Of a stretch of DNA of 64,000 nucleotides, positions 1 to 64,000 are shown piece after piece. A program made the translations under genes and the position numbers. Each line of letters starts with the position of its first letter. The stretch's first letter is position 1. Under the pieces are notes generated by a model that had not been told where the DNA came from, did no database searches, and saw only the letters and a list, made by a program, of their open reading frames with translations. Source of the stretch: Henriciella barbarensis (GTDB lineage Bacteria; Pseudomonadota; Alphaproteobacteria; Caulobacterales; Hyphomonadaceae); contig NZ_QWGB01000008.1 of the NCBI RefSeq assembly GCF_003576345.1, positions 1 through 64,000 of the forward strand, given 5' to 3'.

Positions 1-63
1 TGACCCAGCCCCGTAATTTCCGGCCATGAATTTGCAGAGTCCTCGACACGAAGAGGATGACAG

Positions 64-330
64 ATGCGCAAATCACGATTTTCCGAAGAACAGATCATTG
101 GGATGATCCGGGAGCACGAAGCTGGTGTGAAGACGGCCGATATCTGCCGCAAGTACGGCATCTCGGATGCGACCTTCTACAAGTACAAGGCGAAGTTCGG
201 CGGCATGACGGTGTCGGACGCCCGGCGGTTGAAGACGCTGGAGGAGGAGAACTCGAAGCTGAAGCGCCTCCTGGCCGATGCCATGCTGGACAATGCCGCC
301 CTGAAGGACCTGGCGACAAAAAACTTCTGA
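64..330 (+). CDS. IS3-family transposase OrfA (helix-turn-helix subunit)
   Basis: An 88-residue protein of the HTH_Tnp_1/IS3 OrfA type. The N-terminal half carries the helix-turn-helix ([15 protein letters not shown], then [20 protein letters not shown]), which recognises the inverted repeats. The C-terminal part (about residues 55-80, with regularly spaced leucines: [19 protein letters not shown]) is the expected leucine-zipper oligomerisation helix. It ends in TKNF at a heptamer A-AAA-AAC (318-324) where ribosomes can slip -1 into orfB to give the full transposase. The ATG at 64 is preceded by GAGGATG, a usable ribosome binding site. Confidence 0.92.
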
Positions 331-1244
331 CGCCCGATGCGAAGCGGAAGGCCGTGCACCACGTGATGGAAACGCATGGCCTGTCGGAGCGTCGGGCCTG
401 CCTGCTGGCCGATCTCGATCGGTCCACCTTCCAGTATGAGAAACGCGATGGCGGTGACGAGAAGCTGCGCCAGAGGCTACGGGAGCTGGCTGGTGAACGC
501 CGCCGGTTCGGCTATCGCAGGCTCGGCATCCTGCTGGACCGCGAGGGCCTCAGTGCCAATCACAAGAAGATCTACCGCATCTATGCCGAGGAGGGGTTGG
601 CCGTGAAACGACGACGCGGGCGAAAGCGGGCGACAGGCACGCGTTCGCCCATGCTCCTGCCGGAACAGGCGAATGAGCGATGGAGCCTGGACTTCGTGTC
701 GGATGCCCTCAGCGATGGCCGCCGGTTCCGCACGCTCTGTGTTGTCGACGACTTCTCCCGGGAAGCCCTGGCTGTGGTCGTCGATGTCTCCTTGTCCGGC
801 GTGCGGGTCGCGAGGGAGCTGTCCCGCCTCATCGCCCAGCGGGGCGCTCCGAAGATGATCGTCTCCGACAATGGCACTGAGCTCACCAGTCATGCGATCC
901 TGAAATGGGTCCGCGAGGTCGGCATCGAGTGGCATTACATCGCGCCGGGAAAGCCGACACAGAATGCCTTCGTCGAAAGCTTCAACGGCCGGCTGCGCGA
1001 CGAGTGCCTGAACGAGCATCTCTTCGACAGTCTCGGTGACGCCCGGCGCATCATCGAAGCCTGGCGGATCGATTACAACACGACACGGCCGCACACCGCA
1101 CTCGGCGGACTTGCTCCGTTGACCTATGCCGCTCAGCACCGCAGACACCGGCCCGGCTCGCTTGAGCGTCGCGGTGGCTCCGCTCGCCGGGCCTTGACCT
1201 CAAACCAACCAACAGAAAGAAAGGCGAACAGACTCTCCGAATGA
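321..1244 (+). CDS. IS3-family transposase OrfB (DDE integrase domain), made by -1 frameshift
   Basis: This frame carries the catalytic half of the transposase. After an HTH_21-like region ([19 protein letters not shown] ... [11 protein letters not shown]) follows the rve integrase core with the DDE residues visible in [20 protein letters not shown] and [14 protein letters not shown]. It lies in the -1 frame relative to orfA and has no obvious start of its own at the junction, so expression is expected as an OrfAB fusion through slippage at 318-324. The frame stays open back to base 57 over orfA, but that upstream part does not resemble a protein. It ends 26 bases before the right end of the element. 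Confidence 0.9.
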
Positions 1245-1271
1245 ACGGCCCGGATCACGGGGCTGGGTCAG

Positions 1272-1445
1272 ATCAAGCATCCATGGCGCAATGGCACGAT
1301 GCATGTGGAGGGGTTCTATACCTACCCAGAGGCCTACCAGCTTCTTACCTATGCGGCGTTCCTGATGCGCAAACTTGGCGCGTACTGCCAGCCTAACGAG
1401 GTTAGTGAAGAGCCTTCGGATGGAGTGCTGCAAGAGCAGTCCTGA
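1272..1445 (+). pseudogene. 3' fragment of a gene interrupted by the IS3 element
   Basis: Immediately after the right inverted repeat an open frame continues for 57 codons to a stop at 1443-1445 (contains KHPWRNGTMHVEGFYTYP and QLLTYAAFLMRKLGAY). It has no start or ribosome binding site and looks like genuine coding sequence, so I read it as the C-terminal piece of a gene split by the insertion; the N-terminal piece would lie left of base 1. I do not recognise the family. A chance open frame is possible but the residue composition argues against it. Confidence 0.55.
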
Positions 1446-1542
1446 TGTTCGCAGATGTTTGCGAGAGCTACCAAAGGCCACAATTGCAACAAACTGCCGC
1501 GCTAAAAAGTTACATGTGGTGGAAGAAACTTCTTGCTACGAC

Positions 1543-1561
1543 TAAGTTGGTAGTTAACTTA
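1543..1561. promoter_or_regulatory. Inverted repeat upstream of the toxin-antitoxin pair (possible operator)
   Basis: TAAGTT (1543-1548) and AACTTA (1556-1561) form a perfect 6-bp inverted repeat with a 7-bp spacer, about 105 bases before the HicB-like gene, in the AT-rich part of the 220-bp gap between the interrupted gene and 1666. It could be an autoregulatory site of the toxin-antitoxin pair. However the HicB-like protein shows no DNA-binding domain, so this is inference only. Nothing else recognisable lies in the gap. Confidence 0.3.
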
Positions 1562-1665
1562 TGACATATAGGAATCGGCGCGTTGACTCAGGCTGGCCTT
1601 CACGCTAGGGGCCGCCGCGCCTGATTCGGGTCTCTTCAGGGGCTGGAGGAACGAAGGGATTAATA

Positions 1666-1920
1666 ATGCTGCAACGCTCATTCTTTGTACGCGCTTGCTG
1701 GGATGAGGAGGCGAAAGTCTTCTACTCGGAAAGCGATATAGAAGGGCTTCACATCGAGACCGAGACCATCGCAGAGTTTGAAGAGATTATGCGAGCGTCA
1801 GCTATTGAGCTGATTATTGCAAATCACGTATCTCCGCAGGAGATGTCATCAACTCCGATGAAAGATCTTGTGCCAAGCATCTTCTGGCAGCCGCCTCAAG
1901 GCGAACTCGTCTGCGCTTAA
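1666..1920 (+). CDS. DUF1902/HicB-like antitoxin
   Basis: An 84-residue protein with the HicB-type partial RNase-H fold: FFVRACWDEEAKVFYSESD leads into EGLHIETETIAEFEEIMR, the usual strand-strand-helix signature of DUF1902 and HicB. It ends shortly after the core (about residue 55), with no visible ribbon-helix-helix or HTH tail, so DNA binding may be absent. It is followed 3 bases after its stop by a HicA-like toxin, the reverse of the classic hicA-hicB order but common for DUF1902 pairs. Its expected role is to bind and block the HicA ribonuclease. AAGGGA precedes the ATG at good spacing. Base composition is more AT-rich than the rest of the window, suggesting transfer. Confidence 0.75.
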   Translation: MLQRSFFVRACWDEEAKVFYSESDIEGLHIETETIAEFEEIMRASAIELIIANHVSPQEMSSTPMKDLVPSIFWQPPQGELVCA

Positions 1921-1923
1921 CCA

Positions 1924-2121
1924 ATGGCAGTAGGGTTTTATCGAGAGGTCACCAAGCACATAAAAAAAGCTGGTTACGCCTACGATGGAAACTTCAAAGG
2001 CTCTCACGAGCGCTGGAAACATAAAAAGACAGGGCACCTCGTTGAGGTGCCCTTTAATTTGAAAAGCCGTCATACAGCTAACGGCATTCTCAGCAGTGCT
2101 GGCGTAAAAAAGAAGCTCTAG
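1924..2121 (+). CDS. hicA: HicA-like mRNA interferase toxin
   Basis: A 65-residue protein with the HicA double-stranded-RNA-binding-like fold: an N-terminal helix (FYREVTKHIKKAGY), then KGSHERWKHKKTGHLVEVPF containing the His of the G-S-H motif that is catalytic in HicA toxins, then a C-terminal helix. HicA toxins cleave mRNA and halt translation until the HicB partner is restored. The start is 3 bases after the antitoxin stop, so the two are translationally linked. Its stop codon region (CTAG, 2118-2121) is shared with the stop of the convergent small ORF at 2118-2267. Confidence 0.75.
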   Translation: MAVGFYREVTKHIKKAGYAYDGNFKGSHERWKHKKTGHLVEVPFNLKSRHTANGILSSAGVKKKL

Positions 2122-2267
2122 TCGCCGTTCTCTTTCCTCTTAACGATCTTCCTAAACGCTCGTTCAAACTCTTCGCCAGACTCATCAGCCTCCGCCTCTT
2201 TAGCAGCGTCGACAAATCTTTGGCTTTGCGGCTTCTCGTCTTTCGACGGCTCTTTCTTTTTCGGCAT
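2118..2267 (-). CDS. Small charged protein linked to the ISXO2-type transposase
   Basis: A 49-residue Lys/Glu-rich ORF beginning MPKKKEPSKDEKPQ, preceded by AGGTGG just upstream of the ATG and placed 5 bases after the transposase stop, so almost certainly co-transcribed with it. A longer frame from 2327 exists but would overlap the transposase without a good start. Predicted to be largely helical and charged (AAKEAEADESGEEFERAFRK). Function unknown; similar small partner ORFs accompany some IS1595-family transposases. It ends convergently on the last 4 bases of hicA. Confidence 0.55.
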   Translation of the reverse strand: MPKKKEPSKDEKPQSQRFVDAAKEAEADESGEEFERAFRKIVKRKENGD

Positions 2268-2272
2268 ACCAC

Positions 2273-3226
2273 CTAGCCTCTTGCACGAGTTGTTTCGTAA
2301 GTGAGGCGCTTGCCCACGATACCGCAAATGAGATTGTCGGCGCGGGTCTTGTCGTCAATGCCTAGCCTCAAGCGGTTGTTGTGGCGGAAGTCGAACTCAG
2401 CGAGATAGCGGTGCAGGTGCTTCTCAGCGCAGTGCTGATAGGTGCCACGCATGCCGCGCTTGAACACCGAGAAGTAGCCCTCAGCGCTGTTGTTGTGAAC
2501 GTCGCCGCGAACATACTCGCCAGCGGCATGGTCAACGGTTTCGTGGGTTGCGAAATGCTCGTCGCTGCCTTTGTAGAGGCGCGAGCCATCGGTGTGCAGG
2601 CGGCTTTCGCGGTCGATGTTCTCGCGCACGATTTTGGTCACAGTTACCTTGTCGGCGCGCGGGACATGGAAGCTACGAACCCGACCGCCACGCTCGACCA
2701 GAGAGACGATAGCGCGCTTGTTTGCGGGACCACGGCCACCCTTGGAGCCTTTGAACTTGCGGCCACTGGTGCGCTCTTTAAGCGGGTTTTCGACCTTGCC
2801 GTAATAGGTTTCGTCAGCCTCAACGACTTTGCCGCCGCCACCCATGGGAGCCAGCGCACCGGAGCGCATGGCTTCACGAATGCGGTGCGACATGAACCAT
2901 GCGGTTTTCAGGGTCACGCCAAGGATGCGCGAAAGCTGGTTGGAGCTGACGCCCTTTTTGCTGGAAGCCATCAGATGAATGGCTTGAAGCCAGAGGTGCA
3001 TCTTGACCTTCGATGCCTCAAAGATGGTGCCGACTTTCACGGTGAAAGGCTTGCGGCAGGCATAGCACTTGTAGACGCCGATGCGGGTAGACTTGCCCTT
3101 GAGCGCGCCGGAATTATCGACCACGCCGCAGTGTGGACATACGCGACCATCAGCCCAGACGCGGGCTTCCACAAATTTGTAAGCGGCCTTCTCGTCGTGG
3201 AAGTGGGGCGAAGAAAGGTAAGACAT
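2273..3226 (-). CDS. IS1595-family (ISXO2-like) transposase
   Basis: 317 residues with an N-terminal zinc ribbon (Cys30, Cys33, Cys54, Cys57: CPHCG ... CYAC), a helix-turn-helix region (VSSNQLSRILGVTLKTAWFM) and a DDE_Tnp_IS1595 core. Likely catalytic acids are Asp138 in VEADETYYGK, Asp213 in LHTDGSRLY and Glu249 or Asn246 in VHNNSAEGYFSVFKRG. Full length for the family. I could not find clear terminal inverted repeats on both sides; if hicBA lies inside the element it would be a passenger, which is known for this family. Otherwise this is a solitary or decayed copy. Confidence 0.88.
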   Translation of the reverse strand: MSYLSSPHFHDEKAAYKFVEARVWADGRVCPHCGVVDNSGALKGKSTRIGVYKCYACRKPFTVKVGTIFEASKVKMHLWLQAIHLMASSKKGVSSNQLSRILGVTLKTAWFMSHRIREAMRSGALAPMGGGGKVVEADETYYGKVENPLKERTSGRKFKGSKGGRGPANKRAIVSLVERGGRVRSFHVPRADKVTVTKIVRENIDRESRLHTDGSRLYKGSDEHFATHETVDHAAGEYVRGDVHNNSAEGYFSVFKRGMRGTYQHCAEKHLHRYLAEFDFRHNNRLRLGIDDKTRADNLICGIVGKRLTYETTRARG

Positions 3227-3235
3227 GGCTGAAAC

Positions 3236-3301
3236 TCCTATGGTTATTAGGATACAGCCCGAATTGGGTACGTCAAGTATAATATTAGGATATTTTTCCT
3301 A
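3236..3301. promoter_or_regulatory. Array of TCCTA/TAGGA half-sites upstream of the transposase
   Basis: Four copies of one 5-base half-site occur in 66 bases just upstream of the transposase start: TCCTA 3236-3240, TAGGA 3248-3252, TAGGA 3286-3290, TCCTA 3297-3301. They make two inverted repeats (7- and 6-base spacers), and the longer word ATTAGGATA is repeated exactly at 3246-3254 and 3284-3292. This looks like a two-operator region or the subterminal binding sites of the transposase. AT-rich promoter-like sequence lies between them. Confidence 0.45.
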
Positions 3302-3326
3302 TTTCAGGAAATCAATCTCTTGTGGA

Positions 3327-3830
3327 TCAAGCCGCTACGGCGCGCGATGCCAATGGATGCAGGGAAAAGACCGGCCGCGATATGCGAGTTTTTTTCCGCC
3401 GCAAAATATCGTGGCATAGCACCATGGACGGTGCCTCATCCGAGGCCATCTGGCGCAATGGCAGGCGGAGCCAGGCATGATGACCCTCGCCGAGATCGGT
3501 AACGCCCTGGTCCGGCCGGCAGGTTTCTGGCAGCGGCAGCCCGCCGCCCATGCGCCAGATTGAGGCGTACTCGTCAGGCAAATCGTCAACATGATAACCG
3601 CGCATATCGGCGCCAATCAGGTTTCTAAGCTGCGTTCCCATAAGGCGGAAGGTTGCGCCCCCCTGCCCGTCGAGTTCCAGAATTGAGATACAATGGAGAT
3701 GCGCGCGCAGGGCGCCGGGGTCCAAGTCGCCTCGCAAAGGTACGGCGCCACTCTGCCTTCTGGAATTCCAGTAATCGACAATCTCTTTTTGAGCATCGAT
3801 CAGGCTAAAAATATCTGATTGACTCGTCAT
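3327..3830 (-). CDS. PAS_5 domain protein
   Basis: 167 residues, nearly all one PAS_5 (formerly DUF1457) domain, a family largely confined to alphaproteobacteria. Typical pattern: IVDYWNSRRQSGAVPLRGDLDP near the N-terminus is followed by ISILELDG, FRLMGTQLRNLIGADMRGYHVDDL and a central loop. The ATG at 3830 has GGGGTGG upstream; the frame also extends to a TTG at 3845 but that lacks a binding site. No output domain is attached, so it probably acts as a stand-alone sensor or adaptor. Transcribed away from mucR's promoter region on the same strand, 166 bases downstream of the mucR stop. Confidence 0.8.
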   Translation of the reverse strand: MTSQSDIFSLIDAQKEIVDYWNSRRQSGAVPLRGDLDPGALRAHLHCISILELDGQGGATFRLMGTQLRNLIGADMRGYHVDDLPDEYASIWRMGGGLPLPETCRPDQGVTDLGEGHHAWLRLPLRQMASDEAPSMVLCHDILRRKKTRISRPVFSLHPLASRAVAA

Positions 3831-3895
3831 CGTCAGCCACCCCAAGCGATTCGATAGAATCAGGTGTGTCTGAATTCGATTCGCGCGGCAAGAGT

Positions 3896-3923
3896 CAATC
3901 TAAGAAAAAATTAACCTAGATTG
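3896..3923. promoter_or_regulatory. Inverted repeat in the PAS_5 gene promoter region
   Basis: CAATCTA (3896-3902) and TAGATTG (3917-3923) form a perfect 7-bp inverted repeat with a 14-base AT-rich spacer containing TTAACC. It lies 66-93 bases upstream of the PAS_5 start and downstream of the mucR stop. It could be an operator for MucR or another regulator, or an RNA hairpin in the leader; there is no T-tract on the minus strand to make it a good terminator for mucR. Confidence 0.3.
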
Positions 3924-3996
3924 CCAAAGTATTTCATTTCGGAAACGCAACGACTTTGAATGTCAGTATTCGGTCGGCAGACTGAAAAGAACCGGC

Positions 3997-4410
3997 TTAT
4001 TTCTTACCGGTCCCAAGACCCATCTTCTTTGCAAGCTGTGAACGTTTCCGTGCGTAACTTGGCGCGACCATCGGATAGTCGAACGGCAGGCCCCATTTTT
4101 CACGGTATTCATCCGGGGTCATGTCGTACTTGGCGCGAAGGTGGCGTTTCAGAGATTTGAACTTCTTCCCGTCTTCAAGACAGATCAGATAGTCGTCGGT
4201 GACAGACTTCTTCACCGGAATGGCCGGCTTGGCTTCCGGCACCTGGACTTCCTCAGTAGAGAGGTTGGTCAACGCATCGTGGACATTGCGAATCAGATTG
4301 GCGAGGTCGCTGCTTTGGACGGGATTGTTGCCGACATACGCTGCCACGATCTCTGTGGTCAGTTCCAGTGTGTCGACGCCAGGGGCTTTCTTGTCTGTGC
4401 CGGTATCCAC
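3997..4410 (-). CDS. mucR: MucR/Ros-family transcriptional regulator
   Basis: 137 residues. Residues 1-60 carry the MucR N-terminal oligomerisation segment (LTTEIVAAYVGNNPVQSSDL, LIRNVHDAL) and the C-terminal half holds the prokaryotic zinc-finger region (YLICLEDGKKFKSLKRHL, then YDMTPDEYREKWGL). The first metal position is Cys but the second is Asp (CLED instead of CxxC), as in zinc-free or Asp-coordinating homologues. A GTG at 4410 with AAGGAG 6-7 bases upstream is the best start; the TTG at 4437 lacks a site. MucR proteins are nucleoid-like repressors of motility, exopolysaccharide and cell-cycle genes. Confidence 0.92.
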   Translation of the reverse strand: MDTGTDKKAPGVDTLELTTEIVAAYVGNNPVQSSDLANLIRNVHDALTNLSTEEVQVPEAKPAIPVKKSVTDDYLICLEDGKKFKSLKRHLRAKYDMTPDEYREKWGLPFDYPMVAPSYARKRSQLAKKMGLGTGKK

Positions 4411-4516
4411 ATTGCTCTCCTTTACGCTCAAGCCCAATCAATTCATCTGAATGGGCTTGGTTCCAAGTACATTTCAATAAGTACAGCGACTTCCAGTAGA
4501 ATACACTCACGGAGAT

Positions 4517-4544
4517 TGCACTGATCTATATCAAGATCAGTGCA
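4517..4544. promoter_or_regulatory. 28-bp perfect palindrome containing an FNR/FixK-like box
   Basis: TGCACTGATCT (4517-4527) and AGATCAGTGCA (4534-4544) are perfect inverted repeats, 11 bp each, with a 6-base spacer. Inside, 4521-4534 reads CTGATCTATATCAA, matching 9 of 10 fixed positions of the FNR/FixK consensus TTGAT-N4-ATCAA. It lies 107-134 bases upstream of the mucR start and 32 bases downstream of the last antiporter gene. It may be an oxygen- or redox-responsive operator for mucR, or a transcript-end hairpin for the antiporter operon, although no T-tract follows. Confidence 0.5.
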
Positions 4545-4575
4545 TAGAATTTCGTTTCAGTAGTGGCGGATGTTC

Positions 4576-6324
4576 CTAGCGAATGAAGAACGCGATCAGC
4601 AGGGCGAGGCCCAGCAATACCGCTGTCCAGATCGCCATCCCGTTGAAGAGCCCGCCAGAAGCCAGCGTCCCCCGCGGGCTGAACGCCGCTTCAAGCCGTG
4701 AGAATGTCCGCGCGCTGATGCCGCCAAACACGCCGCTCATCGCCGGGCCGACCTTGGTCCAGACAAGACCCGCCCAGGTCGCAAGGCCGTAACCAGCCTT
4801 GCGGTAGATGATGTCGGTATCGATGATGATACCGCGTTTCTCTGGCGGATAGGCACCGAGGCGCTGCAGCAGGGCAAAAGCAAAGACCGCCAGCACGAGG
4901 AGCTGCATCTGTGTCAGGATATGATCGCCGGTATATGGCTCATACCGCACCGTATAAGGGTCGTTGGCGAATGGCAGGATCGAATAGAGCCAGTTGAAGC
5001 CAAAGCCCGGGAAGAAGGCTGGCAAGCCAACGGCTATACAGATGAAGGCGGCAAGCCCCATCGCGACGAGCATGTTGAACGGCGCTTCCTTGGGCCGCTT
5101 GCCGCTATCATGGCCAAAGAAGGCAAAGTACGGGATCTTGATGCCCGAATGCTCCAGCACACCAGCCGACGCGAAGAGAAGCATCAGCCATGGAATGAGG
5201 AACGCCCCGCCAGCGACCGCACTCATGGTCAGCGATTTCGACACGAAGCCAGAGAAGAGCGGGAAAGCCGAAATGGATGCCGCGCCGATCAGACAGAAAA
5301 CCGTCGTCCACGGCATGGTCCGGAACAGGCCGCCCAGCTCAGTCGCCTTGGCCGTACCCGTCCTGTAGAGGACAGCGCCCATGCTCATGAAGAGCAGCGA
5401 CTTGTACATGATGTGGCAGAAGGCGTGGGCCGCTGCGCCGTTCAGCGCCAGCGGCGTGCCGACACCGATTGCACAGACCATGAAGCCGAGCTGGTTGTTC
5501 AGTGAGAAGGACAGGACCTTGCGCAGGTCATTCTCGACGACGGCGAAGAAGACCGGGTAGATCGTCATGATCGCACCAATCCAGATAAGGCTCTGCTCGC
5601 CCGCAAAGGTGCGCGCCAGCGCATAGATGGCGAGCTTCGTGGTGAAGGCAGAGAGAATGACGGTGCCAACCACGGTCGCCTTTGGATAGGCATCGGCGAT
5701 CCAGGTATGAAGGAACGGGAAGCCCGCCTTGATGCCGAAGGCGAGGAAGACCAGAAGCACGCCCGGATTACCAAGCTCCAGCGCGCGGATGCTCATATCG
5801 CCGGTATCGAAATAGATCTGCATCGCGCCGAACAGCAGCAACACGCCCGAAAGGACGTGCAGCCCAAGATAGCGCATGCCGGCCTTGTAGGCGGCCTGTG
5901 TCCCCGACCGGAAAATCAGGAAGACTGAGGTGATCGCCGTCAGTTCCCAGAAGACGAACAGGCTGATGAAGTCGCCGCAGAAAGCCGCCGCCACGGCCGC
6001 GCCCATATAGGTCAGCCCCATCGTGTCTTCGAACTGGCTATCCTGGTGCAGTGCGTAGACCGCATTGATGAAAGCCGCGATCAGGAAGGCGAGACCGAAG
6101 ATGAAAGAAAGCGAGTCGACCCGGTAAAGCACCATGTCGAAGCCCATCATGGACAAGCTTGCGAGATCGGTCTCACGCGGCGCCGCAAGAAGGAGTGCAG
6201 TCGCGATAACCGGCGCCAGCAAGGCGAGCCCCTGCCGGATGCGCTGAACTGGAGTCACAGCGGCCAGCATCCCTGCAAGGATGAGCACCAGCCCCGGATT
6301 GATGGTTGCAAGAAGCCCGTTCAT
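4576..6324 (-). CDS. Mrp-type antiporter, third MrpD-like proton-conducting subunit
   Basis: 582 residues with about 14-16 membrane segments and the proton_antipo_M domain shared with NuoL/M/N and MrpA/D. The conserved half-channel helix region is seen in GIKAGFPFLHTWIADAYPKA followed by VILSAFTTKLAIYALA, and an internal acidic residue lies in FWELTAITSVFLIF. The C-terminus is extended (about residues 460-582) with a further amphipathic stretch and a final membrane helix. It is the last gene of the antiporter operon and overlaps the preceding small gene by 4 bases (ATGA). It resembles the D-like subunits of group 2 Mrp systems more than MrpA, because the MrpA C-terminal region is a separate gene here. 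Confidence 0.85.
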   Translation of the reverse strand: MNGLLATINPGLVLILAGMLAAVTPVQRIRQGLALLAPVIATALLLAAPRETDLASLSMMGFDMVLYRVDSLSFIFGLAFLIAAFINAVYALHQDSQFEDTMGLTYMGAAVAAAFCGDFISLFVFWELTAITSVFLIFRSGTQAAYKAGMRYLGLHVLSGVLLLFGAMQIYFDTGDMSIRALELGNPGVLLVFLAFGIKAGFPFLHTWIADAYPKATVVGTVILSAFTTKLAIYALARTFAGEQSLIWIGAIMTIYPVFFAVVENDLRKVLSFSLNNQLGFMVCAIGVGTPLALNGAAAHAFCHIMYKSLLFMSMGAVLYRTGTAKATELGGLFRTMPWTTVFCLIGAASISAFPLFSGFVSKSLTMSAVAGGAFLIPWLMLLFASAGVLEHSGIKIPYFAFFGHDSGKRPKEAPFNMLVAMGLAAFICIAVGLPAFFPGFGFNWLYSILPFANDPYTVRYEPYTGDHILTQMQLLVLAVFAFALLQRLGAYPPEKRGIIIDTDIIYRKAGYGLATWAGLVWTKVGPAMSGVFGGISARTFSRLEAAFSPRGTLASGGLFNGMAIWTAVLLGLALLIAFFIR

Positions 6325-6704
6325 GGATGCGGCTCCGTTCCGGCAGGTTCCTGCTCATCCTCGTAATAGTCTTCTGAGCGGCGCATAAGGCGGCCAAGGG
6401 GCCAACCCGCAAGCACCACGAGCGTGAAGGCGCCGAAGCCCCAAAAGGCATTGAAGCCAAGCGTGCCGTCGATGCTGAAATAGGGATGGCGGAAATGCTC
6501 ACCTTCCGGCGCCAGCATTTCGAGCACCGGCTCAATCGCGATCAGCAGGACCGATACGACGAGCAGCCCCCAGAAGATGGCCTTTCCTATCCACGGTTTG
6601 GTCGTCCAGCCGAACAAGGCACGTGCTGCTGGAACCGTCTGGCTCTCATCCGGCGCGTGTTCTCCGTGATCGCTCAGATGAGGCGGGGTTGCATGATCGC
6701 TCAT
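6321..6704 (-). CDS. Small membrane subunit associated with the Mrp-like antiporter
   Basis: 127 residues with a His/Asp-rich N-terminus (DHATPPHLSDHGEHAPDE), two membrane helices (about 45-65 and 85-105) and an acidic C-terminal tail. No characterised family is recognised. Start and stop overlap both neighbours by 4 bases, so it is translated as part of the operon and is likely a small accessory subunit sitting between two of the MrpD-like channels. Confidence 0.7.
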   Translation of the reverse strand: MSDHATPPHLSDHGEHAPDESQTVPAARALFGWTTKPWIGKAIFWGLLVVSVLLIAIEPVLEMLAPEGEHFRHPYFSIDGTLGFNAFWGFGAFTLVVLAGWPLGRLMRRSEDYYEDEQEPAGTEPHP

Positions 6705-8182
6705 GGCTGGCCTCCAATCGCTGGCAGAAGGAAATCGTAGAGCTCGCCCATGAAGAAGAACAGCACAAGCGTACCGACCGCCGTGAAGACAGGCGCAGCA
6801 ACAGCAAGGGCCGGAGCTCCTTCTGGGCGTTTGTAGGGTGCAGGCTCTGGCGTACCGCGCGGCGGCATCAGGGCGAGGAACGCTATGGGCAGCAGATATG
6901 CGATGTTCAAAAGCGAGGAGATGATCAGCACCCAGGCGACATATGAATCGCCGCTTTCAGATGCGCCAAGCATCAGGAGGACTTTTGGCCAGCCCCCTGC
7001 AAGCGGCGGAAGACCGATGATCGACAGCGACCCGATAAGGAAGGCGGTGAACACCAGGGGCATACGCCGCCCAAGCCCGCGCATTTCCGAGATCGCCTTC
7101 TTGCCCGTCGCGACATAGATCGCGCCAGCGCACATGAAGAGCGTCATCTTGCCGAAGGCGTGTGCCGGGATCTGCAGTGCGCCGCCCATCATGCCAGCCT
7201 CATTCGCCAGCATCACGCCCGCCGTCACATAGGCCAGCTGCCCAACGGTCGAATAGGCGAGCCGGGCCTTCAGGTCGTCCTTCGTGAGAGCGATCAGCGA
7301 AGCCACAACAATGGTGAAACACGCCACGAAGAGGACGAAGTCACGCGCGGGGGTGTCAGCCAGAAGGTCTATGCCAAAGACGTAGATACCGACCTTGGCC
7401 ATTGTGAAAACGCCTGCCTTCACGACTGCCACGGCATGGAGCAATGCGGAAACCGGCGTTGGCGCGACCATCGCATTCGGCAACCAGAAATGGACAGGCA
7501 TCAAGGCTGCCTTGCCAATACCAAAGGCAAAGAGGATCAGAAGCGCGCTGGCGATCACCGGCGTTACACCCTCTACCCCGGCAAGTAGGCCGCCCGGCAC
7601 GAAGTCCATGCTGCCAGCCAGCGTCGCCGTCCAGATAATGGCCACGAGAAGCAGGCCGATGGAGGTCGCGAGCAGCGTCATCAGATAGATACGGCCGCCG
7701 CGCAGCGCATTGGCGTCGCCCTTGTGCGCAACCAGCGGGAAGGTCGACAGGGTCAGCACTTCGTAGAAAACGAACAGCGTGAAAAGGTTTCCGGCCATGG
7801 CAACGCCCATGGCGCCCATCAGCGCAATGGCAAAGCACATGTAGAAGCGCGTCTGGTGGCGCTCCTTGTTCCCGCGCATATAACCGATGGAATAGAAGCT
7901 GTTCACGATCCAGAGGCCGCTGGCTACGAGCGCAAACATCGCGCCAAGCGGCTCTAGCTTGAATGCCAGATCAAGGCCCGGAACGACCGTACCGAGAACG
8001 TATTCTGCAGGCTCTCCGCCATTGATGGTCCCGGTCAGCAGGCAAGCGACAACAAAGAGCGCACCTGCGCCAACCAGCGTGACACCTTCGCGCACGTCAG
8101 GCAGTCGGCCGGTAAGGTAGATACCGGCCATGGTAACGAGCGGCAGGATAAGCGCCGCGAGGATCAGGAATTCACCGCTCAT
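6701..8182 (-). CDS. Mrp-type antiporter, second MrpD-like proton-conducting subunit
   Basis: 493 residues, proton_antipo_M domain, about 14 membrane helices. Diagnostic stretches are FVFYEVLTLSTFPLVAHKGD (acidic residue of the membrane arm) and GIGKAALMPVHFWLPNAM followed by TPVSALLHAVAVVKAGVF (conserved Lys and His in the broken helix). The protein would conduct H+ or Na+ through the membrane in the antiporter complex. It overlaps the genes on both sides by 4 bases. It differs from the MrpD at 8179-9714, so the operon holds diverged paralogues and not a recent duplication. Confidence 0.88.
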   Translation of the reverse strand: MSGEFLILAALILPLVTMAGIYLTGRLPDVREGVTLVGAGALFVVACLLTGTINGGEPAEYVLGTVVPGLDLAFKLEPLGAMFALVASGLWIVNSFYSIGYMRGNKERHQTRFYMCFAIALMGAMGVAMAGNLFTLFVFYEVLTLSTFPLVAHKGDANALRGGRIYLMTLLATSIGLLLVAIIWTATLAGSMDFVPGGLLAGVEGVTPVIASALLILFAFGIGKAALMPVHFWLPNAMVAPTPVSALLHAVAVVKAGVFTMAKVGIYVFGIDLLADTPARDFVLFVACFTIVVASLIALTKDDLKARLAYSTVGQLAYVTAGVMLANEAGMMGGALQIPAHAFGKMTLFMCAGAIYVATGKKAISEMRGLGRRMPLVFTAFLIGSLSIIGLPPLAGGWPKVLLMLGASESGDSYVAWVLIISSLLNIAYLLPIAFLALMPPRGTPEPAPYKRPEGAPALAVAAPVFTAVGTLVLFFFMGELYDFLLPAIGGQP

Positions 8183-9714
8183 GACGCGCCTCCGATAAAG
8201 AGCGCCTCAGCTGCATCCGTTGCGAGGCCATAGACGAAGCCGCCATCGACACCGATCCAGATGTTCGCGATCGCGAGAATCCAGAGCGGAACGAGAATGA
8301 GGAGCGGCGCTTCGCCGTGTTCCTTGTGCGGATTGGCAGGCGCGCGGAAGAAGACCGCCTCGAGAATGCGGCCCATATAGATGACGGCCAGTACGCTGGA
8401 GAAGACCACGAGCAGCGCAGCCCACCACCAGCCGCTTTCGAGCAGCGCGGAGACGAGTGCGAACTTGGACTGGAAGCCTGCGGTCAGCGGCACGCCGATC
8501 AGCGAAAGACCTGCGATGGCAAAGGCCGTCATGGTCCAGGGGGCGCGGCGGCCGAGACCCGCAAAGTCGTGGATGCGCGTTCCCTGATAGGTCAGGACAG
8601 CGCCGGCGACGGCCATGAACAGCGCACCCTTCATCAGCGCGTGATTGACCAGATGGAACATGCCAGCGGAAACGCCCGCGGCGGTACCCAGCGAAATGCC
8701 GAGCAGCATGTAGCCGACCTGGGCAACCGATGAGTAAGCAAGCGTGCGGCGTATATCGGCCTGGAAGATCGCCTGGAAGGAACAGGCGAGCATGGCTGCA
8801 ATGCCCATTGGCGCGAGGATCAGCGCGAGGCTCATGCCTTCAAAGGCAAAGTCGAGCGAGAAGACGCTGAACAGGAAGCGCACCATTGCGTAGATCGCGA
8901 CTTTTGTCGCGGTCGCGGCAAGGAACGCGGTCACAAAGCTCGGGCTGTAGGAATAGGCGTTCGGCAGCCACTGATGCAGCGGAAACATCGCGGCTTTCAG
9001 GCCAAGCCCCACGAGGATGAAGGCAAAGCCAACCTGTACCGCACGGTTGCCGCCAACATCCTGAAGCTGGACCGCGAGGTCCGCCATGTTGAGCGTGCCG
9101 GTTGCCGCATAGAGGAAGCCTACACCAACGACATAGAAGCTCGCCCCGATTGTGCCCATCAGCAGGTAGTTGATCGCCGCTGGAAGCGCGCGCCGGTCGC
9201 GGCCTGACCCGAGCGCAACAAGGACATAGGTCGCGATGGACGAAAGCTCGAGGAAGACGAAGAGGTTAAACGCGTCGCCCGTCGCGGCCACGCCAAGCAG
9301 GCCCATGAAGCAGACCTGGAACGCGCCGAAGAACATGGCGCGCTTGCCGTCGGCGATCTCAGCTTTGATCGTCGGCCAGCCAAAGATGCTGGTCAGGAAG
9401 GCAATCACGCTGACGAGCAGCAGAATGAGCACATTGAGCGCATCTATTCGGAACTCGATACCATGCGGCGGCGCCCAGCCACCCATGGCATATGAGATGA
9501 TCGCGCCGCCCTCGATGGAGCGGACCTGCGCCAGCAGGATCAGCGATAGCAGCGTACAGAGACCTGTGACGATAACCGTCATGCCCCATGCGACGCGGCC
9601 ACCGCCCGGCAGGAATGCCGCAATCGGTCCGGCCAGCATCGGCAGCAGGATAAGCAGCGCGGGTGCGTGCGCTTCAGCGAATGCTGGCGCGATTTGAAGG
9701 ATCCAGTCCATCAT
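8179..9714 (-). CDS. mrpD: Mrp-type Na+/H+ antiporter subunit D
   Basis: 511 residues, NuoN/MrpD-like proton_antipo_M domain with about 14 membrane helices. Key motifs are FVFLELSSIATYVLVALGSG (conserved Glu) and GLGLKAAMFPLHQWLPNAYS followed by VTAFLAATATKVAIYAMVRF (conserved Lys residues). Position directly after MrpC matches the usual C-D order of Mrp/Mnh operons, so this is the best candidate for the true MrpD. Overlaps MrpC and the next subunit by 4 bases each. Confidence 0.9.
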   Translation of the reverse strand: MMDWILQIAPAFAEAHAPALLILLPMLAGPIAAFLPGGGRVAWGMTVIVTGLCTLLSLILLAQVRSIEGGAIISYAMGGWAPPHGIEFRIDALNVLILLLVSVIAFLTSIFGWPTIKAEIADGKRAMFFGAFQVCFMGLLGVAATGDAFNLFVFLELSSIATYVLVALGSGRDRRALPAAINYLLMGTIGASFYVVGVGFLYAATGTLNMADLAVQLQDVGGNRAVQVGFAFILVGLGLKAAMFPLHQWLPNAYSYSPSFVTAFLAATATKVAIYAMVRFLFSVFSLDFAFEGMSLALILAPMGIAAMLACSFQAIFQADIRRTLAYSSVAQVGYMLLGISLGTAAGVSAGMFHLVNHALMKGALFMAVAGAVLTYQGTRIHDFAGLGRRAPWTMTAFAIAGLSLIGVPLTAGFQSKFALVSALLESGWWWAALLVVFSSVLAVIYMGRILEAVFFRAPANPHKEHGEAPLLILVPLWILAIANIWIGVDGGFVYGLATDAAEALFIGGAS

Positions 9715-10253
9715 GCCGGGTTCGCCTCATCAGCCTGGTCGACAGCGTACTCGGCGCGTGCGACCTCAAGGTCAGTCTCGCGGATCTCGTCGCTTTCGAT
9801 CGTACCGTACGCTTCCCTGATGCGCACCACGATGGCGAGGCCGACGGCAAGCGTCGCGACACCCACCACAATGGCTGTCAGCATAAGGACGTGCGGGAGC
9901 GGGTTGGAATAGACGTGCTCAAGCCCATGGCTGGCCGCGCCATGTGCAGCGTCGGCAGCCCCATGTGCTGCATCTGATGCGGCGTGAGCCGCTTCGCTGG
10001 CGGCACCGTGCGCGCCAGCTGCCTCATCATGACCGCCGCTATGTCCCTTGGCATCCTTGCCGTAGAGGATCGGCGCGGTACCGCCATCAATGCGGCTGAG
10101 CGAAATGTAGAAAAGGATGATCGATGTCTGGAAGATCGAAAGACCGACCAACTTCTTGATCAGGTTCGTTGCGGCGAAAAGCGTATAGAGGCCGATCATC
10201 ATCAAACCGATGATCGCCCAGTAATTGCCGCGCTCGAGAACGAATTCCAGCAT
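9711..10253 (-). CDS. mrpC: Mrp-type antiporter subunit C (NuoK-like) with His-rich insert
   Basis: 180 residues. The family (NuoK/MrpC) is normally about 110-125 residues with three membrane helices: here residues 12-28, 34-53 and 120-142. The extra length is an Ala/His-rich loop at about residues 66-113 containing eight histidines in quasi-repeats such as AAHAASDAAHGAADAAHG, between helices 2 and 3, plus a longer acidic C-terminal tail. The NuoK-like core (ATNLIKKLVGLSIFQTSIIL) is intact, so the protein should be functional. The loop might bind metal ions or act as a flexible spacer. Confidence 0.9.
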   Translation of the reverse strand: MLEFVLERGNYWAIIGLMMIGLYTLFAATNLIKKLVGLSIFQTSIILFYISLSRIDGGTAPILYGKDAKGHSGGHDEAAGAHGAASEAAHAASDAAHGAADAAHGAASHGLEHVYSNPLPHVLMLTAIVVGVATLAVGLAIVVRIREAYGTIESDEIRETDLEVARAEYAVDQADEANPA

Positions 10254-10714
10254 TACCAGTCCTCGTCCTTGATCTCTGTGACGCGGCCCGCAAACGCGTA
10301 GAAAATCGACAGCATCGACCCGGCAACGGCGAATAGCACGCCAACCTCAACAGCGATGATGCCGTAGTGCTGGCCCATATGGCCGCCCGGCTCTTCGTTG
10401 AACAGAACGTCGTAGTCCAGGAAGTTGCCGCCCATGATCAGCGCCCAGACACCAACGCCGGCGAAGATGATGAAGCCGAGCGCCGCAAGCGATCTTGCGA
10501 ACACCGGCGGGACCGCGCGCATCGCAGGTGTGATCCCGAAGACCAGTGCGTAGAGCACGACGGCGACAACGATAATGACGCCCGCCTGGAACCCGCCGCC
10601 CGGGCTGTAGTCACCATGGAAATGAACATAGAGCGCAAACAGGGCGATGATCGGAATCAGCGGCTTTGCGACAACGCGCAGGATGACGTGATGATCTGAA
10701 CGCGGGCCCGCCAT
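10253..10714 (-). CDS. mrpB: Mrp-type antiporter subunit B (MnhB domain)
   Basis: 153 residues, MnhB family, with four membrane helices. The motif FHGDYSPGGGFQAGVIIVVA is characteristic. MrpB is an integral part of the heterooligomeric Na+/H+ antiporter and is fused to or follows the MrpA C-terminal region in other species. The stop and start overlap with neighbouring genes by 1 base, indicating coupled translation. Confidence 0.93.
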   Translation of the reverse strand: MAGPRSDHHVILRVVAKPLIPIIALFALYVHFHGDYSPGGGFQAGVIIVVAVVLYALVFGITPAMRAVPPVFARSLAALGFIIFAGVGVWALIMGGNFLDYDVLFNEEPGGHMGQHYGIIAVEVGVLFAVAGSMLSIFYAFAGRVTEIKDEDW

Positions 10715-11310
10715 TATTTCTTGTCCTTCTTGCGGTTGAAGGTCGCAGAAAGCGAGCGCTCACCGAAACCAAGCAGGAGGATCACAGCAAGCGCCGCAGT
10801 AAACACAACGCCCGTCTCACCCAGCGTATCGAAACCACGATAGCTTGCGAGAACGGCTGTCACGATGTTCGGAACGGCGATTTCCCTGGGCGTGCGCTCA
10901 AGATAATCGGTGCCGACATATGTATTGGCCGGACTGTCCGGGTCACCGAAGGCTGGCAAGTCAATCGTTGCATAGACGAGCATCGCGCCTGTCGCGAGGA
11001 CGACCAGGATCGGTACGATCTGCATGGCGCCTTTTTCAGGCTTGGCCGTACGGGCGGTAAGCAGCATCGCGCCGAGAAGGAGCGCGGTGGAAATACCAGC
11101 GCCAACGGCAGCTTCGGTGAATGCCACATCGACCGCATCGAGCGCGACGAACCATGTCGCAGAGATGAGTGAGTAGATACCCGACAGCATCACGATGGCG
11201 AACAGGCTGCGCATACGCGCAATCGCTACGCCAACAACGAAAAGAAGGCCGAGCAAAAGAACGTTGATGAGAGCGATGGCGAGATCTGCGCCAGAATAAC
11301 CAGCGATCAT
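10714..11310 (-). CDS. MbhD/MbhE-like subunit (DUF4040; equivalent to MrpA C-terminus)
   Basis: 198 residues. The first half matches DUF4040/MbhD (AIVMLSGIYSLISATWFVAL, DVAFTEAAVGAGISTALLLG); the second half has the MbhE-like stretch ASYRGFDTLGETGVVF. In Bacillus-type Mrp these parts form the C-terminus of MrpA; here they are a separate protein, as in Mbh-type complexes and some group 2 Mrp systems. No full-length MrpA is present. Basic tail NRKKDKK probably faces the cytoplasm. Confidence 0.88.
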   Translation of the reverse strand: MIAGYSGADLAIALINVLLLGLLFVVGVAIARMRSLFAIVMLSGIYSLISATWFVALDAVDVAFTEAAVGAGISTALLLGAMLLTARTAKPEKGAMQIVPILVVLATGAMLVYATIDLPAFGDPDSPANTYVGTDYLERTPREIAVPNIVTAVLASYRGFDTLGETGVVFTAALAVILLLGFGERSLSATFNRKKDKK

Positions 11311-11669
11311 GCCTCCTCCTCTCTATTGTCTGGGCGCCTCAGGTCGCGGCCGAGGACGGGCTGAAGCCCTGCCGTATGGGCCGCGTTCGCGAGCGCGTGA
11401 GAACCAGTCGGGCTGGTCAGGAAAATGAAGAGCCAGATTGCTGCCAGCTTGAAGACGACCAGCCAGTTCGGCGCAAGAATTGCCATCCCGAGAAGGGAGA
11501 GCGTGACAGCGCTCGTGTCAGTGATACTGGCTGCATGCAAGCGGGTGAAGAAATCAGGAAAACGCAGCACGCCGATCGAGCCGATCAGGGCAAGCAGCGC
11601 GCCAATCACGCAAAGGATACCACCGACCCACGGTTTGAGAAACATGAGGATGTCGAGAAGCTCAGACAC
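11307..11669 (-). CDS. mrpG: Mrp-type antiporter subunit G
   Basis: 120 residues, PhaG/MnhG family, three membrane helices. Typical signature GVLRFPDFFTRLHAASITDT, where the LRFPDxxxRxHA pattern is diagnostic. Overlaps MrpF by 8 bases and the MbhD-like gene by 4 bases. Confidence 0.94.
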   Translation of the reverse strand: MSELLDILMFLKPWVGGILCVIGALLALIGSIGVLRFPDFFTRLHAASITDTSAVTLSLLGMAILAPNWLVVFKLAAIWLFIFLTSPTGSHALANAAHTAGLQPVLGRDLRRPDNREEEA

Positions 11670-11976
11670 TATCGCCCCCCTGCTCTGTCGGCGTCTTCGT
11701 GACTGGCCTGCGATGGAGAGGTACCTGGAAGGAGCGGTAGCGGAAGAATTTCAGGATCGCGATCGTCGAGACGAAGTTGATGAGCGCATAAAGCACAGCA
11801 ATATCAAGCCAGTCCGGACGACCCAGCACAAAGCCGAGAAAGCCGATGAAAAGCACGGTCTTGGTGCCGAGCGAGTTGACGGCCAGCACGCGGTCATAGA
11901 GCGTTGGCCCTAATAGCGCGCGGACAAGCGTCAGCCCGATCGCGATAATAATTGCGACAGCAGCGATCTCGGTCAT
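11662..11976 (-). CDS. mrpF: Mrp-type antiporter subunit F
   Basis: 104 residues, MnhF/PhaF family, three membrane helices, with the signature RALLGPTLYDRVLAVNSLGT and DIAVLYALINFVSTIA. Small membrane subunit needed for assembly and ion transport of the complex. Overlaps MrpE by 4 bases and MrpG by 8. Confidence 0.94.
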   Translation of the reverse strand: MTEIAAVAIIIAIGLTLVRALLGPTLYDRVLAVNSLGTKTVLFIGFLGFVLGRPDWLDIAVLYALINFVSTIAILKFFRYRSFQVPLHRRPVTKTPTEQGGDSV

Positions 11977-12470
11977 GCGGCCAGCTCCTCCTCACGCTTG
12001 CCATCGGCAGCGCGATAGGAACGCAGATCCATCTCGTCAAACGAGTCCGGCGTGGCGTCTTCTTCGAAGAGCGCGTGGATCAGAAGCTTGTTACCCTCAA
12101 CCTCAACCGTCACCGTTCCCGGCGTCAGCGTGATCGAGTTTGCAAAGATCGTTTTAGCGAGGTCACTTTCGCAGCGCGTCTTCACTCGCACAAAAGCCGG
12201 ATTGATGTTCAGATTTGCACTGACGCATGCCTTGATGACCGGCCAGTTCGCCTTGAATATCTCAACCATGAGCCAGGCCCAGTAGGACAAAATCGGGATG
12301 GAACGGCCATATGGTGAGCCTTCCCGGTCAACAGTTTCGAGGCGAGAAGCCAGAACAACCGAGATGAGAATCGAAATGCCGGCAAGAATGAGCAGTAAAG
12401 GCTTGTAGATCCCCGAAAGGCCAAGCCAAAGTGCGGCAAGCACAAAGATCAGGCCTGCAAAATAACCCAC
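11973..12470 (-). CDS. mrpE: Mrp-type antiporter subunit E
   Basis: 165 residues, MnhE family: two N-terminal membrane helices, then a cytoplasmic domain with the hallmark TIFANSITLTPGTVTVEVEG. First gene of the ten-gene antiporter operon, which runs E-F-G-(MbhD/E)-B-C-D-D2-small-D3 on the minus strand with overlaps throughout. The complex would exchange Na+ (or K+) for H+, giving salt and pH tolerance. The 85-base gap upstream shows no clear promoter; the DUF2336 gene may be co-transcribed. Confidence 0.93.
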   Translation of the reverse strand: MGYFAGLIFVLAALWLGLSGIYKPLLLILAGISILISVVLASRLETVDREGSPYGRSIPILSYWAWLMVEIFKANWPVIKACVSANLNINPAFVRVKTRCESDLAKTIFANSITLTPGTVTVEVEGNKLLIHALFEEDATPDSFDEMDLRSYRAADGKREEELAA

Positions 12471-12555
12471 GAGTTAGCCGCTCCCATTACGCCACAAGAC
12501 AAGTATGGGTCGCTGTTACTCGCTCGACAGGAGTTTGGCCAGACCCTGTTCCAGT

Positions 12556-13776
12556 CTATGCGCCGAAAACGAGCTGAGCCGTCCGTCGAGACGTTGAGAA
12601 ACGGGTTTCATTGGGCGATTCTGTCGCATCTTCAGCAGCTGCGCCAGTGCGTGGTGAGTAGGAAGAAGAGAGTGACCAGTTCCAGTAACGGAGCGTTGTC
12701 TGCGCCTTGGCCACCGCAAGAAGTTCATAGGTCTCGGACAGATACGCGAACTGTGGATGAAGTTTGCCGTCATCCAGTTTGAGTGGCCGGCGCAGCGCAT
12801 GCCAGAGACGCGCCAGGTAAGGTCGTTTAAGCCCCGTTGCTTTGCAAAGGACAGCGAGACCTTCACCGCCCGCATCGCTCAAGATCTTCGCGATCGTTAC
12901 TGGCTTCACGCCAGCCAGAAAACCGATTTCCTGCGCGAGTTCAGGCGTAAGCCCCTTCTCTGCCGCGACTTCGACAGCGTGCTCCAAGCTATCATAGGGG
13001 CTTTTTTCGATGGCGGCGCGGTTTCTCTGGCGCCGCTCAATCAGCTGAAGTGTCTTGCGGGCGACCGGGTCTGACCAGTTTTCCTGGGCAGCCACAGCAA
13101 AGACGTCCGAGCAAAGGTCGACAAGTTCGAGACGATCGGCGGCCTGCCTTTGCAGGATTATGCGACGGGTCGCGCCATCTGCCCACCAGAACATTGCCAT
13201 GGCCTGACTTGGAATAAGCTCAAGACGCTTGATCAGCAGTGTTGTCAGGCCTTCCACAGTGCGCGAGTGCTGGACGAGAAGGTCCATACCGCGTTCTGAA
13301 ATCTCGGCGCCCTTGTTCTGAAGAAGTGCCTTCAGGACCGCCGGCTCCTCGCGCTGGCAGAGGGCTTCGGCAGCGCAAGGGTCGATACGTTTGCGCTGGG
13401 CGATCAAAAGTCTGTGATCAAGTGAGGTTTCGTCTGCGATGGTCGCGAGGTCGGCCGCGTCGAAACCCTCATTCACCTCGAGAATCGGACGCGCGACCTC
13501 AAGGTCGGACATGGCGAGGTAACGCATCAGGCGACGCGGGGCTTCCTTGTTGACCTGTAGACGCTCTGCGCAGAACCGACGGTCATCCGGCGACGCGTGA
13601 AACAGCATTTCAAGAAGGATGTCGCCGCCCATTGAGCGGTCCTGCGGCGCCACCGCGGTCGCCGGCAGCGCCACGAAGTCGATAAGCCGCCGTAGCAGCA
13701 GCCGTCTGGCGCGCCCGTTCAATGCACCTTCGGGCTTGCGCGGTTCGTCTTCCGAAATCTCTTCCAATGCTGACAT
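12556..13776 (-). CDS. DUF2336 protein
   Basis: 406 residues matching DUF2336, an alphaproteobacterial family of helical HEAT-like repeat proteins of unknown function. Visible repeat-like helices include FHASPDDRRFCAERLQVN, RRLMRYLAMSDLEVARPILE and LLIAQRKRIDPCAAEALCQR. No membrane segment or signal peptide, so cytoplasmic. The Ser/Thr-rich C-terminus (about residues 370-406) looks disordered. It lies 85 bases upstream of mrpE on the same strand; a link to the antiporter is possible but unproven. Confidence 0.8.
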   Translation of the reverse strand: MSALEEISEDEPRKPEGALNGRARRLLLRRLIDFVALPATAVAPQDRSMGGDILLEMLFHASPDDRRFCAERLQVNKEAPRRLMRYLAMSDLEVARPILEVNEGFDAADLATIADETSLDHRLLIAQRKRIDPCAAEALCQREEPAVLKALLQNKGAEISERGMDLLVQHSRTVEGLTTLLIKRLELIPSQAMAMFWWADGATRRIILQRQAADRLELVDLCSDVFAVAAQENWSDPVARKTLQLIERRQRNRAAIEKSPYDSLEHAVEVAAEKGLTPELAQEIGFLAGVKPVTIAKILSDAGGEGLAVLCKATGLKRPYLARLWHALRRPLKLDDGKLHPQFAYLSETYELLAVAKAQTTLRYWNWSLSSSYSPRTGAAAEDATESPNETRFSTSRRTAQLVFGA

Positions 13777-13847
13777 TGCCGCCTGTTCGCTCAGTGTCGT
13801 TCAAGCTCTCAGATTGCCAGCCTCAGGTTAACAGCGCGTTTGACGTA

Positions 13848-14324
13848 TCAGACGTCTTCGATCTCCGGCGCCTTGCGCACGGGATGGGAGAAGAAAAGCA
13901 GTATGGAAACGGCCAGCATCGCAACCGCCAGCATGAAGACACGGCCGAAATCGGTGCCGCTTTCGAAAACAGCCATTGATGCGGGGAGCTCGCGGCCAAG
14001 TATGTCCGGCATGAGATGTACTGTTACGGCACCCATCATGAGCAGCGCCGAAAGCGCCGCACCGAACCGCCTCGAGGCTGGAATCAGCAGGAAGACGCAG
14101 AGCAGAAGCTCGAACACAGCAACGACGACCCGCCCGGTCGGCTCAAGCAGCGCGACCCCTGTCTTGTTCGCCATGGTCTGGAAAATAACATTATCCCCCG
14201 GCCGGTCGAACAGTTTGACAAAGCCCTCGGGCGGGTCTGGCAATGGGTGCACGGTCGCGTTGACGTAAACAAAGATCAGGAAAACCGCGAACAGCCAGCT
14301 GAGAAGCAGGCGCAAGGCAAACAT
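13848..14324 (-). CDS. DoxX-like four-helix membrane protein
   Basis: 158 residues with four predicted membrane helices (about 4-24, 65-83, 88-108, 125-145), the size and layout of DoxX/DoxD-like proteins. A conserved-looking polar loop (NATVHPLPDPPEGFVKLFD) follows the first helix. Function in this subfamily is not known. It stands alone, 71 bases upstream of the DUF2336 gene on the same strand. Confidence 0.7.
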   Translation of the reverse strand: MFALRLLLSWLFAVFLIFVYVNATVHPLPDPPEGFVKLFDRPGDNVIFQTMANKTGVALLEPTGRVVVAVFELLLCVFLLIPASRRFGAALSALLMMGAVTVHLMPDILGRELPASMAVFESGTDFGRVFMLAVAMLAVSILLFFSHPVRKAPEIEDV

Positions 14325-14505
14325 CAGATTCTCCCGGAGGGTGGCGATAGTGCCGAAGCATAGTCAGCGTTCGCCTTACCTCAATGACAGGTCTGACGTA
14401 AGGCGACATTGAAACTGCGAATGCAGCCAACAGGGGAAAAACGCTTTTCTGAGGGGCCGCAGACAGTAAGGTCGCCCCTTCGCCGACAGGGAAACGGTAT
14501 CACGT

Positions 14506-15942
14506 ATGAATGAAGACGAGCGCCAGCTGGAAAGTCGCGGCGAAGACCGCACCGGTCAGGTGAAGTCGCCGGTCAGCGGCCTGGATAGCGCCACAACGGC
14601 GGGCGCCTCGGTCGAGTTCACAGCGCGCAGCCTGTTTACAAGGCGTACCCATCGGCGCGTCAGATCAGAGCTTCCAGCCTATCTATTGATCCAGTGTAGC
14701 TGGTTCACCGCGTTCGGCCTCCAGATGGTGCTGTTCCCTTACCTCATCACCAACCGGCTTGGTCTTGATGGGACCGAACTGGGCCTCGCCAACATGGCGC
14801 TGTCAGGCCCCTCGGTCATCTTCCTTCTGCTTGGCGGTGTCATTGCCGAACGCGCATCGGGCAAATCGCTGCTCATGCTGCTTCACCTCATGGCGGCCGT
14901 CCCGGCAGCGATTCTTGCCTTCGTCCTGGCGACCGGCAATCTCGCCTATGGCTATATGATCATCTATGGCGTCGCGATGGGAACGGTGGGCGCATTCATG
15001 ATGCCTGCGCGCGATTCCATCATCAATGAAGTGGTCGACCGTCGCGCCCGCGTCGGCTCTGACGTTACTCTTCAGCAGGGTGTCGCCTTTGCCACGATCG
15101 CGCAGTTCGCGGCCCAGATTTGCGGCCTCATCATTGGGGGCTATGCCGACAAGCTGACCCGGATGCCGGACTGGCTGGGCGGTTTCTCCGTGGGCCCCAT
15201 TCCCAGCTGGGAGCTTCTCGCCTTTCAGGCCATCATTGTCGGTCTAGGCGCTGGGTTCGCGCTGTTTCTCGCCCATGGCCGCAGGGTCAAGACTGGTCGC
15301 TCGGGCCTCGGCGCCGCCTTCGGCGACATCAAGGAAGGCTTTCAGGTCGTCAGTGCCGATGGAAAGCTTTGGGCAATGACCGTGCTCATGTTCGGGGTCG
15401 GCATTTTTGTTATCGGCTCCTTTCTCGTCGTTCTGCCGATTATCAACCGCGACATTTACGGCCTGTCGTCCGACGGCATTCGCGACATGTTCGTGACCTT
15501 CTGGCTCGGTGCGTTCGTCTCTTCGGTCACCCTCTCTCTCTTCAGGCACATCAAGCGGCAGGGCCGCCTTCTTCTGACCGCCCAGCTTCTCGGCTCGCTT
15601 GCCATCCTCATCATGCTGGCTAAGCCGCCGCACTATGTCTTTCTCGGCATTGTCTTCGCCTGGGGCCTCGCCGCGGGCATCTCCATCGCGATGAGCCGTT
15701 CTATCGTTCAGGACGCTGCGCCGAAGAACCATCTCTCCCGCGTTCTCTCCATCTACCAGCTTGGCTTCATGGCCGGTGCCCCGTTTGGCGCCGCCCTCAT
15801 GGGCTGGCTGATCGACTTCTTCCCCGAGCAGCCCCAGCGCGTGGCGGTAGTTCCAGCGCTTGGCATGACCCTCCTCATCGCCTGGATGGTGGTCCGCACG
15901 CCGATCTGGAACATGAAGCATAAACCCGCCGCCGAAGGGTGA
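14506..15942 (+). CDS. MFS transporter
   Basis: 478 residues with a 60-residue hydrophilic N-terminus and about twelve membrane helices, MFS_3/enterobactin-exporter-like. The loop 2-3 region reads GGVIAERASGKSLLML and the loop 4-5 region MPARDSIINEVVDRRAR, both typical for this subgroup of drug/metabolite exporters. Substrate cannot be assigned. Transcribed divergently from the DoxX-like gene across a 181-base gap. Confidence 0.85.
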   Translation: MNEDERQLESRGEDRTGQVKSPVSGLDSATTAGASVEFTARSLFTRRTHRRVRSELPAYLLIQCSWFTAFGLQMVLFPYLITNRLGLDGTELGLANMALSGPSVIFLLLGGVIAERASGKSLLMLLHLMAAVPAAILAFVLATGNLAYGYMIIYGVAMGTVGAFMMPARDSIINEVVDRRARVGSDVTLQQGVAFATIAQFAAQICGLIIGGYADKLTRMPDWLGGFSVGPIPSWELLAFQAIIVGLGAGFALFLAHGRRVKTGRSGLGAAFGDIKEGFQVVSADGKLWAMTVLMFGVGIFVIGSFLVVLPIINRDIYGLSSDGIRDMFVTFWLGAFVSSVTLSLFRHIKRQGRLLLTAQLLGSLAILIMLAKPPHYVFLGIVFAWGLAAGISIAMSRSIVQDAAPKNHLSRVLSIYQLGFMAGAPFGAALMGWLIDFFPEQPQRVAVVPALGMTLLIAWMVVRTPIWNMKHKPAAEG

Positions 15943-16076
15943 GGACAAAAAAAGTCTGCGGAGCCCATCTGACCAGAATTTAATGCGCTCCCCTAGACGG
16001 AAAAGACGCTGCGGTCCGTCCAAGCCTGTACCGACCGGCATTTAAGCGCCGGCGGGCAAGCTTGAAAGGATTTCAG

Positions 16077-16625
16077 ATGAGCTCTCTTACCCCCCGGCAG
16101 GCAGCTGGGTGCATTGCAGCGTGCACCTTGCTCCTGGTCTCCGCCTGCGCAGGCCACCCTGACGGCCATGCCGGCGGCCCCCAGGGCCCAGGTCCGCGCC
16201 AGGTATCTGGCCCGGTTGCCCCGCCAACTGCACTGCTCTTCACTGGATTTGACGAGAACGGGGACATGTTTGTGAGCGAAGCAGAGTTGCATGCCGGGCT
16301 GAATAGCGCCTGGCCGACCTTTGCTGATGGTGAACATTCTACATCGACATTATCGCTGGATAACTGGCTGGAACGCGCACTCGGCTCAGCGGATACGGAG
16401 CTCTCGCCGATTGCTTTTGACAGCAATATCGACAGCGTCATATCGCGCCGCGAATTTGATGTGCGCTTTGCTGCCGTTTTTGAAAGGCTGGATAAGGACG
16501 AGAATGGTGAGCTCACGCGAGCGGAACTTTTGTTCACGCCGGCACGAGCCAGTCGGCAAAGCTCAAGTCAGTCCGGCGGTCGTGCCCGTGAGGGCCGACC
16601 GCGCGGACGCCCCCAGCGGCAATAG
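16077..16625 (+). CDS. EF-hand calcium-binding lipoprotein
   Basis: 182 residues. A lipoprotein signal peptide ends in LLLVSAC, with the lipid-accepting Cys at residue 24. Three EF-hand-like loops follow: FDENGDMFVSEAEL, FDSNIDSVISRREF and LDKDENGELTRAEL, the first and third with the full Dx[DN]x[DN]G/x...E pattern. The C-terminus is Ser/Arg/Gly-rich and basic. ATG at 16077 with GAAAGGA upstream is preferred over an in-frame TTG at 16062. Probably a periplasm-facing Ca2+ sensor or buffer; no partner is evident. Confidence 0.85.
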   Translation: MSSLTPRQAAGCIAACTLLLVSACAGHPDGHAGGPQGPGPRQVSGPVAPPTALLFTGFDENGDMFVSEAELHAGLNSAWPTFADGEHSTSTLSLDNWLERALGSADTELSPIAFDSNIDSVISRREFDVRFAAVFERLDKDENGELTRAELLFTPARASRQSSSQSGGRAREGRPRGRPQRQ

Positions 16626-16656
16626 ATAAATTCGCCAATTGGAGAACGAAGACGTA

Positions 16657-16692
16657 GAACCGGACGGGCCGCTGACGCCGTCCGTCCGGTTC
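16657..16692. terminator. Hairpin between convergent EF-hand and crotonase genes
   Basis: GAACCGGACGG (16657-16667) pairs perfectly with CCGTCCGGTTC (16682-16692), an 11-bp GC-rich stem with a 14-base loop, between two convergent genes. No T-tract follows on either strand, so it may be a transcript-stabilising hairpin or a Rho-dependent end. Confidence 0.5.
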
Positions 16693-16706
16693 CTGAATGA
16701 GGGCGA

Positions 16707-17627
16707 TCAGCCGCCCTTCTTGGAAATCCACTTGAAGGACGGGTCCTTCCACCATGGGAAGAAGCTCGGCATGTCCTTGGAGACAGAGCCTTCATACTTC
16801 GCGGGGCGCTTTTCGAGGAAGCTCATCACGCCTTCCTTCGCGTCGGCAGACTGGCCGCGCTCATAGATGGAAGCTGAATCGACGATGTGAGCGTCCATCG
16901 GATGCTCTGCACCCAGCATGCGCCACATCATGTGACGGGTCACCGCGTTTGAGACCGGCGCTGTGTTGTCAGCGATTTCACGTGCGAGTTCCCTGGCGCG
17001 GGACATGAGGTCCGCCTGCGGCACGACCTCTGAAACAAGACCACCGGCGAGGGCTTCGGCAGCCGGGAAGACGCGGCCGGTATAACACCATTCCAGCGCC
17101 TTGGAGATACCGACGAGGCGCGGGAGGAACCAGCTGGACGCCGCTTCCGGGTTGATGCCGCGCTTATTGAACACGAAGCCGAAGCGAGCATTGTCCGAAG
17201 CGATCCGGATGTCCATTGGCAGTTGCATCGTCACACCGATACCGACGGCCGCGCCATTGATCGCCCCGATCACCGGCTTCAGGCTTTCGAAGATGCGCAG
17301 GGTGACGCGGCCGCCGCCATCGCGCTGAATGTCTTCCTTGTTGGTACGGCCGGCTTCGCCAGAGTCAGCGCGGGCATCATAGTCGAAGGTCTTTGCGCCC
17401 TCGGAAAGGTCGGCGCCGGCACAGAAAGCACGTTCGCCCGATCCGGTGACGATGACGGCCTTGATGTCGTCATCCTTGTCGGTCTCGTCGAAGGCGGCGA
17501 TCATCTCCTGCATCATCTTGCCGGTGAAGGCATTCATCTTGTCAGGGCGATGCAGGGTCAGCACCGCAATGCCGTCTTCCTTCTCCAGTTTGATCTGTTC
17601 GAATTCCTTGATCACGGTCGCGCTCAT
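16707..17627 (-). CDS. Enoyl-CoA hydratase/isomerase (crotonase family)
   Basis: 306 residues starting at MSATVIKEF. Crotonase landmarks are visible: LTLHRPDKMNAF, then the oxyanion-hole segment SGERAFCAGADLSEG, then INGAAVGIGVTMQLPMDIR and GINPEAASSWFLPRLVG with the catalytic-type Glu. The C-terminal extension (EKRPAKYEGSVSKDMPSFF) matches the crotonase/ECHDC subgroup that acts on acyl-CoA in fatty acid oxidation. The reading frame continues upstream without a stop through the neighbouring genes, but that part is an antisense shadow; the ATG at 17627 is the sensible start. Confidence 0.88.
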   Translation of the reverse strand: MSATVIKEFEQIKLEKEDGIAVLTLHRPDKMNAFTGKMMQEMIAAFDETDKDDDIKAVIVTGSGERAFCAGADLSEGAKTFDYDARADSGEAGRTNKEDIQRDGGGRVTLRIFESLKPVIGAINGAAVGIGVTMQLPMDIRIASDNARFGFVFNKRGINPEAASSWFLPRLVGISKALEWCYTGRVFPAAEALAGGLVSEVVPQADLMSRARELAREIADNTAPVSNAVTRHMMWRMLGAEHPMDAHIVDSASIYERGQSADAKEGVMSFLEKRPAKYEGSVSKDMPSFFPWWKDPSFKWISKKGG

Positions 17628-17816
17628 CGGACGTGTCTCCCTTTTTGACTGCGGTTTCGCCAGCCAGTGAGGCGAGGTTCCCCCGCGTTCGTCAAGCGCG
17701 ATTTCAATAACGTGCCCTTGCGAAACCTTTGGGCGCCGACTTGCGCCACCGAGCCCCATATGCTCTTCAAGAGTGCGCAAAACTGTACGATAACAGGGCG
17801 ATGGGGGACGTTGATT

Positions 17817-18533
17817 ATGCGGTTTGTATTCTTGTTTATGGCGATGACCGGACTGGCGGCCACGAGTTCGGCACAGACAGTCTGGGGCATTGAAGCCTAT
17901 AGCGACGTTTGCCGGGTCGCTCTGATTGAAGATGACAACCGGATCGGACAGGGCATCATCGATCATCTTGATGAAGGCTGCCGTGTCGGACCGTTTGAGC
18001 GATATGCTGTAGGTAATCGCGGCGAGGTTCGTTTCCTCGGCGCAAGTGGTGACATCCTGATGTCGGTCATGCCCGACGGCCCTGGCTATGAAGGGTATGT
18101 CGGCGATGGAGAGCCGGTGACAATGACCGTCATGAGTAACGACGGTGCTAGACGCTATTCTGCACCGGAACGGCCACGTCCTCTGGCAAGACCACATCGC
18201 GCACCGGCGGGCGTCAGCAAACCGGCCGCGGCAGACTGCGTGCGCTATTACGACACCGGTCAATGCGCGCAGGATCACGATCTCGGTCTGCCGGGTAGCC
18301 GGTTCGATCTTTTGCCCATCGAGACCCGCGCGCGGATGAACAAGCGCTTCATGGCGAGCCTCAACTCCTCGATCGAAGGCCAGATTAATGCTGGCGTCTG
18401 CGTGGAGGTGCGCAACTGCACCGAGCGCATGATTGACGATGAGATCTGGTGCGAGATCGACCATGATGGCGACTGGTCCTGGATCCTGAAACAGGATGCG
18501 CAATTCGTATATGCTGGTGCCGGTTGCGGCTGA
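17817..18533 (+). CDS. Secreted protein of unknown function
   Basis: 238 residues with a clear signal peptide (MRFVFLFMAMTGLAATSSAQ, cleavage after about residue 20). The first half contains CRVALIEDDN ... EGCRVGPFERYAVG ... FLGASGDILMSV, a pattern of strands with two cysteines reminiscent of the small beta-barrel of AprI/Inh-type protease inhibitors; this is a weak resemblance only. A basic, Pro/Arg-rich linker follows (residues about 115-140) and the C-terminal part has six more cysteines, suggesting a disulfide-bonded domain. The ATG at 17817 is chosen because of the signal peptide; the frame is open upstream. It diverges from the crotonase gene. Confidence 0.75.
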   Translation: MRFVFLFMAMTGLAATSSAQTVWGIEAYSDVCRVALIEDDNRIGQGIIDHLDEGCRVGPFERYAVGNRGEVRFLGASGDILMSVMPDGPGYEGYVGDGEPVTMTVMSNDGARRYSAPERPRPLARPHRAPAGVSKPAAADCVRYYDTGQCAQDHDLGLPGSRFDLLPIETRARMNKRFMASLNSSIEGQINAGVCVEVRNCTERMIDDEIWCEIDHDGDWSWILKQDAQFVYAGAGCG

Positions 18534-18689
18534 GCTTACCGGGACGGTTTGCCTGATCCATGCACGCCGGGACGATCTGGCGCTGCTGGCTGTTCTGGAC
18601 TTCAGTCCGGAGCCGGGCAAGGTTTGAGCAAATCGATGCGTCCAACACGTATGAAGACGGTTGGGCGTCCCATCATCCGAGCTTGAGCC

Positions 18690-19607
18690 ATGCCTGAATT
18701 TGCCTCCCCCACCACAATAGCGGCGCCCGCCTTCGTGCTGGCGGTGATCTGGGAATGGTGGGCGGTGAAATCGGGCCGCGCGGGCGGACGCTATGAGACG
18801 AAGGATGCGTTTGCCTCCATGGCGATGGGGATCGGCAATCTGGTCGTGAACACGATCACTGGCGCCATCGCCCTCTGGATGATGATGCTGGCCTGGCCCT
18901 ATCGGATTATCGAAATCCCGGTCACCTGGTGGAGCTTTCTGATCCTCTTCGTGGCTTACGACTTCGTCTATTACTGGAAGCATCGCCTCGCCCACCGCGT
19001 GCGCTGGTTCTGGATGGAGCATGTCACGCACCATTCTTCGACCCATTACAATCTGACGACGGCGCTGCGTCAGCCCTGGTTCGGCCCGTTCACCGGCCTC
19101 ATCCTGCTTGGCCTGCCGCTGGTGCTGGTGGGCTTTCACCCGCTTTTCATCTTCTTCGCGGGCGGTCTGAACCTGCTCTACCAGTTCTGGATCCATACTG
19201 AAGCCATCGGAAAGATGCCGCGCTGGTTCGAGGCGGTGATGAATACGCCGTCGCATCACCGGGTCCATCACGCGACCAATCCCAGATACCTCGATGCCAA
19301 TTATGCAGGCGTCTTCATTGTCTGGGACAAGATGTTTGGCAGCTTTATCGAAGAACGCGAGGACGACCGCCCGATCTATGGCATCGTGAAACCGCTGGGC
19401 AGCTATAACCCCGTCCGTATTGCCTTTCATGAGTTCGGCGGACTTTTGAACGACTGTCGGCGCGACGGGTTCAGACCTGACCGCTGGGTGTGCCGGGCAT
19501 TCAATCCCCCGGGCTGGAGCCCTGACGGCCAGCACAATCGAAGCGAAGACATTCGGGCCGCCTGGGCAGAGGCGCAGCAGTCGCGGCCGCAGGCCCTGAG
19601 GGACTGA
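18690..19607 (+). CDS. Fatty acid hydroxylase / sterol desaturase family protein
   Basis: 305 residues, membrane-bound di-iron enzyme. The histidine boxes are complete: HRLAH (about residue 98), HVTHHSSTHYN (about 111) and HRVHH (about 190), with an extra His in the second-last helix. Four or more membrane helices surround them. Members hydroxylate or desaturate lipids such as sterols, carotenoids or fatty acids; the substrate here is unknown. The C-terminal 50 residues are hydrophilic. Confidence 0.9.
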   Translation: MPEFASPTTIAAPAFVLAVIWEWWAVKSGRAGGRYETKDAFASMAMGIGNLVVNTITGAIALWMMMLAWPYRIIEIPVTWWSFLILFVAYDFVYYWKHRLAHRVRWFWMEHVTHHSSTHYNLTTALRQPWFGPFTGLILLGLPLVLVGFHPLFIFFAGGLNLLYQFWIHTEAIGKMPRWFEAVMNTPSHHRVHHATNPRYLDANYAGVFIVWDKMFGSFIEEREDDRPIYGIVKPLGSYNPVRIAFHEFGGLLNDCRRDGFRPDRWVCRAFNPPGWSPDGQHNRSEDIRAAWAEAQQSRPQALRD

Positions 19608-19643
19608 CGGCAAAAGCGACCGGTTTTTTTGAAAGCCTTGCGA

Positions 19644-20012
19644 CTAGCCGCTATCAAAGGCGAATGGCACGCGCGCGTCTGTTCGCGAAAGCGTGGATTC
19701 CCCGACCTTGAAAATGAAGCAGGCAGGTCGAAAGCGCTTCACGCATGTGTCTGGCTTGAGCGCCACCAATAGGGAGAGCCAGGGCTGGTAAGGGGTATGC
19801 CCCCTCCAATCAGTTCTGACGGGCGCGATATCTTCGTAAACATCAACGATAATGAGCCGCCCATGACGCGAAACCGCGAGAGCAACATGACCGCGGATGT
19901 CGTCCGGCAGGTCTGCGCGCCACCTCAGATAAATCGCAACATCGTGCAGGAAGACCGGCCAGAGCCAGACCGGCAGAAGGCTGAGTGTGCGAAGGATGAA
20001 GGCGCGGTTCAT
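19644..20012 (-). CDS. Hypothetical protein
   Basis: 122 residues, no family recognised. The N-terminal 30 residues include a hydrophobic stretch (LSLLPVWLWPVFLHDVAIYL) that could be a membrane anchor; the rest is mixed strand-like sequence with two cysteines near the C-terminus (KPDTCVKRF, RPACFIF). It is convergent with the hydroxylase gene (36-base gap containing a run of seven T) and divergent from the acyl-CoA synthetase gene. A few features of a real gene, but support is modest. Confidence 0.45.
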   Translation of the reverse strand: MNRAFILRTLSLLPVWLWPVFLHDVAIYLRWRADLPDDIRGHVALAVSRHGRLIIVDVYEDIAPVRTDWRGHTPYQPWLSLLVALKPDTCVKRFRPACFIFKVGESTLSRTDARVPFAFDSG

Positions 20013-20209
20013 GTCGATGATTGGACCACGGTCTGGCCGCTGTCGGACGAATTTATTCTGTCCATGAAATCAGTGCGGAAGGAGGGCCGGGTTTCCGCAA
20101 CGTTGGGCATGGACGCATGAGGCCCGCTTGCTAGAAACCTCATCAACGACACGACGCCCGACAGTCATGGCCCGAGGCGCGCCCATACGCACGAGGAGAG
20201 GACCCCCGC

Positions 20210-21760
20210 ATGCACCCTTTTCATTTCGCAAAGTCGAAGCCGAACCATCCCGCCTATATCATGGGAAGTTCCGGTGAGACCGTTACCTTCAAGCAGCTGG
20301 ACGACCGCTCGAACCAGATCGCCCACCTGCTTCGCGAACACGGTATCAATCCGGGTGATACGATCGCCATCTTCGCCGAGAACAGCGCGCGCTATTTCGA
20401 GATTGCCTGGGCCGCGCAGCGTGCAGGTCTCTACTATGTGTGCATCTCTTCGCGCCTGACGGCGCCGGAAGTTCAGTACATCGTCGAGGATTCAGGCTCC
20501 AAGGTGCTGATCGCATCGGCGAGCCTCAGCTCTGTCGCGGCAGAAGTCACTGCGATTACAGAGCTTGAAGCCTACTGGTCCATCGATGGCGAAATCGTGA
20601 CCTATCAGAAGCTTGAGGACCTTGTCGCAAAGAAGCCGACCACGCCCATCGCTGATGAGATGATGGGCACGGACATGCTCTATTCGTCTGGCACGACGGG
20701 ACGTCCGAAAGGTATCCGCCCGGCGCTCGAACTGGGTATGCCGATCAATGAGCCGAGTGTGCTCGTCCAGCTCGCCCAGCTGCTGGCCAAGGCGCAGGGC
20801 GACGACATGGTCTACCTGTCGCCTGCTCCGCTTTATCATGCGGCCCCGCTGCGCTGGTGCATGTCCTTCACGCGCATGGGCGCGACGCTGGTCATCATGG
20901 AAAAGTTCGACCCGGAAAAGTATCTGGAGCTGGTCGAGAAGTACAAGGTCACGCACACCCAGCTAGTACCGACCATGTTCGTGAAGATGCTGAAACTGCC
21001 CGAAGAGGTCCGCACCAAGTATGATGTCTCGTCGCTGCGCGCCGCCATCCATGCGGCAGCCCCCTGCCCTGTGCCTGTCAAGCAGCAGATGATCGAATGG
21101 TGGGGTCCTGTGATCGAGGAGTATTATGCCGGGTCTGAGGGCAATGGCATGACCTGGATCAATTCGGAGCAATGGCTCCAGCACAAGGGCTCGGTCGGCC
21201 TGCCGGTCATGGGCGAGCTCCATATCTGCGACGAGGAAGGCAATGAGCTGCCCGTCGGCGAAGCTGGCACCATCTATTACAGCGGCACGACCCCGCCGAA
21301 TTATCATAACGACCCGGAGAAGACGAAGGGCGCACTCAACCCCAAGCATGCTGACTGGTCGACGCTGGGCGATGTTGGCCGGCTCGACAAGGATGGATTT
21401 CTGTACCTCACCGACCGCAAGGCCTTCATGATCATTTCCGGCGGTGTGAACATCTATCCGCAGGAAGCCGAAAACGTGCTGATCACGCACCCGAAAGTGG
21501 CGGATGTCGCCGTCATCGGTGTGCCGAATGACGAGTTTGGCGAAGAAGTGAAGGCGGTTGTCCAGCCTGCCGAGGGCATTCCAGCCGATGAGGCGCTGAA
21601 GGACGAACTACTTGAGTTCTGCCGCTCACAACTCGCAAAGATCAAATGCCCGAAGACGGTCGATTTCGACCCGGCCCTGCCGCGTCACCCGACCGGCAAG
21701 CTCTATAAGCGTCTCGTCCGCGACCGCTATTGGGGCAAAAGCGATTCGACCATCGTCTAG
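20210..21760 (+). CDS. AMP-dependent acyl-CoA synthetase/ligase
   Basis: 516 residues, ANL superfamily. Motifs in order: the ATP loop MLYSSGTTGRPKGI, the A5-type region EEYYAGSEGNGMTW, the hinge region YLTDRKAFMIISGGVNIYP and the C-terminal catalytic Lys in RHPTGKLYKRLVRD. It would activate a fatty or aromatic carboxylic acid to its CoA thioester via the adenylate. The neighbourhood (crotonase, MaoC hydratase) suggests a role in acyl-CoA degradation. Substrate specificity cannot be read from the sequence. Confidence 0.9.
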   Translation: MHPFHFAKSKPNHPAYIMGSSGETVTFKQLDDRSNQIAHLLREHGINPGDTIAIFAENSARYFEIAWAAQRAGLYYVCISSRLTAPEVQYIVEDSGSKVLIASASLSSVAAEVTAITELEAYWSIDGEIVTYQKLEDLVAKKPTTPIADEMMGTDMLYSSGTTGRPKGIRPALELGMPINEPSVLVQLAQLLAKAQGDDMVYLSPAPLYHAAPLRWCMSFTRMGATLVIMEKFDPEKYLELVEKYKVTHTQLVPTMFVKMLKLPEEVRTKYDVSSLRAAIHAAAPCPVPVKQQMIEWWGPVIEEYYAGSEGNGMTWINSEQWLQHKGSVGLPVMGELHICDEEGNELPVGEAGTIYYSGTTPPNYHNDPEKTKGALNPKHADWSTLGDVGRLDKDGFLYLTDRKAFMIISGGVNIYPQEAENVLITHPKVADVAVIGVPNDEFGEEVKAVVQPAEGIPADEALKDELLEFCRSQLAKIKCPKTVDFDPALPRHPTGKLYKRLVRDRYWGKSDSTIV

Positions 21761-21770
21761 AAACGGTGTG

Positions 21771-21795
21771 GCTGGGGTGTCCTAGATGCCCCAGC
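21771..21795. terminator. Hairpin between convergent acyl-CoA synthetase and DUF4870 genes
   Basis: GCTGGGG (21771-21777) pairs with CCCCAGC (21789-21795), overlapping the last codons of the DUF4870 gene. It has a suitable position for ending both convergent transcripts, but no T-tract follows. Confidence 0.35.
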
Positions 21796-22135
21796 TCGCC
21801 GGATCGTCGATTGGCTGTTCCGCCAGAAGGGCCTGCATCCCCTTAACGACGCGGATCACATACCAGACGATCGCGGCCAAGATGATCAGGATGCCGATGA
21901 TGATGATCGTCAGCACGGCGCCAACCACCATGAAGAGCAGCATCTTCCAGAAAATATTGATCTGGTTTTCATAGTGCGAGCGCACCAGCGGCGAGGCGCT
22001 ATCCTTGCCGACATAAGCCATGATGACGCCAACAAGCGCCGATACCCCGATCAGGAAACTGCAGAGATAAAGAATATAGACCAGGTTGGCATTGCCCTTC
22101 TGGCCCGGATCTACGGTGACAACAGGGTCGGACAC
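21782..22135 (-). CDS. DUF4870-like membrane protein
   Basis: 117 residues with three membrane helices: LVYILYLCSFLIGVSALVGVI, a half-buried segment around HYENQINIFWKMLLFMVVGA, and LTIIIIGILIILAAIVWYVI. The pattern of SHYENQ(I/L)xxFW is typical of DUF4870/Tic20-like bacterial proteins. Function unknown. It diverges from the MaoC gene across a 199-base gap in which I see nothing definite. Confidence 0.75.
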   Translation of the reverse strand: MSDPVVTVDPGQKGNANLVYILYLCSFLIGVSALVGVIMAYVGKDSASPLVRSHYENQINIFWKMLLFMVVGAVLTIIIIGILIILAAIVWYVIRVVKGMQALLAEQPIDDPASWGI

Positions 22136-22334
22136 GGCAGAACCTCAGGCGGCTTAAGCGGGCGGTGATGTCAAGCTGTCGGTCGGGAGCGCCATTGGCA
22201 AGAGCTCTTTCAGTTCGCCGGGGCAATTGCCGTCAAACTGCCTCCCCTTGCGCCAAGGCTTGCAGATCGCGTCCAGTTTTCGCAAGAGTACCCGCCAACA
22301 GGCATTCCAATATCTGAGGAAGGAAACACACAAA

Positions 22335-22790
22335 ATGGCTGATCCAATGAAAGTGCACTACAACGACCTGGAATCGATTGCCGGCAAGGAAGTCGGCGTC
22401 TCTGACTGGGTGACGATCGATCAGGACCGCGTGAACAAGTTCGCCGATGCAACCGGCGACCACCAGTGGATTCACGTTGATGTGGAGCGCGCGACGAAGG
22501 AAATGGGCGGCCCCATCGCGCACGGCTTCCTGACGCTGTCGCTGCTGCCGATGCTCGGTGCGCAAGTGATGCGCATCGAAGGCACGACGCGCGGCATCAA
22601 TTACGGCTCTGACAAAGTGCGCTTCACGAATATGGTGCCTGTCGGCTCCAAGGTACGCCTGCGCCAGAAATGCCTCGCTGTTGAGGATAAAGCCGGCGGC
22701 AAGCAGACCCGTATGGAAGCCACGATTGAAGTCGAAGGCCAGGAGCGCCCGGCGCTCGTCGCTGAAACGCTGACGGTCGTCTACGGCTAG
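22335..22790 (+). CDS. MaoC-family (R)-specific enoyl-CoA hydratase
   Basis: 151 residues, one hot-dog fold. The MaoC signature is clear: FADATGDHQWIHVDVERA carries the catalytic Asp and His, followed by GPIAHGFLTLSLLPML and YGSDKVRFTNMVPVGSKVR. It hydrates trans-2-enoyl-CoA to (R)-3-hydroxyacyl-CoA, linking beta-oxidation with other acyl pathways. The ATG at 22335 has GAGGAAGGA upstream; the longer open frame is not used. Confidence 0.92.
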   Translation: MADPMKVHYNDLESIAGKEVGVSDWVTIDQDRVNKFADATGDHQWIHVDVERATKEMGGPIAHGFLTLSLLPMLGAQVMRIEGTTRGINYGSDKVRFTNMVPVGSKVRLRQKCLAVEDKAGGKQTRMEATIEVEGQERPALVAETLTVVYG

Positions 22791-22814
22791 GCCTGAAAAT
22801 CAGGTGCAATGACA

Positions 22815-22848
22815 AGGGGCTGGCGGAGTGATCTGCCGGCCCCTTTTT
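22815..22848 (+). terminator. Rho-independent terminator of the MaoC gene
   Basis: AGGGGCTGGCGGA pairs with TCTGCCGGCCCCT around a GTGA loop (one or two wobble pairs), followed at once by five T residues (22844-22848). It ends the MaoC transcript 25 bases after its stop. Confidence 0.88.
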
Positions 22849-23014
22849 CGTGATTTTCGTCCTTAGAGGCACAAGTCTTGCAGACTCTGACGTTGAATTG
22901 CTGCACAGTTTTTGCGGTAACGGCATCGCACGGGCAAAAAAGAAAATTGCCTCGCAGTGCCTGACTGATGTTGAATAGCCTTTCGGCTGCTTCTTTCAAA
23001 AAGGGTTCCAAGCC

Positions 23015-25054
23015 ATGCTCGTGAAACCAAAGTCCCTTTTCCTGTCGACCTCGGCCCTCGCCCTGCTCGCCCTGCCTGTCATCGCGCAAGGATCGATGCC
23101 GCGATTTGGTGCGATCGATGAGGCCTTTGCTGGTGATGGTGTCTGCAGCGACCCACGCTTTGAAGGCCCGGGCATGGCCGAGACGCCTTCAGAAGATGCG
23201 ATCATGAGCGATGCGGGCGACTGTGTCGTCGCCTGGGAAGCCGGTGAGATCACGCTGATTGAGGTCGAGGCGGACGTGGAAGACGCCGCTGATGAGGTGA
23301 TGGACGCGGACACTGAAACCGAGGTCGACGCTGAAGCAGGTACAGAGCCCGAATTGGAGGGCACGGTAGACCCCGCAGACGCAGAAGCTGCTGATGACGT
23401 CGTCGAAGAGACTGACATGGAGGCTGAAGGCGAAGCTGAAGCGGAAGGCAAAACGGCTGAAGGCGAAGCGGACGTAGACACAGACGCTGAGCTGGATACT
23501 GGCGTCGATCTTGAAGAGGCTGCAGGCGAGACCGAAGCAGACGCGGAGATGGAAGTCGCCGCCGATGATGAAGCTGAGACTGCCGAAACTGAAGAAGCTG
23601 TCGAAGCGGAGGATGTAGCTGCCGCCGACGACGTGGACGCAGAGGGGATGGAGCCGGACGCCGTAGCTGTAGTGGAAGAGGAAGTTCCCGCCCCAGAAGA
23701 GACCTCGGTCGAAGATGACGCCGCTGCGGAAGAAACCGAAGCGGCGGACCTCGATACTGAAGTTGAGACAGATGCTGAGAATGACGCAGACGCCGAGGCT
23801 GACGCTGAGATCGATCCGGCCGCCAACGAAGATGATGTTGCTGCCGGGGGAACAGAGGATCCAGCGCCTGATACCGTTGAGGCATCGGAAGCCGGCGACG
23901 CAGTGACCATGGATGAAGCGGCCGCCGAAGACGAAGAGGCCCTCGAACCAGTTGAGACAGACGAGACGGCTGGCGAAGACGAGGTGATGGCTGAAGATAC
24001 GGTAGACGCCGCTGAAGCCCCGGTCGAAGACGCGGCAGACCTGGCAGACGACGCGCCTGTAGAGGCCGAAACTGAACTGGACGCTGATGACGCGGCAGAT
24101 GAGGTCGACGCTGAAGCGGCAGAGGGCGAGACGGACGTCGCTGCACCTGCAGAAGACGCCGTCGAGGCCGCCGCCGAGGAAACCGATCCCCTCGAACCGG
24201 CTGAGACGGAAGCGGACGCTGAGGCTGAGGCTGAATTGGACGCTGGCGCCGAGGCTGATGTCGCGGAGGATACGTCCGCCGACGCAGCGCCGGACATGAC
24301 CGCCGACCCTGCTAGTGATGAGGCGGCCGAGGTCGAAGACGCCGCCCCTGCCGAAACTGAAGACGAAGCTGTATCAGACGACGCTGCCGAGACTGAACCA
24401 GCAGAAGCAGCGCCAGTCGAGGATGTTACCGAGGACGCGGAACCTGTCGCCGATGCATCCGAAACGGACGAAACCGTGTCTGACGACGCAGCCGCTGAGA
24501 CTGCGCAGGCTTTGCCCGTCACACCTGCTGATAGCGGTATCGATTTCGGCGATGATACCAGCGAGTTTGCCATGGACGGCGAGTGCGATGATGCCCGCTT
24601 CACCGGCGAAGGCATGACATCCACAGCGCTGATCCAGGACGATATCGGCCGCGACGCCACCGATTGCCGCGCGGCGTTCGAAGCAGGTCGGCTGGAACTG
24701 CGCGATGCGGCAGCCACCGCCATGCCGGGTGCAACTGAAGCGCCTGTCGCACCTGCGGTGCCGGAAGAGGAAGCAGAGACCGCTCCGGCGGCGTCTACGG
24801 CAACCACCCCACCGGCCGAAGATGATGTAACACCGCCGGCTGAGAGTTCGTCGTCAGGCGATAACATCTCCTTCAACGGGATCAATTTCGGCGACAATAC
24901 CAGCGCGTGGGCAAATGATGGCGAATGCGACGACCCCCGCTTTGAAGGCGATGGGATGACGCAGACGCCGCTATTGGCCGAGGACGCCTATCGTGACGCG
25001 AATGACTGCCTCGCGGCCTGGCGAACGGGCGGCCTTCGCATCGCTGAGGAATAG
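23015..25054 (+). CDS. Secreted, extremely acidic protein with three two-cysteine modules
   Basis: 679 residues. A signal peptide (cleavage near residue 25, VIA-Q) is followed by a module at about 31-83, a roughly 420-residue Glu/Asp/Ala-rich low-complexity region (about 84-500) and two further modules at about 509-561 and 623-679. Each module reads (I-x-F-G-D/-x-T-S-x-x-)-x-D-G-x-C-x-D-x-R-F-x-G-x-G-M ... D-x-x-D-C-x-A-x-x-x-G: cysteines 44/70, 524/551 and 638/665 lie 26-27 residues apart. The acidic region is built of shifting blocks such as EAEADAE and DADDAADEVDAE and should be disordered and highly negative. No known family is recognised for the whole; the modules could bind metal or form disulfides. 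Stand-alone gene. Confidence 0.85.
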   Translation: MLVKPKSLFLSTSALALLALPVIAQGSMPRFGAIDEAFAGDGVCSDPRFEGPGMAETPSEDAIMSDAGDCVVAWEAGEITLIEVEADVEDAADEVMDADTETEVDAEAGTEPELEGTVDPADAEAADDVVEETDMEAEGEAEAEGKTAEGEADVDTDAELDTGVDLEEAAGETEADAEMEVAADDEAETAETEEAVEAEDVAAADDVDAEGMEPDAVAVVEEEVPAPEETSVEDDAAAEETEAADLDTEVETDAENDADAEADAEIDPAANEDDVAAGGTEDPAPDTVEASEAGDAVTMDEAAAEDEEALEPVETDETAGEDEVMAEDTVDAAEAPVEDAADLADDAPVEAETELDADDAADEVDAEAAEGETDVAAPAEDAVEAAAEETDPLEPAETEADAEAEAELDAGAEADVAEDTSADAAPDMTADPASDEAAEVEDAAPAETEDEAVSDDAAETEPAEAAPVEDVTEDAEPVADASETDETVSDDAAAETAQALPVTPADSGIDFGDDTSEFAMDGECDDARFTGEGMTSTALIQDDIGRDATDCRAAFEAGRLELRDAAATAMPGATEAPVAPAVPEEEAETAPAASTATTPPAEDDVTPPAESSSSGDNISFNGINFGDNTSAWANDGECDDPRFEGDGMTQTPLLAEDAYRDANDCLAAWRTGGLRIAEE

Positions 25055-25146
25055 CCGGTCTTGAGCAACATGTCGCCAGAGGCTGTTGAAAGCGGCCTTC
25101 GCCCCCATATCTCGACTAACAGATATCGAGACAGGAGTTGAACGAC

Positions 25147-25569
25147 ATGCTGCCCCCAAAGCCTGCTGACAATTTCAAGCGCGTGAGCCGTTCGGAGAAG
25201 GAATGGCGCGAACTCCTCACCGATGAACAGTATCGCGTGGGTGTCAGAGACGGGACGGAGCGCGCCTTCTCGCCCGGCAACCACAATGATGAAAAGCGCG
25301 ATGGCATGTATCATTGCGTTGGGTGCGACACGCCGCTCTGGTCGTCGGAACACAAGTTCGACTCTGGCACGGGCTGGCCAAGCTTCTACAAGCCGGTGCG
25401 TGAAACCGCCGTTGACACCAAGACCGACTTCAAGATGATCATGCCGCGCAAGGAGTGCCATTGCGCGACCTGCGGGCTCCATATGGGGCACGTCTTCAAG
25501 GATGGCCCACCGCCGACCGGCGAGCGCTGGTGCATCAATGGTGTCGTGCTGGAATTCAAGCCCGCCTGA
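25147..25569 (+). CDS. msrB: Peptide-methionine (R)-S-oxide reductase
   Basis: 140 residues, SelR/MsrB domain throughout. The structural zinc site is Cys57/Cys60 (CVGC) and Cys106/Cys109 (CATC). The catalytic Cys129 is in RWCINGVVLEF, and the His/Trp pocket is in SGTGWPSFY and GLHMGHVFKDGP. It repairs methionine-R-sulfoxide in proteins using thioredoxin. No signal peptide, so cytoplasmic. The ATG at 25147 is preceded by ACAGGAG; an in-frame TTG at 25138 is a poorer choice. Confidence 0.95.
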   Translation: MLPPKPADNFKRVSRSEKEWRELLTDEQYRVGVRDGTERAFSPGNHNDEKRDGMYHCVGCDTPLWSSEHKFDSGTGWPSFYKPVRETAVDTKTDFKMIMPRKECHCATCGLHMGHVFKDGPPPTGERWCINGVVLEFKPA

Positions 25570-25645
25570 CGCACAGATTTCTGGACAGCAGCAATGTAGC
25601 CGCTAGGGTTTCACGTTTCTCGATATGGAACGGAGATTTTCCCGA

Positions 25646-27910
25646 ATGCGAATGAGCTTTCTGCTGGCCAGTGCCGCGAGTGCTGCCCTTCTAACAGGGT
25701 GCACGTCTCCCACCGGACCCACCGAACAGAGCGACAATACAATGACCGAATCTGCTTCTGACACGCAGACAGCAACCGACGCACGCGCCGAAACCCCGCC
25801 GATGGCCAAGCGCGTCCCGGTAGAGATCGAACAGGTCGGACGCACGCGTACCGATAATTACCAGTGGATGAAGGACGAAAACTGGCAGCAGGTCATGCGC
25901 GACCCGTCAGTCCTCCGCGAAGATATCCGCGAATACCTTGAGGCCGAGAACGCCTACACCAAGGCCTCGCTGGAAGACCCGACAGAAGAACTGCGCGAGA
26001 CGCTGCTGGCGGAAATGCGCGGGCGCATCAAGGAGGATGACAGCTCTGTCCCCTCCAAGGATGGGCCATATGCCTATTATGTGCGCTACCGCGAAGGCGG
26101 TGAGTATCCGATCTTTGCGCGCAAGCCGGCTGAACAGGCCTTCGATGCCGATGCTCCTGAAACCGTACTGTTCGATGGCGACACAGAAGCAGAAGGCCAG
26201 TCCTACTTCTCGATCCGTGGACTGGAGCAGTCGCCAGACCATAAGCTGCTCGCGTCTGCGATCGACACGCAGGGCAGCGAGTATTACACCATCGCCGTAC
26301 GTAATATCGAAACCGGCGAAGCTGTAGGTGTCCCGATCGAAGGCACTTATGGCAGCTTCGAATGGGGCGCCGATTCAAATCTTCTCTACTGGGTCGAACG
26401 CGACGATAATGGCCGACCGACTGCCGTTTTCCAGCGCGACCTGACAACGGGCGAAGATGTCGAGATTTATCGGGAAGAGGATCCAGGCTTCTTTGTTGGT
26501 GTCAGCAAATCAGAATCGGAAGAGTTCATCTTCGTGGAGAGCGGCGGTCACACATCCGGCGAAGTGTGGTTCTTCCCGGCGGATGCAAAGAGGCCAGAGC
26601 CGACCCTCGTGGCGCCGCGCAAGGAAGATGAAGAGTACGACGTAACACACTGGAATGATGCGTTTTACATTCTGACGAACGCCGAAGGTGCCGTTGATTT
26701 CAAAGTGATGAAGGCGCCCATCGAAAACCCTGGACGTGAGAACTGGGAGGAAGTCATTCCGCACCGCCCAGGTACGCTGGTCCTCGGCCTTGATCCTTAT
26801 AAAGATCACCTCGTTCGGCTGGAGCGGGCCAACGCCCTGCCCCGCATCGTCGTCCGCGCCCGCGAAAGCGGCGACGAGCACACGATTGCGATGGACGAGA
26901 GCGCCTATGATCTTGGCCTCGGTTCAGGCGAGTATGACTCGACCGTGATGCGGTATGATTACGCCTCGCCTGCGCGTCCAAGCCAGGTTTTTGATTACGA
27001 CATGGCAACCCGCGAACGCACGCTTCGCAAGACGCGTGAAGTACCGTCCGGTCACAATGCAGACGATTATGTGGTGGAACGGATCATGGCCCCGGCCTGG
27101 GACGGTGAGGAAATCCCCGTCACAATCCTGCGCCGAGCCGATACGCCTGTTGATGGCAGCGCGCCCCTGCTTCTGTATGGATATGGCTCCTACGGCATCA
27201 CCATCCCGGCGAGCTTTTCTACTTCCCGCCTGTCATTGGTCGACCGGGGCTTTGTCTATGCCATTGCCCATATCCGGGGCTCCCAGGCCAAGGGTTACCA
27301 ATGGTATCTCGATGGCAAGCTCGAGAAGAAGGCGAACACCTTCAAGGACTATGTTTCTGTGGGGCGCTATCTTATTGAGAACGGCTATGGCGCTGAAGGC
27401 CGCGTTGTTGGTCATGGCGGATCGGCTGGCGGACTTCTCATGGGCGCCGCGGCGAACATGGATCCGGAGCTTTTCGGCGGCATCATTGCGGCCGTCCCGT
27501 TTGTCGATGTGATCAACACCATGTCGGACGACACCCTTCCTCTGACGCCTCCGGAATGGCCCGAATGGGGGAACCCGATCACGGATGCCGAGGCTTACGA
27601 CACGATCCTCGCCTATAGTCCCTATGAAAATGTGGCCGACAAGGACTATCCGGCCATGCTGATCACCGGCGGGCTGTCGGACCCGCGCGTGACTTACTGG
27701 GAGCCGTCGAAATGGGCCGCCCAGCTGCGCCATGAAGCGCCGGACGCTGGTCCATACTATCTGCGTATCAACATGGATGCCGGGCATGGCGGCTCCACCG
27801 GACGGTTTGAGGGTTTGAAAGAGACAGCAATCGAATACGCATTTGCCCTGGCCAGCGTTGGCTTGGTCGACGGCTATGACATTTCGCGTTCGGAGACGTC
27901 TTCCGACTAA
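25646..27910 (+). CDS. Prolyl oligopeptidase-family serine peptidase (S9A), lipoprotein
   Basis: 754 residues. A lipoprotein signal ends in LLTGC (Cys19). The mature protein has the S9A layout: N-terminal segment (RTDNYQWMKDENW), a seven-bladed propeller (about 120-470) and an alpha/beta hydrolase domain with the triad Ser593 in GHGGSAGG, Asp679 in GGLSDPRV and His714 in DAGHGGSTG. It resembles protease II/oligopeptidase B-type enzymes and would cut short peptides after Pro or basic residues at the cell envelope. An upstream ATG at 25625 is in frame; 25646 fits the signal peptide and a GGAG site better. Confidence 0.9.
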   Translation: MRMSFLLASAASAALLTGCTSPTGPTEQSDNTMTESASDTQTATDARAETPPMAKRVPVEIEQVGRTRTDNYQWMKDENWQQVMRDPSVLREDIREYLEAENAYTKASLEDPTEELRETLLAEMRGRIKEDDSSVPSKDGPYAYYVRYREGGEYPIFARKPAEQAFDADAPETVLFDGDTEAEGQSYFSIRGLEQSPDHKLLASAIDTQGSEYYTIAVRNIETGEAVGVPIEGTYGSFEWGADSNLLYWVERDDNGRPTAVFQRDLTTGEDVEIYREEDPGFFVGVSKSESEEFIFVESGGHTSGEVWFFPADAKRPEPTLVAPRKEDEEYDVTHWNDAFYILTNAEGAVDFKVMKAPIENPGRENWEEVIPHRPGTLVLGLDPYKDHLVRLERANALPRIVVRARESGDEHTIAMDESAYDLGLGSGEYDSTVMRYDYASPARPSQVFDYDMATRERTLRKTREVPSGHNADDYVVERIMAPAWDGEEIPVTILRRADTPVDGSAPLLLYGYGSYGITIPASFSTSRLSLVDRGFVYAIAHIRGSQAKGYQWYLDGKLEKKANTFKDYVSVGRYLIENGYGAEGRVVGHGGSAGGLLMGAAANMDPELFGGIIAAVPFVDVINTMSDDTLPLTPPEWPEWGNPITDAEAYDTILAYSPYENVADKDYPAMLITGGLSDPRVTYWEPSKWAAQLRHEAPDAGPYYLRINMDAGHGGSTGRFEGLKETAIEYAFALASVGLVDGYDISRSETSSD

Positions 27911-27937
27911 CCCGGCACGTCAAGCCAACAGAACAGA

Positions 27938-27970
27938 ACGCCGGCCCCTCTAGGGGAGCCGGCGTTTTTT
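27938..27970 (+). terminator. Rho-independent terminator of the S9A peptidase gene
   Basis: ACGCCGGC (27938-27945) pairs with GCCGGCGT (27958-27965), with an inner CCCT/AGGG pairing, and runs into six T residues (27965-27970). Strong hairpin 28 bases after the peptidase stop. Confidence 0.9.
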
Positions 27971-28034
27971 GTGCTGCCCCCGAAACCCTCCCCGGCAAGG
28001 ATGCCGCCGAGGGCAACTTTCCTTCCGCGCAACG

Positions 28035-28063
28035 AAAATGGCCCGGCATTGCTGCCGGGCCAT
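28035..28063 (-). terminator. Rho-independent terminator of the OmpA-family gene
   Basis: ATGGCCCGGCA (28038-28048) and TGCCGGGCCAT (28053-28063) form a perfect 11-bp stem with a 4-base loop. On the minus strand it is followed by a short T-tract (AAAA at 28035-28038 on the plus strand). It lies 31 bases after the OmpA-family stop codon. Confidence 0.85.
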
Positions 28064-28094
28064 CATCAATTCTGAATGTCAGATCAGACCGTTC

Positions 28095-29306
28095 TTAGCG
28101 AACGATGATCGTGACTTCCGAACGACGGTTCAGAGGCTCACGCACACCGTCGCCGGTTTGCTTGGCCAGATCGTTCTCACCGCGGCCTTCCGTGGCGATC
28201 ATGCTGGATGGGATGCCGCGCTCGTTAAGAGCCGTAGCAACCGCACCAGCGCGACGCTCGGAGAGACGTGCGTTGTAGGACTGTGCACCGGACGTGTCGG
28301 TGTGGCCGACGATCGTCACAGAGTTCGCAGCACACTCCTGGCGGCTACGGATGTTCGCCACAGCCTGATCGATCACAGCCGAAGCCTGGCTGGTGATGTT
28401 CGACTTGTCCCACTCGAAGTAGACCACGAACGCCTGGTTCAGCGTCGAGCACGACGGTGGTGGCGGAGGTGGTGGTGGTGGAGGCGGCGGCGGCGGTGGT
28501 GGCGGCGGCGGCGGTGGCGGTGGTGGCGGTGGAGGCGGCGGTGGCGGTGGAGCCGCTGGAGCCGCAAACTGATACCGCAGACCAACCGTCACGGAGTGAT
28601 CTTCATACTCGCCGCTGTAAGGAACCGGCTGACCGAGCGGTGCGCGGCCATCGAGGTTCAGGTCGTCGACGAAGAAGTACTTGTAGCCGAGGTCAAGCGT
28701 CAGACGCTCGGTAAGGCCGTAACCGATACCACCGAGAAGCTGGTAGGCCATGCCGGTGTCGTCGTCGTTGAAGCCGTTGGCGTCGAACGTCTGAACGCCG
28801 CCTGCGGTAACAACGCCAGCGCGCAGGTTGGTCGCGCGAGCGTCAACCTTTGCCAGACCGATACCAGCACCGAGGTATGGCTGGACAGCGCCTGTCGGGT
28901 TGAAGTCGTACAGAGCGTTGAACATCAGCTCATAGATGCTGATGTTGCCGTCGCCACCAACCGAATAGCCACCATTGGCCAGCGGCGGGAGGTTCAGGAT
29001 GCTTGCACCGGTGATCGTGGTGGACGGCTCAAGGTCGCCACCGCGGTAACCGAAGGTCGATTCCAGACGGAAGCCGTTGCCGAAGCCATAACCCAGGCCG
29101 ATTTGAGCGCCGAGCAGGCCGTCGCCGTCGAGTTCCTGATCGCCACCAAGCGCGAATGGCGCATTGGTTGGCGGATCGGAGTCAAGCTCACCGTCGAAGC
29201 TGTAGCCCAGATCAGCGCGGCCATACCAGCCGTCCTGAGCGTTAGCGACAGACATTGCAGACGCCAAGGCGGCCGCGGCTGTCGCGCACATAAGAGTTCT
29301 TTTCAT
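28095..29306 (-). CDS. OmpA-family outer membrane protein with polyproline linker
   Basis: About 403 residues. A signal peptide (ALASAMSVANA) precedes an eight-stranded beta-barrel of the OmpA/OmpW type (about 25-255, with DGWYGRADLGYSF and ERLTLDLGYKYFFVDDLNL). Then come 32 consecutive prolines, encoded at 28455-28550, and a C-terminal peptidoglycan-binding OmpA domain (FVVYFEWDKSNITSQA ... IVGHTDTSGAQSYNARLSERRA). It anchors the outer membrane to the cell wall. ATG at 29306 has AGGGG upstream; another ATG lies 6 bases earlier. The long proline run needs EF-P for translation. Confidence 0.93.
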   Translation of the reverse strand: MKRTLMCATAAAALASAMSVANAQDGWYGRADLGYSFDGELDSDPPTNAPFALGGDQELDGDGLLGAQIGLGYGFGNGFRLESTFGYRGGDLEPSTTITGASILNLPPLANGGYSVGGDGNISIYELMFNALYDFNPTGAVQPYLGAGIGLAKVDARATNLRAGVVTAGGVQTFDANGFNDDDTGMAYQLLGGIGYGLTERLTLDLGYKYFFVDDLNLDGRAPLGQPVPYSGEYEDHSVTVGLRYQFAAPAAPPPPPPPPPPPPPPPPPPPPPPPPPPPPPPPPSCSTLNQAFVVYFEWDKSNITSQASAVIDQAVANIRSRQECAANSVTIVGHTDTSGAQSYNARLSERRAGAVATALNERGIPSSMIATEGRGENDLAKQTGDGVREPLNRRSEVTIIVR

Positions 29307-29573
29307 ACTCATCCCCTATTGTGAGCCGAATAGGCACTATTACCCATCGACCGCAGAGACTAAACGGACCATTCCGTGTGGATACCCTCCTAGAACAACT
29401 TCGTTCCTGAGACGAGTGTACTAAGAAGGAAAATAGTTGAAACTTCGCGTTTTTTCTAGCAAGCGCGGCGTAAATGCAACATTTTTTCTTGCATGACAGC
29501 TCGGCGCCCGGACTTTGCCAGATTGCGGTCATATTTGCGCAACCAAGTCCGGAATAATCGAATCAGGGGGAAA

Positions 29574-29650
29574 TGGTACCGCCTCTCCGGCTTGAACGGA
29601 GGACCTCTGGTTCCACAAACCAGCGCTCTAACCAACTGAGCTAAGGCGGC
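29574..29650 (-). tRNA. tRNA-His (GTG anticodon), lacking G(-1)
   Basis: The minus strand gives a full cloverleaf. The acceptor strand GCCGCCT pairs with AGGCGGT (first pair G-U) and the D-arm is GCTC...GAGC. The anticodon stem is CTGGT/ACCAG with loop TTGTGGA and anticodon GTG at 29614-29616, and the T-arm is CTCCG-TTCAAGC-CGGAG. It ends with discriminator A and an encoded CCA. The base before position 1 is T and not G, so the usual G(-1) of tRNA-His is absent and the discriminator is A in place of C. This is the known derived state in a large group of alphaproteobacteria. Confidence 0.95.
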
Positions 29651-29724
29651 ACGCCGGACGCACATACGCCCAAGCGGCTTTGCGTTCAAGACGCTTTCCC
29701 GAGTCTGATGCAGTCCCCTGTCCC

Positions 29725-31236
29725 CTATTCCGCAGCAAGGGGCTGCAGCGTTGTCTCCAAGGGGGTTTCGAAGGCAGCATCCCCCTGTTTCCGGTAGCGA
29801 AGGACGCCGTCATCCAGCTTGGCACGGCCGATCTCGAATATGTCCTGGACATAGTTCTGGTTGAGCCGCCAGGGCGCTTCCTGTCCCTGTTTTGGAAGAC
29901 GGTGAAGCGCACGCGTGACGTAACCAGACGAGAAGTCGAGCCAGGGCGCATCGCCCGGATGCTGATCTGCGATGGGGCGAACCTCTACCGCGCCGGTCTT
30001 GTCCATATGCTTGATCAGGCGCGAAACGAATTTGGCGATGAGGTCCGCTTTCAGCGTCCAGGAGGCATTCGTATAGCCGAATGTCACCACGAGGTTGGGG
30101 ACATTGTTGAACATGATCCCGCGATAGCCATGCAGGCTCGCCGGCTCGACCGGCTGGCCATCAATGTAAAGGTCTGCGCCGCCCATGAACTCCAGCTGGA
30201 GTCCTGTCGCTGAGACGACGATATCAGCGTCGAGCGTCTTTCCCGAGGTGAGTTTCAGGCCGGTCTCCGTGAACGTATCGATCGTATCGGTGGCAACGCT
30301 GGCCTCGCCAGCCTTGATCGACTGGAACAGGTCGCCATCCGGCACCAGGCAGAGACGCTGATCCCAGGGATTGTAGCTCGGCGTGAAATGCGTACCGACG
30401 TCGAAATCAGCGCCCAGTTCCTCCTGCGCCATGCCGACGATACGCGCTTTGACCTTATCTGGACGTCGACGCGCGAGCCTGAAGAACAGCATCTGAAGCA
30501 GCGTATTCTTCCAGCGGGTCAGCCCATAGGCTGCCTTTTCGGGCAGGACTTTCCGCAAGCCGAGAGCAACCTTGTCCTCAGCGGGGCGTGAAACGATGTA
30601 GGTCGGCGACCGCTGCAGCATGGTGACGTGCGCGGCTTTCTTCGCCATCTCCGGCACGAGCGTCACAGCCGTCGCGCCAGAGCCGATGACGACGACTTTC
30701 TTACCGCTATAATCAAGGTCTTCTGGCCAGGCCTGGGGATGTATCACCTGCCCCTTGAAGGTCACTTCCCCCGGGAAGTCCGGTTTGTAGCCGCCTTCAT
30801 AGGAGTAGTAGCCCGCACACATGTGCAGGATGCGGCAGGTCAGCGTACGTTCAACGCCTTCGGCCTTGTCTTCGACCTTGAGCGACCATAGCGCGGCTTC
30901 GGAATCCCATCGCGCTTCGCGGACCAGGTGCTCGAACCTGATCTTGCGATCAATACCGTTCTCGGAAGCGGTCTCACGAACATAGTTCAGGATGGACGGC
31001 CCGTCGGCGATCGCCTTGCGCTCTTTCCACGGTTTGAAGTCGTAGCCGAGCGTATGCATGTCGCTATCGGATCGGATACCGGGATATCGAAAGAGATCCC
31101 ACGTCCCGCCAATTGCCTCGCGGCCCTCAAGAATGGCGTAGGTTTTTCCGGGACAGCGTTCCTGCAGATAATAGGCGGCGCCGATGCCGGACAAACCCGC
31201 GCCTACGATCAGTACGTCGAAATCGGGATTTGCCAT
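29725..31236 (-). CDS. Flavin-containing monooxygenase, Baeyer-Villiger type
   Basis: 503 residues. FAD-binding VGAGLSGIG at about 11-19, NADPH-binding VIGSGATAV near 187, and the Baeyer-Villiger fingerprint FKGQVIHPQAWP (FxGxxxHxxxWP) near 164-175 are all present. It would insert oxygen next to a ketone or hydroxylate a lipophilic substrate. Located 39 bases after the RND outer-membrane gene on the same strand, so it may be co-transcribed with the efflux operon and help handle the same compounds. Confidence 0.88.
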   Translation of the reverse strand: MANPDFDVLIVGAGLSGIGAAYYLQERCPGKTYAILEGREAIGGTWDLFRYPGIRSDSDMHTLGYDFKPWKERKAIADGPSILNYVRETASENGIDRKIRFEHLVREARWDSEAALWSLKVEDKAEGVERTLTCRILHMCAGYYSYEGGYKPDFPGEVTFKGQVIHPQAWPEDLDYSGKKVVVIGSGATAVTLVPEMAKKAAHVTMLQRSPTYIVSRPAEDKVALGLRKVLPEKAAYGLTRWKNTLLQMLFFRLARRRPDKVKARIVGMAQEELGADFDVGTHFTPSYNPWDQRLCLVPDGDLFQSIKAGEASVATDTIDTFTETGLKLTSGKTLDADIVVSATGLQLEFMGGADLYIDGQPVEPASLHGYRGIMFNNVPNLVVTFGYTNASWTLKADLIAKFVSRLIKHMDKTGAVEVRPIADQHPGDAPWLDFSSGYVTRALHRLPKQGQEAPWRLNQNYVQDIFEIGRAKLDDGVLRYRKQGDAAFETPLETTLQPLAAE

Positions 31237-31275
31237 CCATAGAGAGAACCGCGAATCCGGGCGGCTGTCCAGTTA

Positions 31276-32706
31276 TTATGACTCTGGCGTCACGATTTCA
31301 TCGCTCTCTTCCACCTCGTCTCGTGGCCAGGCACCAAGGGCGCGATAAACAGCAATGGAGTTGAGGCTACGCACCAGGTTTGCGCGAATGAGCTGCTGGC
31401 GCGCATCGTAATAAAGCTGCTGGGAATCGAGAACAGAGAGATAGTCGTCAACGCCGACCCGAAATCGCTCCTCGGAAAGATCGCGTGTGATTTCAGTATC
31501 TTCTACCAGCCGGACCAGAGCGTCTACGCGCTGGTCGATGGTCCGACGGACGGCGAGCGCATCGGCTGTGTCACGAAAGGCCAGCTGGATCGCCTGCTCA
31601 TAATTTGCGACGGCCAGCTGTTCCTGCGCCTCACGCACGTCGAGATTTGACTGACGCGCGCCTGCGTCAAAGATCGGCAGCGAGACGGATGGGCCGAACG
31701 ACCAGCCAAGTGTACCGTCGAAGAGATCGCCAAGCTCATCGCTGGAATAACCGACCTGACCGGTCAGGGAGATGATTGGGAAGAAAGCGGCACGTGCCGC
31801 TGCGATGTTGGCATTGGCAGCCATGAGCTGGCGCTCCGCTGACTGAACATCAGGCCGTGAAAGCAGCACAAGAGAAGACTGGCCTATGGGGATGTCCTCA
31901 GCGAGCGGCGTCGGGTCGAGCTTTGCGGCGCCGAGCGTACCTGCTGGAAGGTCAGTACCGACAGCGAGACGAAGGGCGTTAAGGTCCTGTTCGACCTGGG
32001 CAGAGAACTCAGCGGCCTGAGCGCGCGCGGTTTCCACACTGGCCGATGCACGGCGAACATCGAGTTCGGTTGCGATGCCAGCGTTGAAAAGTTCCTGGGT
32101 GAGATCCAGCGATTCCGACTGGACATCGACCGTGTCTTCAGCGAGCGCGAGCAGCGCCTTGTCAGCGGCAAGCTGCATCCAGATTTCGCCCACCGTGGCG
32201 GCGATGGCGATCTTGGCAGCCCGCTCGCCCTCAGAAGAGGCGAGGTAGCTTTGCAGCGCGGCCTCATTCAGCGATGCGACGCGGCCGAAGAGGTCAAGCT
32301 CATAGGCCGTGATACCGATGCTGGCGGAGGCATTGTCGAAATTGCCGCCGCCGCCATTGTTGCCGCCAATCGTTCCCCCTTCGGAAAACCCGCCATTCGC
32401 GGTCACGGTCGGCAGACGCTGGGCGCGGCTGATTCCGTATTGCGCGCGGGCCAGCTGCACATTGGCTGCAGCGATGCGCAGGTCGCGGTTTTCAGCCAGC
32501 GAGAGACGGACAAGCTCGCGCAGTTCTTCGGAAATGAAGACGTCCTGCCAATAGAGCGGCTCCACGCGCTCTCCGTTTGCGTCAGTAACGGGCAGCGCGT
32601 CGGGTATTGGCGCAGCCGGTTGCTCATAGGGCTGCGAGATGACGGCGCAGCCGCTGAGCGCAGTGGCAGCCAGGGCGCCGAGGATCATACGGTTTGTCGA
32701 GATCAT
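31276..32706 (-). CDS. RND efflux outer membrane channel (NodT/OprM family)
   Basis: 476 residues; lipoprotein signal ending in AATALSGC (Cys20). Two outer-membrane efflux protein repeats give the TolC-like barrel and helical tunnel; SLAENRDLRIAAANVQLARA and LLSRPDVQSAERQLMAANAN are typical segments. It overlaps the RND pump gene by 4 bases and completes the tripartite pump. Confidence 0.93.
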   Translation of the reverse strand: MISTNRMILGALAATALSGCAVISQPYEQPAAPIPDALPVTDANGERVEPLYWQDVFISEELRELVRLSLAENRDLRIAAANVQLARAQYGISRAQRLPTVTANGGFSEGGTIGGNNGGGGNFDNASASIGITAYELDLFGRVASLNEAALQSYLASSEGERAAKIAIAATVGEIWMQLAADKALLALAEDTVDVQSESLDLTQELFNAGIATELDVRRASASVETARAQAAEFSAQVEQDLNALRLAVGTDLPAGTLGAAKLDPTPLAEDIPIGQSSLVLLSRPDVQSAERQLMAANANIAAARAAFFPIISLTGQVGYSSDELGDLFDGTLGWSFGPSVSLPIFDAGARQSNLDVREAQEQLAVANYEQAIQLAFRDTADALAVRRTIDQRVDALVRLVEDTEITRDLSEERFRVGVDDYLSVLDSQQLYYDARQQLIRANLVRSLNSIAVYRALGAWPRDEVEESDEIVTPES

Positions 32707-35700
32707 GCGACGGCTTCCTTATTACCAGGTTGTGTCAGGGGCTTCTGGCCCGTGAGTTTGCGGATCATGACATAGAAGAGCGGTGCAAACAGCAGACCGA
32801 GAATGACCGAAACGATAAGACCGCCAAGCACGGCTGTGCCGATAGCCTGACGACCAGCAGCGCCCGCACCGGTGCTGAGCGCGAGCGGCAACACACCGAA
32901 ACCAAAGGCGAAACTCGTCATAAGGATCGGACGAAGGCGCATGCGGACAGCCTGTGAGACCGCTTCAAAAAGCTCTACGCCTTGCTGCTCAAGGTTACGG
33001 GCAAACTCGATGATGAGAATGGCGTTCTTTGAAGCCAGGCCCACCGTGGTGAGCAACGCCACCTGGAAGAAGACGTCATTGTCGAGCCCGCGAAGATGGG
33101 CCGCGAGTACGGCGCCAGCGACGCCGAGCGGCGCTGTCAGGAGGACGGCAACCGGAACGGTCCAGCTTTCATAGAGCGCTGCCAGGCAGAGGAACACGAA
33201 CAGGATCGACATGATGTAGAGAAGCGTCGCCTGATTGCCGGCGTCGCGTTCCTGCGCACTGATACCTGTCCATTCCATGTCGAGGCCCTGTGGCAACTGT
33301 CCAACGAGAGCTTCCATTTGGTCCATCGCGACGCCGGAGCTCACACCCGGAGCTGGCGCGCCCTGAATGTTGAGCGCAGGCAGGCCGTTATAGCGCTGTA
33401 GCTGTGGTGAGCCATAGGTCCAGCCTGTCGTCACGACTTCCTCCAGCGGCGTCATTTCGGTCGAGCTATTGCGAATATACCAGCCGCCAAGATCATCGGG
33501 CTGCATGCGGTTGTCCGCCTGGCCCTGTACATAAACGCGCTTGATGCGCCCCCTGTCGAGAAAGTCGTTGACATAGGTGCCACCGAACGCCGTCGAGAGA
33601 AGACTTGTGATGCTAGAGACGTCGACGCCGAGCGCCTGCGCCTTCTGGTAGTCGATGTCGATATTGAACTGCGGGCCGTCGGCCTGACCATTGGGGCGCA
33701 CGCCAGTCAGCTCTGCGCTCTGGTTTGCCATGCCGAGCAGCTGGCCTTGCGCCTGAACAAGTGCGTCGTGACCAACGCCGCCAGCATCCTGGAGGTACAT
33801 GTCAAAGCCTGACGAATTACCAAGCTGCGGGATTGGCGGTGGGACGATCGCGAAAATCTGGGCTTCGGTACCCTGGGCAAAGTTGCCGCTGGCGGCGCCT
33901 GCGATTTCCATGGCGGACTCGCCCGGGCCACCGCGTTCAGACCAGTCAACAAGCGCGCCAAAGGCGATACCGTTATTCTGGCCTTGCCCCGCGAAGCTGA
34001 AACCAGCCAAGGTGAAAAGACCTTTGATATTCTCGCCCTGCGCACCGCGATAATATTTACCGACGGAGTCCATGACTTCGGTTGTGCGCTCAAGGCTAGA
34101 GCCCGGCGGGAGCTGAACGAGGGTGATGAACTGGCCTTGATCTTCCTGCGGCAGGAAGGAGGATGGCAGACGGACAAAGCCGGCGGCCATCACGGCGACG
34201 ATCACCGCAAACACACCTGCGAAGATCCAGCGGCGGCGAAGGATGCGGTCAACGATGTTTCCGTAACCATCGCGCATCCGGTCAAAGCCATTGTTGAACC
34301 AGACGGCCGGCTTCTGGAGCATCCCCGGTTTCTTTTCGTTATCAGGCTTTTTGAGGATGGTCGCACAAAGAGCTGGCGACAGGATAAGCGCGATCAGGAG
34401 CGACAGCGCCATCGCCGAGACAATCGTCACGGAGAACTGGCGGTAGATGAGACCCGCCGAGCCTGGAAAGAACGCCATCGGCACAAAGACCGCAGATAGT
34501 GTCACCACGATGCCGATCAGCGCGCCGGTGATCTGACTCATCGACTTGCGTGTGGCCTCAACAGGGCCAAGTCCGTCTTCTTCCATGACGCGTTCGACGT
34601 TTTCGACCACGACGATCGCATCGTCCACGATAAGGCCGATTGCGAGCACCATGGCGAACATGGTCAGTGTATTGATCGAGAAACCAAGCGTCAGCAGACC
34701 GACCATAACGCCGAGAAGCACGACCGGCACCGCGATCATCGGGATGAAGGATGCGCGAAGGCTCTGAAGGAAAACGAAGATGACGAGGAAGACGAGGATG
34801 ACGGCTTCGATCAGTGTTTTCTGGACCTCATGAATGGAGGTTTCGATGAAGGGCGTCGTATCGACGGGGAAGGCGTAATCAATATCTTGCGGAAAAGCTT
34901 CAGAAAGCCGTTCGACTTCTGCCTTTACGGCCTCCGCCGTTTCCAGCGCGTTCGCGCCCGTGGCAAGCGACACGCCAAAACCAGATGAAGGATAGCCGTT
35001 GAATTTCGAATTGAAGGCATAGTTTTCCGCGCCAAGCTCTACCGTGCCGACATCGCCAAGGCGGACCGAGCCACCTTCTGACGTGGTGCGAATGAGGAGT
35101 TCGCGAAACTCTTCCGGCGTATTGAGAAGCGACTGGAGTGTCACCGTTGCGTTGATTTCCTGACCGGGAACAGACGGCGCGCCACCAAGCGCGCCGGCAG
35201 AGACCTGCGTATTCTGTGCGCGGATCGCGGTGATTACGTCTGCTGGAACGAGGTCGAACTGAACGAGCTTGTCCGGATCGAGCCAGATTCGCATCGCATA
35301 TTGCGAGCCGAATTGCTGAACCCGGCCGACACCATCAACCCGGCTGATCGAATCGTACATGTTCGAGCGGACATAATCGCCAAGATCGGTCTGGTCGTAA
35401 GTGCCGTTCGGCGAATAAAGCGCGGTGATGAGAAGGAAGCCGGTGCTCGCCTTGTCGACGGTTACACCTTGACGCTGCACCGGTTCAGGCAGGAGTGGTG
35501 TAGCCAGCGAGAGCTTGTTCTGGACCTGGACCTGCGCAATGTCAGGGTCCGTGCCGGTCTCGAAGGTGAGTGTCACAGACGCCTGCCCCGATGAGCTGGA
35601 CGAGGACGAGATGTAATCAAGGCCATCAAGACCCGTCATCTGCTGCTCGATCACCTGCGTAACCGAATCCTCGACCGCCTTGGCCGAAGCCCCGGGATAG

Positions 35701-35843
35701 GAGGCATTCACCGATATCGTGGTCGGCGCGATATCAGGATATTGCGAGACCGGCAGAACGCGCAGCGCCATTGCGCCAGCGATCATGATGACGATCGCGA
35801 TGACCCAGGCGAAGACCGGGCGGTCGATAAAGAAATTTGCCAT
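32703..35843 (-). CDS. RND multidrug efflux inner-membrane pump (HAE1/AcrB family)
   Basis: 1046 residues, typical HAE1 length, with twelve membrane helices and two large periplasmic loops. Motifs: FFIDRPVFAWVIAIVIMIAG at the N-terminus, the proton-relay helix region GLIVDDAIVVVENVERVMEE (two adjacent Asp), and MRLRPILMTSFAFGFGVLPL near the end. It exports lipophilic compounds from the periplasm using the proton gradient. The start is 12 bases after the adaptor gene. Confidence 0.96.
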   Translation of the reverse strand: MANFFIDRPVFAWVIAIVIMIAGAMALRVLPVSQYPDIAPTTISVNASYPGASAKAVEDSVTQVIEQQMTGLDGLDYISSSSSSSGQASVTLTFETGTDPDIAQVQVQNKLSLATPLLPEPVQRQGVTVDKASTGFLLITALYSPNGTYDQTDLGDYVRSNMYDSISRVDGVGRVQQFGSQYAMRIWLDPDKLVQFDLVPADVITAIRAQNTQVSAGALGGAPSVPGQEINATVTLQSLLNTPEEFRELLIRTTSEGGSVRLGDVGTVELGAENYAFNSKFNGYPSSGFGVSLATGANALETAEAVKAEVERLSEAFPQDIDYAFPVDTTPFIETSIHEVQKTLIEAVILVFLVIFVFLQSLRASFIPMIAVPVVLLGVMVGLLTLGFSINTLTMFAMVLAIGLIVDDAIVVVENVERVMEEDGLGPVEATRKSMSQITGALIGIVVTLSAVFVPMAFFPGSAGLIYRQFSVTIVSAMALSLLIALILSPALCATILKKPDNEKKPGMLQKPAVWFNNGFDRMRDGYGNIVDRILRRRWIFAGVFAVIVAVMAAGFVRLPSSFLPQEDQGQFITLVQLPPGSSLERTTEVMDSVGKYYRGAQGENIKGLFTLAGFSFAGQGQNNGIAFGALVDWSERGGPGESAMEIAGAASGNFAQGTEAQIFAIVPPPIPQLGNSSGFDMYLQDAGGVGHDALVQAQGQLLGMANQSAELTGVRPNGQADGPQFNIDIDYQKAQALGVDVSSITSLLSTAFGGTYVNDFLDRGRIKRVYVQGQADNRMQPDDLGGWYIRNSSTEMTPLEEVVTTGWTYGSPQLQRYNGLPALNIQGAPAPGVSSGVAMDQMEALVGQLPQGLDMEWTGISAQERDAGNQATLLYIMSILFVFLCLAALYESWTVPVAVLLTAPLGVAGAVLAAHLRGLDNDVFFQVALLTTVGLASKNAILIIEFARNLEQQGVELFEAVSQAVRMRLRPILMTSFAFGFGVLPLALSTGAGAAGRQAIGTAVLGGLIVSVILGLLFAPLFYVMIRKLTGQKPLTQPGNKEAVA

Positions 35844-35855
35844 GATTATAGAGCT

Positions 35856-37115
35856 TTATTCTGGCTGGACCAATGTCGCAGGCGACGCCACGGCCGCCAT
35901 TTCTTCCTGACGCGAGGCGATCACCTGAACGGGCGCGCCGTTGCGAACATTCTGAAAGCCGCTGACGATGACCCGGTCGCCCGGCGATAGGCCATCAGTC
36001 ACGATCCAGTTCGAGCCATTGGCTTCCTGAATTGTCAGAGGTTTCTGGATGGCCGTCCCATCATCGCCTGCAACGAAGACATAGCCGCCGCCCTGCGGGG
36101 TGCGCTGCACGGCGCGCTGTGGGATTGCGTACACATTGTTGTACGTACCTGCGGCGAAAGATGCCTTCAGGAACATGCCCGGCAGGATAAGATTGTCAGG
36201 GTTCGGGAACTGGGCCCGCACAATAACAGTGCCGGCTTCCTGATCAACACTGACTTCGGAAAACTCCAGCTGGCCGGAAAGCGGGTACTCATCACCGTTT
36301 TCAAACTCCAGCGTCACGGGGACAGCGGCAGAGCGACCAGACGTCGGTCCAAGCGTCTCGATCTTACCTTCTGAAACATCCCGCTTCCAGCGCAGAACCT
36401 GCGCGCTCGAAGCCGTCATGTCGACATAGATAGGATCAAGCTGAAGGACGCGGGCGAGTGTCGTTGGCTGGTTGGCAGTCACCAGTGCGCCTTCGGTTAC
36501 GGCAGAGCGGCCGATACGGCCGGTAATCGGCGAGCGAACCTTTGTGCGCGCCAGGTCGATGCGCGCTCGTTGCAGGGCCGCCCGCTGAATGCCGACATCG
36601 GCTTCGGCCTGCTTCTGCGCGGCGACAGCTTCATCATAGGACTGCTGACTGACGGCATTGATGTTGGCGAGATGTTCAAAACGCCGCGCCGTTTCCGTTG
36701 CAGCGCCGACGGTTGCCTGCGCACGCGCAAGCGAGGCTTCTGCGCTCTGGACGGCAGCGACGTATTCGTCGGCATCAATCTGGTAAAGCGCCTGATCTTC
36801 GGTGACGACTTCGCCCTCCGTAAAAAGGCGGCTTTCAATCAGACCCGAAACCTGCGGGCGGATTTCTGCTTCGGCATATGGTGTGGCACGCCCCGGCAGC
36901 GTGCGAACGCTGCCAATCGACGTTGGCTGCACTGGCATGACCTCGACGCGCGCGGCCATTCGCTGTGGGGGTGCTGCCTCTTCAGAGGTCTGCTGACCCG
37001 AAGCGTTGCCGCCCTCACCGTTTCCGCAAGCTGCCAGAATGAGCAGCGTTGCACCGGCAGCCGCACCAAATCCCCTTCGGAGGGCCTGTGACGTGAACTT
37101 TGTGGATTGGGGCAT
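35856..37115 (-). CDS. RND efflux periplasmic adaptor (membrane fusion protein)
   Basis: 419 residues; lipoprotein signal ending in ILAAC. Domain order is barrel-sandwich half (about residues 55-90), alpha-hairpin (QSAEASLARAQATVGAATET ... QAEADVGIQRAALQRARIDL), the second lipoyl half (TKVRSPITGRIGRSAVTEGA) and beta-barrel, as in AcrA/MexA. The ATG at 37115 has AGGAAA upstream; an ATG 21 bases earlier is less likely. First gene of the pump operon (adaptor, pump, outer membrane channel). Confidence 0.94.
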   Translation of the reverse strand: MPQSTKFTSQALRRGFGAAAGATLLILAACGNGEGGNASGQQTSEEAAPPQRMAARVEVMPVQPTSIGSVRTLPGRATPYAEAEIRPQVSGLIESRLFTEGEVVTEDQALYQIDADEYVAAVQSAEASLARAQATVGAATETARRFEHLANINAVSQQSYDEAVAAQKQAEADVGIQRAALQRARIDLARTKVRSPITGRIGRSAVTEGALVTANQPTTLARVLQLDPIYVDMTASSAQVLRWKRDVSEGKIETLGPTSGRSAAVPVTLEFENGDEYPLSGQLEFSEVSVDQEAGTVIVRAQFPNPDNLILPGMFLKASFAAGTYNNVYAIPQRAVQRTPQGGGYVFVAGDDGTAIQKPLTIQEANGSNWIVTDGLSPGDRVIVSGFQNVRNGAPVQVIASRQEEMAAVASPATLVQPE

Positions 37116-37154
37116 GTGTTTCCTGCGCGCCGTCATGGGTTCGAAGTATTAAAG

Positions 37155-37184
37155 CGAAACCAGTTGATTTTCGAATGAACATTC
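37155..37184. promoter_or_regulatory. Overlapping palindromes between the efflux operon and tetR
   Basis: The divergent promoter region contains CGAAA (37155-37159) / TTTCG (37169-37173) with a 9-base spacer, and GAATG (37173-37177) / CATTC (37180-37184) with a 2-base spacer. The second is a compact near-palindrome of the sort bound by TetR dimers. It sits 58-69 bases upstream of the adaptor start, where repression of the pump operon would be effective. Confidence 0.5.
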
Positions 37185-37251
37185 TATTTGTTGCTGCATT
37201 GCACAAAGTCAATGACAGGATGTGAAATAGTTGGAACAAAAACCAATACCG

Positions 37252-37851
37252 ATGACGGGCGCTGAGAAGCGGCGCACGGCGAGAATCTCGCAAATCCTTG
37301 ACGCTGCGGCACATTGTTTTGTCGAAATGGGCTTTCACCGTGCAGGCATGGCGAAGATTGCCGCGCGCGCAAAAATGAGCCCCGGGCACATCTATCACTA
37401 TTTTGAGAGCAAGGAGGCGATCATCGCGGCCATCGTGGACCGCGAGTCGGCGCGCGCCGCCGAACGCTTTGCCGAATTTGATGCGGTCGATTCAACCGAG
37501 CTTGCGTCCGTCATGACCGAACGGGCGGTCCAGTCCATCGCAGAGAAGACCGACATATTGCAGTCAGTACTGAACATGGAAATGCTGGCTGAGTGTCAGC
37601 GCAATCCGGAAATTGCCTGCATCATCCATAAGCATGACCGCTATGTCCGCGACCAGCTCACCCACCTTATCCGGGACAAGCTGGGCCTGGATCTCGCTGA
37701 AGCGCGCACGGACATGATGATGGTGCAGTTCTCAGGTCTGGCGAACCGGTTGCTTCGTAATCCGGATCTCGACCTCCAAAATATGGTTGTCCTGATGCGC
37801 CAGACGATGATGGCGATATTGTCCCCAACATTGGGCCATGAAGCCAAGTGA
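37252..37851 (+). CDS. TetR-family repressor of the efflux operon
   Basis: 199 residues from the ATG at 37252 (a TTG at 37231 is also possible). The N-terminal HTH is clear: RISQILDAAAHCFVEMGFHR, MAKIAARAKMSPGHIYHYFE, SKEAIIAAIV. The C-terminal ligand domain is AcrR/BetI-like. It is divergent from the adaptor gene with shared operators between them, so it most likely represses the pump until a substrate binds. Confidence 0.9.
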   Translation: MTGAEKRRTARISQILDAAAHCFVEMGFHRAGMAKIAARAKMSPGHIYHYFESKEAIIAAIVDRESARAAERFAEFDAVDSTELASVMTERAVQSIAEKTDILQSVLNMEMLAECQRNPEIACIIHKHDRYVRDQLTHLIRDKLGLDLAEARTDMMMVQFSGLANRLLRNPDLDLQNMVVLMRQTMMAILSPTLGHEAK

Positions 37852-37912
37852 ACCTTTTCTTCGATTGCACGCTATTGATGCATCTATCGACGGAAAAAAG
37901 GGACGCACCCCG

Positions 37913-38539
37913 ATGGCAGACACAGCATCGCGGGATAACCCCCTCGAGAATGTCCTCGAGAGGGCTATCAAGGAAGTAGATGGCGACAAGGTTACGTTCG
38001 GCGACATTCTGGACTTGTTCGGATCGCGCTCATTCGGACCAATCATTGTCCTTCTGGGCCTGCTCGTAACAGTTCCGCCACTCGGCGCCGTTCCTGGCCT
38101 GCCAATGATTGTCGGCCTCGTCATCATCCTGTTCACCGTGCAGATCGTTTTCGGTGCGAAGCGGATCTGGGTCCCCGGTTTCATCGAGAAGCGGTCGATC
38201 TCGAAAGACAAGCTGGAAGCTGCAGACAAGAAGGCCAAGCCCTGGCTGAAACGCATCGATGGACTGGTTTCAGAGCGCATCACCATGTTGACCGGTGACT
38301 GGGCGGTCTATGCAGCCGCCATCATCATCATCTTTCTTGCCCTTCTGATGATCCCGCTTGAACTGGTGCCATTTGCGGTGGGTGTGCCCGGCGCGGCCAT
38401 CACGCTCTATGGGCTCGCCATCATGGCACGGGATGGCGTGCTGATGCTGATCGGTTATTTTCTGGCGGCTATTACCACAGCAGTGACGATCGCATTTGTA
38501 CCGTGGGACAAATTCGCGTCATTCCTCGGCATGGGATAG
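37913..38539 (+). CDS. ExoD-like exopolysaccharide synthesis family protein
   Basis: 208 residues with the ExoD pattern: a hydrophilic N-terminus (VTFGDILDLFGSRSFGPIIV), then helices PIIVLLGLLVTVPPL, PMIVGLVIILFTVQIVFG, and two or three more near the C-terminus. ExoD affects exopolysaccharide production and alkali tolerance in rhizobia; its biochemical role is unknown. The ATG at 37913 with AAGGGA upstream is preferred over the earlier frame that overlaps tetR. Confidence 0.85.
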   Translation: MADTASRDNPLENVLERAIKEVDGDKVTFGDILDLFGSRSFGPIIVLLGLLVTVPPLGAVPGLPMIVGLVIILFTVQIVFGAKRIWVPGFIEKRSISKDKLEAADKKAKPWLKRIDGLVSERITMLTGDWAVYAAAIIIIFLALLMIPLELVPFAVGVPGAAITLYGLAIMARDGVLMLIGYFLAAITTAVTIAFVPWDKFASFLGMG

Positions 38540-38542
38540 GCG

Positions 38543-40000
38543 TCAGGCTGCGTCCGGCCGGAGTAGTGATCGTGCGCGGGCAAGATCATCCACGAACCGG
38601 TCATATTCTTCTGCGGCGCGCTGCCTGTCCGGCAATCGCAACAGATAGGACGGGTGAATTGTCGCAATAAGGCGGGTGCCATTGTCCAGCTGAGTCAGGG
38701 CGCCGCGCATGTCCTTCAATGCAACCGCTTTGCCGAACACACCGCGAAGCGCGGTTGCACCCATAGTTAAGATAACGTCGGGCGCCACGAATTTCCGCTC
38801 CAGATCCAACCAGAAACGGCAGGTATCGATCTCGCCAGCGTTTGGTTTCTGGTGCATCCGCCGCTTGCCGCGCGGGGTAAATTTAAAGTGCTTTACTGCG
38901 TTGGTGACGTACGCCTTGCGCCGCTCGACATTCGCTTCGCCCATCGCCTTGTCGAAAAGTTGACCAGCCGGACCGACAAAGGGCTTGCCCGCTATATCCT
39001 CCTGATCGCCGGGCTGTTCGCCAATGATCATAAGACGGGCGTCTACCGGTCCCTCTCCGAAAATGGTCTGGCTAGCGCATTCATGGATTGGGCAGCGATC
39101 ACACTTCGAAGCTGCGCGGCGCGCATCATCCAGTGAACTGATCTCTATGGCTTCGTCTTCAGCGAAGAAGTTCGACATACGCGAGCTTCTTATGTTCGCA
39201 TCTGTCGATGGCGCCGAAAGGAGCGCGCCCGTGCGCTGTGAGGACTGGCGGATGAGATCAGGGATGAGCTCTGCCTCAGGTAAGTTCTTCCAGTATTTTG
39301 CGGGCATCTCCGACAGCATCGCGTCGACCTTGAGCCGGGCAGGATTGAAGATGGAAGCATAATAGGTGCGCCACTGGTCCTCGATGGCGTCTTCTGCCGG
39401 CATCTGAGAGCGGTCAGCCCCCGCCGCAAAGGTCAGTTTCTTGCCATCCCAACTGGCGCACGCCTCAGGTGTCAGGATCGTCCAGTCCATGCCGGTGAAA
39501 CGGCGCATGAAGAAAGGCGCGGTCAGACCGACAATGCGGTTGTCTGGCTCAAACCAGCTCATGAAGACTTCCCGGCCGTCGCGTTCTCCGACTTTACGGA
39601 AGCGAACGAAGGCGTGCATCTTGTGAACGTCGCGGCGGATCTGCTTGTCTGCGCCTTTCACCCAGCGGGCAGCATCATTGAGCGGATCGGTCAGGGCCGC
39701 CCGGTTGGACTGCAGGTCCCAGAGCAACTGGTAAAGCCAGGCGAAGCGGGCCGGGTCGCGGTGACAGATGACCCGCTTTGCCATGTCGATGAAGGCTTTC
39801 GGGACCTTGACCTCTCGCGGTGCCCAGTGAGCGGGCGAAGCAGGTTCAGGCGCGCAAGCGGCGGCAAAGAGATCATCTCCGCCAGCAACACTTCCCGACC
39901 AATGGATCTTTGCGGGCGGTACGCCCTGCCCTGCCAGACGCCGAGCCGCATCTCGCCAGCCATCGAAATCCGTTTCGGAAGACAGGCTGATCTGGTGCAT
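38543..40000 (-). CDS. udgX: UdgX-type uracil-DNA-binding protein fused to DUF4130
   Basis: 485 residues. Residues 1-270 are the DUF4130/TIGR03915 domain; residues 285-485 form a family 4-like uracil-DNA glycosylase domain. The 4Fe-4S ligands are Cys300, Cys303 or Cys308, and Cys394; motif 1 is GEQPGDQED (327-335) and motif 2 HPSYLLR (449-455). The UdgX-specific loop KRRMHQ (379-384) contains the His383 that in UdgX forms a covalent bond with the sugar after uracil removal. The ATG overlaps the stop of the radical SAM gene (TGATG), so the two are translationally coupled. Confidence 0.93.
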   Translation of the reverse strand: MHQISLSSETDFDGWRDAARRLAGQGVPPAKIHWSGSVAGGDDLFAAACAPEPASPAHWAPREVKVPKAFIDMAKRVICHRDPARFAWLYQLLWDLQSNRAALTDPLNDAARWVKGADKQIRRDVHKMHAFVRFRKVGERDGREVFMSWFEPDNRIVGLTAPFFMRRFTGMDWTILTPEACASWDGKKLTFAAGADRSQMPAEDAIEDQWRTYYASIFNPARLKVDAMLSEMPAKYWKNLPEAELIPDLIRQSSQRTGALLSAPSTDANIRSSRMSNFFAEDEAIEISSLDDARRAASKCDRCPIHECASQTIFGEGPVDARLMIIGEQPGDQEDIAGKPFVGPAGQLFDKAMGEANVERRKAYVTNAVKHFKFTPRGKRRMHQKPNAGEIDTCRFWLDLERKFVAPDVILTMGATALRGVFGKAVALKDMRGALTQLDNGTRLIATIHPSYLLRLPDRQRAAEEYDRFVDDLARARSLLRPDAA

Positions 40001-41241
40001 CAGAGGAGCTGGAGTTGTTGTGGCTGAGGCACGAACCTCTCACGCAGGGTCACAAGATCGAGCGCGCGGGATGGGTGCCAATCCACAGTTTCGATAAAGT
40101 CGCGGCAGATTTTCAGCGAGCGCACGATCCGCGCAATGTGGTCGAGCCGTAGCGTCGTATGCCGGCGCGCCGACAGAATGCGGTTCACCGATTTGGTCCC
40201 GAAGCCTGGCACGCGCAGGAGTTCTTCGCGGCTGGCGCGGTTCACATCAACCGGAAACCGTTCACGCCGCTCCAGCGCCCAGGCGAGCTTCGGGTCAAGC
40301 TCCAAGTCGAGCATGCCATCCTGGCGTGCCTCGAAGATCTCGTCCTTCTCAAAACCGTAGAAGCGCATCAGCCAATCGGCCTGATAGAGGCGGTGCTCTC
40401 TCATCAGTGGCGGCTTGATGAGGGGCAGGTCGCCGGAGCTGTCCTGGATGGGGCTGAAAGCAGAATAATAAACGCGGCGAAGCTTGTAACCTGAATAAAG
40501 CGATGCGCTGGTCGTCATGATATCGCTATCGGACGACTGGTCGGCCCCTACGATCATTTGTGTCGACTGACCGCCGGGGATGAAGCGCGGGGGACGCGCC
40601 TTGCCCCGCTCCTTGCGGTCAGGCTGGCGCGACTCGATGCCATAACGCACGTTTGCCATGGCCGAGCGGATCACTGTGCCAGACTTTTCAGGCGCATAGG
40701 ATTTGAGCGAAGCTTCGCGCGGCAGCTCGATATTGATGGAGAGGCGGTCTGCGTGAAGCCCGGCCTGCTCGATCAGCGCCGGGTCAGCCTCCGGAATGGA
40801 CTTGAGATGAATATAGCCGCCGAAATTATGCTCTACCCGCAGCTTGCGAGCGACCTCGACCATCTGCTCCATCGTATAATTCGATGAGCGGATAATACCT
40901 GAGGAGAGAAACAGGCCTTCAATATAATTGCGCTTGTAGAAATCGAGCGTCAGCTTGACGATTTCATCGACGCTGAAGCGGGCCCGTTCCACATTACTCG
41001 ACACCCGGTTGATGCAATACTTGCAGTCATAGATACAGAAATTCGTCATCAGGATCTTCAGCAACGAGATGCATCGGCCATCAGGCGCATAGGCATGACA
41101 GATGCCCATTCCTTCAGTGGAACCTATCCCATTGGTAGAAAGAGAATTTCTCTTGGCCGACCCGGACGATGCACAGGATGCATCATACTTGGCGGCGTCC
41201 GCAAGGATGTCCAGACGATCAATTAAAGTACGCTTTCCCAT
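40000..41241 (-). CDS. Putative DNA modification/repair radical SAM protein
   Basis: 413 residues. The radical SAM cysteines are Cys69, Cys73 and Cys76 (CIYDCKYC), preceded by a Cys-containing segment (GICHAYAPDGRCISLLKI). A helix-hairpin-helix (LLRVPGFGTKSVNRILSA) near the C-terminus indicates DNA binding. This matches the TIGR03916 family, which nearly always sits next to the DUF4130-UdgX fusion, as here. The reaction is unknown. The frame continues upstream to 41397, but the ATG at 41241 gives the usual family N-terminus. Confidence 0.92.
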   Translation of the reverse strand: MGKRTLIDRLDILADAAKYDASCASSGSAKRNSLSTNGIGSTEGMGICHAYAPDGRCISLLKILMTNFCIYDCKYCINRVSSNVERARFSVDEIVKLTLDFYKRNYIEGLFLSSGIIRSSNYTMEQMVEVARKLRVEHNFGGYIHLKSIPEADPALIEQAGLHADRLSINIELPREASLKSYAPEKSGTVIRSAMANVRYGIESRQPDRKERGKARPPRFIPGGQSTQMIVGADQSSDSDIMTTSASLYSGYKLRRVYYSAFSPIQDSSGDLPLIKPPLMREHRLYQADWLMRFYGFEKDEIFEARQDGMLDLELDPKLAWALERRERFPVDVNRASREELLRVPGFGTKSVNRILSARRHTTLRLDHIARIVRSLKICRDFIETVDWHPSRALDLVTLRERFVPQPQQLQLL

Positions 41242-41409
41242 GCGCGGAACATAGCAGGAACACCTAATGAGTAAAAGCAATTCAGCAGCTGTTCCCCTCG
41301 ACCGAGAAAGCGCGCAGAAAGGATCGTTGGTGATCCAATAGCGCGTGTTGCGCGCTAGCAACGTCAACGGTTCACTGCCAAATGTTAACCATTGCACAGC
41401 TAGAAAATC

Positions 41410-41434
41410 GGAACGCTCGGCACGCGTGTTTGTT
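41410..41434 (+). promoter_or_regulatory. EcfG-type general stress response promoter
   Basis: GGAAC at 41410-41414 and TGTT at 41431-41434, separated by exactly 16 bases, match the EcfG consensus (GGAAC-N16/17-cGTT) except for the weakly conserved first base of the -10. The predicted start point (about 41440) is 18 bases before the NepR start codon. Genes for NepR and EcfG are themselves usual EcfG targets. Confidence 0.72.
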
Positions 41435-41457
41435 TACAGGTTGAGCAACGAGACAGA

Positions 41458-41646
41458 ATGATGACCAATAGACACGAACATAAGCGATCAATGCAGGGCA
41501 GCGCCGAGGACCGGCACGCACGACGTGCATTTCGCAATGCGATGTCGGCAGGTCTCAAGCGGACCTATGACCGCGTCTCCGAAAAATCAGTTCCGGACGA
41601 GTTCATGCAGCTCCTTCAAGCAGCTGACCAGAAAGCCAAAGCCTAG
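41458..41646 (+). CDS. nepR: NepR-like anti-sigma factor
   Basis: 62 residues. The C-terminal half has the NepR signature: AMSAGLKRTYDRVSEKSVPD followed by EFMQLLQAAD, equivalent to the two helices that hold EcfG or PhyR. The N-terminus is charged and probably disordered. NepR blocks the stress sigma factor EcfG until PhyR is phosphorylated. Here neither ecfG nor phyR is next to it, which is unusual. The gene is preceded by an EcfG-type promoter and followed 89 bases later by the ectoine catabolic genes. Confidence 0.72.
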   Translation: MMTNRHEHKRSMQGSAEDRHARRAFRNAMSAGLKRTYDRVSEKSVPDEFMQLLQAADQKAKA

Positions 41647-41735
41647 CACTGAACAAAATCAGGGCAGTCGGCAAATTTTGATGTTGTCAGCAGTCGCCCC
41701 ATTGCAGTGAAGACGCCAATAGCTACGCTCATGGC

Positions 41736-42950
41736 ATGTCGAGACAGGGCTTCACCTTGCCCCGAGGGATGCAGACGGACTGGCCGACACTCGTCGCCGC
41801 CTCTACCGATTTCCGTCGTGATTTGCATCGTCACCCTGAACTGACCTGGCAGGAGAAAGACACGTCCGAAGTTATTCGGACGTCGCTTGATGCGCTTGGC
41901 ATTCCATATCGTATCTGTGCAGGAACGGGCACTGTCGCAACACTGGCCCCCAAAGCGACGGGCAGGCATGTCGGCTTGCGCGCTGACATTGATGCATTGC
42001 CGATCAATGAGGCTACCGGTCTCGATTATAGCTCATCCCATAGCGGGTGCATGCACGCATGCGGGCATGACGGTCATGCCGCAGCGCTGATGTCGACGGC
42101 CGCTTGGCTGAAACGCCACGAAACGAGCCTGCCGGGCCCTGTCACCCTTCTTTTCCAGCCTGCCGAAGAAGGCGGGCACGGCGCTAAAAGGATGATCGAA
42201 GACGGTGCATTGGCGGGGCTCGATTGTATTTTTGGCTGGCATAACTGGCCTGCCATTCCGTTTGGCAAGGCCGTCTGCCCTGATGGCGCCGTCATGGCGG
42301 GCAATGGAACGTTCAGAATAACGCTTCGTGGTGCGGGCGGTCATGCAAGTCAGCCTGAAAATACGCGTGATCCCGTCCTGGCAGCCTCTGCCGTCACCAT
42401 GGCTTTGCAGCAGATCATCTCGCGCCGGATTACGCCGCAGAATGCCGCCGTTGTCAGCGTGACCTCCATCGAGGCCCCGAGCGGCGAGACCGTCATTCCG
42501 GACAGCGCTAAAATGGCGGGTAGCATCCGTCTAGCCAATGCCAATGACCGTCCGCTTATCGAAGGTCTCATCAGGGAAATTACTATTTCACAGGCCAAAG
42601 CGTACGGGGTCGAGGCGGACGTCGAGGTTTTCCCTCGTTACGACGCAACTGTGAATCACCCGTCTGAAGCGGCCCATATGCGTGAAGCGATCGCGGCAGA
42701 TCTGGGCGACGGCTGGTACTTCGACCAGATCCCGCTGCCGATCATGGCGTCTGAAGACTTCTCCTATTATCTGAAGGAAATACCGGGTGCCTTCGCCTTG
42801 ATTGGCGCCGATGACGGCAAGGGCCATCATGAGCCCTGCCATTCACCCCGATACGATTTCAATGACAGGCTGCTGCCGATCGTGACCCGCATTTATGCGC
42901 GTCTCGCCGGCGCGCCCCTACCCGACCAAGCCAATTATCTGAACGACTAA
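41736..42950 (+). CDS. doeB2: M20-family deacetylase, likely DoeB2 of ectoine degradation
   Basis: 404 residues, peptidase M20/amidohydrolase fold. Metal-binding stretches are visible: HACGHDGHAAAL, then PAEEGGHGAKRM, with the dimerisation domain between (about 190-300). In context with DoeD, DoeA and DoeC it should remove the acetyl group from N-alpha-acetyl-diaminobutyrate, the product of ectoine ring opening. Ordinary hippurate hydrolase activity is the alternative. Start may also be the ATG at 41769. It is the first gene of the catabolic set. Confidence 0.78.
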   Translation: MSRQGFTLPRGMQTDWPTLVAASTDFRRDLHRHPELTWQEKDTSEVIRTSLDALGIPYRICAGTGTVATLAPKATGRHVGLRADIDALPINEATGLDYSSSHSGCMHACGHDGHAAALMSTAAWLKRHETSLPGPVTLLFQPAEEGGHGAKRMIEDGALAGLDCIFGWHNWPAIPFGKAVCPDGAVMAGNGTFRITLRGAGGHASQPENTRDPVLAASAVTMALQQIISRRITPQNAAVVSVTSIEAPSGETVIPDSAKMAGSIRLANANDRPLIEGLIREITISQAKAYGVEADVEVFPRYDATVNHPSEAAHMREAIAADLGDGWYFDQIPLPIMASEDFSYYLKEIPGAFALIGADDGKGHHEPCHSPRYDFNDRLLPIVTRIYARLAGAPLPDQANYLND

Positions 42951-42980
42951 CCCTAAACACGAATTCGAGGAGAGACCGTC

Positions 42981-44204
42981 ATGGACCTGTTTGAGCGCTG
43001 GGAATCGAATGTCAGGGGTTACGCACGGACTTACCCCACCGTGTTCAAATCCGCGTCCAATGCCCGTCAGACTGATGAGGCCGGCAAATCCTATATCGAC
43101 TTTTTTGGCGGCGCAGGCGTGCTGAATTTCGGGCACAATAATCCACGTATGAAGGAAGCGATCATCAAGTTCATCGAGGCCGATGGCATTCCCCACAGCC
43201 TCGATATGATGACGACGACCAAGCGGGATTTCATCAAGGCTTTCACGGAGACAATCCTTGCCCCGCGTGGCTGGGATTACCGGATGCAATTCACCGGGCC
43301 TACCGGCACGAACGCCGTCGAAGCCGCGCTGAAGCTTGCGCGCCGCGTGACGGGGCGCAAGCAGGTCATCGCCTTCACCAATGGCTTTCACGGCATGACG
43401 CTCGGCGCGCTCGCAGCCACAGCCAATGCCTATTTCCGCAATGCCGCCGGCGTACCGCTGAACCATGTCGAGCGCTTGCCATTTGGCCACCCGCTGGAAG
43501 GGATGGAAGAAGTTTATGCCGATCCCTCGTCAGGCTATGAACCGCCAGCAGCGATCCTTGTAGAGCCGATCCAGGCCGAAGGCGGCGTGAATGTCGCCGA
43601 CGCGGAATGGCTGAAAGCAATCCGCAAGTTCGCGAAAGACCGCGGCGCGCTCTTCATCCTCGATGACATCCAGGCAGGATGTGGACGTACGGGTTCGTAT
43701 TTCAGCTTCGACGAAATGGATCTCGATCCGGACATCATCACGCTCGCCAAGGGCATTGGCGGTTTCGGCACGCCGCTCGCGATGAATTTGAATAAGCCGG
43801 AATTCGACAAACACTGGTCGCCCGGCGAGCATACGGGCACGTTCCGCGGACAGGGCATTTCCTTCATCGCAGGCATGGTCGCCATGGATTATTTCAAGGA
43901 CGACACCTTCATGGCCGACGTCCGGCGCAAGGGCGAAATCATGGAAAAACGCCTGCAGAAGATGGCGCGCCCGGGCATGGAAGTGCGCGGCAAAGGCATG
44001 ATGCAGGGTCTCGACACCAAGGACGGCGCATACGCCAAGAAAGTCGTCGCCGAGTGTTTCGAGAACGGGCTGCTACTCGGCGGCTGTGGCAGCGAAGGGC
44101 GCGTCGCCAAGCTGATCCCACCTCTGACGATTGACGATGCAGACCTGAATGAAGGCCTCGACATTATGGAGGCGGCCATGGAAGCCGCTCTGGTGCGCGC
44201 ATGA
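42981..44204 (+). CDS. doeD: Diaminobutyrate transaminase, likely DoeD
   Basis: 407 residues, class III aminotransferase close to EctB. PLP lysine is Lys257 in LAKGIGGFG; the substrate/PLP pocket is seen in TGPTGTNAVEAALKLAR and the Asp in ILDDIQAGCGRTG. In an ectoine synthesis operon this would be EctB, but no ectA or ectC is present and it lies between a deacetylase and an M24 hydrolase, so it should work in breakdown: 2,4-diaminobutyrate to aspartate semialdehyde. It overlaps doeA by 4 bases. Confidence 0.82.
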   Translation: MDLFERWESNVRGYARTYPTVFKSASNARQTDEAGKSYIDFFGGAGVLNFGHNNPRMKEAIIKFIEADGIPHSLDMMTTTKRDFIKAFTETILAPRGWDYRMQFTGPTGTNAVEAALKLARRVTGRKQVIAFTNGFHGMTLGALAATANAYFRNAAGVPLNHVERLPFGHPLEGMEEVYADPSSGYEPPAAILVEPIQAEGGVNVADAEWLKAIRKFAKDRGALFILDDIQAGCGRTGSYFSFDEMDLDPDIITLAKGIGGFGTPLAMNLNKPEFDKHWSPGEHTGTFRGQGISFIAGMVAMDYFKDDTFMADVRRKGEIMEKRLQKMARPGMEVRGKGMMQGLDTKDGAYAKKVVAECFENGLLLGGCGSEGRVAKLIPPLTIDDADLNEGLDIMEAAMEAALVRA

Positions 44205-45433
44205 GACATCGCGATGACATGACGTTTCCACCTGAAGAGTATGCTCGCCGGCTGGAAGACCTGCGCGACCGGATGAAAAGCCGCCGCCTGGATGCCGTGG
44301 TTATCTCGGACCCTGAGAACCTCATGTACCTTACTGACTATCAGACGACGGGGTACTCCTTCTTCCAGGCGCTGGTTGTCCCGCTTGACGGTGACTGCTT
44401 CATGGTCACGCGGAATATGGAAGAGTCGAACGTCCATGCCCGCACATGGGTTGAGAAGACACGGCCGTATGCGGATAATGGCGACGCTATTCAGCGCCTG
44501 ATCGAAGCGCTGCGTGAGGCAGGGCTGTATAATTCGACCGTCGGGTATGAGCGTAACTCATACTTCCTGCCAGCCTATCAACAGGACCGCTTCCATTCGG
44601 CTTATACAGGCGGACGCCTGCTCGACTGCTTCGGCATCGTCGAAGAAGGCCGCGTCTGCAAATCCAAACATGAAATCGAGATCATGAAGCGGGCCGCACG
44701 GGCGACCGAGGCCGGGATGAAAGCCGGTATCGAGATTGCCGAACCTGGCGTCAGCGAAAACGAGATTGGTGCTGCTATCTCGGCCGCCATGTTTGAAGCG
44801 GGTGGTGAGCCACCTGCCGTCATGCCTTACGTGACGTCCGGGCCGCGCTCGATGATCGGACATGCGACCTGGGAAGGCCGCACGGTTCAGGAAGGCGAAC
44901 ATGTCTTCCTCGAGGTTGGAGGCTGCTACAGACGCTATCACACAGCCATGATGCGCACGATCGTCATGCAGGAAGAGCTGTCGCCGTCTATGCGCAGTGC
45001 AGAAGAGCAAATGCAGAAAGCGCTATTTGAGCTGCGCGACCGGGTTCAACCGGGCCTGACCGTATCGGATGCCGACAAGATCGTGCGGGACATCATCTCG
45101 GCCGGTTCTCATGGTGGGTCACTCATCACCCGCTCTGGCTATTCGATCGGCATCGCATTCCCGCCAAGCTGGGACGAAGGCTATATCCTGTCGCTCATGC
45201 AGGGCGATCCGCAGATCCTGAAGGAAGGCATGACCTTCCACATCATTCCATGGGTCTGGGGCGTGGACGGCGACAAGACGGTCGGCATTTCCGACACGTT
45301 CTACGTGACCGAAACAGGGTGCGAGAGTTTCTTCTCCCTCCCAGAAGAGTTCACGCTTAAACCCGGGAAGGGAAAGCCTTCCGCGCCGACTGCGAAGAAA
45401 GCCAATGGCGAGCAGGCTCAACCGGCGAGCTAG
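44201..45433 (+). CDS. doeA: Ectoine hydrolase (M24 family)
   Basis: 410 residues, creatinase N-terminal domain plus a pita-bread M24 domain. The positions that hold metal in true aminopeptidases are altered (HVFLEVGGCYRRYHTAMMRT, no pair of Asp), as in known ectoine hydrolases that are reported to work without the usual metals. It opens the ectoine ring to N-acetyl-diaminobutyrate, the first step of catabolism. The C-terminal 30 residues are Lys/Ala-rich and look disordered. It could be a creatinase or Xaa-Pro peptidase, but the neighbours favour DoeA. Confidence 0.85.
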   Translation: MRHRDDMTFPPEEYARRLEDLRDRMKSRRLDAVVISDPENLMYLTDYQTTGYSFFQALVVPLDGDCFMVTRNMEESNVHARTWVEKTRPYADNGDAIQRLIEALREAGLYNSTVGYERNSYFLPAYQQDRFHSAYTGGRLLDCFGIVEEGRVCKSKHEIEIMKRAARATEAGMKAGIEIAEPGVSENEIGAAISAAMFEAGGEPPAVMPYVTSGPRSMIGHATWEGRTVQEGEHVFLEVGGCYRRYHTAMMRTIVMQEELSPSMRSAEEQMQKALFELRDRVQPGLTVSDADKIVRDIISAGSHGGSLITRSGYSIGIAFPPSWDEGYILSLMQGDPQILKEGMTFHIIPWVWGVDGDKTVGISDTFYVTETGCESFFSLPEEFTLKPGKGKPSAPTAKKANGEQAQPAS

Positions 45434-45466
45434 CGCCTGTCCAATATTCGAGATCAGGAGATATCC

Positions 45467-46840
45467 ATGCTGAAAGCCGTCAATCCGGCGACCGGCGAGA
45501 CCGTTCGTGAAGTTGCGCTCGACAGCGAGGCAGACGTCAACGCCAAGATCGAGGCGTCGCTGGCCGCCTTCCATGAGTGGAAGGCCAAGTCCTACGCTGA
45601 ACGTGCAAAGCTGCTCAGAGCCGTCGCAGCCCATATGCGCAAGCATGTCGAGACGCTTGCCCCCATTATGACCGAGGAGATGGGCAAACCCATCAAGGAA
45701 GGTCGCGGCGAAGTCGAGAAGTCAGCCTGGTGTGCAGAGCATTACGCAGACCACGCAGAAGGCTATCTCTCCCGGCAGGTTCTAGAGTCCGATGCGAGCC
45801 TGTCCTATGTGCAGCACCTGCCGATTGGTCCCATTCTAGGCATCCTGCCTTGGAATGCACCGTTCTGGCTCGCCTTCCGCTTCGCCGCCCCCGCCCTGAT
45901 GGCGGGCAATTCCTGTTTGATGAAGCATGACCCGCATGTGCCGGGCTGCGCAGAAGCCATCGAAACATGTTTCCGTGAGGCAGGCGCGCCTGAAGGCTTG
46001 TTCCAGGCGCTTTACCTGGAGACGCCGAGCGTCGAGGCGGTCATCCGCGATGACAGAGTGCGCGGTGTCTCCTTCACTGGCTCTTCGCGCGGCGGATCAG
46101 CGGTTGCCGGGATTGCGGGGTCGGCGATCAAGCCTGCCGTGCTGGAGCTTGGCGGGTCCGATCCGTCTATCGTCCTGGCCGACGCCGATCTCGACAAGGC
46201 AGCGGACGTGCTGACCCTCTCGCGCATCATCAACGCAGGCCAGTCCTGCATCGCGGCCAAGCGGATCATTGTTGAGGAGAGCGTCTACGATAAGGTAGAA
46301 GCATTGATGAAGCAGAAGCTGGCCGCGCTGCAGCTGGGTGATCCGCGCAGTGCTGAGACCGATGTCGGACCGATTGCCCGCTCGGACCTTCGTGATGAGC
46401 TGCACCGGCAGGTTCAGGAGACAATCGAACAGGGCGCGACCTGCGTTCTGGGCGGAGAGTTGCCTGACGGTGATGGCTATTTCTATCCGGTCACTCTGCT
46501 GTCGAATGTCACACCGGACATGTGCGCCTTCAATGAGGAGACGTTCGGGCCGGTCGGTGTGCTGGTGAAGGCGCGCGACGCAGACCACGCCGTAGAGCTG
46601 GCGAATGACACGCGCTACGGCCTTGCGGCCAGCATCTGGACTGAGACCAGCCGCGGCGAAGCGATGGCAAGTTCTCTCGACACCGGTCAGGTCAGCGTCA
46701 ACGGGATCGTGAAAACCGACCCGCGCCTGCCAAGCGGCGGCACCAAGGCGTCTGGCCTCGGCCGGGAACTTGGGCCACATGGCATCCTCGAATTCGTGAA
46801 TGCCCAACAGGTCTGGATCGGTCCTGCAAAGCCTGCGTGA
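45467..46840 (+). CDS. doeC: Aldehyde dehydrogenase, likely DoeC (aspartate-semialdehyde dehydrogenase)
   Basis: 457 residues, NAD(P)+-dependent aldehyde dehydrogenase of the succinate-semialdehyde (Sad/GabD) type. Catalytic Cys261 lies in NAGQSCIAAKRI and the general base Glu227 in LELGGSDPS. Cofactor-binding FTGSSRGGSAVAG and C-terminal NEETFGPVGVL are also present. As the last gene of the ectoine set it would oxidise aspartate semialdehyde to aspartate. Succinate-semialdehyde oxidation is an alternative. Confidence 0.82.
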   Translation: MLKAVNPATGETVREVALDSEADVNAKIEASLAAFHEWKAKSYAERAKLLRAVAAHMRKHVETLAPIMTEEMGKPIKEGRGEVEKSAWCAEHYADHAEGYLSRQVLESDASLSYVQHLPIGPILGILPWNAPFWLAFRFAAPALMAGNSCLMKHDPHVPGCAEAIETCFREAGAPEGLFQALYLETPSVEAVIRDDRVRGVSFTGSSRGGSAVAGIAGSAIKPAVLELGGSDPSIVLADADLDKAADVLTLSRIINAGQSCIAAKRIIVEESVYDKVEALMKQKLAALQLGDPRSAETDVGPIARSDLRDELHRQVQETIEQGATCVLGGELPDGDGYFYPVTLLSNVTPDMCAFNEETFGPVGVLVKARDADHAVELANDTRYGLAASIWTETSRGEAMASSLDTGQVSVNGIVKTDPRLPSGGTKASGLGRELGPHGILEFVNAQQVWIGPAKPA

Positions 46841-46883
46841 CCAAAGGCTTGGGCGAAAGTCCTGACACAACTTAATCAGGACA

Positions 46884-46908
46884 CGGCAAATTTGTTTCAA
46901 GTTTGCCG
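46884..46908. promoter_or_regulatory. Inverted repeat after the ectoine catabolic genes
   Basis: CGGCAAA (46884-46890) and TTTGCCG (46902-46908) form a perfect 7-bp inverted repeat with an 11-base spacer. Located 44 bases after doeC and about 95 bases before cpaC, it could end the doe transcript (no T-tract) or be an operator for cpaC. Confidence 0.3.
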
Positions 46909-46946
46909 GGCGCATTTCAGTCGGACTTCAAATCTCGCTCTTAGGC

Positions 46947-46988
46947 CTGCTTATTGATCGCCCGCAAAAATGCGGGCCCAGTAAGCAG
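46947..46988 (+). promoter_or_regulatory. Nested hairpins in the cpaC leader
   Basis: Two stems are nested just before cpaC: outer CTGCTTA (46947-46953) / TAAGCAG (46982-46988), inner GCCCGC (46960-46965) / GCGGGC (46972-46977). The structure ends 14 bases before the cpaC start codon, next to the ribosome binding site region (AAGAGGG). It may be a regulatory leader or, less likely, a terminator for transcripts from upstream. Confidence 0.45.
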
Positions 46989-47002
46989 TCAAGAGGGTCA
47001 GA

Positions 47003-48451
47003 ATGACGTCCTCCATCTTGCAGGCCTTTACCTTTGCCTCTCTTCTCTGCGGGCTGTCCACAGGTGCGATGGCAGACCCCGCGCCTCGTCAGACCGGTAG
47101 TGCCGTCTACCACGCGGCTACATCGCCGGCAGGTCCGGCACAGACCGATCTGACAGTGGTGGTGAACAGGTCTACGCCCATCGCCGTAGGCCGCCCCTTT
47201 GCGCGCATTGCGATCTCACAGCCCGAAATCGCTGATGCAGCGCCGACCTCTGACAACCGTCTTTATGTCCGTGGACGCACGATCGGCTCTACCAACATTC
47301 TTGTCTATGACGATGATGGTGACCTGATCGAGATCATTGATGTGCGAGTCGAACACGATCTTAGCGCGATCCAGGGCGACATCGCGGCCCTGTTTCCGGA
47401 GATAGACCTTGAGCTGCGCACCGTGGCGCAGCGGCTTCACGTGCGCGGCAATGTGCCGGATGATGAAACCGCCGCAGAGATCATGCAGATTGCGGCGAGC
47501 TATGCGCCCGACGCCGTGATTGACGCGCTCGACGTAAACAGCCCGCAGCAGGTGATGCTGGAAGTGCGTTTCGTAGAGGCCTCGCGTGAAGACGTGAAGG
47601 AACTCGGTATTGGCGGCGAAGTCAGCCGTGCGGGGGACTTCCTCTTTGCGACAGGCTCTGAGCTACTCTCTGGCGGCGCACCGAAATCCATCCTCAGCCT
47701 GCTCGGCGCTTCTGGCGGGGTGAATATCGATTTCTTTCTTGAAGCCCTGGAAGAGCGCGGCGTTATCCGCACCCTGGCCGAACCGAACCTTGTCGCTCGC
47801 TCTGGGGAGACTGCGAGCTTTCTCGCTGGCGGCGAGTTTCCAGTGCCGGTTGCCGCCGATGAAGACACGATCAGCATCGAGTTTCGCGAGTTCGGTGTGA
47901 GCCTCGAGTTTACGCCGCGCATTCTGTCGAACAACCGGATGAGCCTCGAAGTCAGCCCTGAGGTTAGCCAGCTCGATCCGCGCAACTCGGTTCGTCTTGC
48001 AAGCGTCGAGATACCGGCGCTGAGCGTTCGCCGTGCGAACACGATCATCGAGCTTGCCGATGGCGAAAGCTTTGCGATCGCCGGCCTGATCCAGAATACG
48101 GTAGACACGACATCAGTTCAGACGCCGTGGCTGGGCGATGTGCCTGTGCTCGGCGCACTCTTCCGGTCCAACCGTTTCCGCGAGAATGAGACCGAGCTGA
48201 TCATTATCATTACCCCGCGCCTCGTCCTGCCGACACCGGCTGGGACGCGCATCCCGGATCCGCTGACGAACAATCCCATGCCTTCCGAGGCTGAACGTCT
48301 GCTTCTGGGAAACCTTGATAACGACGAAGGCCCAAGCCGCGCGTCGGCTGGGACAAGCACGCTTCGCGCCCCCTCTCCTGTGGCGGCCCAGCCTGTCGCC
48401 CAGTCTTCACGCCCGGATCTTGGCTATGTGCCGGGCATGGGAGGCGAGTAG
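47003..48451 (+). CDS. cpaC: Tad pilus outer-membrane secretin CpaC/RcpA
   Basis: 482 residues. A signal peptide (LLCGLSTGAMA) precedes the T2SS/T3SS secretin N-terminal domain (STPIAVGRPFARIAISQPEI, YVRGRTIGSTNILVYDDDG), a BON-like segment (LRTVAQRLHVRGNVPDDETA) and the secretin core (about 240-410, with SLEVSPEVSQLDP, AIAGLIQN and TELIIIITPRLV). It forms the outer-membrane pore for Flp pili. First gene of the cpaC-E-F-tadB-tadC run, 3 bases before cpaE. Confidence 0.93.
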   Translation: MTSSILQAFTFASLLCGLSTGAMADPAPRQTGSAVYHAATSPAGPAQTDLTVVVNRSTPIAVGRPFARIAISQPEIADAAPTSDNRLYVRGRTIGSTNILVYDDDGDLIEIIDVRVEHDLSAIQGDIAALFPEIDLELRTVAQRLHVRGNVPDDETAAEIMQIAASYAPDAVIDALDVNSPQQVMLEVRFVEASREDVKELGIGGEVSRAGDFLFATGSELLSGGAPKSILSLLGASGGVNIDFFLEALEERGVIRTLAEPNLVARSGETASFLAGGEFPVPVAADEDTISIEFREFGVSLEFTPRILSNNRMSLEVSPEVSQLDPRNSVRLASVEIPALSVRRANTIIELADGESFAIAGLIQNTVDTTSVQTPWLGDVPVLGALFRSNRFRENETELIIIITPRLVLPTPAGTRIPDPLTNNPMPSEAERLLLGNLDNDEGPSRASAGTSTLRAPSPVAAQPVAQSSRPDLGYVPGMGGE

Positions 48452-48453
48452 GC

Positions 48454-49641
48454 ATGAGCGCCACACCGCTTCAGGCGACAGGGCCAGTGCGCCTTCATGT
48501 CTTTGCGCCCGGTGGGCACGAGGCATTGGTGGCGGCTAGCGCAAACCTGCCGACCGTCACCGTTACCAGCCATGTGAGCCCGGGCGCCGCGCTTGAAGCG
48601 GCGCAGGCTGAGCGCGGCGGCGTTCTGGTACTAGAGAATGCCGGCACGTTCGATCTTGTCGAACTACTGATCCGCGTCTCTGAAACCGCCTCCAGCCTGC
48701 CGGGCATCGTGATTGGTGAGAATATTCCGATCCTCGCGGTAAAGCGGCTGATGTCACTGCAGCGCTGGGACATGCTGCCCCCGCCGATTGCACCTGCTTC
48801 ACTGATCGAGGCGCTGGAGCTGGTCTGCAAGCAGGACAGTTCCGGGGCTGATAGCGCTTCTGGCAAGTGCTGGACGGTGACCTCATCTGTAGGCGGAGCC
48901 GGAGCAACGCTGGTCGCTGTTGAGCTTGCCTATCAGCTCAGCCAGCGCGAGACGCGCGGCAAAGTCTGCCTGATCGATCTCGATTTCTTCGATGGGGCCT
49001 GCGCCTCCTATCTCAATTGCCCGGCCAATCTCAATCAGAGCGCGCTGACGCAGTCCGCTGACCGCATTGATGAGGCCCTGCTGCAGGCTTTCATCACCCA
49101 TCACAAGAACGGGATCGACCTGCTTGCCGCACCGCGTTCGCATCGGTTGTGGAATGCGATCAAGCCGGAATCGATCCTCAAGATGCTCGAGGTTGCATGC
49201 AGCCTCTATGATCATGTGATCGTTGACCTGCCCCGCTGGCCATCGCCCTGGATGGCGTCTGTGGTGACGGGCGCGGACGAGAATATCGTGATGAGCGAGC
49301 TGACCGTCCCGGCGCTCCATGCCGCACGCAGCCGAGCCGAGGATCTCGAAGACGCCTCCGAAGGCATCGTTCAGCCACGCATCGTGCTGAACCGGATGTC
49401 GAAGAAGCTGTTTGGCGGCACCGTGACGGTAGCACAGGCAGAAGAAGCGATCGGCCGCCCCGTCTTTGCGACGATCGTTTCTGAATGGGAGGCAGCGCTC
49501 GCCGCCGTCAATTTCGGCCAGGCAGTTAGCGAAGCCAAGCCCGGAAATCGCCTCACGAAGGATATCAGCCGCCTCATCGACCTCCTCGAGGCAGGCAACG
49601 ACCCCATGGTTCAGTCGCCCCCGCGCAAAAAGAAAGCCTAG
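48454..49641 (+). CDS. cpaE: Tad pilus assembly protein CpaE (ParA/MinD-like ATPase)
   Basis: 395 residues. Residues 1-130 form a receiver-like domain without the phosphoacceptor pattern. Residues 140-395 are a MinD/ParA-like ATPase with a degenerate Walker A (SSVGGAGATLVAVELA, no signature lysine at the usual place) and LIDLDFFDG as Walker A'-like strand. CpaE directs localisation of the pilus apparatus. The stop is followed directly by the cpaF start. Confidence 0.9.
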   Translation: MSATPLQATGPVRLHVFAPGGHEALVAASANLPTVTVTSHVSPGAALEAAQAERGGVLVLENAGTFDLVELLIRVSETASSLPGIVIGENIPILAVKRLMSLQRWDMLPPPIAPASLIEALELVCKQDSSGADSASGKCWTVTSSVGGAGATLVAVELAYQLSQRETRGKVCLIDLDFFDGACASYLNCPANLNQSALTQSADRIDEALLQAFITHHKNGIDLLAAPRSHRLWNAIKPESILKMLEVACSLYDHVIVDLPRWPSPWMASVVTGADENIVMSELTVPALHAARSRAEDLEDASEGIVQPRIVLNRMSKKLFGGTVTVAQAEEAIGRPVFATIVSEWEAALAAVNFGQAVSEAKPGNRLTKDISRLIDLLEAGNDPMVQSPPRKKKA

Positions 49642-51108
49642 ATGGCCCGCTTTTCCCTTCTTTCCCGAAATAACTCAGCTGCTGCAGAAAAACCTGAGCA
49701 TGAAACCGCAACGCCCGATCGAAGCACGGTCGAGACAGCAGCGGAGAACGGACCACTTTTCTCGGCCGATGATGCCGATGAGGAAGAGGTCGAGCCGGAA
49801 GAAAATTCAGCCTCGACCTCGTTCGACCTTCTCGACGCAAAACTGCGCGTGCACAACAAGCTGATCGACGAGCTGGACCTCTCGGTTCTCGACAAGCTCG
49901 ACGAAGCGGAGATGAAGAAGCAGGTCGGCCGACTGGTTTCAGAGATCGTTCGCGATGAGCGGATCCCGATGAACCAGGCCGAAGTGCTGGATTTTGCGGA
50001 CTCCGTCTATCATGAGATGACAGGTCTCGGGCCGCTGGAGCCACTACTTGCCGACCCAACAATCTCTGACATCCTGATCAATGGCGCCAAACAGGTCTAT
50101 GTGGAGCGGCGCGGTGAGCTCGAGCTTTCCGAAGCCAAGTTCCGCGACAATGCCCACCTTCGCCGTATCGTTTCGCGCATCGTGTCTGCCGTTGGCCGCC
50201 GCGTCGATGAAAGCCAGCCGCTGGTCGATGCGCGGCTTCTGGATGGCTCGCGTGTTAACGCAGCGGTCGAGCCTGTGGCGATCGATGGCCCTCTCGTCTC
50301 CATACGGAAGTTCTCAAAGAAACCTCTCACTCTGGAAAAGCTGATTGGTTTCGGCGCGATGCCGGAAGAGGTCGCCGAGTTTCTGTTTAACGCCGTGAAG
50401 TGCCGCGTAACCTGCATCATTTCAGGTGGTACCGGTTCAGGCAAGACCACGCTACTGAATGCCCTCTCCAAGGCGATTAGCCACAAGGAACGCCTGATCA
50501 CGATCGAGGACGCCGCAGAACTTCAACTGCAGCAGCCGCACGTGGCCCGCATGGAGACGCGTCCGCCCAACCTGGAAGGCAAGGGCGAGATCCGCCAGCG
50601 GGAACTGGTCAAGAACGCTCTTCGTATGCGCCCTGACCGGGTGATCCTGGGTGAGGTGCGTTCCGAAGAGGCCTTCGACATGCTTCAGGCCATGAATACC
50701 GGCCATGAAGGATCAATGGCGACGATTCATGCCAACAATCCGCGCGAGGCGATCAGCCGACTTGAACAGATGGTGGCGATGGGCGGCCTGCGTATCTCGT
50801 CTGAAGCCGTTCGCGGCCAGATCGCATCCGCCATCGGCATCATCATCCAGGCCCAGCGCCTCTCCGACGGCTCGCGCCGTATCACCCATGTAACCGAAGT
50901 GACGGGCATGGAAGGCGACATCATACAGATGCAGGACATCTTCCTGTTCAATCGACTACGCACTGGCGAAGACGGCACCGTTATCGGCGAGTTCCGCGCC
51001 ACCGGCCTCCGCCCCAAATGCCTCGATGAAATGCAAAGGCGCGGCGTCCAGCTTCCCATGGAGTATTTCGACCCATCCAAGCCGCTTCTCGAAGTGCCGG
51101 GGAAATAG
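49642..51108 (+). CDS. cpaF: Tad pilus assembly ATPase CpaF/TadA
   Basis: 488 residues, type II/IV secretion ATPase of the GspE/VirB11 type. An acidic N-terminus (about 1-60) is followed by a helical N-domain and the ATPase core: Walker A GGTGSGKT at 262-269 (Lys268), Walker B-like [17 protein letters not shown], His box [17 protein letters not shown]. It powers pilin assembly. No gap to tadB. Confidence 0.95.
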
Positions 51109-52062
51109 ATGGAGACTTCGGTCGTCATCTATGTGCTGGCTTTCGCTTCGGCGTTTCTTGCCGCTCAGTCAGTCCTCGGTTTTGGTCAGGGCGCGGTAGA
51201 AAAGACGCGACTGAACCGGCGGCTGCGCGTGCAGGAAAAACAGGCAAGTGTTGCCGACCTCATCGTCGAACTTCGACGTCAGCGTGGACAGGACAGGGAG
51301 GGCAATGGCCGCCTGTCGCTTCGCTGGTTCAACGACCTCGTGACTCGTTCTGGACTGCCCTATGACCCGGTCACCTGGTCGATGATTGCACTAGCGGTCG
51401 GCGTCGTGACGGCGGCTGCCGTGTTCTATTTCACTGCCAGTCTTATGCTGACGCCTGTGACAGGCATTCTGGCATCGACCGTACTGCCAGTCTTTTTCCT
51501 CAAGATGAAAGCCGCTGCCCGCGATCGCCAGCTGGGCGAGCAATTGCCAGATGCCCTTGAAATCATTGTCCGCAGTCTTGAAGCTGGCCATCCGGTTCCG
51601 ACAGCCGTCTCGCTCGTCGGCCGCGAAATGCCAGACCCGATCGGGTCTGAATTCGGCATGGCCGCCGATGAGATCGCCTATGGCTCCAGCCTTGAAGAAG
51701 CGGTGAAGAAACTCGCCGAGCGCACACAGCAGCCGGATGTCGAGCTCTTCGCTGCAACCGTGCGCCTGCAAGCGCGCACCGGGGGCAATCTGGCAAGCCT
51801 TCTGAAGGTGAACGCATCGACGGTTCGCGCGCGCCAGAAAATGCGCCTGAAGGTCAAGGCAGCCTCATCCGAAGGGCGTGCTTCCGCGCTGATTCTGACC
51901 TCGGCGCCATTCATCGTCATGGGCGCGATGCACATGCTGACCCCCCATTTCTATGGCAGCGTCATCGATGAGAAGCTCGTCCAGTATGGCCTCGGAGGCT
52001 GCCTTGTTTGGATGGCCATTGGCAATCTCGTCATGCGCAAGATGATCAGTTTCAAGGTCTGA
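51109..52062 (+). CDS. tadB: Tad pilus inner-membrane platform protein TadB
   Basis: 317 residues, T2SSF domain. N-terminal membrane helix, then two helices near residues 90-130 (MIALAVGVVTAAAVFYF, MLTPVTGILASTVLPVFFL), a cytoplasmic helical bundle (LPDALEIIVRSLEAGHPVPT ... ELFAATVRLQARTGGNLASL) and a C-terminal helix pair. The start follows the cpaF stop directly. Confidence 0.93.
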   Translation: METSVVIYVLAFASAFLAAQSVLGFGQGAVEKTRLNRRLRVQEKQASVADLIVELRRQRGQDREGNGRLSLRWFNDLVTRSGLPYDPVTWSMIALAVGVVTAAAVFYFTASLMLTPVTGILASTVLPVFFLKMKAAARDRQLGEQLPDALEIIVRSLEAGHPVPTAVSLVGREMPDPIGSEFGMAADEIAYGSSLEEAVKKLAERTQQPDVELFAATVRLQARTGGNLASLLKVNASTVRARQKMRLKVKAASSEGRASALILTSAPFIVMGAMHMLTPHFYGSVIDEKLVQYGLGGCLVWMAIGNLVMRKMISFKV

Positions 52063-52067
52063 GGGGA

Positions 52068-53024
52068 ATGATGCCGCTCAGCCTCCTGCAGAATGCAGAC
52101 TTCGCGCTCGTCTCAATTCTTGCGATTGTGACGCTGTCTGCGCTTGCATTTGTCTGCGTGAAACTGATCCGGGGCCTGAAAGCCAAAAAGAAGATGGCCC
52201 AGCGGCTTGAAAGCGATGCGGCACGCCGCGTTCGGGCACAGGCCCAGACTGCCAGCCAGAAACGCGACCAGATGATCGAGGAAATCGGACGGCGCTTTTC
52301 TGACCCGAATTCCGAAGCGCTGAGCAAGCTGCGCGCCCGCCTGTTCAAGGCTGGCTATTATTCGAAAGCTGCGCCCTACCTGTTCATCGGTATCCGTTTT
52401 ATCGCGCTGATCGTACCGCAACTCCTCCTCCTCGCGACGTGGCCACTTTATGGTCATATGCTGCCGGGCAATGGCCTCATGCTCGCTTCGGGCGGTCTGG
52501 CCGTGATCAGCTTCGTGGCCCCGTCCTTCCTGTTGGACAAAAAGCTTTCAGGTCTTCAGGACCAGTATCGTGAAGGATTTCCCGACATGATGGACCTGAT
52601 GGTGGCCTGCGTCGAGGCTGGCCTCAGTCTCGATGGCGCGGTCCAGCGCGTGTCCGAAGAACTGACGCAGCGCTATCCGAACCTCGCCGATCACCTGAAA
52701 ATCATGAACCTCGAAACCCGCGCCGGGAGAGCCCGCACCGAAGCGTGGAAGCATTTCGCAGACCGCCTTGGCCTCGATGAGGCGCGCGCGCTCGCCACCA
52801 TGCTGCGCCAATCCGAAGAGCTCGGCACTAGTGTGGGGGAAACATTGCGCGTCTTCGCGACCGACATGCGCGAGAAGCGGATGCTGTATGCAGAGGAGAA
52901 GGCGCTCGCCCTGCCCGCCAAGCTGGTCGTTCCGCTGATCCTGTTCGTTTTTCCATCGCTGCTGACCGTGCTCATGCTGCCTGCGGTGGTTCGCATGATG
53001 GATGTCATGGCGGCGACGGCCTGA
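52068..53024 (+). CDS. tadC: Tad pilus inner-membrane platform protein TadC
   Basis: 318 residues, T2SSF domain (FPDMMDLMVACVEAGLSLDG, ALATMLRQSEELGTSVGETL) with membrane helices at the N-terminus, centre and C-terminus. ATG at 52068 (or the next codon, 52071) has GAGGGG upstream, 5 bases after the tadB stop; the longer frame overlapping tadB is not used. The usual next gene, tadD, is missing: a convergent gene follows at once. Confidence 0.92.
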   Translation: MMPLSLLQNADFALVSILAIVTLSALAFVCVKLIRGLKAKKKMAQRLESDAARRVRAQAQTASQKRDQMIEEIGRRFSDPNSEALSKLRARLFKAGYYSKAAPYLFIGIRFIALIVPQLLLLATWPLYGHMLPGNGLMLASGGLAVISFVAPSFLLDKKLSGLQDQYREGFPDMMDLMVACVEAGLSLDGAVQRVSEELTQRYPNLADHLKIMNLETRAGRARTEAWKHFADRLGLDEARALATMLRQSEELGTSVGETLRVFATDMREKRMLYAEEKALALPAKLVVPLILFVFPSLLTVLMLPAVVRMMDVMAATA

Positions 53025-53049
53025 GTACATCCAAGACACGGTAAAGCTG

Positions 53050-53409
53050 TCAATGCCGGCGGCGCACGAGAATGATTTCGGTATACTGAACGTAAGTGAC
53101 CCGCGCTGACAACGAAGCAGAGGCGGTAAGCTGAGCCGCAGCCGCTACGGGCGCGCGCTCCGGCTCGAACATATCTGACATCAGTACGGACAAAGGCACG
53201 GATGGGTGGGTCAGAACAGGTTCACTGATGGACATGGCCGGGCTACCGGCAGGCTCCAAAGGCGCTGCCTCTGCCAGTAGCATGACAGCATCGGGCGTTT
53301 GGACTCCTGCCTTGCTGGGCGCACTTTTCTCAGCCGCCCAACATGCATTGACGAGCGCGACCACGAGGACTGCCCCGACGCACAAAACAATGATCAGTGT
53401 CAGGCTCAT
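53050..53409 (-). CDS. Small single-helix membrane protein downstream of cpaB
   Basis: 119 residues from the ATG at 53409, with one N-terminal membrane helix (LTLIIVLCVGAVLVVALVNA) and an Ala/Pro-rich periplasmic remainder. No family recognised. It follows cpaB by 90 bases from this start (33 from the alternative TTG at 53466) and ends convergently 25 bases after tadC. Its place inside the tad locus suggests a pilus-related accessory, but this is inference. Confidence 0.5.
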   Translation of the reverse strand: MSLTLIIVLCVGAVLVVALVNACWAAEKSAPSKAGVQTPDAVMLLAEAAPLEPAGSPAMSISEPVLTHPSVPLSVLMSDMFEPERAPVAAAAQLTASASLSARVTYVQYTEIILVRRRH

Positions 53410-53499
53410 GAACACATCCCGCTTGCCGCGCTTCCATATGAAACGCGAAAGCCGGATTTTCCGCAAGATACGGTTTCGAGGCTGGGAACCGCCTGCAGG

Positions 53500-54384
53500 T
53501 TATTGGCTGGACGGCACCCGGACCTTTGATTCCTGATCGCCCATGATGATGGCGACCTGGGTACCAGATGGCTGACGCGGCGCAGCTGGTTTCGGGGACG
53601 ATGCGACCTGGCGGGGCGCTGGCGCGGGTGAACGAAGCCGCACTGCCTCTGCCATCTCATAGGCGTCATCGGCGCTGCCGCGAAGGGCTAGTGAGAGCGT
53701 GCCGGACTTTCCGGCGACAGAAAGCGTCTGGGCCTGTTCCAGTGTGACGGCGAGCGTTGCGGTGCGGAATGGCGAAGGGTCGTTGCCCGCGACATCATCG
53801 TTCAGATCCAGTGCCATGACTTCGATATTCTGGAGCAGGACTTCGGCGCTGGCTCCGCCTGAACGGACTGGCAGGTCGTCCACGAGCGCTGCGCCATCAT
53901 TGGCCATAAAGATGATATCGACCATGTCGCCCGGAAGGACAAAGCCAGCCACGCCGGACACGTCAGTCATCTGGATTGTATAGGCGCGCATGCCGGGACG
54001 GATCTTTGACGACAGCGACGCGCGCATACCGATGGCGAGCAGCATTTTTTCCGACAGGATTTCCCCGCTGGAGATCTCAATCAGTGTCGGACGTTCCAAC
54101 CCTGTCTCTTCAAGCTCGTCGCGCGTCTCGAAGGCCCCGCGAGGGAGATCTGTCACCGGGATCGCTTCGGTCTCGAACCAGGCCGGGTCCAGCGCGACGC
54201 CGCGCGGAATATCGCGCACAGCCACGAGAACATCGCGGGTTTCGATCACCACGGGTTGGGTCTCGACCATCTCGGCGGGCGCCGCATCCTTATCACCGCC
54301 GCCAAGCCAAAGACGCGCCCCAAGGACTGCGGCCCCGCCAAAGACGAGAGACAGCACAAGCGAGACGATCGGAGACATTTTCAC
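53500..54384 (-). CDS. cpaB: Tad pilus assembly protein CpaB/RcpC
   Basis: 294 residues: N-terminal membrane anchor (IVSLVLSLVFGGAAVLGARL), SAF domain (VLVAVRDIPRGVALDPAWFE) and the RcpC C-terminal domain (GMRAYTIQMTDVSGVAGFVL, PGDMVDIIFM). It is expected to link the secretin and inner-membrane parts. It is on the opposite strand from cpaC-tadC, unlike the common cpaB-cpaC order, suggesting an inversion. Confidence 0.9.
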   Translation of the reverse strand: MKMSPIVSLVLSLVFGGAAVLGARLWLGGGDKDAAPAEMVETQPVVIETRDVLVAVRDIPRGVALDPAWFETEAIPVTDLPRGAFETRDELEETGLERPTLIEISSGEILSEKMLLAIGMRASLSSKIRPGMRAYTIQMTDVSGVAGFVLPGDMVDIIFMANDGAALVDDLPVRSGGASAEVLLQNIEVMALDLNDDVAGNDPSPFRTATLAVTLEQAQTLSVAGKSGTLSLALRGSADDAYEMAEAVRLRSPAPAPRQVASSPKPAAPRQPSGTQVAIIMGDQESKVRVPSSQ

Positions 54385-54478
54385 GAGGCGGGCCCTCCAG
54401 ATAGCTATTTCCAGCTGAAGGTAGCTCGGCGGGGTTTAAACCTTCCGCAAATGCAAAGCCGTCATTTCACCCGACCGC

Positions 54479-55384
54479 TTAACCAAGAACCTCGCCCGCT
54501 GTTTCTTCCTCTACCGGCACGAGATCGACAGCCTGCGACCCGGCCTGTCCGGACGCCGACTTCAGGACGCCCTTGACCGGCGAGACGTCCGAATAGTCCC
54601 GGCCATAGGCGATCACGATATGGTTTGTCGCAACTTCGCACGCATTGGTGGGGTCGTACTCAATCCAGCCAAGCGCCGGCCCGCACCAGGCCCGGACCCA
54701 GGCGTGCATGGCGTCTGCGCCTTCGAGGCGCGGTTTGCCAGGCGGCGGTTCGGTACGCAGGCATCCGCTGACATAGCCCGCCGGAATGCCGACGCTACGC
54801 AGCGCGGCGATCATGATGTGGCTGAAATCCTGACAGACGCCCTTGCGCGCGGCAAATGCGTCTTCGTGGCGCGTATCGACCGACGTCGCAGAAGCATCGA
54901 AGGTCATCTCCTCATGCAGGCGTTCGCCTAGCCGGTGCACGACATGACGTGTCGGCGCGTCCAGCGGAACGAGGTCCCGAACATAGTCCTGCAGGACGAA
55001 GTCTGGCCGGATCCGCGGCGTGGTACCGAGAAAGTGAAGCGGCGAGTCCGGCGCCAGGCTTGTTATCCCGCTGATGATTTCAGGCATCGTTTCGAGGTTG
55101 GTTGACACCGACTGCGGCGCGGGCGGCTTGTAGCGCTGTACGCGAGCGGTAAGGCAGGCTTCAAAGCGCTGATGGGCCTCTGCGAAAACGACTTCACTCG
55201 TCCAGTTGCCGAAGAAGTCCCGAAAGCCACTGCGTTCAGCAGGTTCAGGCGACACGGTGAGAACCTGCTCGGTCACCGACTGAACGCCCGGCAACTCCAG
55301 CGGCCAGAGGTGAAGCAGGTGCCGTCCCGCGAGTACCATGCCGCCATAGCGATAGGAAATGCTGAGTTTGAGATCATAGAGCAT
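54479..55384 (-). CDS. Transglutaminase-like cysteine peptidase-fold protein
   Basis: 301 residues: N-terminal beta domain (bacterial transglutaminase-like N domain, 1-85) followed by a transglutaminase core with the triad Cys184 in KGVCQDFSHI, His227 in DAMHAWVRAW and Asp244 in IEYDPTNAC. Cytoplasmic; no signal peptide. Third gene of the transglutaminase/ATP-grasp operon, 14 bases after the middle gene. Confidence 0.9.
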   Translation of the reverse strand: MLYDLKLSISYRYGGMVLAGRHLLHLWPLELPGVQSVTEQVLTVSPEPAERSGFRDFFGNWTSEVVFAEAHQRFEACLTARVQRYKPPAPQSVSTNLETMPEIISGITSLAPDSPLHFLGTTPRIRPDFVLQDYVRDLVPLDAPTRHVVHRLGERLHEEMTFDASATSVDTRHEDAFAARKGVCQDFSHIMIAALRSVGIPAGYVSGCLRTEPPPGKPRLEGADAMHAWVRAWCGPALGWIEYDPTNACEVATNHIVIAYGRDYSDVSPVKGVLKSASGQAGSQAVDLVPVEEETAGEVLG

Positions 55385-55398
55385 GGGAGGACTGCTTT

Positions 55399-57804
55399 TT
55401 AGCTCATGAATATTCGCGTGAGGCCATCAGAAATCGCCGCTACCTTTTTACGGAACTGGGCGAGATAATCAGAGCGGATATCGTCCGGCGCAAGCGCCGC
55501 GAACGTCTCACGCAGCGTGGTGCAATCGCGGAGTAATTCCTCGCTCCCGGCCGATTTCATCAAGTCCGCGAGTGGGTTCATCTGCCGCTCAAGTTCATTG
55601 AGGTGGAAGATAAGCGAGCGCGGGTTCAGCTCGTCCAGAGCGGCCAGCTCGGCAACTGATGGCCTGCTCGCCTGAAATCCGTAACGGCGTCGATGCGAGA
55701 TGGAGCTGTCGGCGTATTCCAGCGCAAGGTCCAGACTGCCGAGCGGGGCGTCCTCGGCGAGGAAGCTTGCGAGCGCGGAAGACAGCGCCATAAGACGTTC
55801 GATGGACCTTCCGAGACTGAGGAAGCGCCACTCGGTGAAGCGGTACATGTTGTCCTGCAGCAGGCCAGTAAAGGCACTCGACTGGCGCAACAGGACGCCC
55901 ATTTCCTGCGCTGCGCCATCACCGGGCGGCACATTACGTGACAAGGCGTCATCCAGCCGATCGCTTAGCTGGTTAATCGCGGCCCAACCGTCCGGCGAAA
56001 GCCGGTCGCGCACGCTTTCGGCCGCGCGTAGCGCAGACCGGATCGTACCTTCCAGCGCTGGAGGAATGGAGACCTGCGTGTCGAGACCGATAAAAGTGCC
56101 ATAGCGAGTGAGGTGAACTAGAAGCGGAGATTGCGGCGATGCCGCCTCGGCAAGCCGTTCGTGGCGGGCGCGGTTCAGACGCGTGAATCCTTCCGCGCGC
56201 TCCATATAGCGGGCGAGCCAATAGAGGTTTTCAGCCGCCTTACTCGGCAGTGCCCCCTGTTTCGCACGCGGTTCCTTCGCCTGCCCGCTTGCGAGGCGTG
56301 TGACCGTGTCCACCGGATCGTCGCTGACAATCCAGACATCGGCCACTGAGCTACCGGCCTGCATGCTGAGGCCATTCGAATTCGTCTTTGAGCCGATACG
56401 GGCAAAGCCACCGGGCATGACGCACCAGCCATCTGTCGTGCGCACCATGAAGACACGAAGGCTCATGGGACGCGGAACGAGCACGCCATCAACCCAGGCC
56501 GGTGAGGTTGAGAACGACACAGTTTCCTGCCCGACCAGAAGTTCGCCTTCGGTATCCATCAGGCGTTTCGCGAAGTCAGCACCCTGCTTTCGAAGCTGGC
56601 TGCCCATAATCGTGGACTCGTCAGGGTCGAACATCTGCCGGGTCGACAGCGCCGGTCCGATAAGCATGTTCTCGAGCCTTGAGAGCACGTGCTCGCGCTC
56701 GGCTGGCTGTCCGCACCACCACGTCGCAATATTGGGCATTGCGAGCGGTTTACCCGCCAGACGTCTCGATATGCGGGGCAGGAATGCAAGCAGCGCGCGC
56801 GATTCAAGTATGCCTGCACCAAGTGCGTTCACGACGGAAACATTACCCCGGCGTACAGCCCCGACCAGCCCCGCCGTACCGATCTGTGAATCTTCGTCCA
56901 GCTCAAGTGGGTCGGCATAAAGCGTGTCTAACCTGCGCCAGAGGACGTCCACCGGCTGTAGGCCCGATACCGTCCGCACAAAGACCTTACCCTGTTTGAT
57001 AGTGAGGTCTTCCCCCTCGACCAGTAACAGGCCGAGATAGCGAGCGATGTAGGACTGCTCGAAATAGGTCTCGCTGAAGGGGCCGGGCGTCAGGATTGCT
57101 ACATGCGCCTCCTGCGAGGCTCGCATGTTCAACAAGGCCGTGCGGAACTCGGAGAAGAAACCGGACAGGCGGTAAACCTTTGCGTCGGCATAGTGTTCAG
57201 CGAAGATGCGGGAAGTCGCAACGCGGGTTTCGAGTGCGTAGCCTGCCCCCGATGGCGCCTGCGTCCTGTCATTCATGACCCACCACCTGCCGTCCGGGCC
57301 GCGACTGATCTCGAAGGCAACAAAGTTGAGATGATAACCACCGCGCGGCTTCACCCCGACGAGCGGGCGGATCCATTCGGGGCTCTGAGCAATAAGCTGT
57401 CCGGGCAATGCGCCATCCGCAACGAGCTGGTTCGGACCGTAGAGGTCTGCAGCCACCGCCTCCAGCAGGTCGGCACGTTGCTTCAACGACCCGGCGATCT
57501 CCTCCCATTCCGTGGTATCAATCAGTACGGGCATATGACTGAGTGGCCATGGCCGCTCTGTTGCACTATCTTCAGTGTACTGACGAAGAAAAACGCCGGA
57601 GTTTCTGAGGTAGGCATCGCCTCTCGAAAACATCTGGCGAAGCGTGTCGGGGTCGTGCTCGGATAGGTGCGAGATGAAGTTCTGCCAGACTGGCCGGATG
57701 CGGCCATCACTGTCGAGCAGTTCATCCGGGACGCCCGGCACAGGCCTGTACTGCGCCAGCAGACGAAATAGCGTTTCTTCTGCTGCCTTCCGGGGCCGTG
57801 ACAT
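55399..57804 (-). CDS. Circularly permuted ATP-grasp and alpha-E domain fusion protein
   Basis: 801 residues. Residues 1 to about 480 are a circularly permuted ATP-grasp type 2 ligase domain (formerly DUF404/DUF407: WVMNDRTQAPSGAGYALETR, YLGLLLVEGEDLTIK, GAVRRGNVSVVNALGAGILE). Residues about 515-795 are the helical alpha-E domain (DUF403: AENLYWLARYMERAEGFTRL). In many genomes these are two genes; here they are fused. Predicted to make an amide or peptide bond; the product is unknown. 3 bases after the DUF2126 gene. Confidence 0.92.
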   Translation of the reverse strand: MSRPRKAAEETLFRLLAQYRPVPGVPDELLDSDGRIRPVWQNFISHLSEHDPDTLRQMFSRGDAYLRNSGVFLRQYTEDSATERPWPLSHMPVLIDTTEWEEIAGSLKQRADLLEAVAADLYGPNQLVADGALPGQLIAQSPEWIRPLVGVKPRGGYHLNFVAFEISRGPDGRWWVMNDRTQAPSGAGYALETRVATSRIFAEHYADAKVYRLSGFFSEFRTALLNMRASQEAHVAILTPGPFSETYFEQSYIARYLGLLLVEGEDLTIKQGKVFVRTVSGLQPVDVLWRRLDTLYADPLELDEDSQIGTAGLVGAVRRGNVSVVNALGAGILESRALLAFLPRISRRLAGKPLAMPNIATWWCGQPAEREHVLSRLENMLIGPALSTRQMFDPDESTIMGSQLRKQGADFAKRLMDTEGELLVGQETVSFSTSPAWVDGVLVPRPMSLRVFMVRTTDGWCVMPGGFARIGSKTNSNGLSMQAGSSVADVWIVSDDPVDTVTRLASGQAKEPRAKQGALPSKAAENLYWLARYMERAEGFTRLNRARHERLAEAASPQSPLLVHLTRYGTFIGLDTQVSIPPALEGTIRSALRAAESVRDRLSPDGWAAINQLSDRLDDALSRNVPPGDGAAQEMGVLLRQSSAFTGLLQDNMYRFTEWRFLSLGRSIERLMALSSALASFLAEDAPLGSLDLALEYADSSISHRRRYGFQASRPSVAELAALDELNPRSLIFHLNELERQMNPLADLMKSAGSEELLRDCTTLRETFAALAPDDIRSDYLAQFRKKVAAISDGLTRIFMS

Positions 57805-57807
57805 GAT

Positions 57808-60800
57808 TTAGACGCCCTGCGGCCTGCGCAGGTCCAGCGTCAGAGGAAACTCTGGGTGAACCCTTTCGGTTTCTGGCACAAAGCTTCCCGGCTTGTGTCC
57901 TTGCGGCTCGAACCGGGCGAGCCTTCGGGCTTCAGCCTCATTCGAGTTGACTGGGAAGGTCTCATAATTGCGGCCACCCGGATGCGCGACATGATAGACG
58001 CAGCCGCCAATCGCATGCCCGCTCCAGGTATCAAAGATGTCGAAAGTAAGCGGTGTATTCACCGGCAAGGTCGGGTGAAGCGACTCTGGCGGCGCCCATG
58101 CCTTGTAGCGCACGCCGGCGACTTCGCTTGCGCTGCCAGCTGACTGGGTCAGCGGCATGCGCCGACCATTGCAGGTTACCGCAAACCGGCCGGGCGCGCC
58201 TGATTGTAATTTGACCTGCAAGCGCTCCGCCGAACTATCCGTATACCGAACAGTGCCGCCGATAGCGCCCGTTTCACCAAGAACGTGCCATGGTTCGATC
58301 GCCTGACGCAGCTCCAGCGTGGTACCTTCATAGGTAACCTCACCACAGAACGGGAAGCGGAATTCGAACTGGGCTTCATACCATTCAGGTTTGAGGTCGA
58401 AGCCGTGCGTCTTGAGGTCTGCCAGCACTTCCATGAAGTCCTGCCAGACAAATTCCGGCAGCATGAACCGATCATGCAGCCGCGTACCCCAGCGCACCGG
58501 CGTGCCCTCTACAGGGCTCTTCCAGAAGCGCGCAATCAGGGCGCGGATCAATAGCTGCTGAGCAAGGCTCATCCGCGCATTGGGCGGCATCTCGAATGCC
58601 CGGAACTCAACAAGGCCAAGACGGCCGGTTGGCCCATCGGGTGAGAACAGCTTGTCGATGCAGATTTCTGTGCGGTGCGTATTGCCCGTTACATCGATCA
58701 GCGCATTCCGAAGCAGCCGGTCGATCAGCCATGGGGGAATGCTCCCCTGCCCCGGCGCGGGTATCTGCGACAGAGCAATCTCAAGTTCGTAAAGCGTGTC
58801 ATTGCGCGCCTCATCGATGCGCGGTGCCTGACTGGTCGGGCCGACGAACAGGCCGGAGAAGAGGTAGGAAAGGCTCGGATGCCTCTGCCAATGAAGGATG
58901 AGGCTTTTGAGAAGATCCGGCCGGCGAAGGAACGGGCTGTCGTTCACATTCGCGCCGCCGACGACGACATGATTGCCGCCACCCGTGCCGGTATGGCGGC
59001 CATCAATCATGAACTTGTCTGTGCCAAGACGCGTCTGGCGCGCCTCTTCATAGATGGCTTCGGTGGTCGCGACGCACTCTTCCCAGTTATGAGCCGGATG
59101 AATGTTCACTTCGATGACGCCCGGGTCCGGCGCAACGCGGATCACGTTCAGGCGCTCGTCCGATGGCGGAGCATAGCCCTCAATATGGACAGGCTTGCCG
59201 ACGGCCTTTGCCGCTTTTTCGGCTGTCGAAACCAGCTCCAGATAGTCCTCGAGCGCTTCGGTCGGCGGGATGAAGACGCAGAGATGGCCATCACGCGCCT
59301 CGACGCTGAGCGCGGTGCGAACGCTGGCGCCTTCCTGCGAAGTCATTTGCTGCTGGCGCACATCCTGTCCCTTTGCCGCCTCGGTGCGGCTGGACACGTT
59401 CTGGCGTGCGTCGGGCGCTGCATTGCGCTGCTCGACTGCCTCATTGATCGAGTATTCCGGCAGCGGCCCGCGCGGCTCTGCCGGATCGGTCACATGCATA
59501 TAGGGATAGATGGAGGGAGCGAGATGAGGCAGCGCTTCCAGCGGAAGGCGATACCCCGCCGCGCTGTCGCCCGGTACCAGGAACAGCCTGCCGCGCCGGA
59601 ATGACCATTTCTCAGTGCGCCAGCGTGCGGTCGCCGCCTTGGCCTGCCAGCGCTGAACGGGAAGAACGAAGGCCACCGGTTCTGTCAGCCCGCGTTCGAA
59701 GACCTTGGCGATGCGCTGGCGCTCCTCAGGGTCTTTCAGCTTTGAGTTTTCAGGTGTGACATTGTCTGGCAGCCGGCCTTCGCGAAGGATCCACTCTGCA
59801 GGGTCTTCATAGGCAGGTTGAACCACCTCATCAGGCAGGCCGAGTTCGGCCGCCATCGCTTCGGTCATCTTGCGCGCATCATCTGCCGTCGCTCCGGTGT
59901 CTTCACCTTCATGGGCGATGAGGTCAGCGTCGCGCCAGACCGGCTTGCGGTCGCCGCGCCAGTAGAGTGAGAAAGTCCAGCGCGGCAGGCTTTCGCCCGG
60001 ATACCACTTGCCCTGGCCGTAATGCAGCATGCCGCCCGGCGCGAAGCGGTCACGCAGCCTGCGGATCAACTGGTCTGCCAGGGCGCGCTTGGTCGGGCCA
60101 ACGGCAGCGGTATTCCATTCGGCGCTTTCGAAATCATCGATGGAAACGAAGGTCGGCTCACCCCCCATTGTCAGGCGCACATCCTCTTCCTGGAGGACGG
60201 CGTCGACCTTCTGACCCAATGCATCGAGATCCGACCAGCTCTCATCAGAGAAGGGTTTGGTGATGCGCGGATGCTCTGCCACGCGGTTGATCTTCATGTC
60301 GAAGTCGAACGTGGTCTCCGTCTCAGGGTCGCCGCTGAAGCCGCCGGAGATTGGTGCCGCGTTCTGGTAGTGCGGTGTCGCCGCCAACGGAATGTGACTT
60401 TCACCGGTCATAAGGCCGGACGTCGGATCAAGTCCGACCCAACCGGCGCCCGGAATGTAGGCTTCGACCCAGGCATGAAGGTCGGTAAAGTCATGGTCAG
60501 TGCCAGCAGGCCCATCAAGGGAAGCAAGATCTGGCTTCAGCTGGATGAGATAGCCAGAAACGAAACGGGCCGCGAAACCAAGCCGGCGCAGCACCTGCAC
60601 CAGCAACCATGAGGAATCCCGGCAGGAACCAGAACCCTTACGAAGCGTGGCTTCAGGTGTCTGAACACCCGGCTCCAGACGCACGATATAATCAACGACC
60701 TGCTCTACCCGCCGGTTCACGTCGACAAGGAAGTCGACCGTGTTCATCGGGTCTTCGGGAATAGTGTCGAGGAAGGCTTTCAGCAGTGGCGTCAGCCGGT

Positions 60801-61161
60801 CAGGTCGCCGGTAGATTTCAAGGTCAGGCGCATATTCGTCAGCGTACTCGAACGGCCAGGTCTCGGCCCGCTCCTCGACGAAGAAGTCGAAGGGGTTGTA
60901 GACCGTCATGTCGGCGACAAGGTCGACTTCCACCTTCAGCTCACGCACGGGCTCAGGAAATACGAAACGCGCCAGCCAGTTGCCGTACGGATCCTGCTGG
61001 TGGTTCACGAAATGCTTGGTCGGCGAGACCTTGAGGCTATGCGACACGATCCGGGTGCGCGACTGCGGCGCAGGCCGCAGACGGATGATCTGCGGTCCCA
61101 GCGTGACCGGCCGGTCGTATTTATAATGCGTGAGGTGATAGATGCTGGCGAGAATGGCCAT
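57808..61161 (-). CDS. Large transglutaminase-DUF2126 protein
   Basis: 1117 residues, the normal length. Residues 1-290 are a transglutaminase domain with Cys180 in [10 protein letters not shown], His229 in DLHAWVEAY and Asp245 in GLDPTSG. The remaining 800 residues are DUF2126, with conserved stretches such as [35 protein letters not shown] and [18 protein letters not shown], which resemble an amidoligase of the glutamine-synthetase-like type. First gene of the operon; no signal peptide. Confidence 0.92.
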
Positions 61162-61295
61162 GAGGAAACTGCCTTACCTGTATTCCCCTCTTCTCTAGCC
61201 TACATGTTGAGGTTTCGCGAACGGGAAAGCGGAAACGCTGCCCAAGGCGCGGCAGATGCACAGGCTGCAGGCATACGGCCCACATCGTCCAGGGT

Positions 61296-62474
61296 TCAGG
61301 CGGAGGCTTTGAAGACGGGCCAGCGCTCCGCGATCTTCTCTCCGTCGAAGACAGCGATGTCGCCAAACTGCAGGAAGACCGCCTCCGATTGGGTGGGGCG
61401 AAAAAACACGAAATCGTCAGGACTGATATTCACGCCCTCTGGCGCTGTCAGCATTTGCTGGTTGCTTGATCGGCCGTATTCTTCATTCACCACAAGCTTC
61501 TGCGGCCAGACAGGTCTGGCCATCCAGTTGCCGCCAAACGTGTAGATCGTCTTTGAATGCCCCTCTGGCATTTCCGGCTCGCGGCCTTCCAGGAAATCGA
61601 AACCGGCAACGTTGATTCCGTCCAGAACCTTCAGAGCCGGCGCTGCGATAAAGCTGGATGGCAGGTGGTCTTCCAGAAGATCGGTATCGAAATCAGTCGG
61701 CTTCACCAGCACTGACCCTGCCGACACCTCGTTTGCCATGCTCGTATCGGGGTAGAGACGGTATGTCGGACTGCCGGCCGTATTCAGTGTCAGGAACTGC
61801 CCGTTCTCTGGCGTCTCAGTGCACCCTGTCAGTGATTTTGCCGCTTCATAGGTTTCCCTTGCATAGGTCCGGGCCTTGTCTCGAAGCCCATGCTTCTCGG
61901 GCATCTTGGCGATATGCGGCTCGTATCCCATCAGGCCGGTAAAGCTCGCCCGGTTCGAAGCTTCCAGCTTCTGCCAAGCCTGCCTGATGCTCTCATCAGC
62001 AGGGAAACCGCCGCGATGAAGGCCGACATCGATTTCAAACACGATGTCGAGATGGACAGAAAGTTCAGCAGCCAGCGCCAGATACTGATCGAGGCGTTCT
62101 GGTGTATCGATCAGCCACTGCACCGCCGCGTCCGGCGGTGCATGGCGGTAAAAGGCGCGCGCCGCGGCAACCGGCATCGGCTTGCCAAGCAGTTGCTTCA
62201 CATCCGGCATGGCGTGGGCAATCTCAAGCAGCATGTCGAGATTGAAGGTCATCATGCGGTCCGTGCCCGTCTTGTGCCGGATATGGGAGAGGAGCGGCAG
62301 GCTGGGCAGCGACTTTGCAACGATACGATAACCCATGCCTGTCGGCAGATGGCTATTGAACGTCGCGATATTCGAGTCGAGGCGCTCACGGTCGATGATG
62401 AGCGTCGGCTGGGCGATACCCGCCTCGACAAGAGCGGTCTGTAGCTTTGCGAAGTATGTGGGTGAGCCAGGCAT
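61296..62474 (-). CDS. PLP-dependent alanine racemase-like / D-threonine aldolase family protein
   Basis: 392 residues: N-terminal TIM barrel of the alanine racemase type, with the PLP lysine in MGYRIVAKSLPSLPLLS, and a C-terminal D-serine dehydratase-like domain (VSAGSVLVKPTDFD, WMARPVWPQKLVVNEEYGRS, DDFVFFRPTQSEAVFLQFGD). Members act on D-threonine, 3-hydroxyaspartate or D-serine. The start overlaps the oxidase stop (GTGATG), indicating coupled translation. Confidence 0.88.
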   Translation of the reverse strand: MPGSPTYFAKLQTALVEAGIAQPTLIIDRERLDSNIATFNSHLPTGMGYRIVAKSLPSLPLLSHIRHKTGTDRMMTFNLDMLLEIAHAMPDVKQLLGKPMPVAAARAFYRHAPPDAAVQWLIDTPERLDQYLALAAELSVHLDIVFEIDVGLHRGGFPADESIRQAWQKLEASNRASFTGLMGYEPHIAKMPEKHGLRDKARTYARETYEAAKSLTGCTETPENGQFLTLNTAGSPTYRLYPDTSMANEVSAGSVLVKPTDFDTDLLEDHLPSSFIAAPALKVLDGINVAGFDFLEGREPEMPEGHSKTIYTFGGNWMARPVWPQKLVVNEEYGRSSNQQMLTAPEGVNISPDDFVFFRPTQSEAVFLQFGDIAVFDGEKIAERWPVFKASA

Positions 62475-63781
62475 CACGCTTCCGGCTCGAACAGGGTACG
62501 AAGATAGGGTGTCATGAAGCGTCCCTCCGGATCGATTTCGCGGCGAACAGCGCAGAAGCGGTCGAATTGCGGATAGAGACTTCGCAGGTCCCGGTGGCGA
62601 AGATTGTGCAGCTTGCCCCAGTGAGGCCGGCCACCTGCGCGCCGGAAGATCGGCTCTATATGCGAGAAGAAGAAATCATACGCATCTTCAGCGAAAGCAT
62701 GCACCGCCACCGAGATACGCCCTTCTCCGTTGAAAGGGCTCAGCCAGATGTCATCGCCGGCTGATTTGCGAACCTCAATGGGGAAGAAGACGTCAGGCCG
62801 CTCACGCTCGATATAAGTGATGACCTCATCAAGCGCATCGAGCGCCGTCTCTACTGGCAGGTGGTACTCCATCTCGTTGAAGGGGACGTTCCGCTCGCTG
62901 GCGAGCAGTTGCCAGCTATTGCCGATGACGTCTTCGCCGTCGAATTGCTCAAAGGCGCCGGCAAGGAATTCACGACGTGAGCTGACATTGTCCCCGGCAT
63001 AGTCACGTGCGCGCTTCAGCCCAAGGACGGCGTCGTCGTCATCGCTTTCCGGCCGGGGTGTGGCAGGCGCATCTGTCTCTTCATGCGCAATCGAGATGCC
63101 GTAGCCGGAAAACGGTACATAGAAGAACTCGTAGTTTCGAAGCGTCTGCCAGCGTGTCCCTGCCGCTGAGAGAAGGTCATCAACCGGCTCGGCCCAGGTG
63201 CGCCGGTGGAGGTTGTAAGGCGCGACCAGCTGGATTTCGGCTTCGACCAGAATTCCGATCGCGCCGAGCGATACGCGACAGGCTTCAAACACCTCCCGGT
63301 CTTTATCGCGTGAGACTGTCATGACATCGCCGCTGGCCGTCAGCAGTTTGAAAGCAAGCGTTTCGGCAGATAGGCAGGCGAGCCCTTCGCCTGTGCCATG
63401 GGTCGCGGTCGAGATCGCCCCGGCGAGCGACTGGGCGTTGATGTCCCCGAGATTCCTGAAAGCGAGGCCATGGTCTTCAAGCGCGGGAGAGAGATCCTTC
63501 AGACGCGCGCCCGCATTGACCCAGGCGGTTTTTCTCTCACTGTCGGCGGATCGGACCAGGCCCATCCTGTCCAGCCGGACCAGTGTGCCATCCGTGCAGG
63601 CAAGCGGCGTAAAGGAATGTCCCGCGCCGACTACCCGCACCGGACCGGGCGCAGTCTTCAGAAGTGTTTTCAGCTGATCCGCACCGACAGGCTCTATCAC
63701 CTTCATCGGCTTCGCGATCTGGTTGCCGGACCAGTTGGTCCAGGTATCGCCAATTTCGGCGTTTTCTTTTGTGTCCGTCAT
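62474..63781 (-). CDS. FAD-linked sugar-1,4-lactone oxidase-like protein
   Basis: 435 residues, VAO-type FAD domain at 20-190 (GPVRVVGAGHSFTPLACTDG with GHSF, then GAGHS-like contact loops and SLAGAISTATHGTGEG) followed by an aldonolactone oxidase (ALO) C-terminal domain (PIFRRAGGRPHWGKLHNLRH). It likely oxidises an aldono-lactone or alditol. The ATG at 63781 has GGGAGG 9 bases upstream; the longer frame is not used. Confidence 0.88.
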   Translation of the reverse strand: MTDTKENAEIGDTWTNWSGNQIAKPMKVIEPVGADQLKTLLKTAPGPVRVVGAGHSFTPLACTDGTLVRLDRMGLVRSADSERKTAWVNAGARLKDLSPALEDHGLAFRNLGDINAQSLAGAISTATHGTGEGLACLSAETLAFKLLTASGDVMTVSRDKDREVFEACRVSLGAIGILVEAEIQLVAPYNLHRRTWAEPVDDLLSAAGTRWQTLRNYEFFYVPFSGYGISIAHEETDAPATPRPESDDDDAVLGLKRARDYAGDNVSSRREFLAGAFEQFDGEDVIGNSWQLLASERNVPFNEMEYHLPVETALDALDEVITYIERERPDVFFPIEVRKSAGDDIWLSPFNGEGRISVAVHAFAEDAYDFFFSHIEPIFRRAGGRPHWGKLHNLRHRDLRSLYPQFDRFCAVRREIDPEGRFMTPYLRTLFEPEA

Positions 63782-63924
63782 TTGCGTGACGCCTCCCCAG
63801 GAAAAGAAGAGACCATAATTTCCGCTCGCCTGGCAACGCTTCACCCGGCGCCAGCTTCTGGCTGTCTCGAAATTCACAAGCTCTGTGCCCGACAAAGACG
63901 GCCGAGCTTGACTCTTTTGCTCCA

Positions 63925-63939
63925 GAACAAAATAAGAAC
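63925..63939. promoter_or_regulatory. LexA (SOS) box of alphaproteobacterial type
   Basis: GAAC (63925-63928), seven bases, GAAC (63936-63939): a perfect match to the alphaproteobacterial LexA site GAAC-N7-GAAC (reverse of GTTC-N7-GTTC). It lies in the divergent gap between the lactone oxidase gene and an ORF starting at 63942, so either could be under SOS control. It ends only 2 bases before that ATG. Confidence 0.65.
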
Positions 63940-63941
63940 AT

Positions 63942-64000
63942 ATGGAGTCCAGAGCCCTCGATATCCCCGGCGTCTTCCGGCTTGGTGAGACGTGCAGAAA
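63942..64000 (+). CDS. N-terminus of a gene running off the window
   Basis: An open frame starts ATG GAG TCC (MESRALDIPGVFRLGETC) and is still open at the window end. It has no visible ribosome binding site because an SOS box sits directly upstream, so the true start may be later or the mRNA leaderless. The family cannot be told from 19 residues; the segment FRLGETC faintly recalls some phospholipase D-like proteins. Confidence 0.4.
   Translation, partial: MESRALDIPGVFRLGETCR

Follow-up and report, generated by a model that had tools for sequence, protein, structure and literature searches.

What kind of domain stands at the two ends of a long acidic chain, and what might the chain do between them? 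The question is raised by a gene in the window (the whole 64,000-nucleotide stretch of Henriciella barbarensis DNA that was analysed), whose product carries one copy of a module of about 55 residues near its N-terminus and two copies near its C-terminus. The first-pass annotation, made from the letters alone, had read the three copies as a conserved two-cysteine module bracketing a drifting spacer, had seen a hint of metal binding or of a disulfide in its aspartates and cysteines, and had recognized no named family. We followed these claims through sequence collections, orthologous loci and structure prediction.

The three-module gene and its surroundings

The three copies proved to be real. 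When M3 was searched against the whole 3.33-Mb genome, M2 (E 7.4e-17) and M1 (E 1.2e-11) were the sole other significant matches and the next match stood at 0.23; the likeness is thus far beyond chance. In the alignment M2 and M1 are 56% and 46% identical to M3, with 19 columns invariant across the three, and the cysteines lie 26 residues apart in M1 and 27 in M2 and M3, just as had been claimed. M1 has no acidic residue at columns E15 (V) and D17 (S), nor at the looser D5 and D6; since two of these columns are near-fixed in the family, M1 may bind no metal and may be a purely structural head. Its identity is 94-100% in three of the four orthologues compared and 62% in the other (L042).

The genes around it are ones we take, from their sequences, to be acyl-CoA-ligase-, MaoC-, msrB- and prolyl-oligopeptidase-like, the msrB-like assignment being that of 25138..25569 (Table 1). 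The segment 22805-22852, upstream of the module gene, folds with -30.1 kcal/mol (z -5.2; 0 of 200 shuffles folded as well) and contains a hairpin that is absent from the list of a consensus scan; a probable terminator at this place makes an own promoter possible for the module gene, and the same scan detected no promoter upstream of it. An Rfam scan of 22700-25700 gave no family, and the only tandem DNA repeats at the gene are short and degenerate. An antisense ORF at 22996-24897 (633 aa, Ser/Ala-rich) was judged not to be a gene because it mirrors the GAN and GCN codons of the coding strand. Elsewhere in the window, 28095-29312 (-) presumably encodes an OmpA-like outer-membrane protein; it has an uninterrupted run of 32 prolines before its C-terminal domain, and its antisense strand reads as a Trp/Arg-rich ORF. 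The genes at 47003-53024 (+) appear to resemble a tad/cpa pilus cluster, and we take two ORFs near the left end, 57-1244 (+) and 2273-3226 (-), to be transposase-like.

Table 1. Features of the module gene and its immediate flanks, in window coordinates.
Feature	Position	Strand	Residues and remarks	Basis
Probable intrinsic terminator	22814..22849	+	strong hairpin then T run, 3' of the MaoC-like gene	fold energy
Three-module gene	23015..25054	+	679 aa, ATG start	
Signal-peptide-like N-terminus	23015..23092	+	residues 1-26; 77-100% identity in four orthologues	judged from the sequence itself
Module 1 (M1)	23105..23263	+	residues 31-83; C44 and C70	alignment and profile search
Acidic spacer	23264..24538	+	residues 84-508; net charge -173	composition, orthologue comparison
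Module 2 (M2)	24539..24706	+	residues 509-564; C524 and C551	alignment and profile search
M2-M3 linker	24707..24877	+	residues 565-621 (57 aa); fast drifting	orthologue comparison
Module 3 (M3)	24878..25045	+	residues 622-677; C638 and C665	alignment, profile search, AlphaFold2 model
msrB-like neighbour (presumed)	25138..25569	+	ORF listed from TTG; in-frame ATG at 25147	

A family of cysteine modules

A scan of the sequence collection confirmed 193 loci; the 80 best of them, the closest, were kept. Together with the window (81 loci) they hold 367 modules in 90 ORFs, at 1-17 per ORF, one partial module at a locus edge having been left out before the count. Every one of the 367 modules, the window's own three among them, has both cysteines and the motifs C[DSE]Dx[RQ]F and DxxDC; the first cysteine is part of one of the two search patterns, and additional copies within the ORFs found account for most of the 367. 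Loss of the cysteines in close homologues, which the first-pass annotation had named as what would overturn its reading, was thus not found. Across the 355 distinct rows G4, C16, D18, R20, F21, G23, D38, D41 and C42 round to 100%, followed by D17 (99%), D13 (97%) and E15 (92%), and in the 353 two-cysteine modules the cysteines are separated by 26 (202 modules), 27 (145) or 28 residues (6).

The record titles of the 80 kept loci name Alpha- or Gammaproteobacteria, or unassigned Pseudomonadota. In genome samples that include the strain's own genome, modules occur in 22 of 29 genomes of the genus, 39 of 105 of the family, 10 of 385 of the class and 10 of 398 of the phylum; with such patchiness among genus- and family-mates, the protein is apparently not one that is generally needed. 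The kept loci, the genome-sample loci and the window together give 106 different ORF sequences; each holds between 1 and 17 modules, and some are partial copies of one gene. None of 31 pattern matches in viral contigs was confirmed as a relative and plasmids yielded none, and a phage or plasmid origin was accordingly set aside. The expectation that the module would recur in Hyphomonadaceae was correct; a restriction to acidic proteins or to that family did not stand, as the modules extend over Alpha- and Gammaproteobacteria and occur in ORFs without a long acidic spacer and in fusions.

AlphaFold2 modelling of M3 (62 residues, with 149 modules in the alignment) gave a pLDDT of 95.9 and a pTM of 0.82, with short strands and one helix, so that the model which the first-pass annotation had proposed shows a compact fold, predicted with confidence. 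Its failure to recognize a named family was shared by the libraries. The whole window protein matched no family in Pfam or NCBIfam, and the 149 two-cysteine modules searched singly against Pfam gave no significant family. Against PDB sequences M3 alone had no match below E 1, the 149-module profile a best E of 1.7 and a profile of the four-cysteine variant described below a best E of 1.1. Foldseek with the M3 model, which at 62 residues is near the limit of the method, returned a best E of 4.7 in the PDB (19 matches) and 2.4 in BFVD. Scattered hits were taken as chance: PF17810 matched 7 of the 28 proteins searched at full length, with E 0.00083 as the lowest, but 2 of 149 when modules were searched singly, with 0.21 as the lowest; DUF7409 matched 1 of 149 modules at 0.022, and CBM_14 matched 1 of 42 four-cysteine modules at 0.02. 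A search of a literature library did not find motif strings such as DGECDDPRF, NDGECD or DGVCDD, and among the papers returned, judged by titles and abstract openings, none was recognized as concerning the module. Though new to the libraries searched, the domain belongs to a familiar class, that of small exported modules stapled by a disulfide.

That the two invariant cysteines form a disulfide, as had been hinted, is likely, because both are kept in every module and further cysteines come and go in pairs. An extra cysteine within 10 residues upstream of the module is found for 13 of the 14 three-cysteine modules and for 1 of the 354 others, where it sits in the signal-peptide region; in the fourteenth three-cysteine module (L064) the third cysteine lies elsewhere. 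The 13 modules are all the third of three and share neighbours; they appear to form a single orthologue group and hence to reflect one event retained in 13 genes. No cysteine occurs outside the modules, in the stretch examined, in 67 of the 90 ORFs.

A four-cysteine variant comprises 48 distinct modules at 8 loci in four, more distant, genomes (a stricter earlier pattern had given 3 modules, the looser one 48). A profile built from 42 of the 48 aligned with the two-cysteine profile at a probability of 98.6%. Its score was 66.6; the highest scores among shuffles of two kinds, 60 of each, were 15.8 and 14.9, so that 0 of 60 in either kind reached it. On this comparison the variant is clearly related to the two-cysteine module. 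In the phylum sample the four-cysteine profile matched 12 of 398 genomes, partly through matches to two-cysteine modules. As the two extra cysteines are jointly absent from the two-cysteine form, we infer a 1-3 and 2-4 pairing in which 2-4 would be the invariant pair. Three loci (L185, L188 and L182) have ORFs with 10 or 11 four-cysteine modules. At two others (L207 and L208) two such modules precede a domain ending in YDIWAGAY, an ending that resembles the N-terminal domain (YNIWVGTY) of gammaproteobacterial module proteins. CxxANDGxCD strings very similar to the four-cysteine modules may also occur in marine eukaryotes.

The company that the modules keep points outside the cytoplasm. In 86 of the 88 untruncated ORFs (of 90) the first module has a hydrophobic segment ahead of it at a limit of 1.8, the two misses scoring 1.78 and 1.65; among neighbouring genes 150 of 444 have such a segment in their first 60 residues, a comparison in which the module ORFs, read from stop to stop, often offer a longer stretch. 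Beside proteins made up of modules only there are fusions: Pfam searches of 28 multi-domain module proteins gave PPC in 7 and Peptidase_C14 in 4. The four-cysteine form is joined to Trypsin (L136, L180 and L181) and to DUF4189 (L193), and a short two-cysteine form to Trypsin_2 (L179). A YbjN-like domain accompanies two modules in L155, over the cut-off, and in L148, just under it, while the similar L151 and the one-module L177 gave no match in the YbjN scan. Given these varied fusions and the preceding hydrophobic segment, the module is, as judged from its sequence contexts, a reusable domain of exported or membrane-anchored proteins, and the window protein is probably exported.

One fusion has a TIR domain (TIR_2, 37.3 bits, cut-off 28) followed by a hydrophobic segment and three modules (L147). 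This arrangement, at 778-2061 of L147, belongs to a genus-mate and recurs at 6548-7813 of L197; the neighbours of the former look like housekeeping genes. The L147 protein is possibly an outside-in TIR receptor. PADLOC, run on 6 proteins, reported a generic caspase in 4, one TIR-like ThsB match and one weak LmuA match; we claim no defence system.

The acidic spacer and its length series

The spacer is acidic and rich in alanine, as first described, though 'almost pure Glu/Asp/Ala' overstates the case, for these three residues make up 67% of it. Its composition is 26.4% A, 23.3% E, 17.6% D, 8.9% V, 8.0% T and 5.2% P; D and E together account for 41%, and the basic residues amount to one K, zero R and zero H. 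The contrast between conserved modules and a drifting spacer is borne out in four orthologues (L039-L042), against which no module has an indel and the spacer has 3, 14, 18 and 24. In the comparison with the nearest of them (L039) the modules are 96-100% identical with dN/dS of 0.00, 0.04 and 0.05, while the spacer, with 3 indels, has an identity of 79% and a dN/dS of 0.39, and the M2-M3 linker a dN/dS of 0.25. The ratio was used for this pair only, because dS reaches saturation in several regions once the pairs are more distant.

Charge, by contrast with sequence, seems to be held. The spacers of five orthologues contain 0 or 1 basic residues each. Between the window and L039, the one gene pair on which this test of G/A exchange at codon position 1 is based, GAN-AAN exchange is seen in 2 of 170 codons and GCN-ACN exchange in 11 of 118 (Fisher p 0.002). 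From the few basic residues and the rarer exchange in GAN codons, we read the spacer as under selection to keep its charge and not its sequence. A full-length AlphaFold model had a pLDDT of 39.7 (five sequences), low throughout including the modules, and for disorder of the tether it says neither yes nor no; with the model of such low confidence throughout, the reading as a disordered tether rests on composition and evolution. The spacer is on these grounds best read as a charged tether, probably disordered.

Orthologues at one genomic position, defined as lying beside the presumed acyl-CoA-ligase-, MaoC-, msrB- or prolyl-oligopeptidase-like genes, form a series in the length of the M1-M2 gap: 23 residues in L044, 125 in L200, 236 in L042, 384 in L041, 395 in L039, 418 in L040 and 426 in the window. 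The D+E fraction is 0.40-0.43 in the gaps of 125 to 426 residues and 0.04 in the gap of 23 (L044). At the same position short linkers separate the modules of L047, L048 and L107, which number 5, 2 and 6. Gene calling gave the oligopeptidase-like neighbour in 8 loci and the msrB-like one in 5 (L042, L044, L047, L048 and L107); at the msrB position of L039-L041 it placed an ORF on the antisense strand. Variable-length acidic spacers in other Hyphomonadaceae, which had been proposed as something to look for, were therefore found, with gaps from 125 to 426 residues, and every gap of at least 60 residues with a D+E fraction of at least 0.40 came from a locus of the window's genus. L200 has, at 6483-8670, tandem module genes just upstream of an msrB-like gene, with M1-M2 gaps of 22 non-acidic and 125 acidic residues; the pair is perhaps a duplication step before the long tether. 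The suggested link to biomineral-associated proteins was not sustained: charge alone suggests it, and nothing that we found points there.

Competing readings and comparison with known systems

We judge a Ca2+-stabilized binding head the likeliest reading of the module. It would be a compact domain locked by one disulfide between the invariant cysteines, with a divalent ion, presumably Ca2+, probably held by the invariant aspartates around C16-D17-D18 and D38-x-x-D41-C42; the acidic columns cluster around the cysteine pair. Such modules would be small binding or structural heads of exported proteins, as LNR and LDL-A modules are in animals. In the window protein one N-terminal and two C-terminal heads would be joined by the 425-residue acidic chain. 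As it is the charge density of the spacer that appears to be under selection, and not its sequence, the chain would work as a long stretched polyelectrolyte tether, possibly also as a Ca2+ reservoir, and would separate the heads within the periplasm or on the cell surface. We infer the disulfide, the metal, a ligand, the disorder of the spacer and its role as a tether; taken together, exported, disulfide-locked and probably Ca2+-stabilized heads on a charge-selected tether have in our estimate a little less than an even chance of being right.

The modules could instead be ordinary glycan-, protein- or peptidoglycan-binding domains without a metal, their aspartates stabilizing the fold, for example by salt bridges to the invariant arginine. 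R20 is indeed as fixed as the acidic residues, and the module is joined to several unrelated domains, as ligand-binding domains are, but aspartate is the residue at four columns fixed at 99-100% (D17, D18, D38 and D41), D13 and E15 follow closely, and an acidic cluster beside a disulfide is typical of Ca2+ modules; we consider a metal-free module rather unlikely. The net charge of -173 in 425 residues, an acidity of 40-43% kept through a more than threefold change in length and the near absence of basic residues would also suit a spacer that itself carries the function, as a Ca2+ sponge of the periplasm or surface or as a salt-adaptation or mineral-interacting polyanion, for which the modules are anchors. 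That the modules persist in orthologues without a long acidic spacer (L044, L047, L048 and L107), and evolve far more slowly than the spacer, makes this distinctly improbable. The presumed msrB-like gene, for a methionine sulfoxide reductase-like protein, lies directly downstream in the window and in the five other loci where it was called, and the cysteine pair might be a reversible redox switch tied to it; with cysteines 26-28 apart in the 353 two-cysteine modules and not in a CxxC, other genes as the recurrent neighbours in other clades, and ORFs of up to 17 copies that look structural, we regard a switch as highly improbable.

The module might also be a distant member of the LNR family (PF00066). 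Both are small exported modules of the Ca2+ type with GxCD and DxxDC signatures, the four-cysteine form reading [ND]GxCD...DxxDC, and the pairing proposed above agrees with that of the PAPP-A LNR modules, which in the passages of PMC9579167 that describe them have one or two disulfides, paired 1-3/2-4, and bind Ca2+. LNR modules, however, have about 30 residues against about 55 in the two-cysteine form, and the Pfam Notch model matched none of the 149 two-cysteine and 42 four-cysteine modules. Of the 12 Notch hits in ten genomes that carry modules, none fell on a module and none passed the cut-off. In comparisons with six Notch LNRs, 7 and 15 of 100 column shuffles reached the score of the four-cysteine profile and 19 and 21 of 100 that of the two-cysteine profile, so that the similarity is not clearly above shuffles, and no LNR was among the 19 listed Foldseek matches of a model near the method's size limit. 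Sequence thus gives no membership, and true LNR kinship seems to us very unlikely.

A broader proposal, which we consider unlikely, is that the modules form an unnamed proteobacterial ecto-domain family, working like and possibly kin to animal LNR and LDL-A, that would serve TIR (through the membrane), caspase and trypsin effectors as a Ca2+- or stress-reading outside head, and that in Henriciella would form the ends of a charge-selected tether that lengthened in steps, at a single locus, from about 23 residues to over 400. Should the modules sense extracellular Ca2+, the TIR fusion would link an external signal to an effector inside.

A profile of the module would annotate many hypothetical exported proteins, and the length series of the spacer at a single locus offers a natural test of whether selection acts on charge rather than on sequence.

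Among other known systems, the Dx[DN]xDG calcium loop of the EF-hand type (PMC3123361) resembles the module in having a motif rich in aspartate that includes DG, within a bacterial domain that is exported; the motif occurs in 1 of 367 modules and no EF-hand family in Pfam matched any of 149, and we do not assign the module to this type. LDL-A (PF00057) is likewise a small acidic disulfide repeat found in tandem, but with six cysteines as opposed to the module's 2, 3 or 4; of 7 LDL-A Pfam hits none fell on a module, and the module is not placed in that family. The four-cysteine profile has a weak likeness to it (1 of 100 shuffles reached the score, against 61 and 63 of 100 for the two-cysteine profile), and in the LDL-A repeats listed from the PDB the final two cysteines stand 9 residues apart and enclose [GDK]-[ST]-D or a similar string, just as they do in the four-cysteine variant. 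Finally, while the window protein has no recognized enzymatic domain, the exported caspase-PPC proteins of Gammaproteobacteria carry the same module beside PPC and Peptidase_C14.
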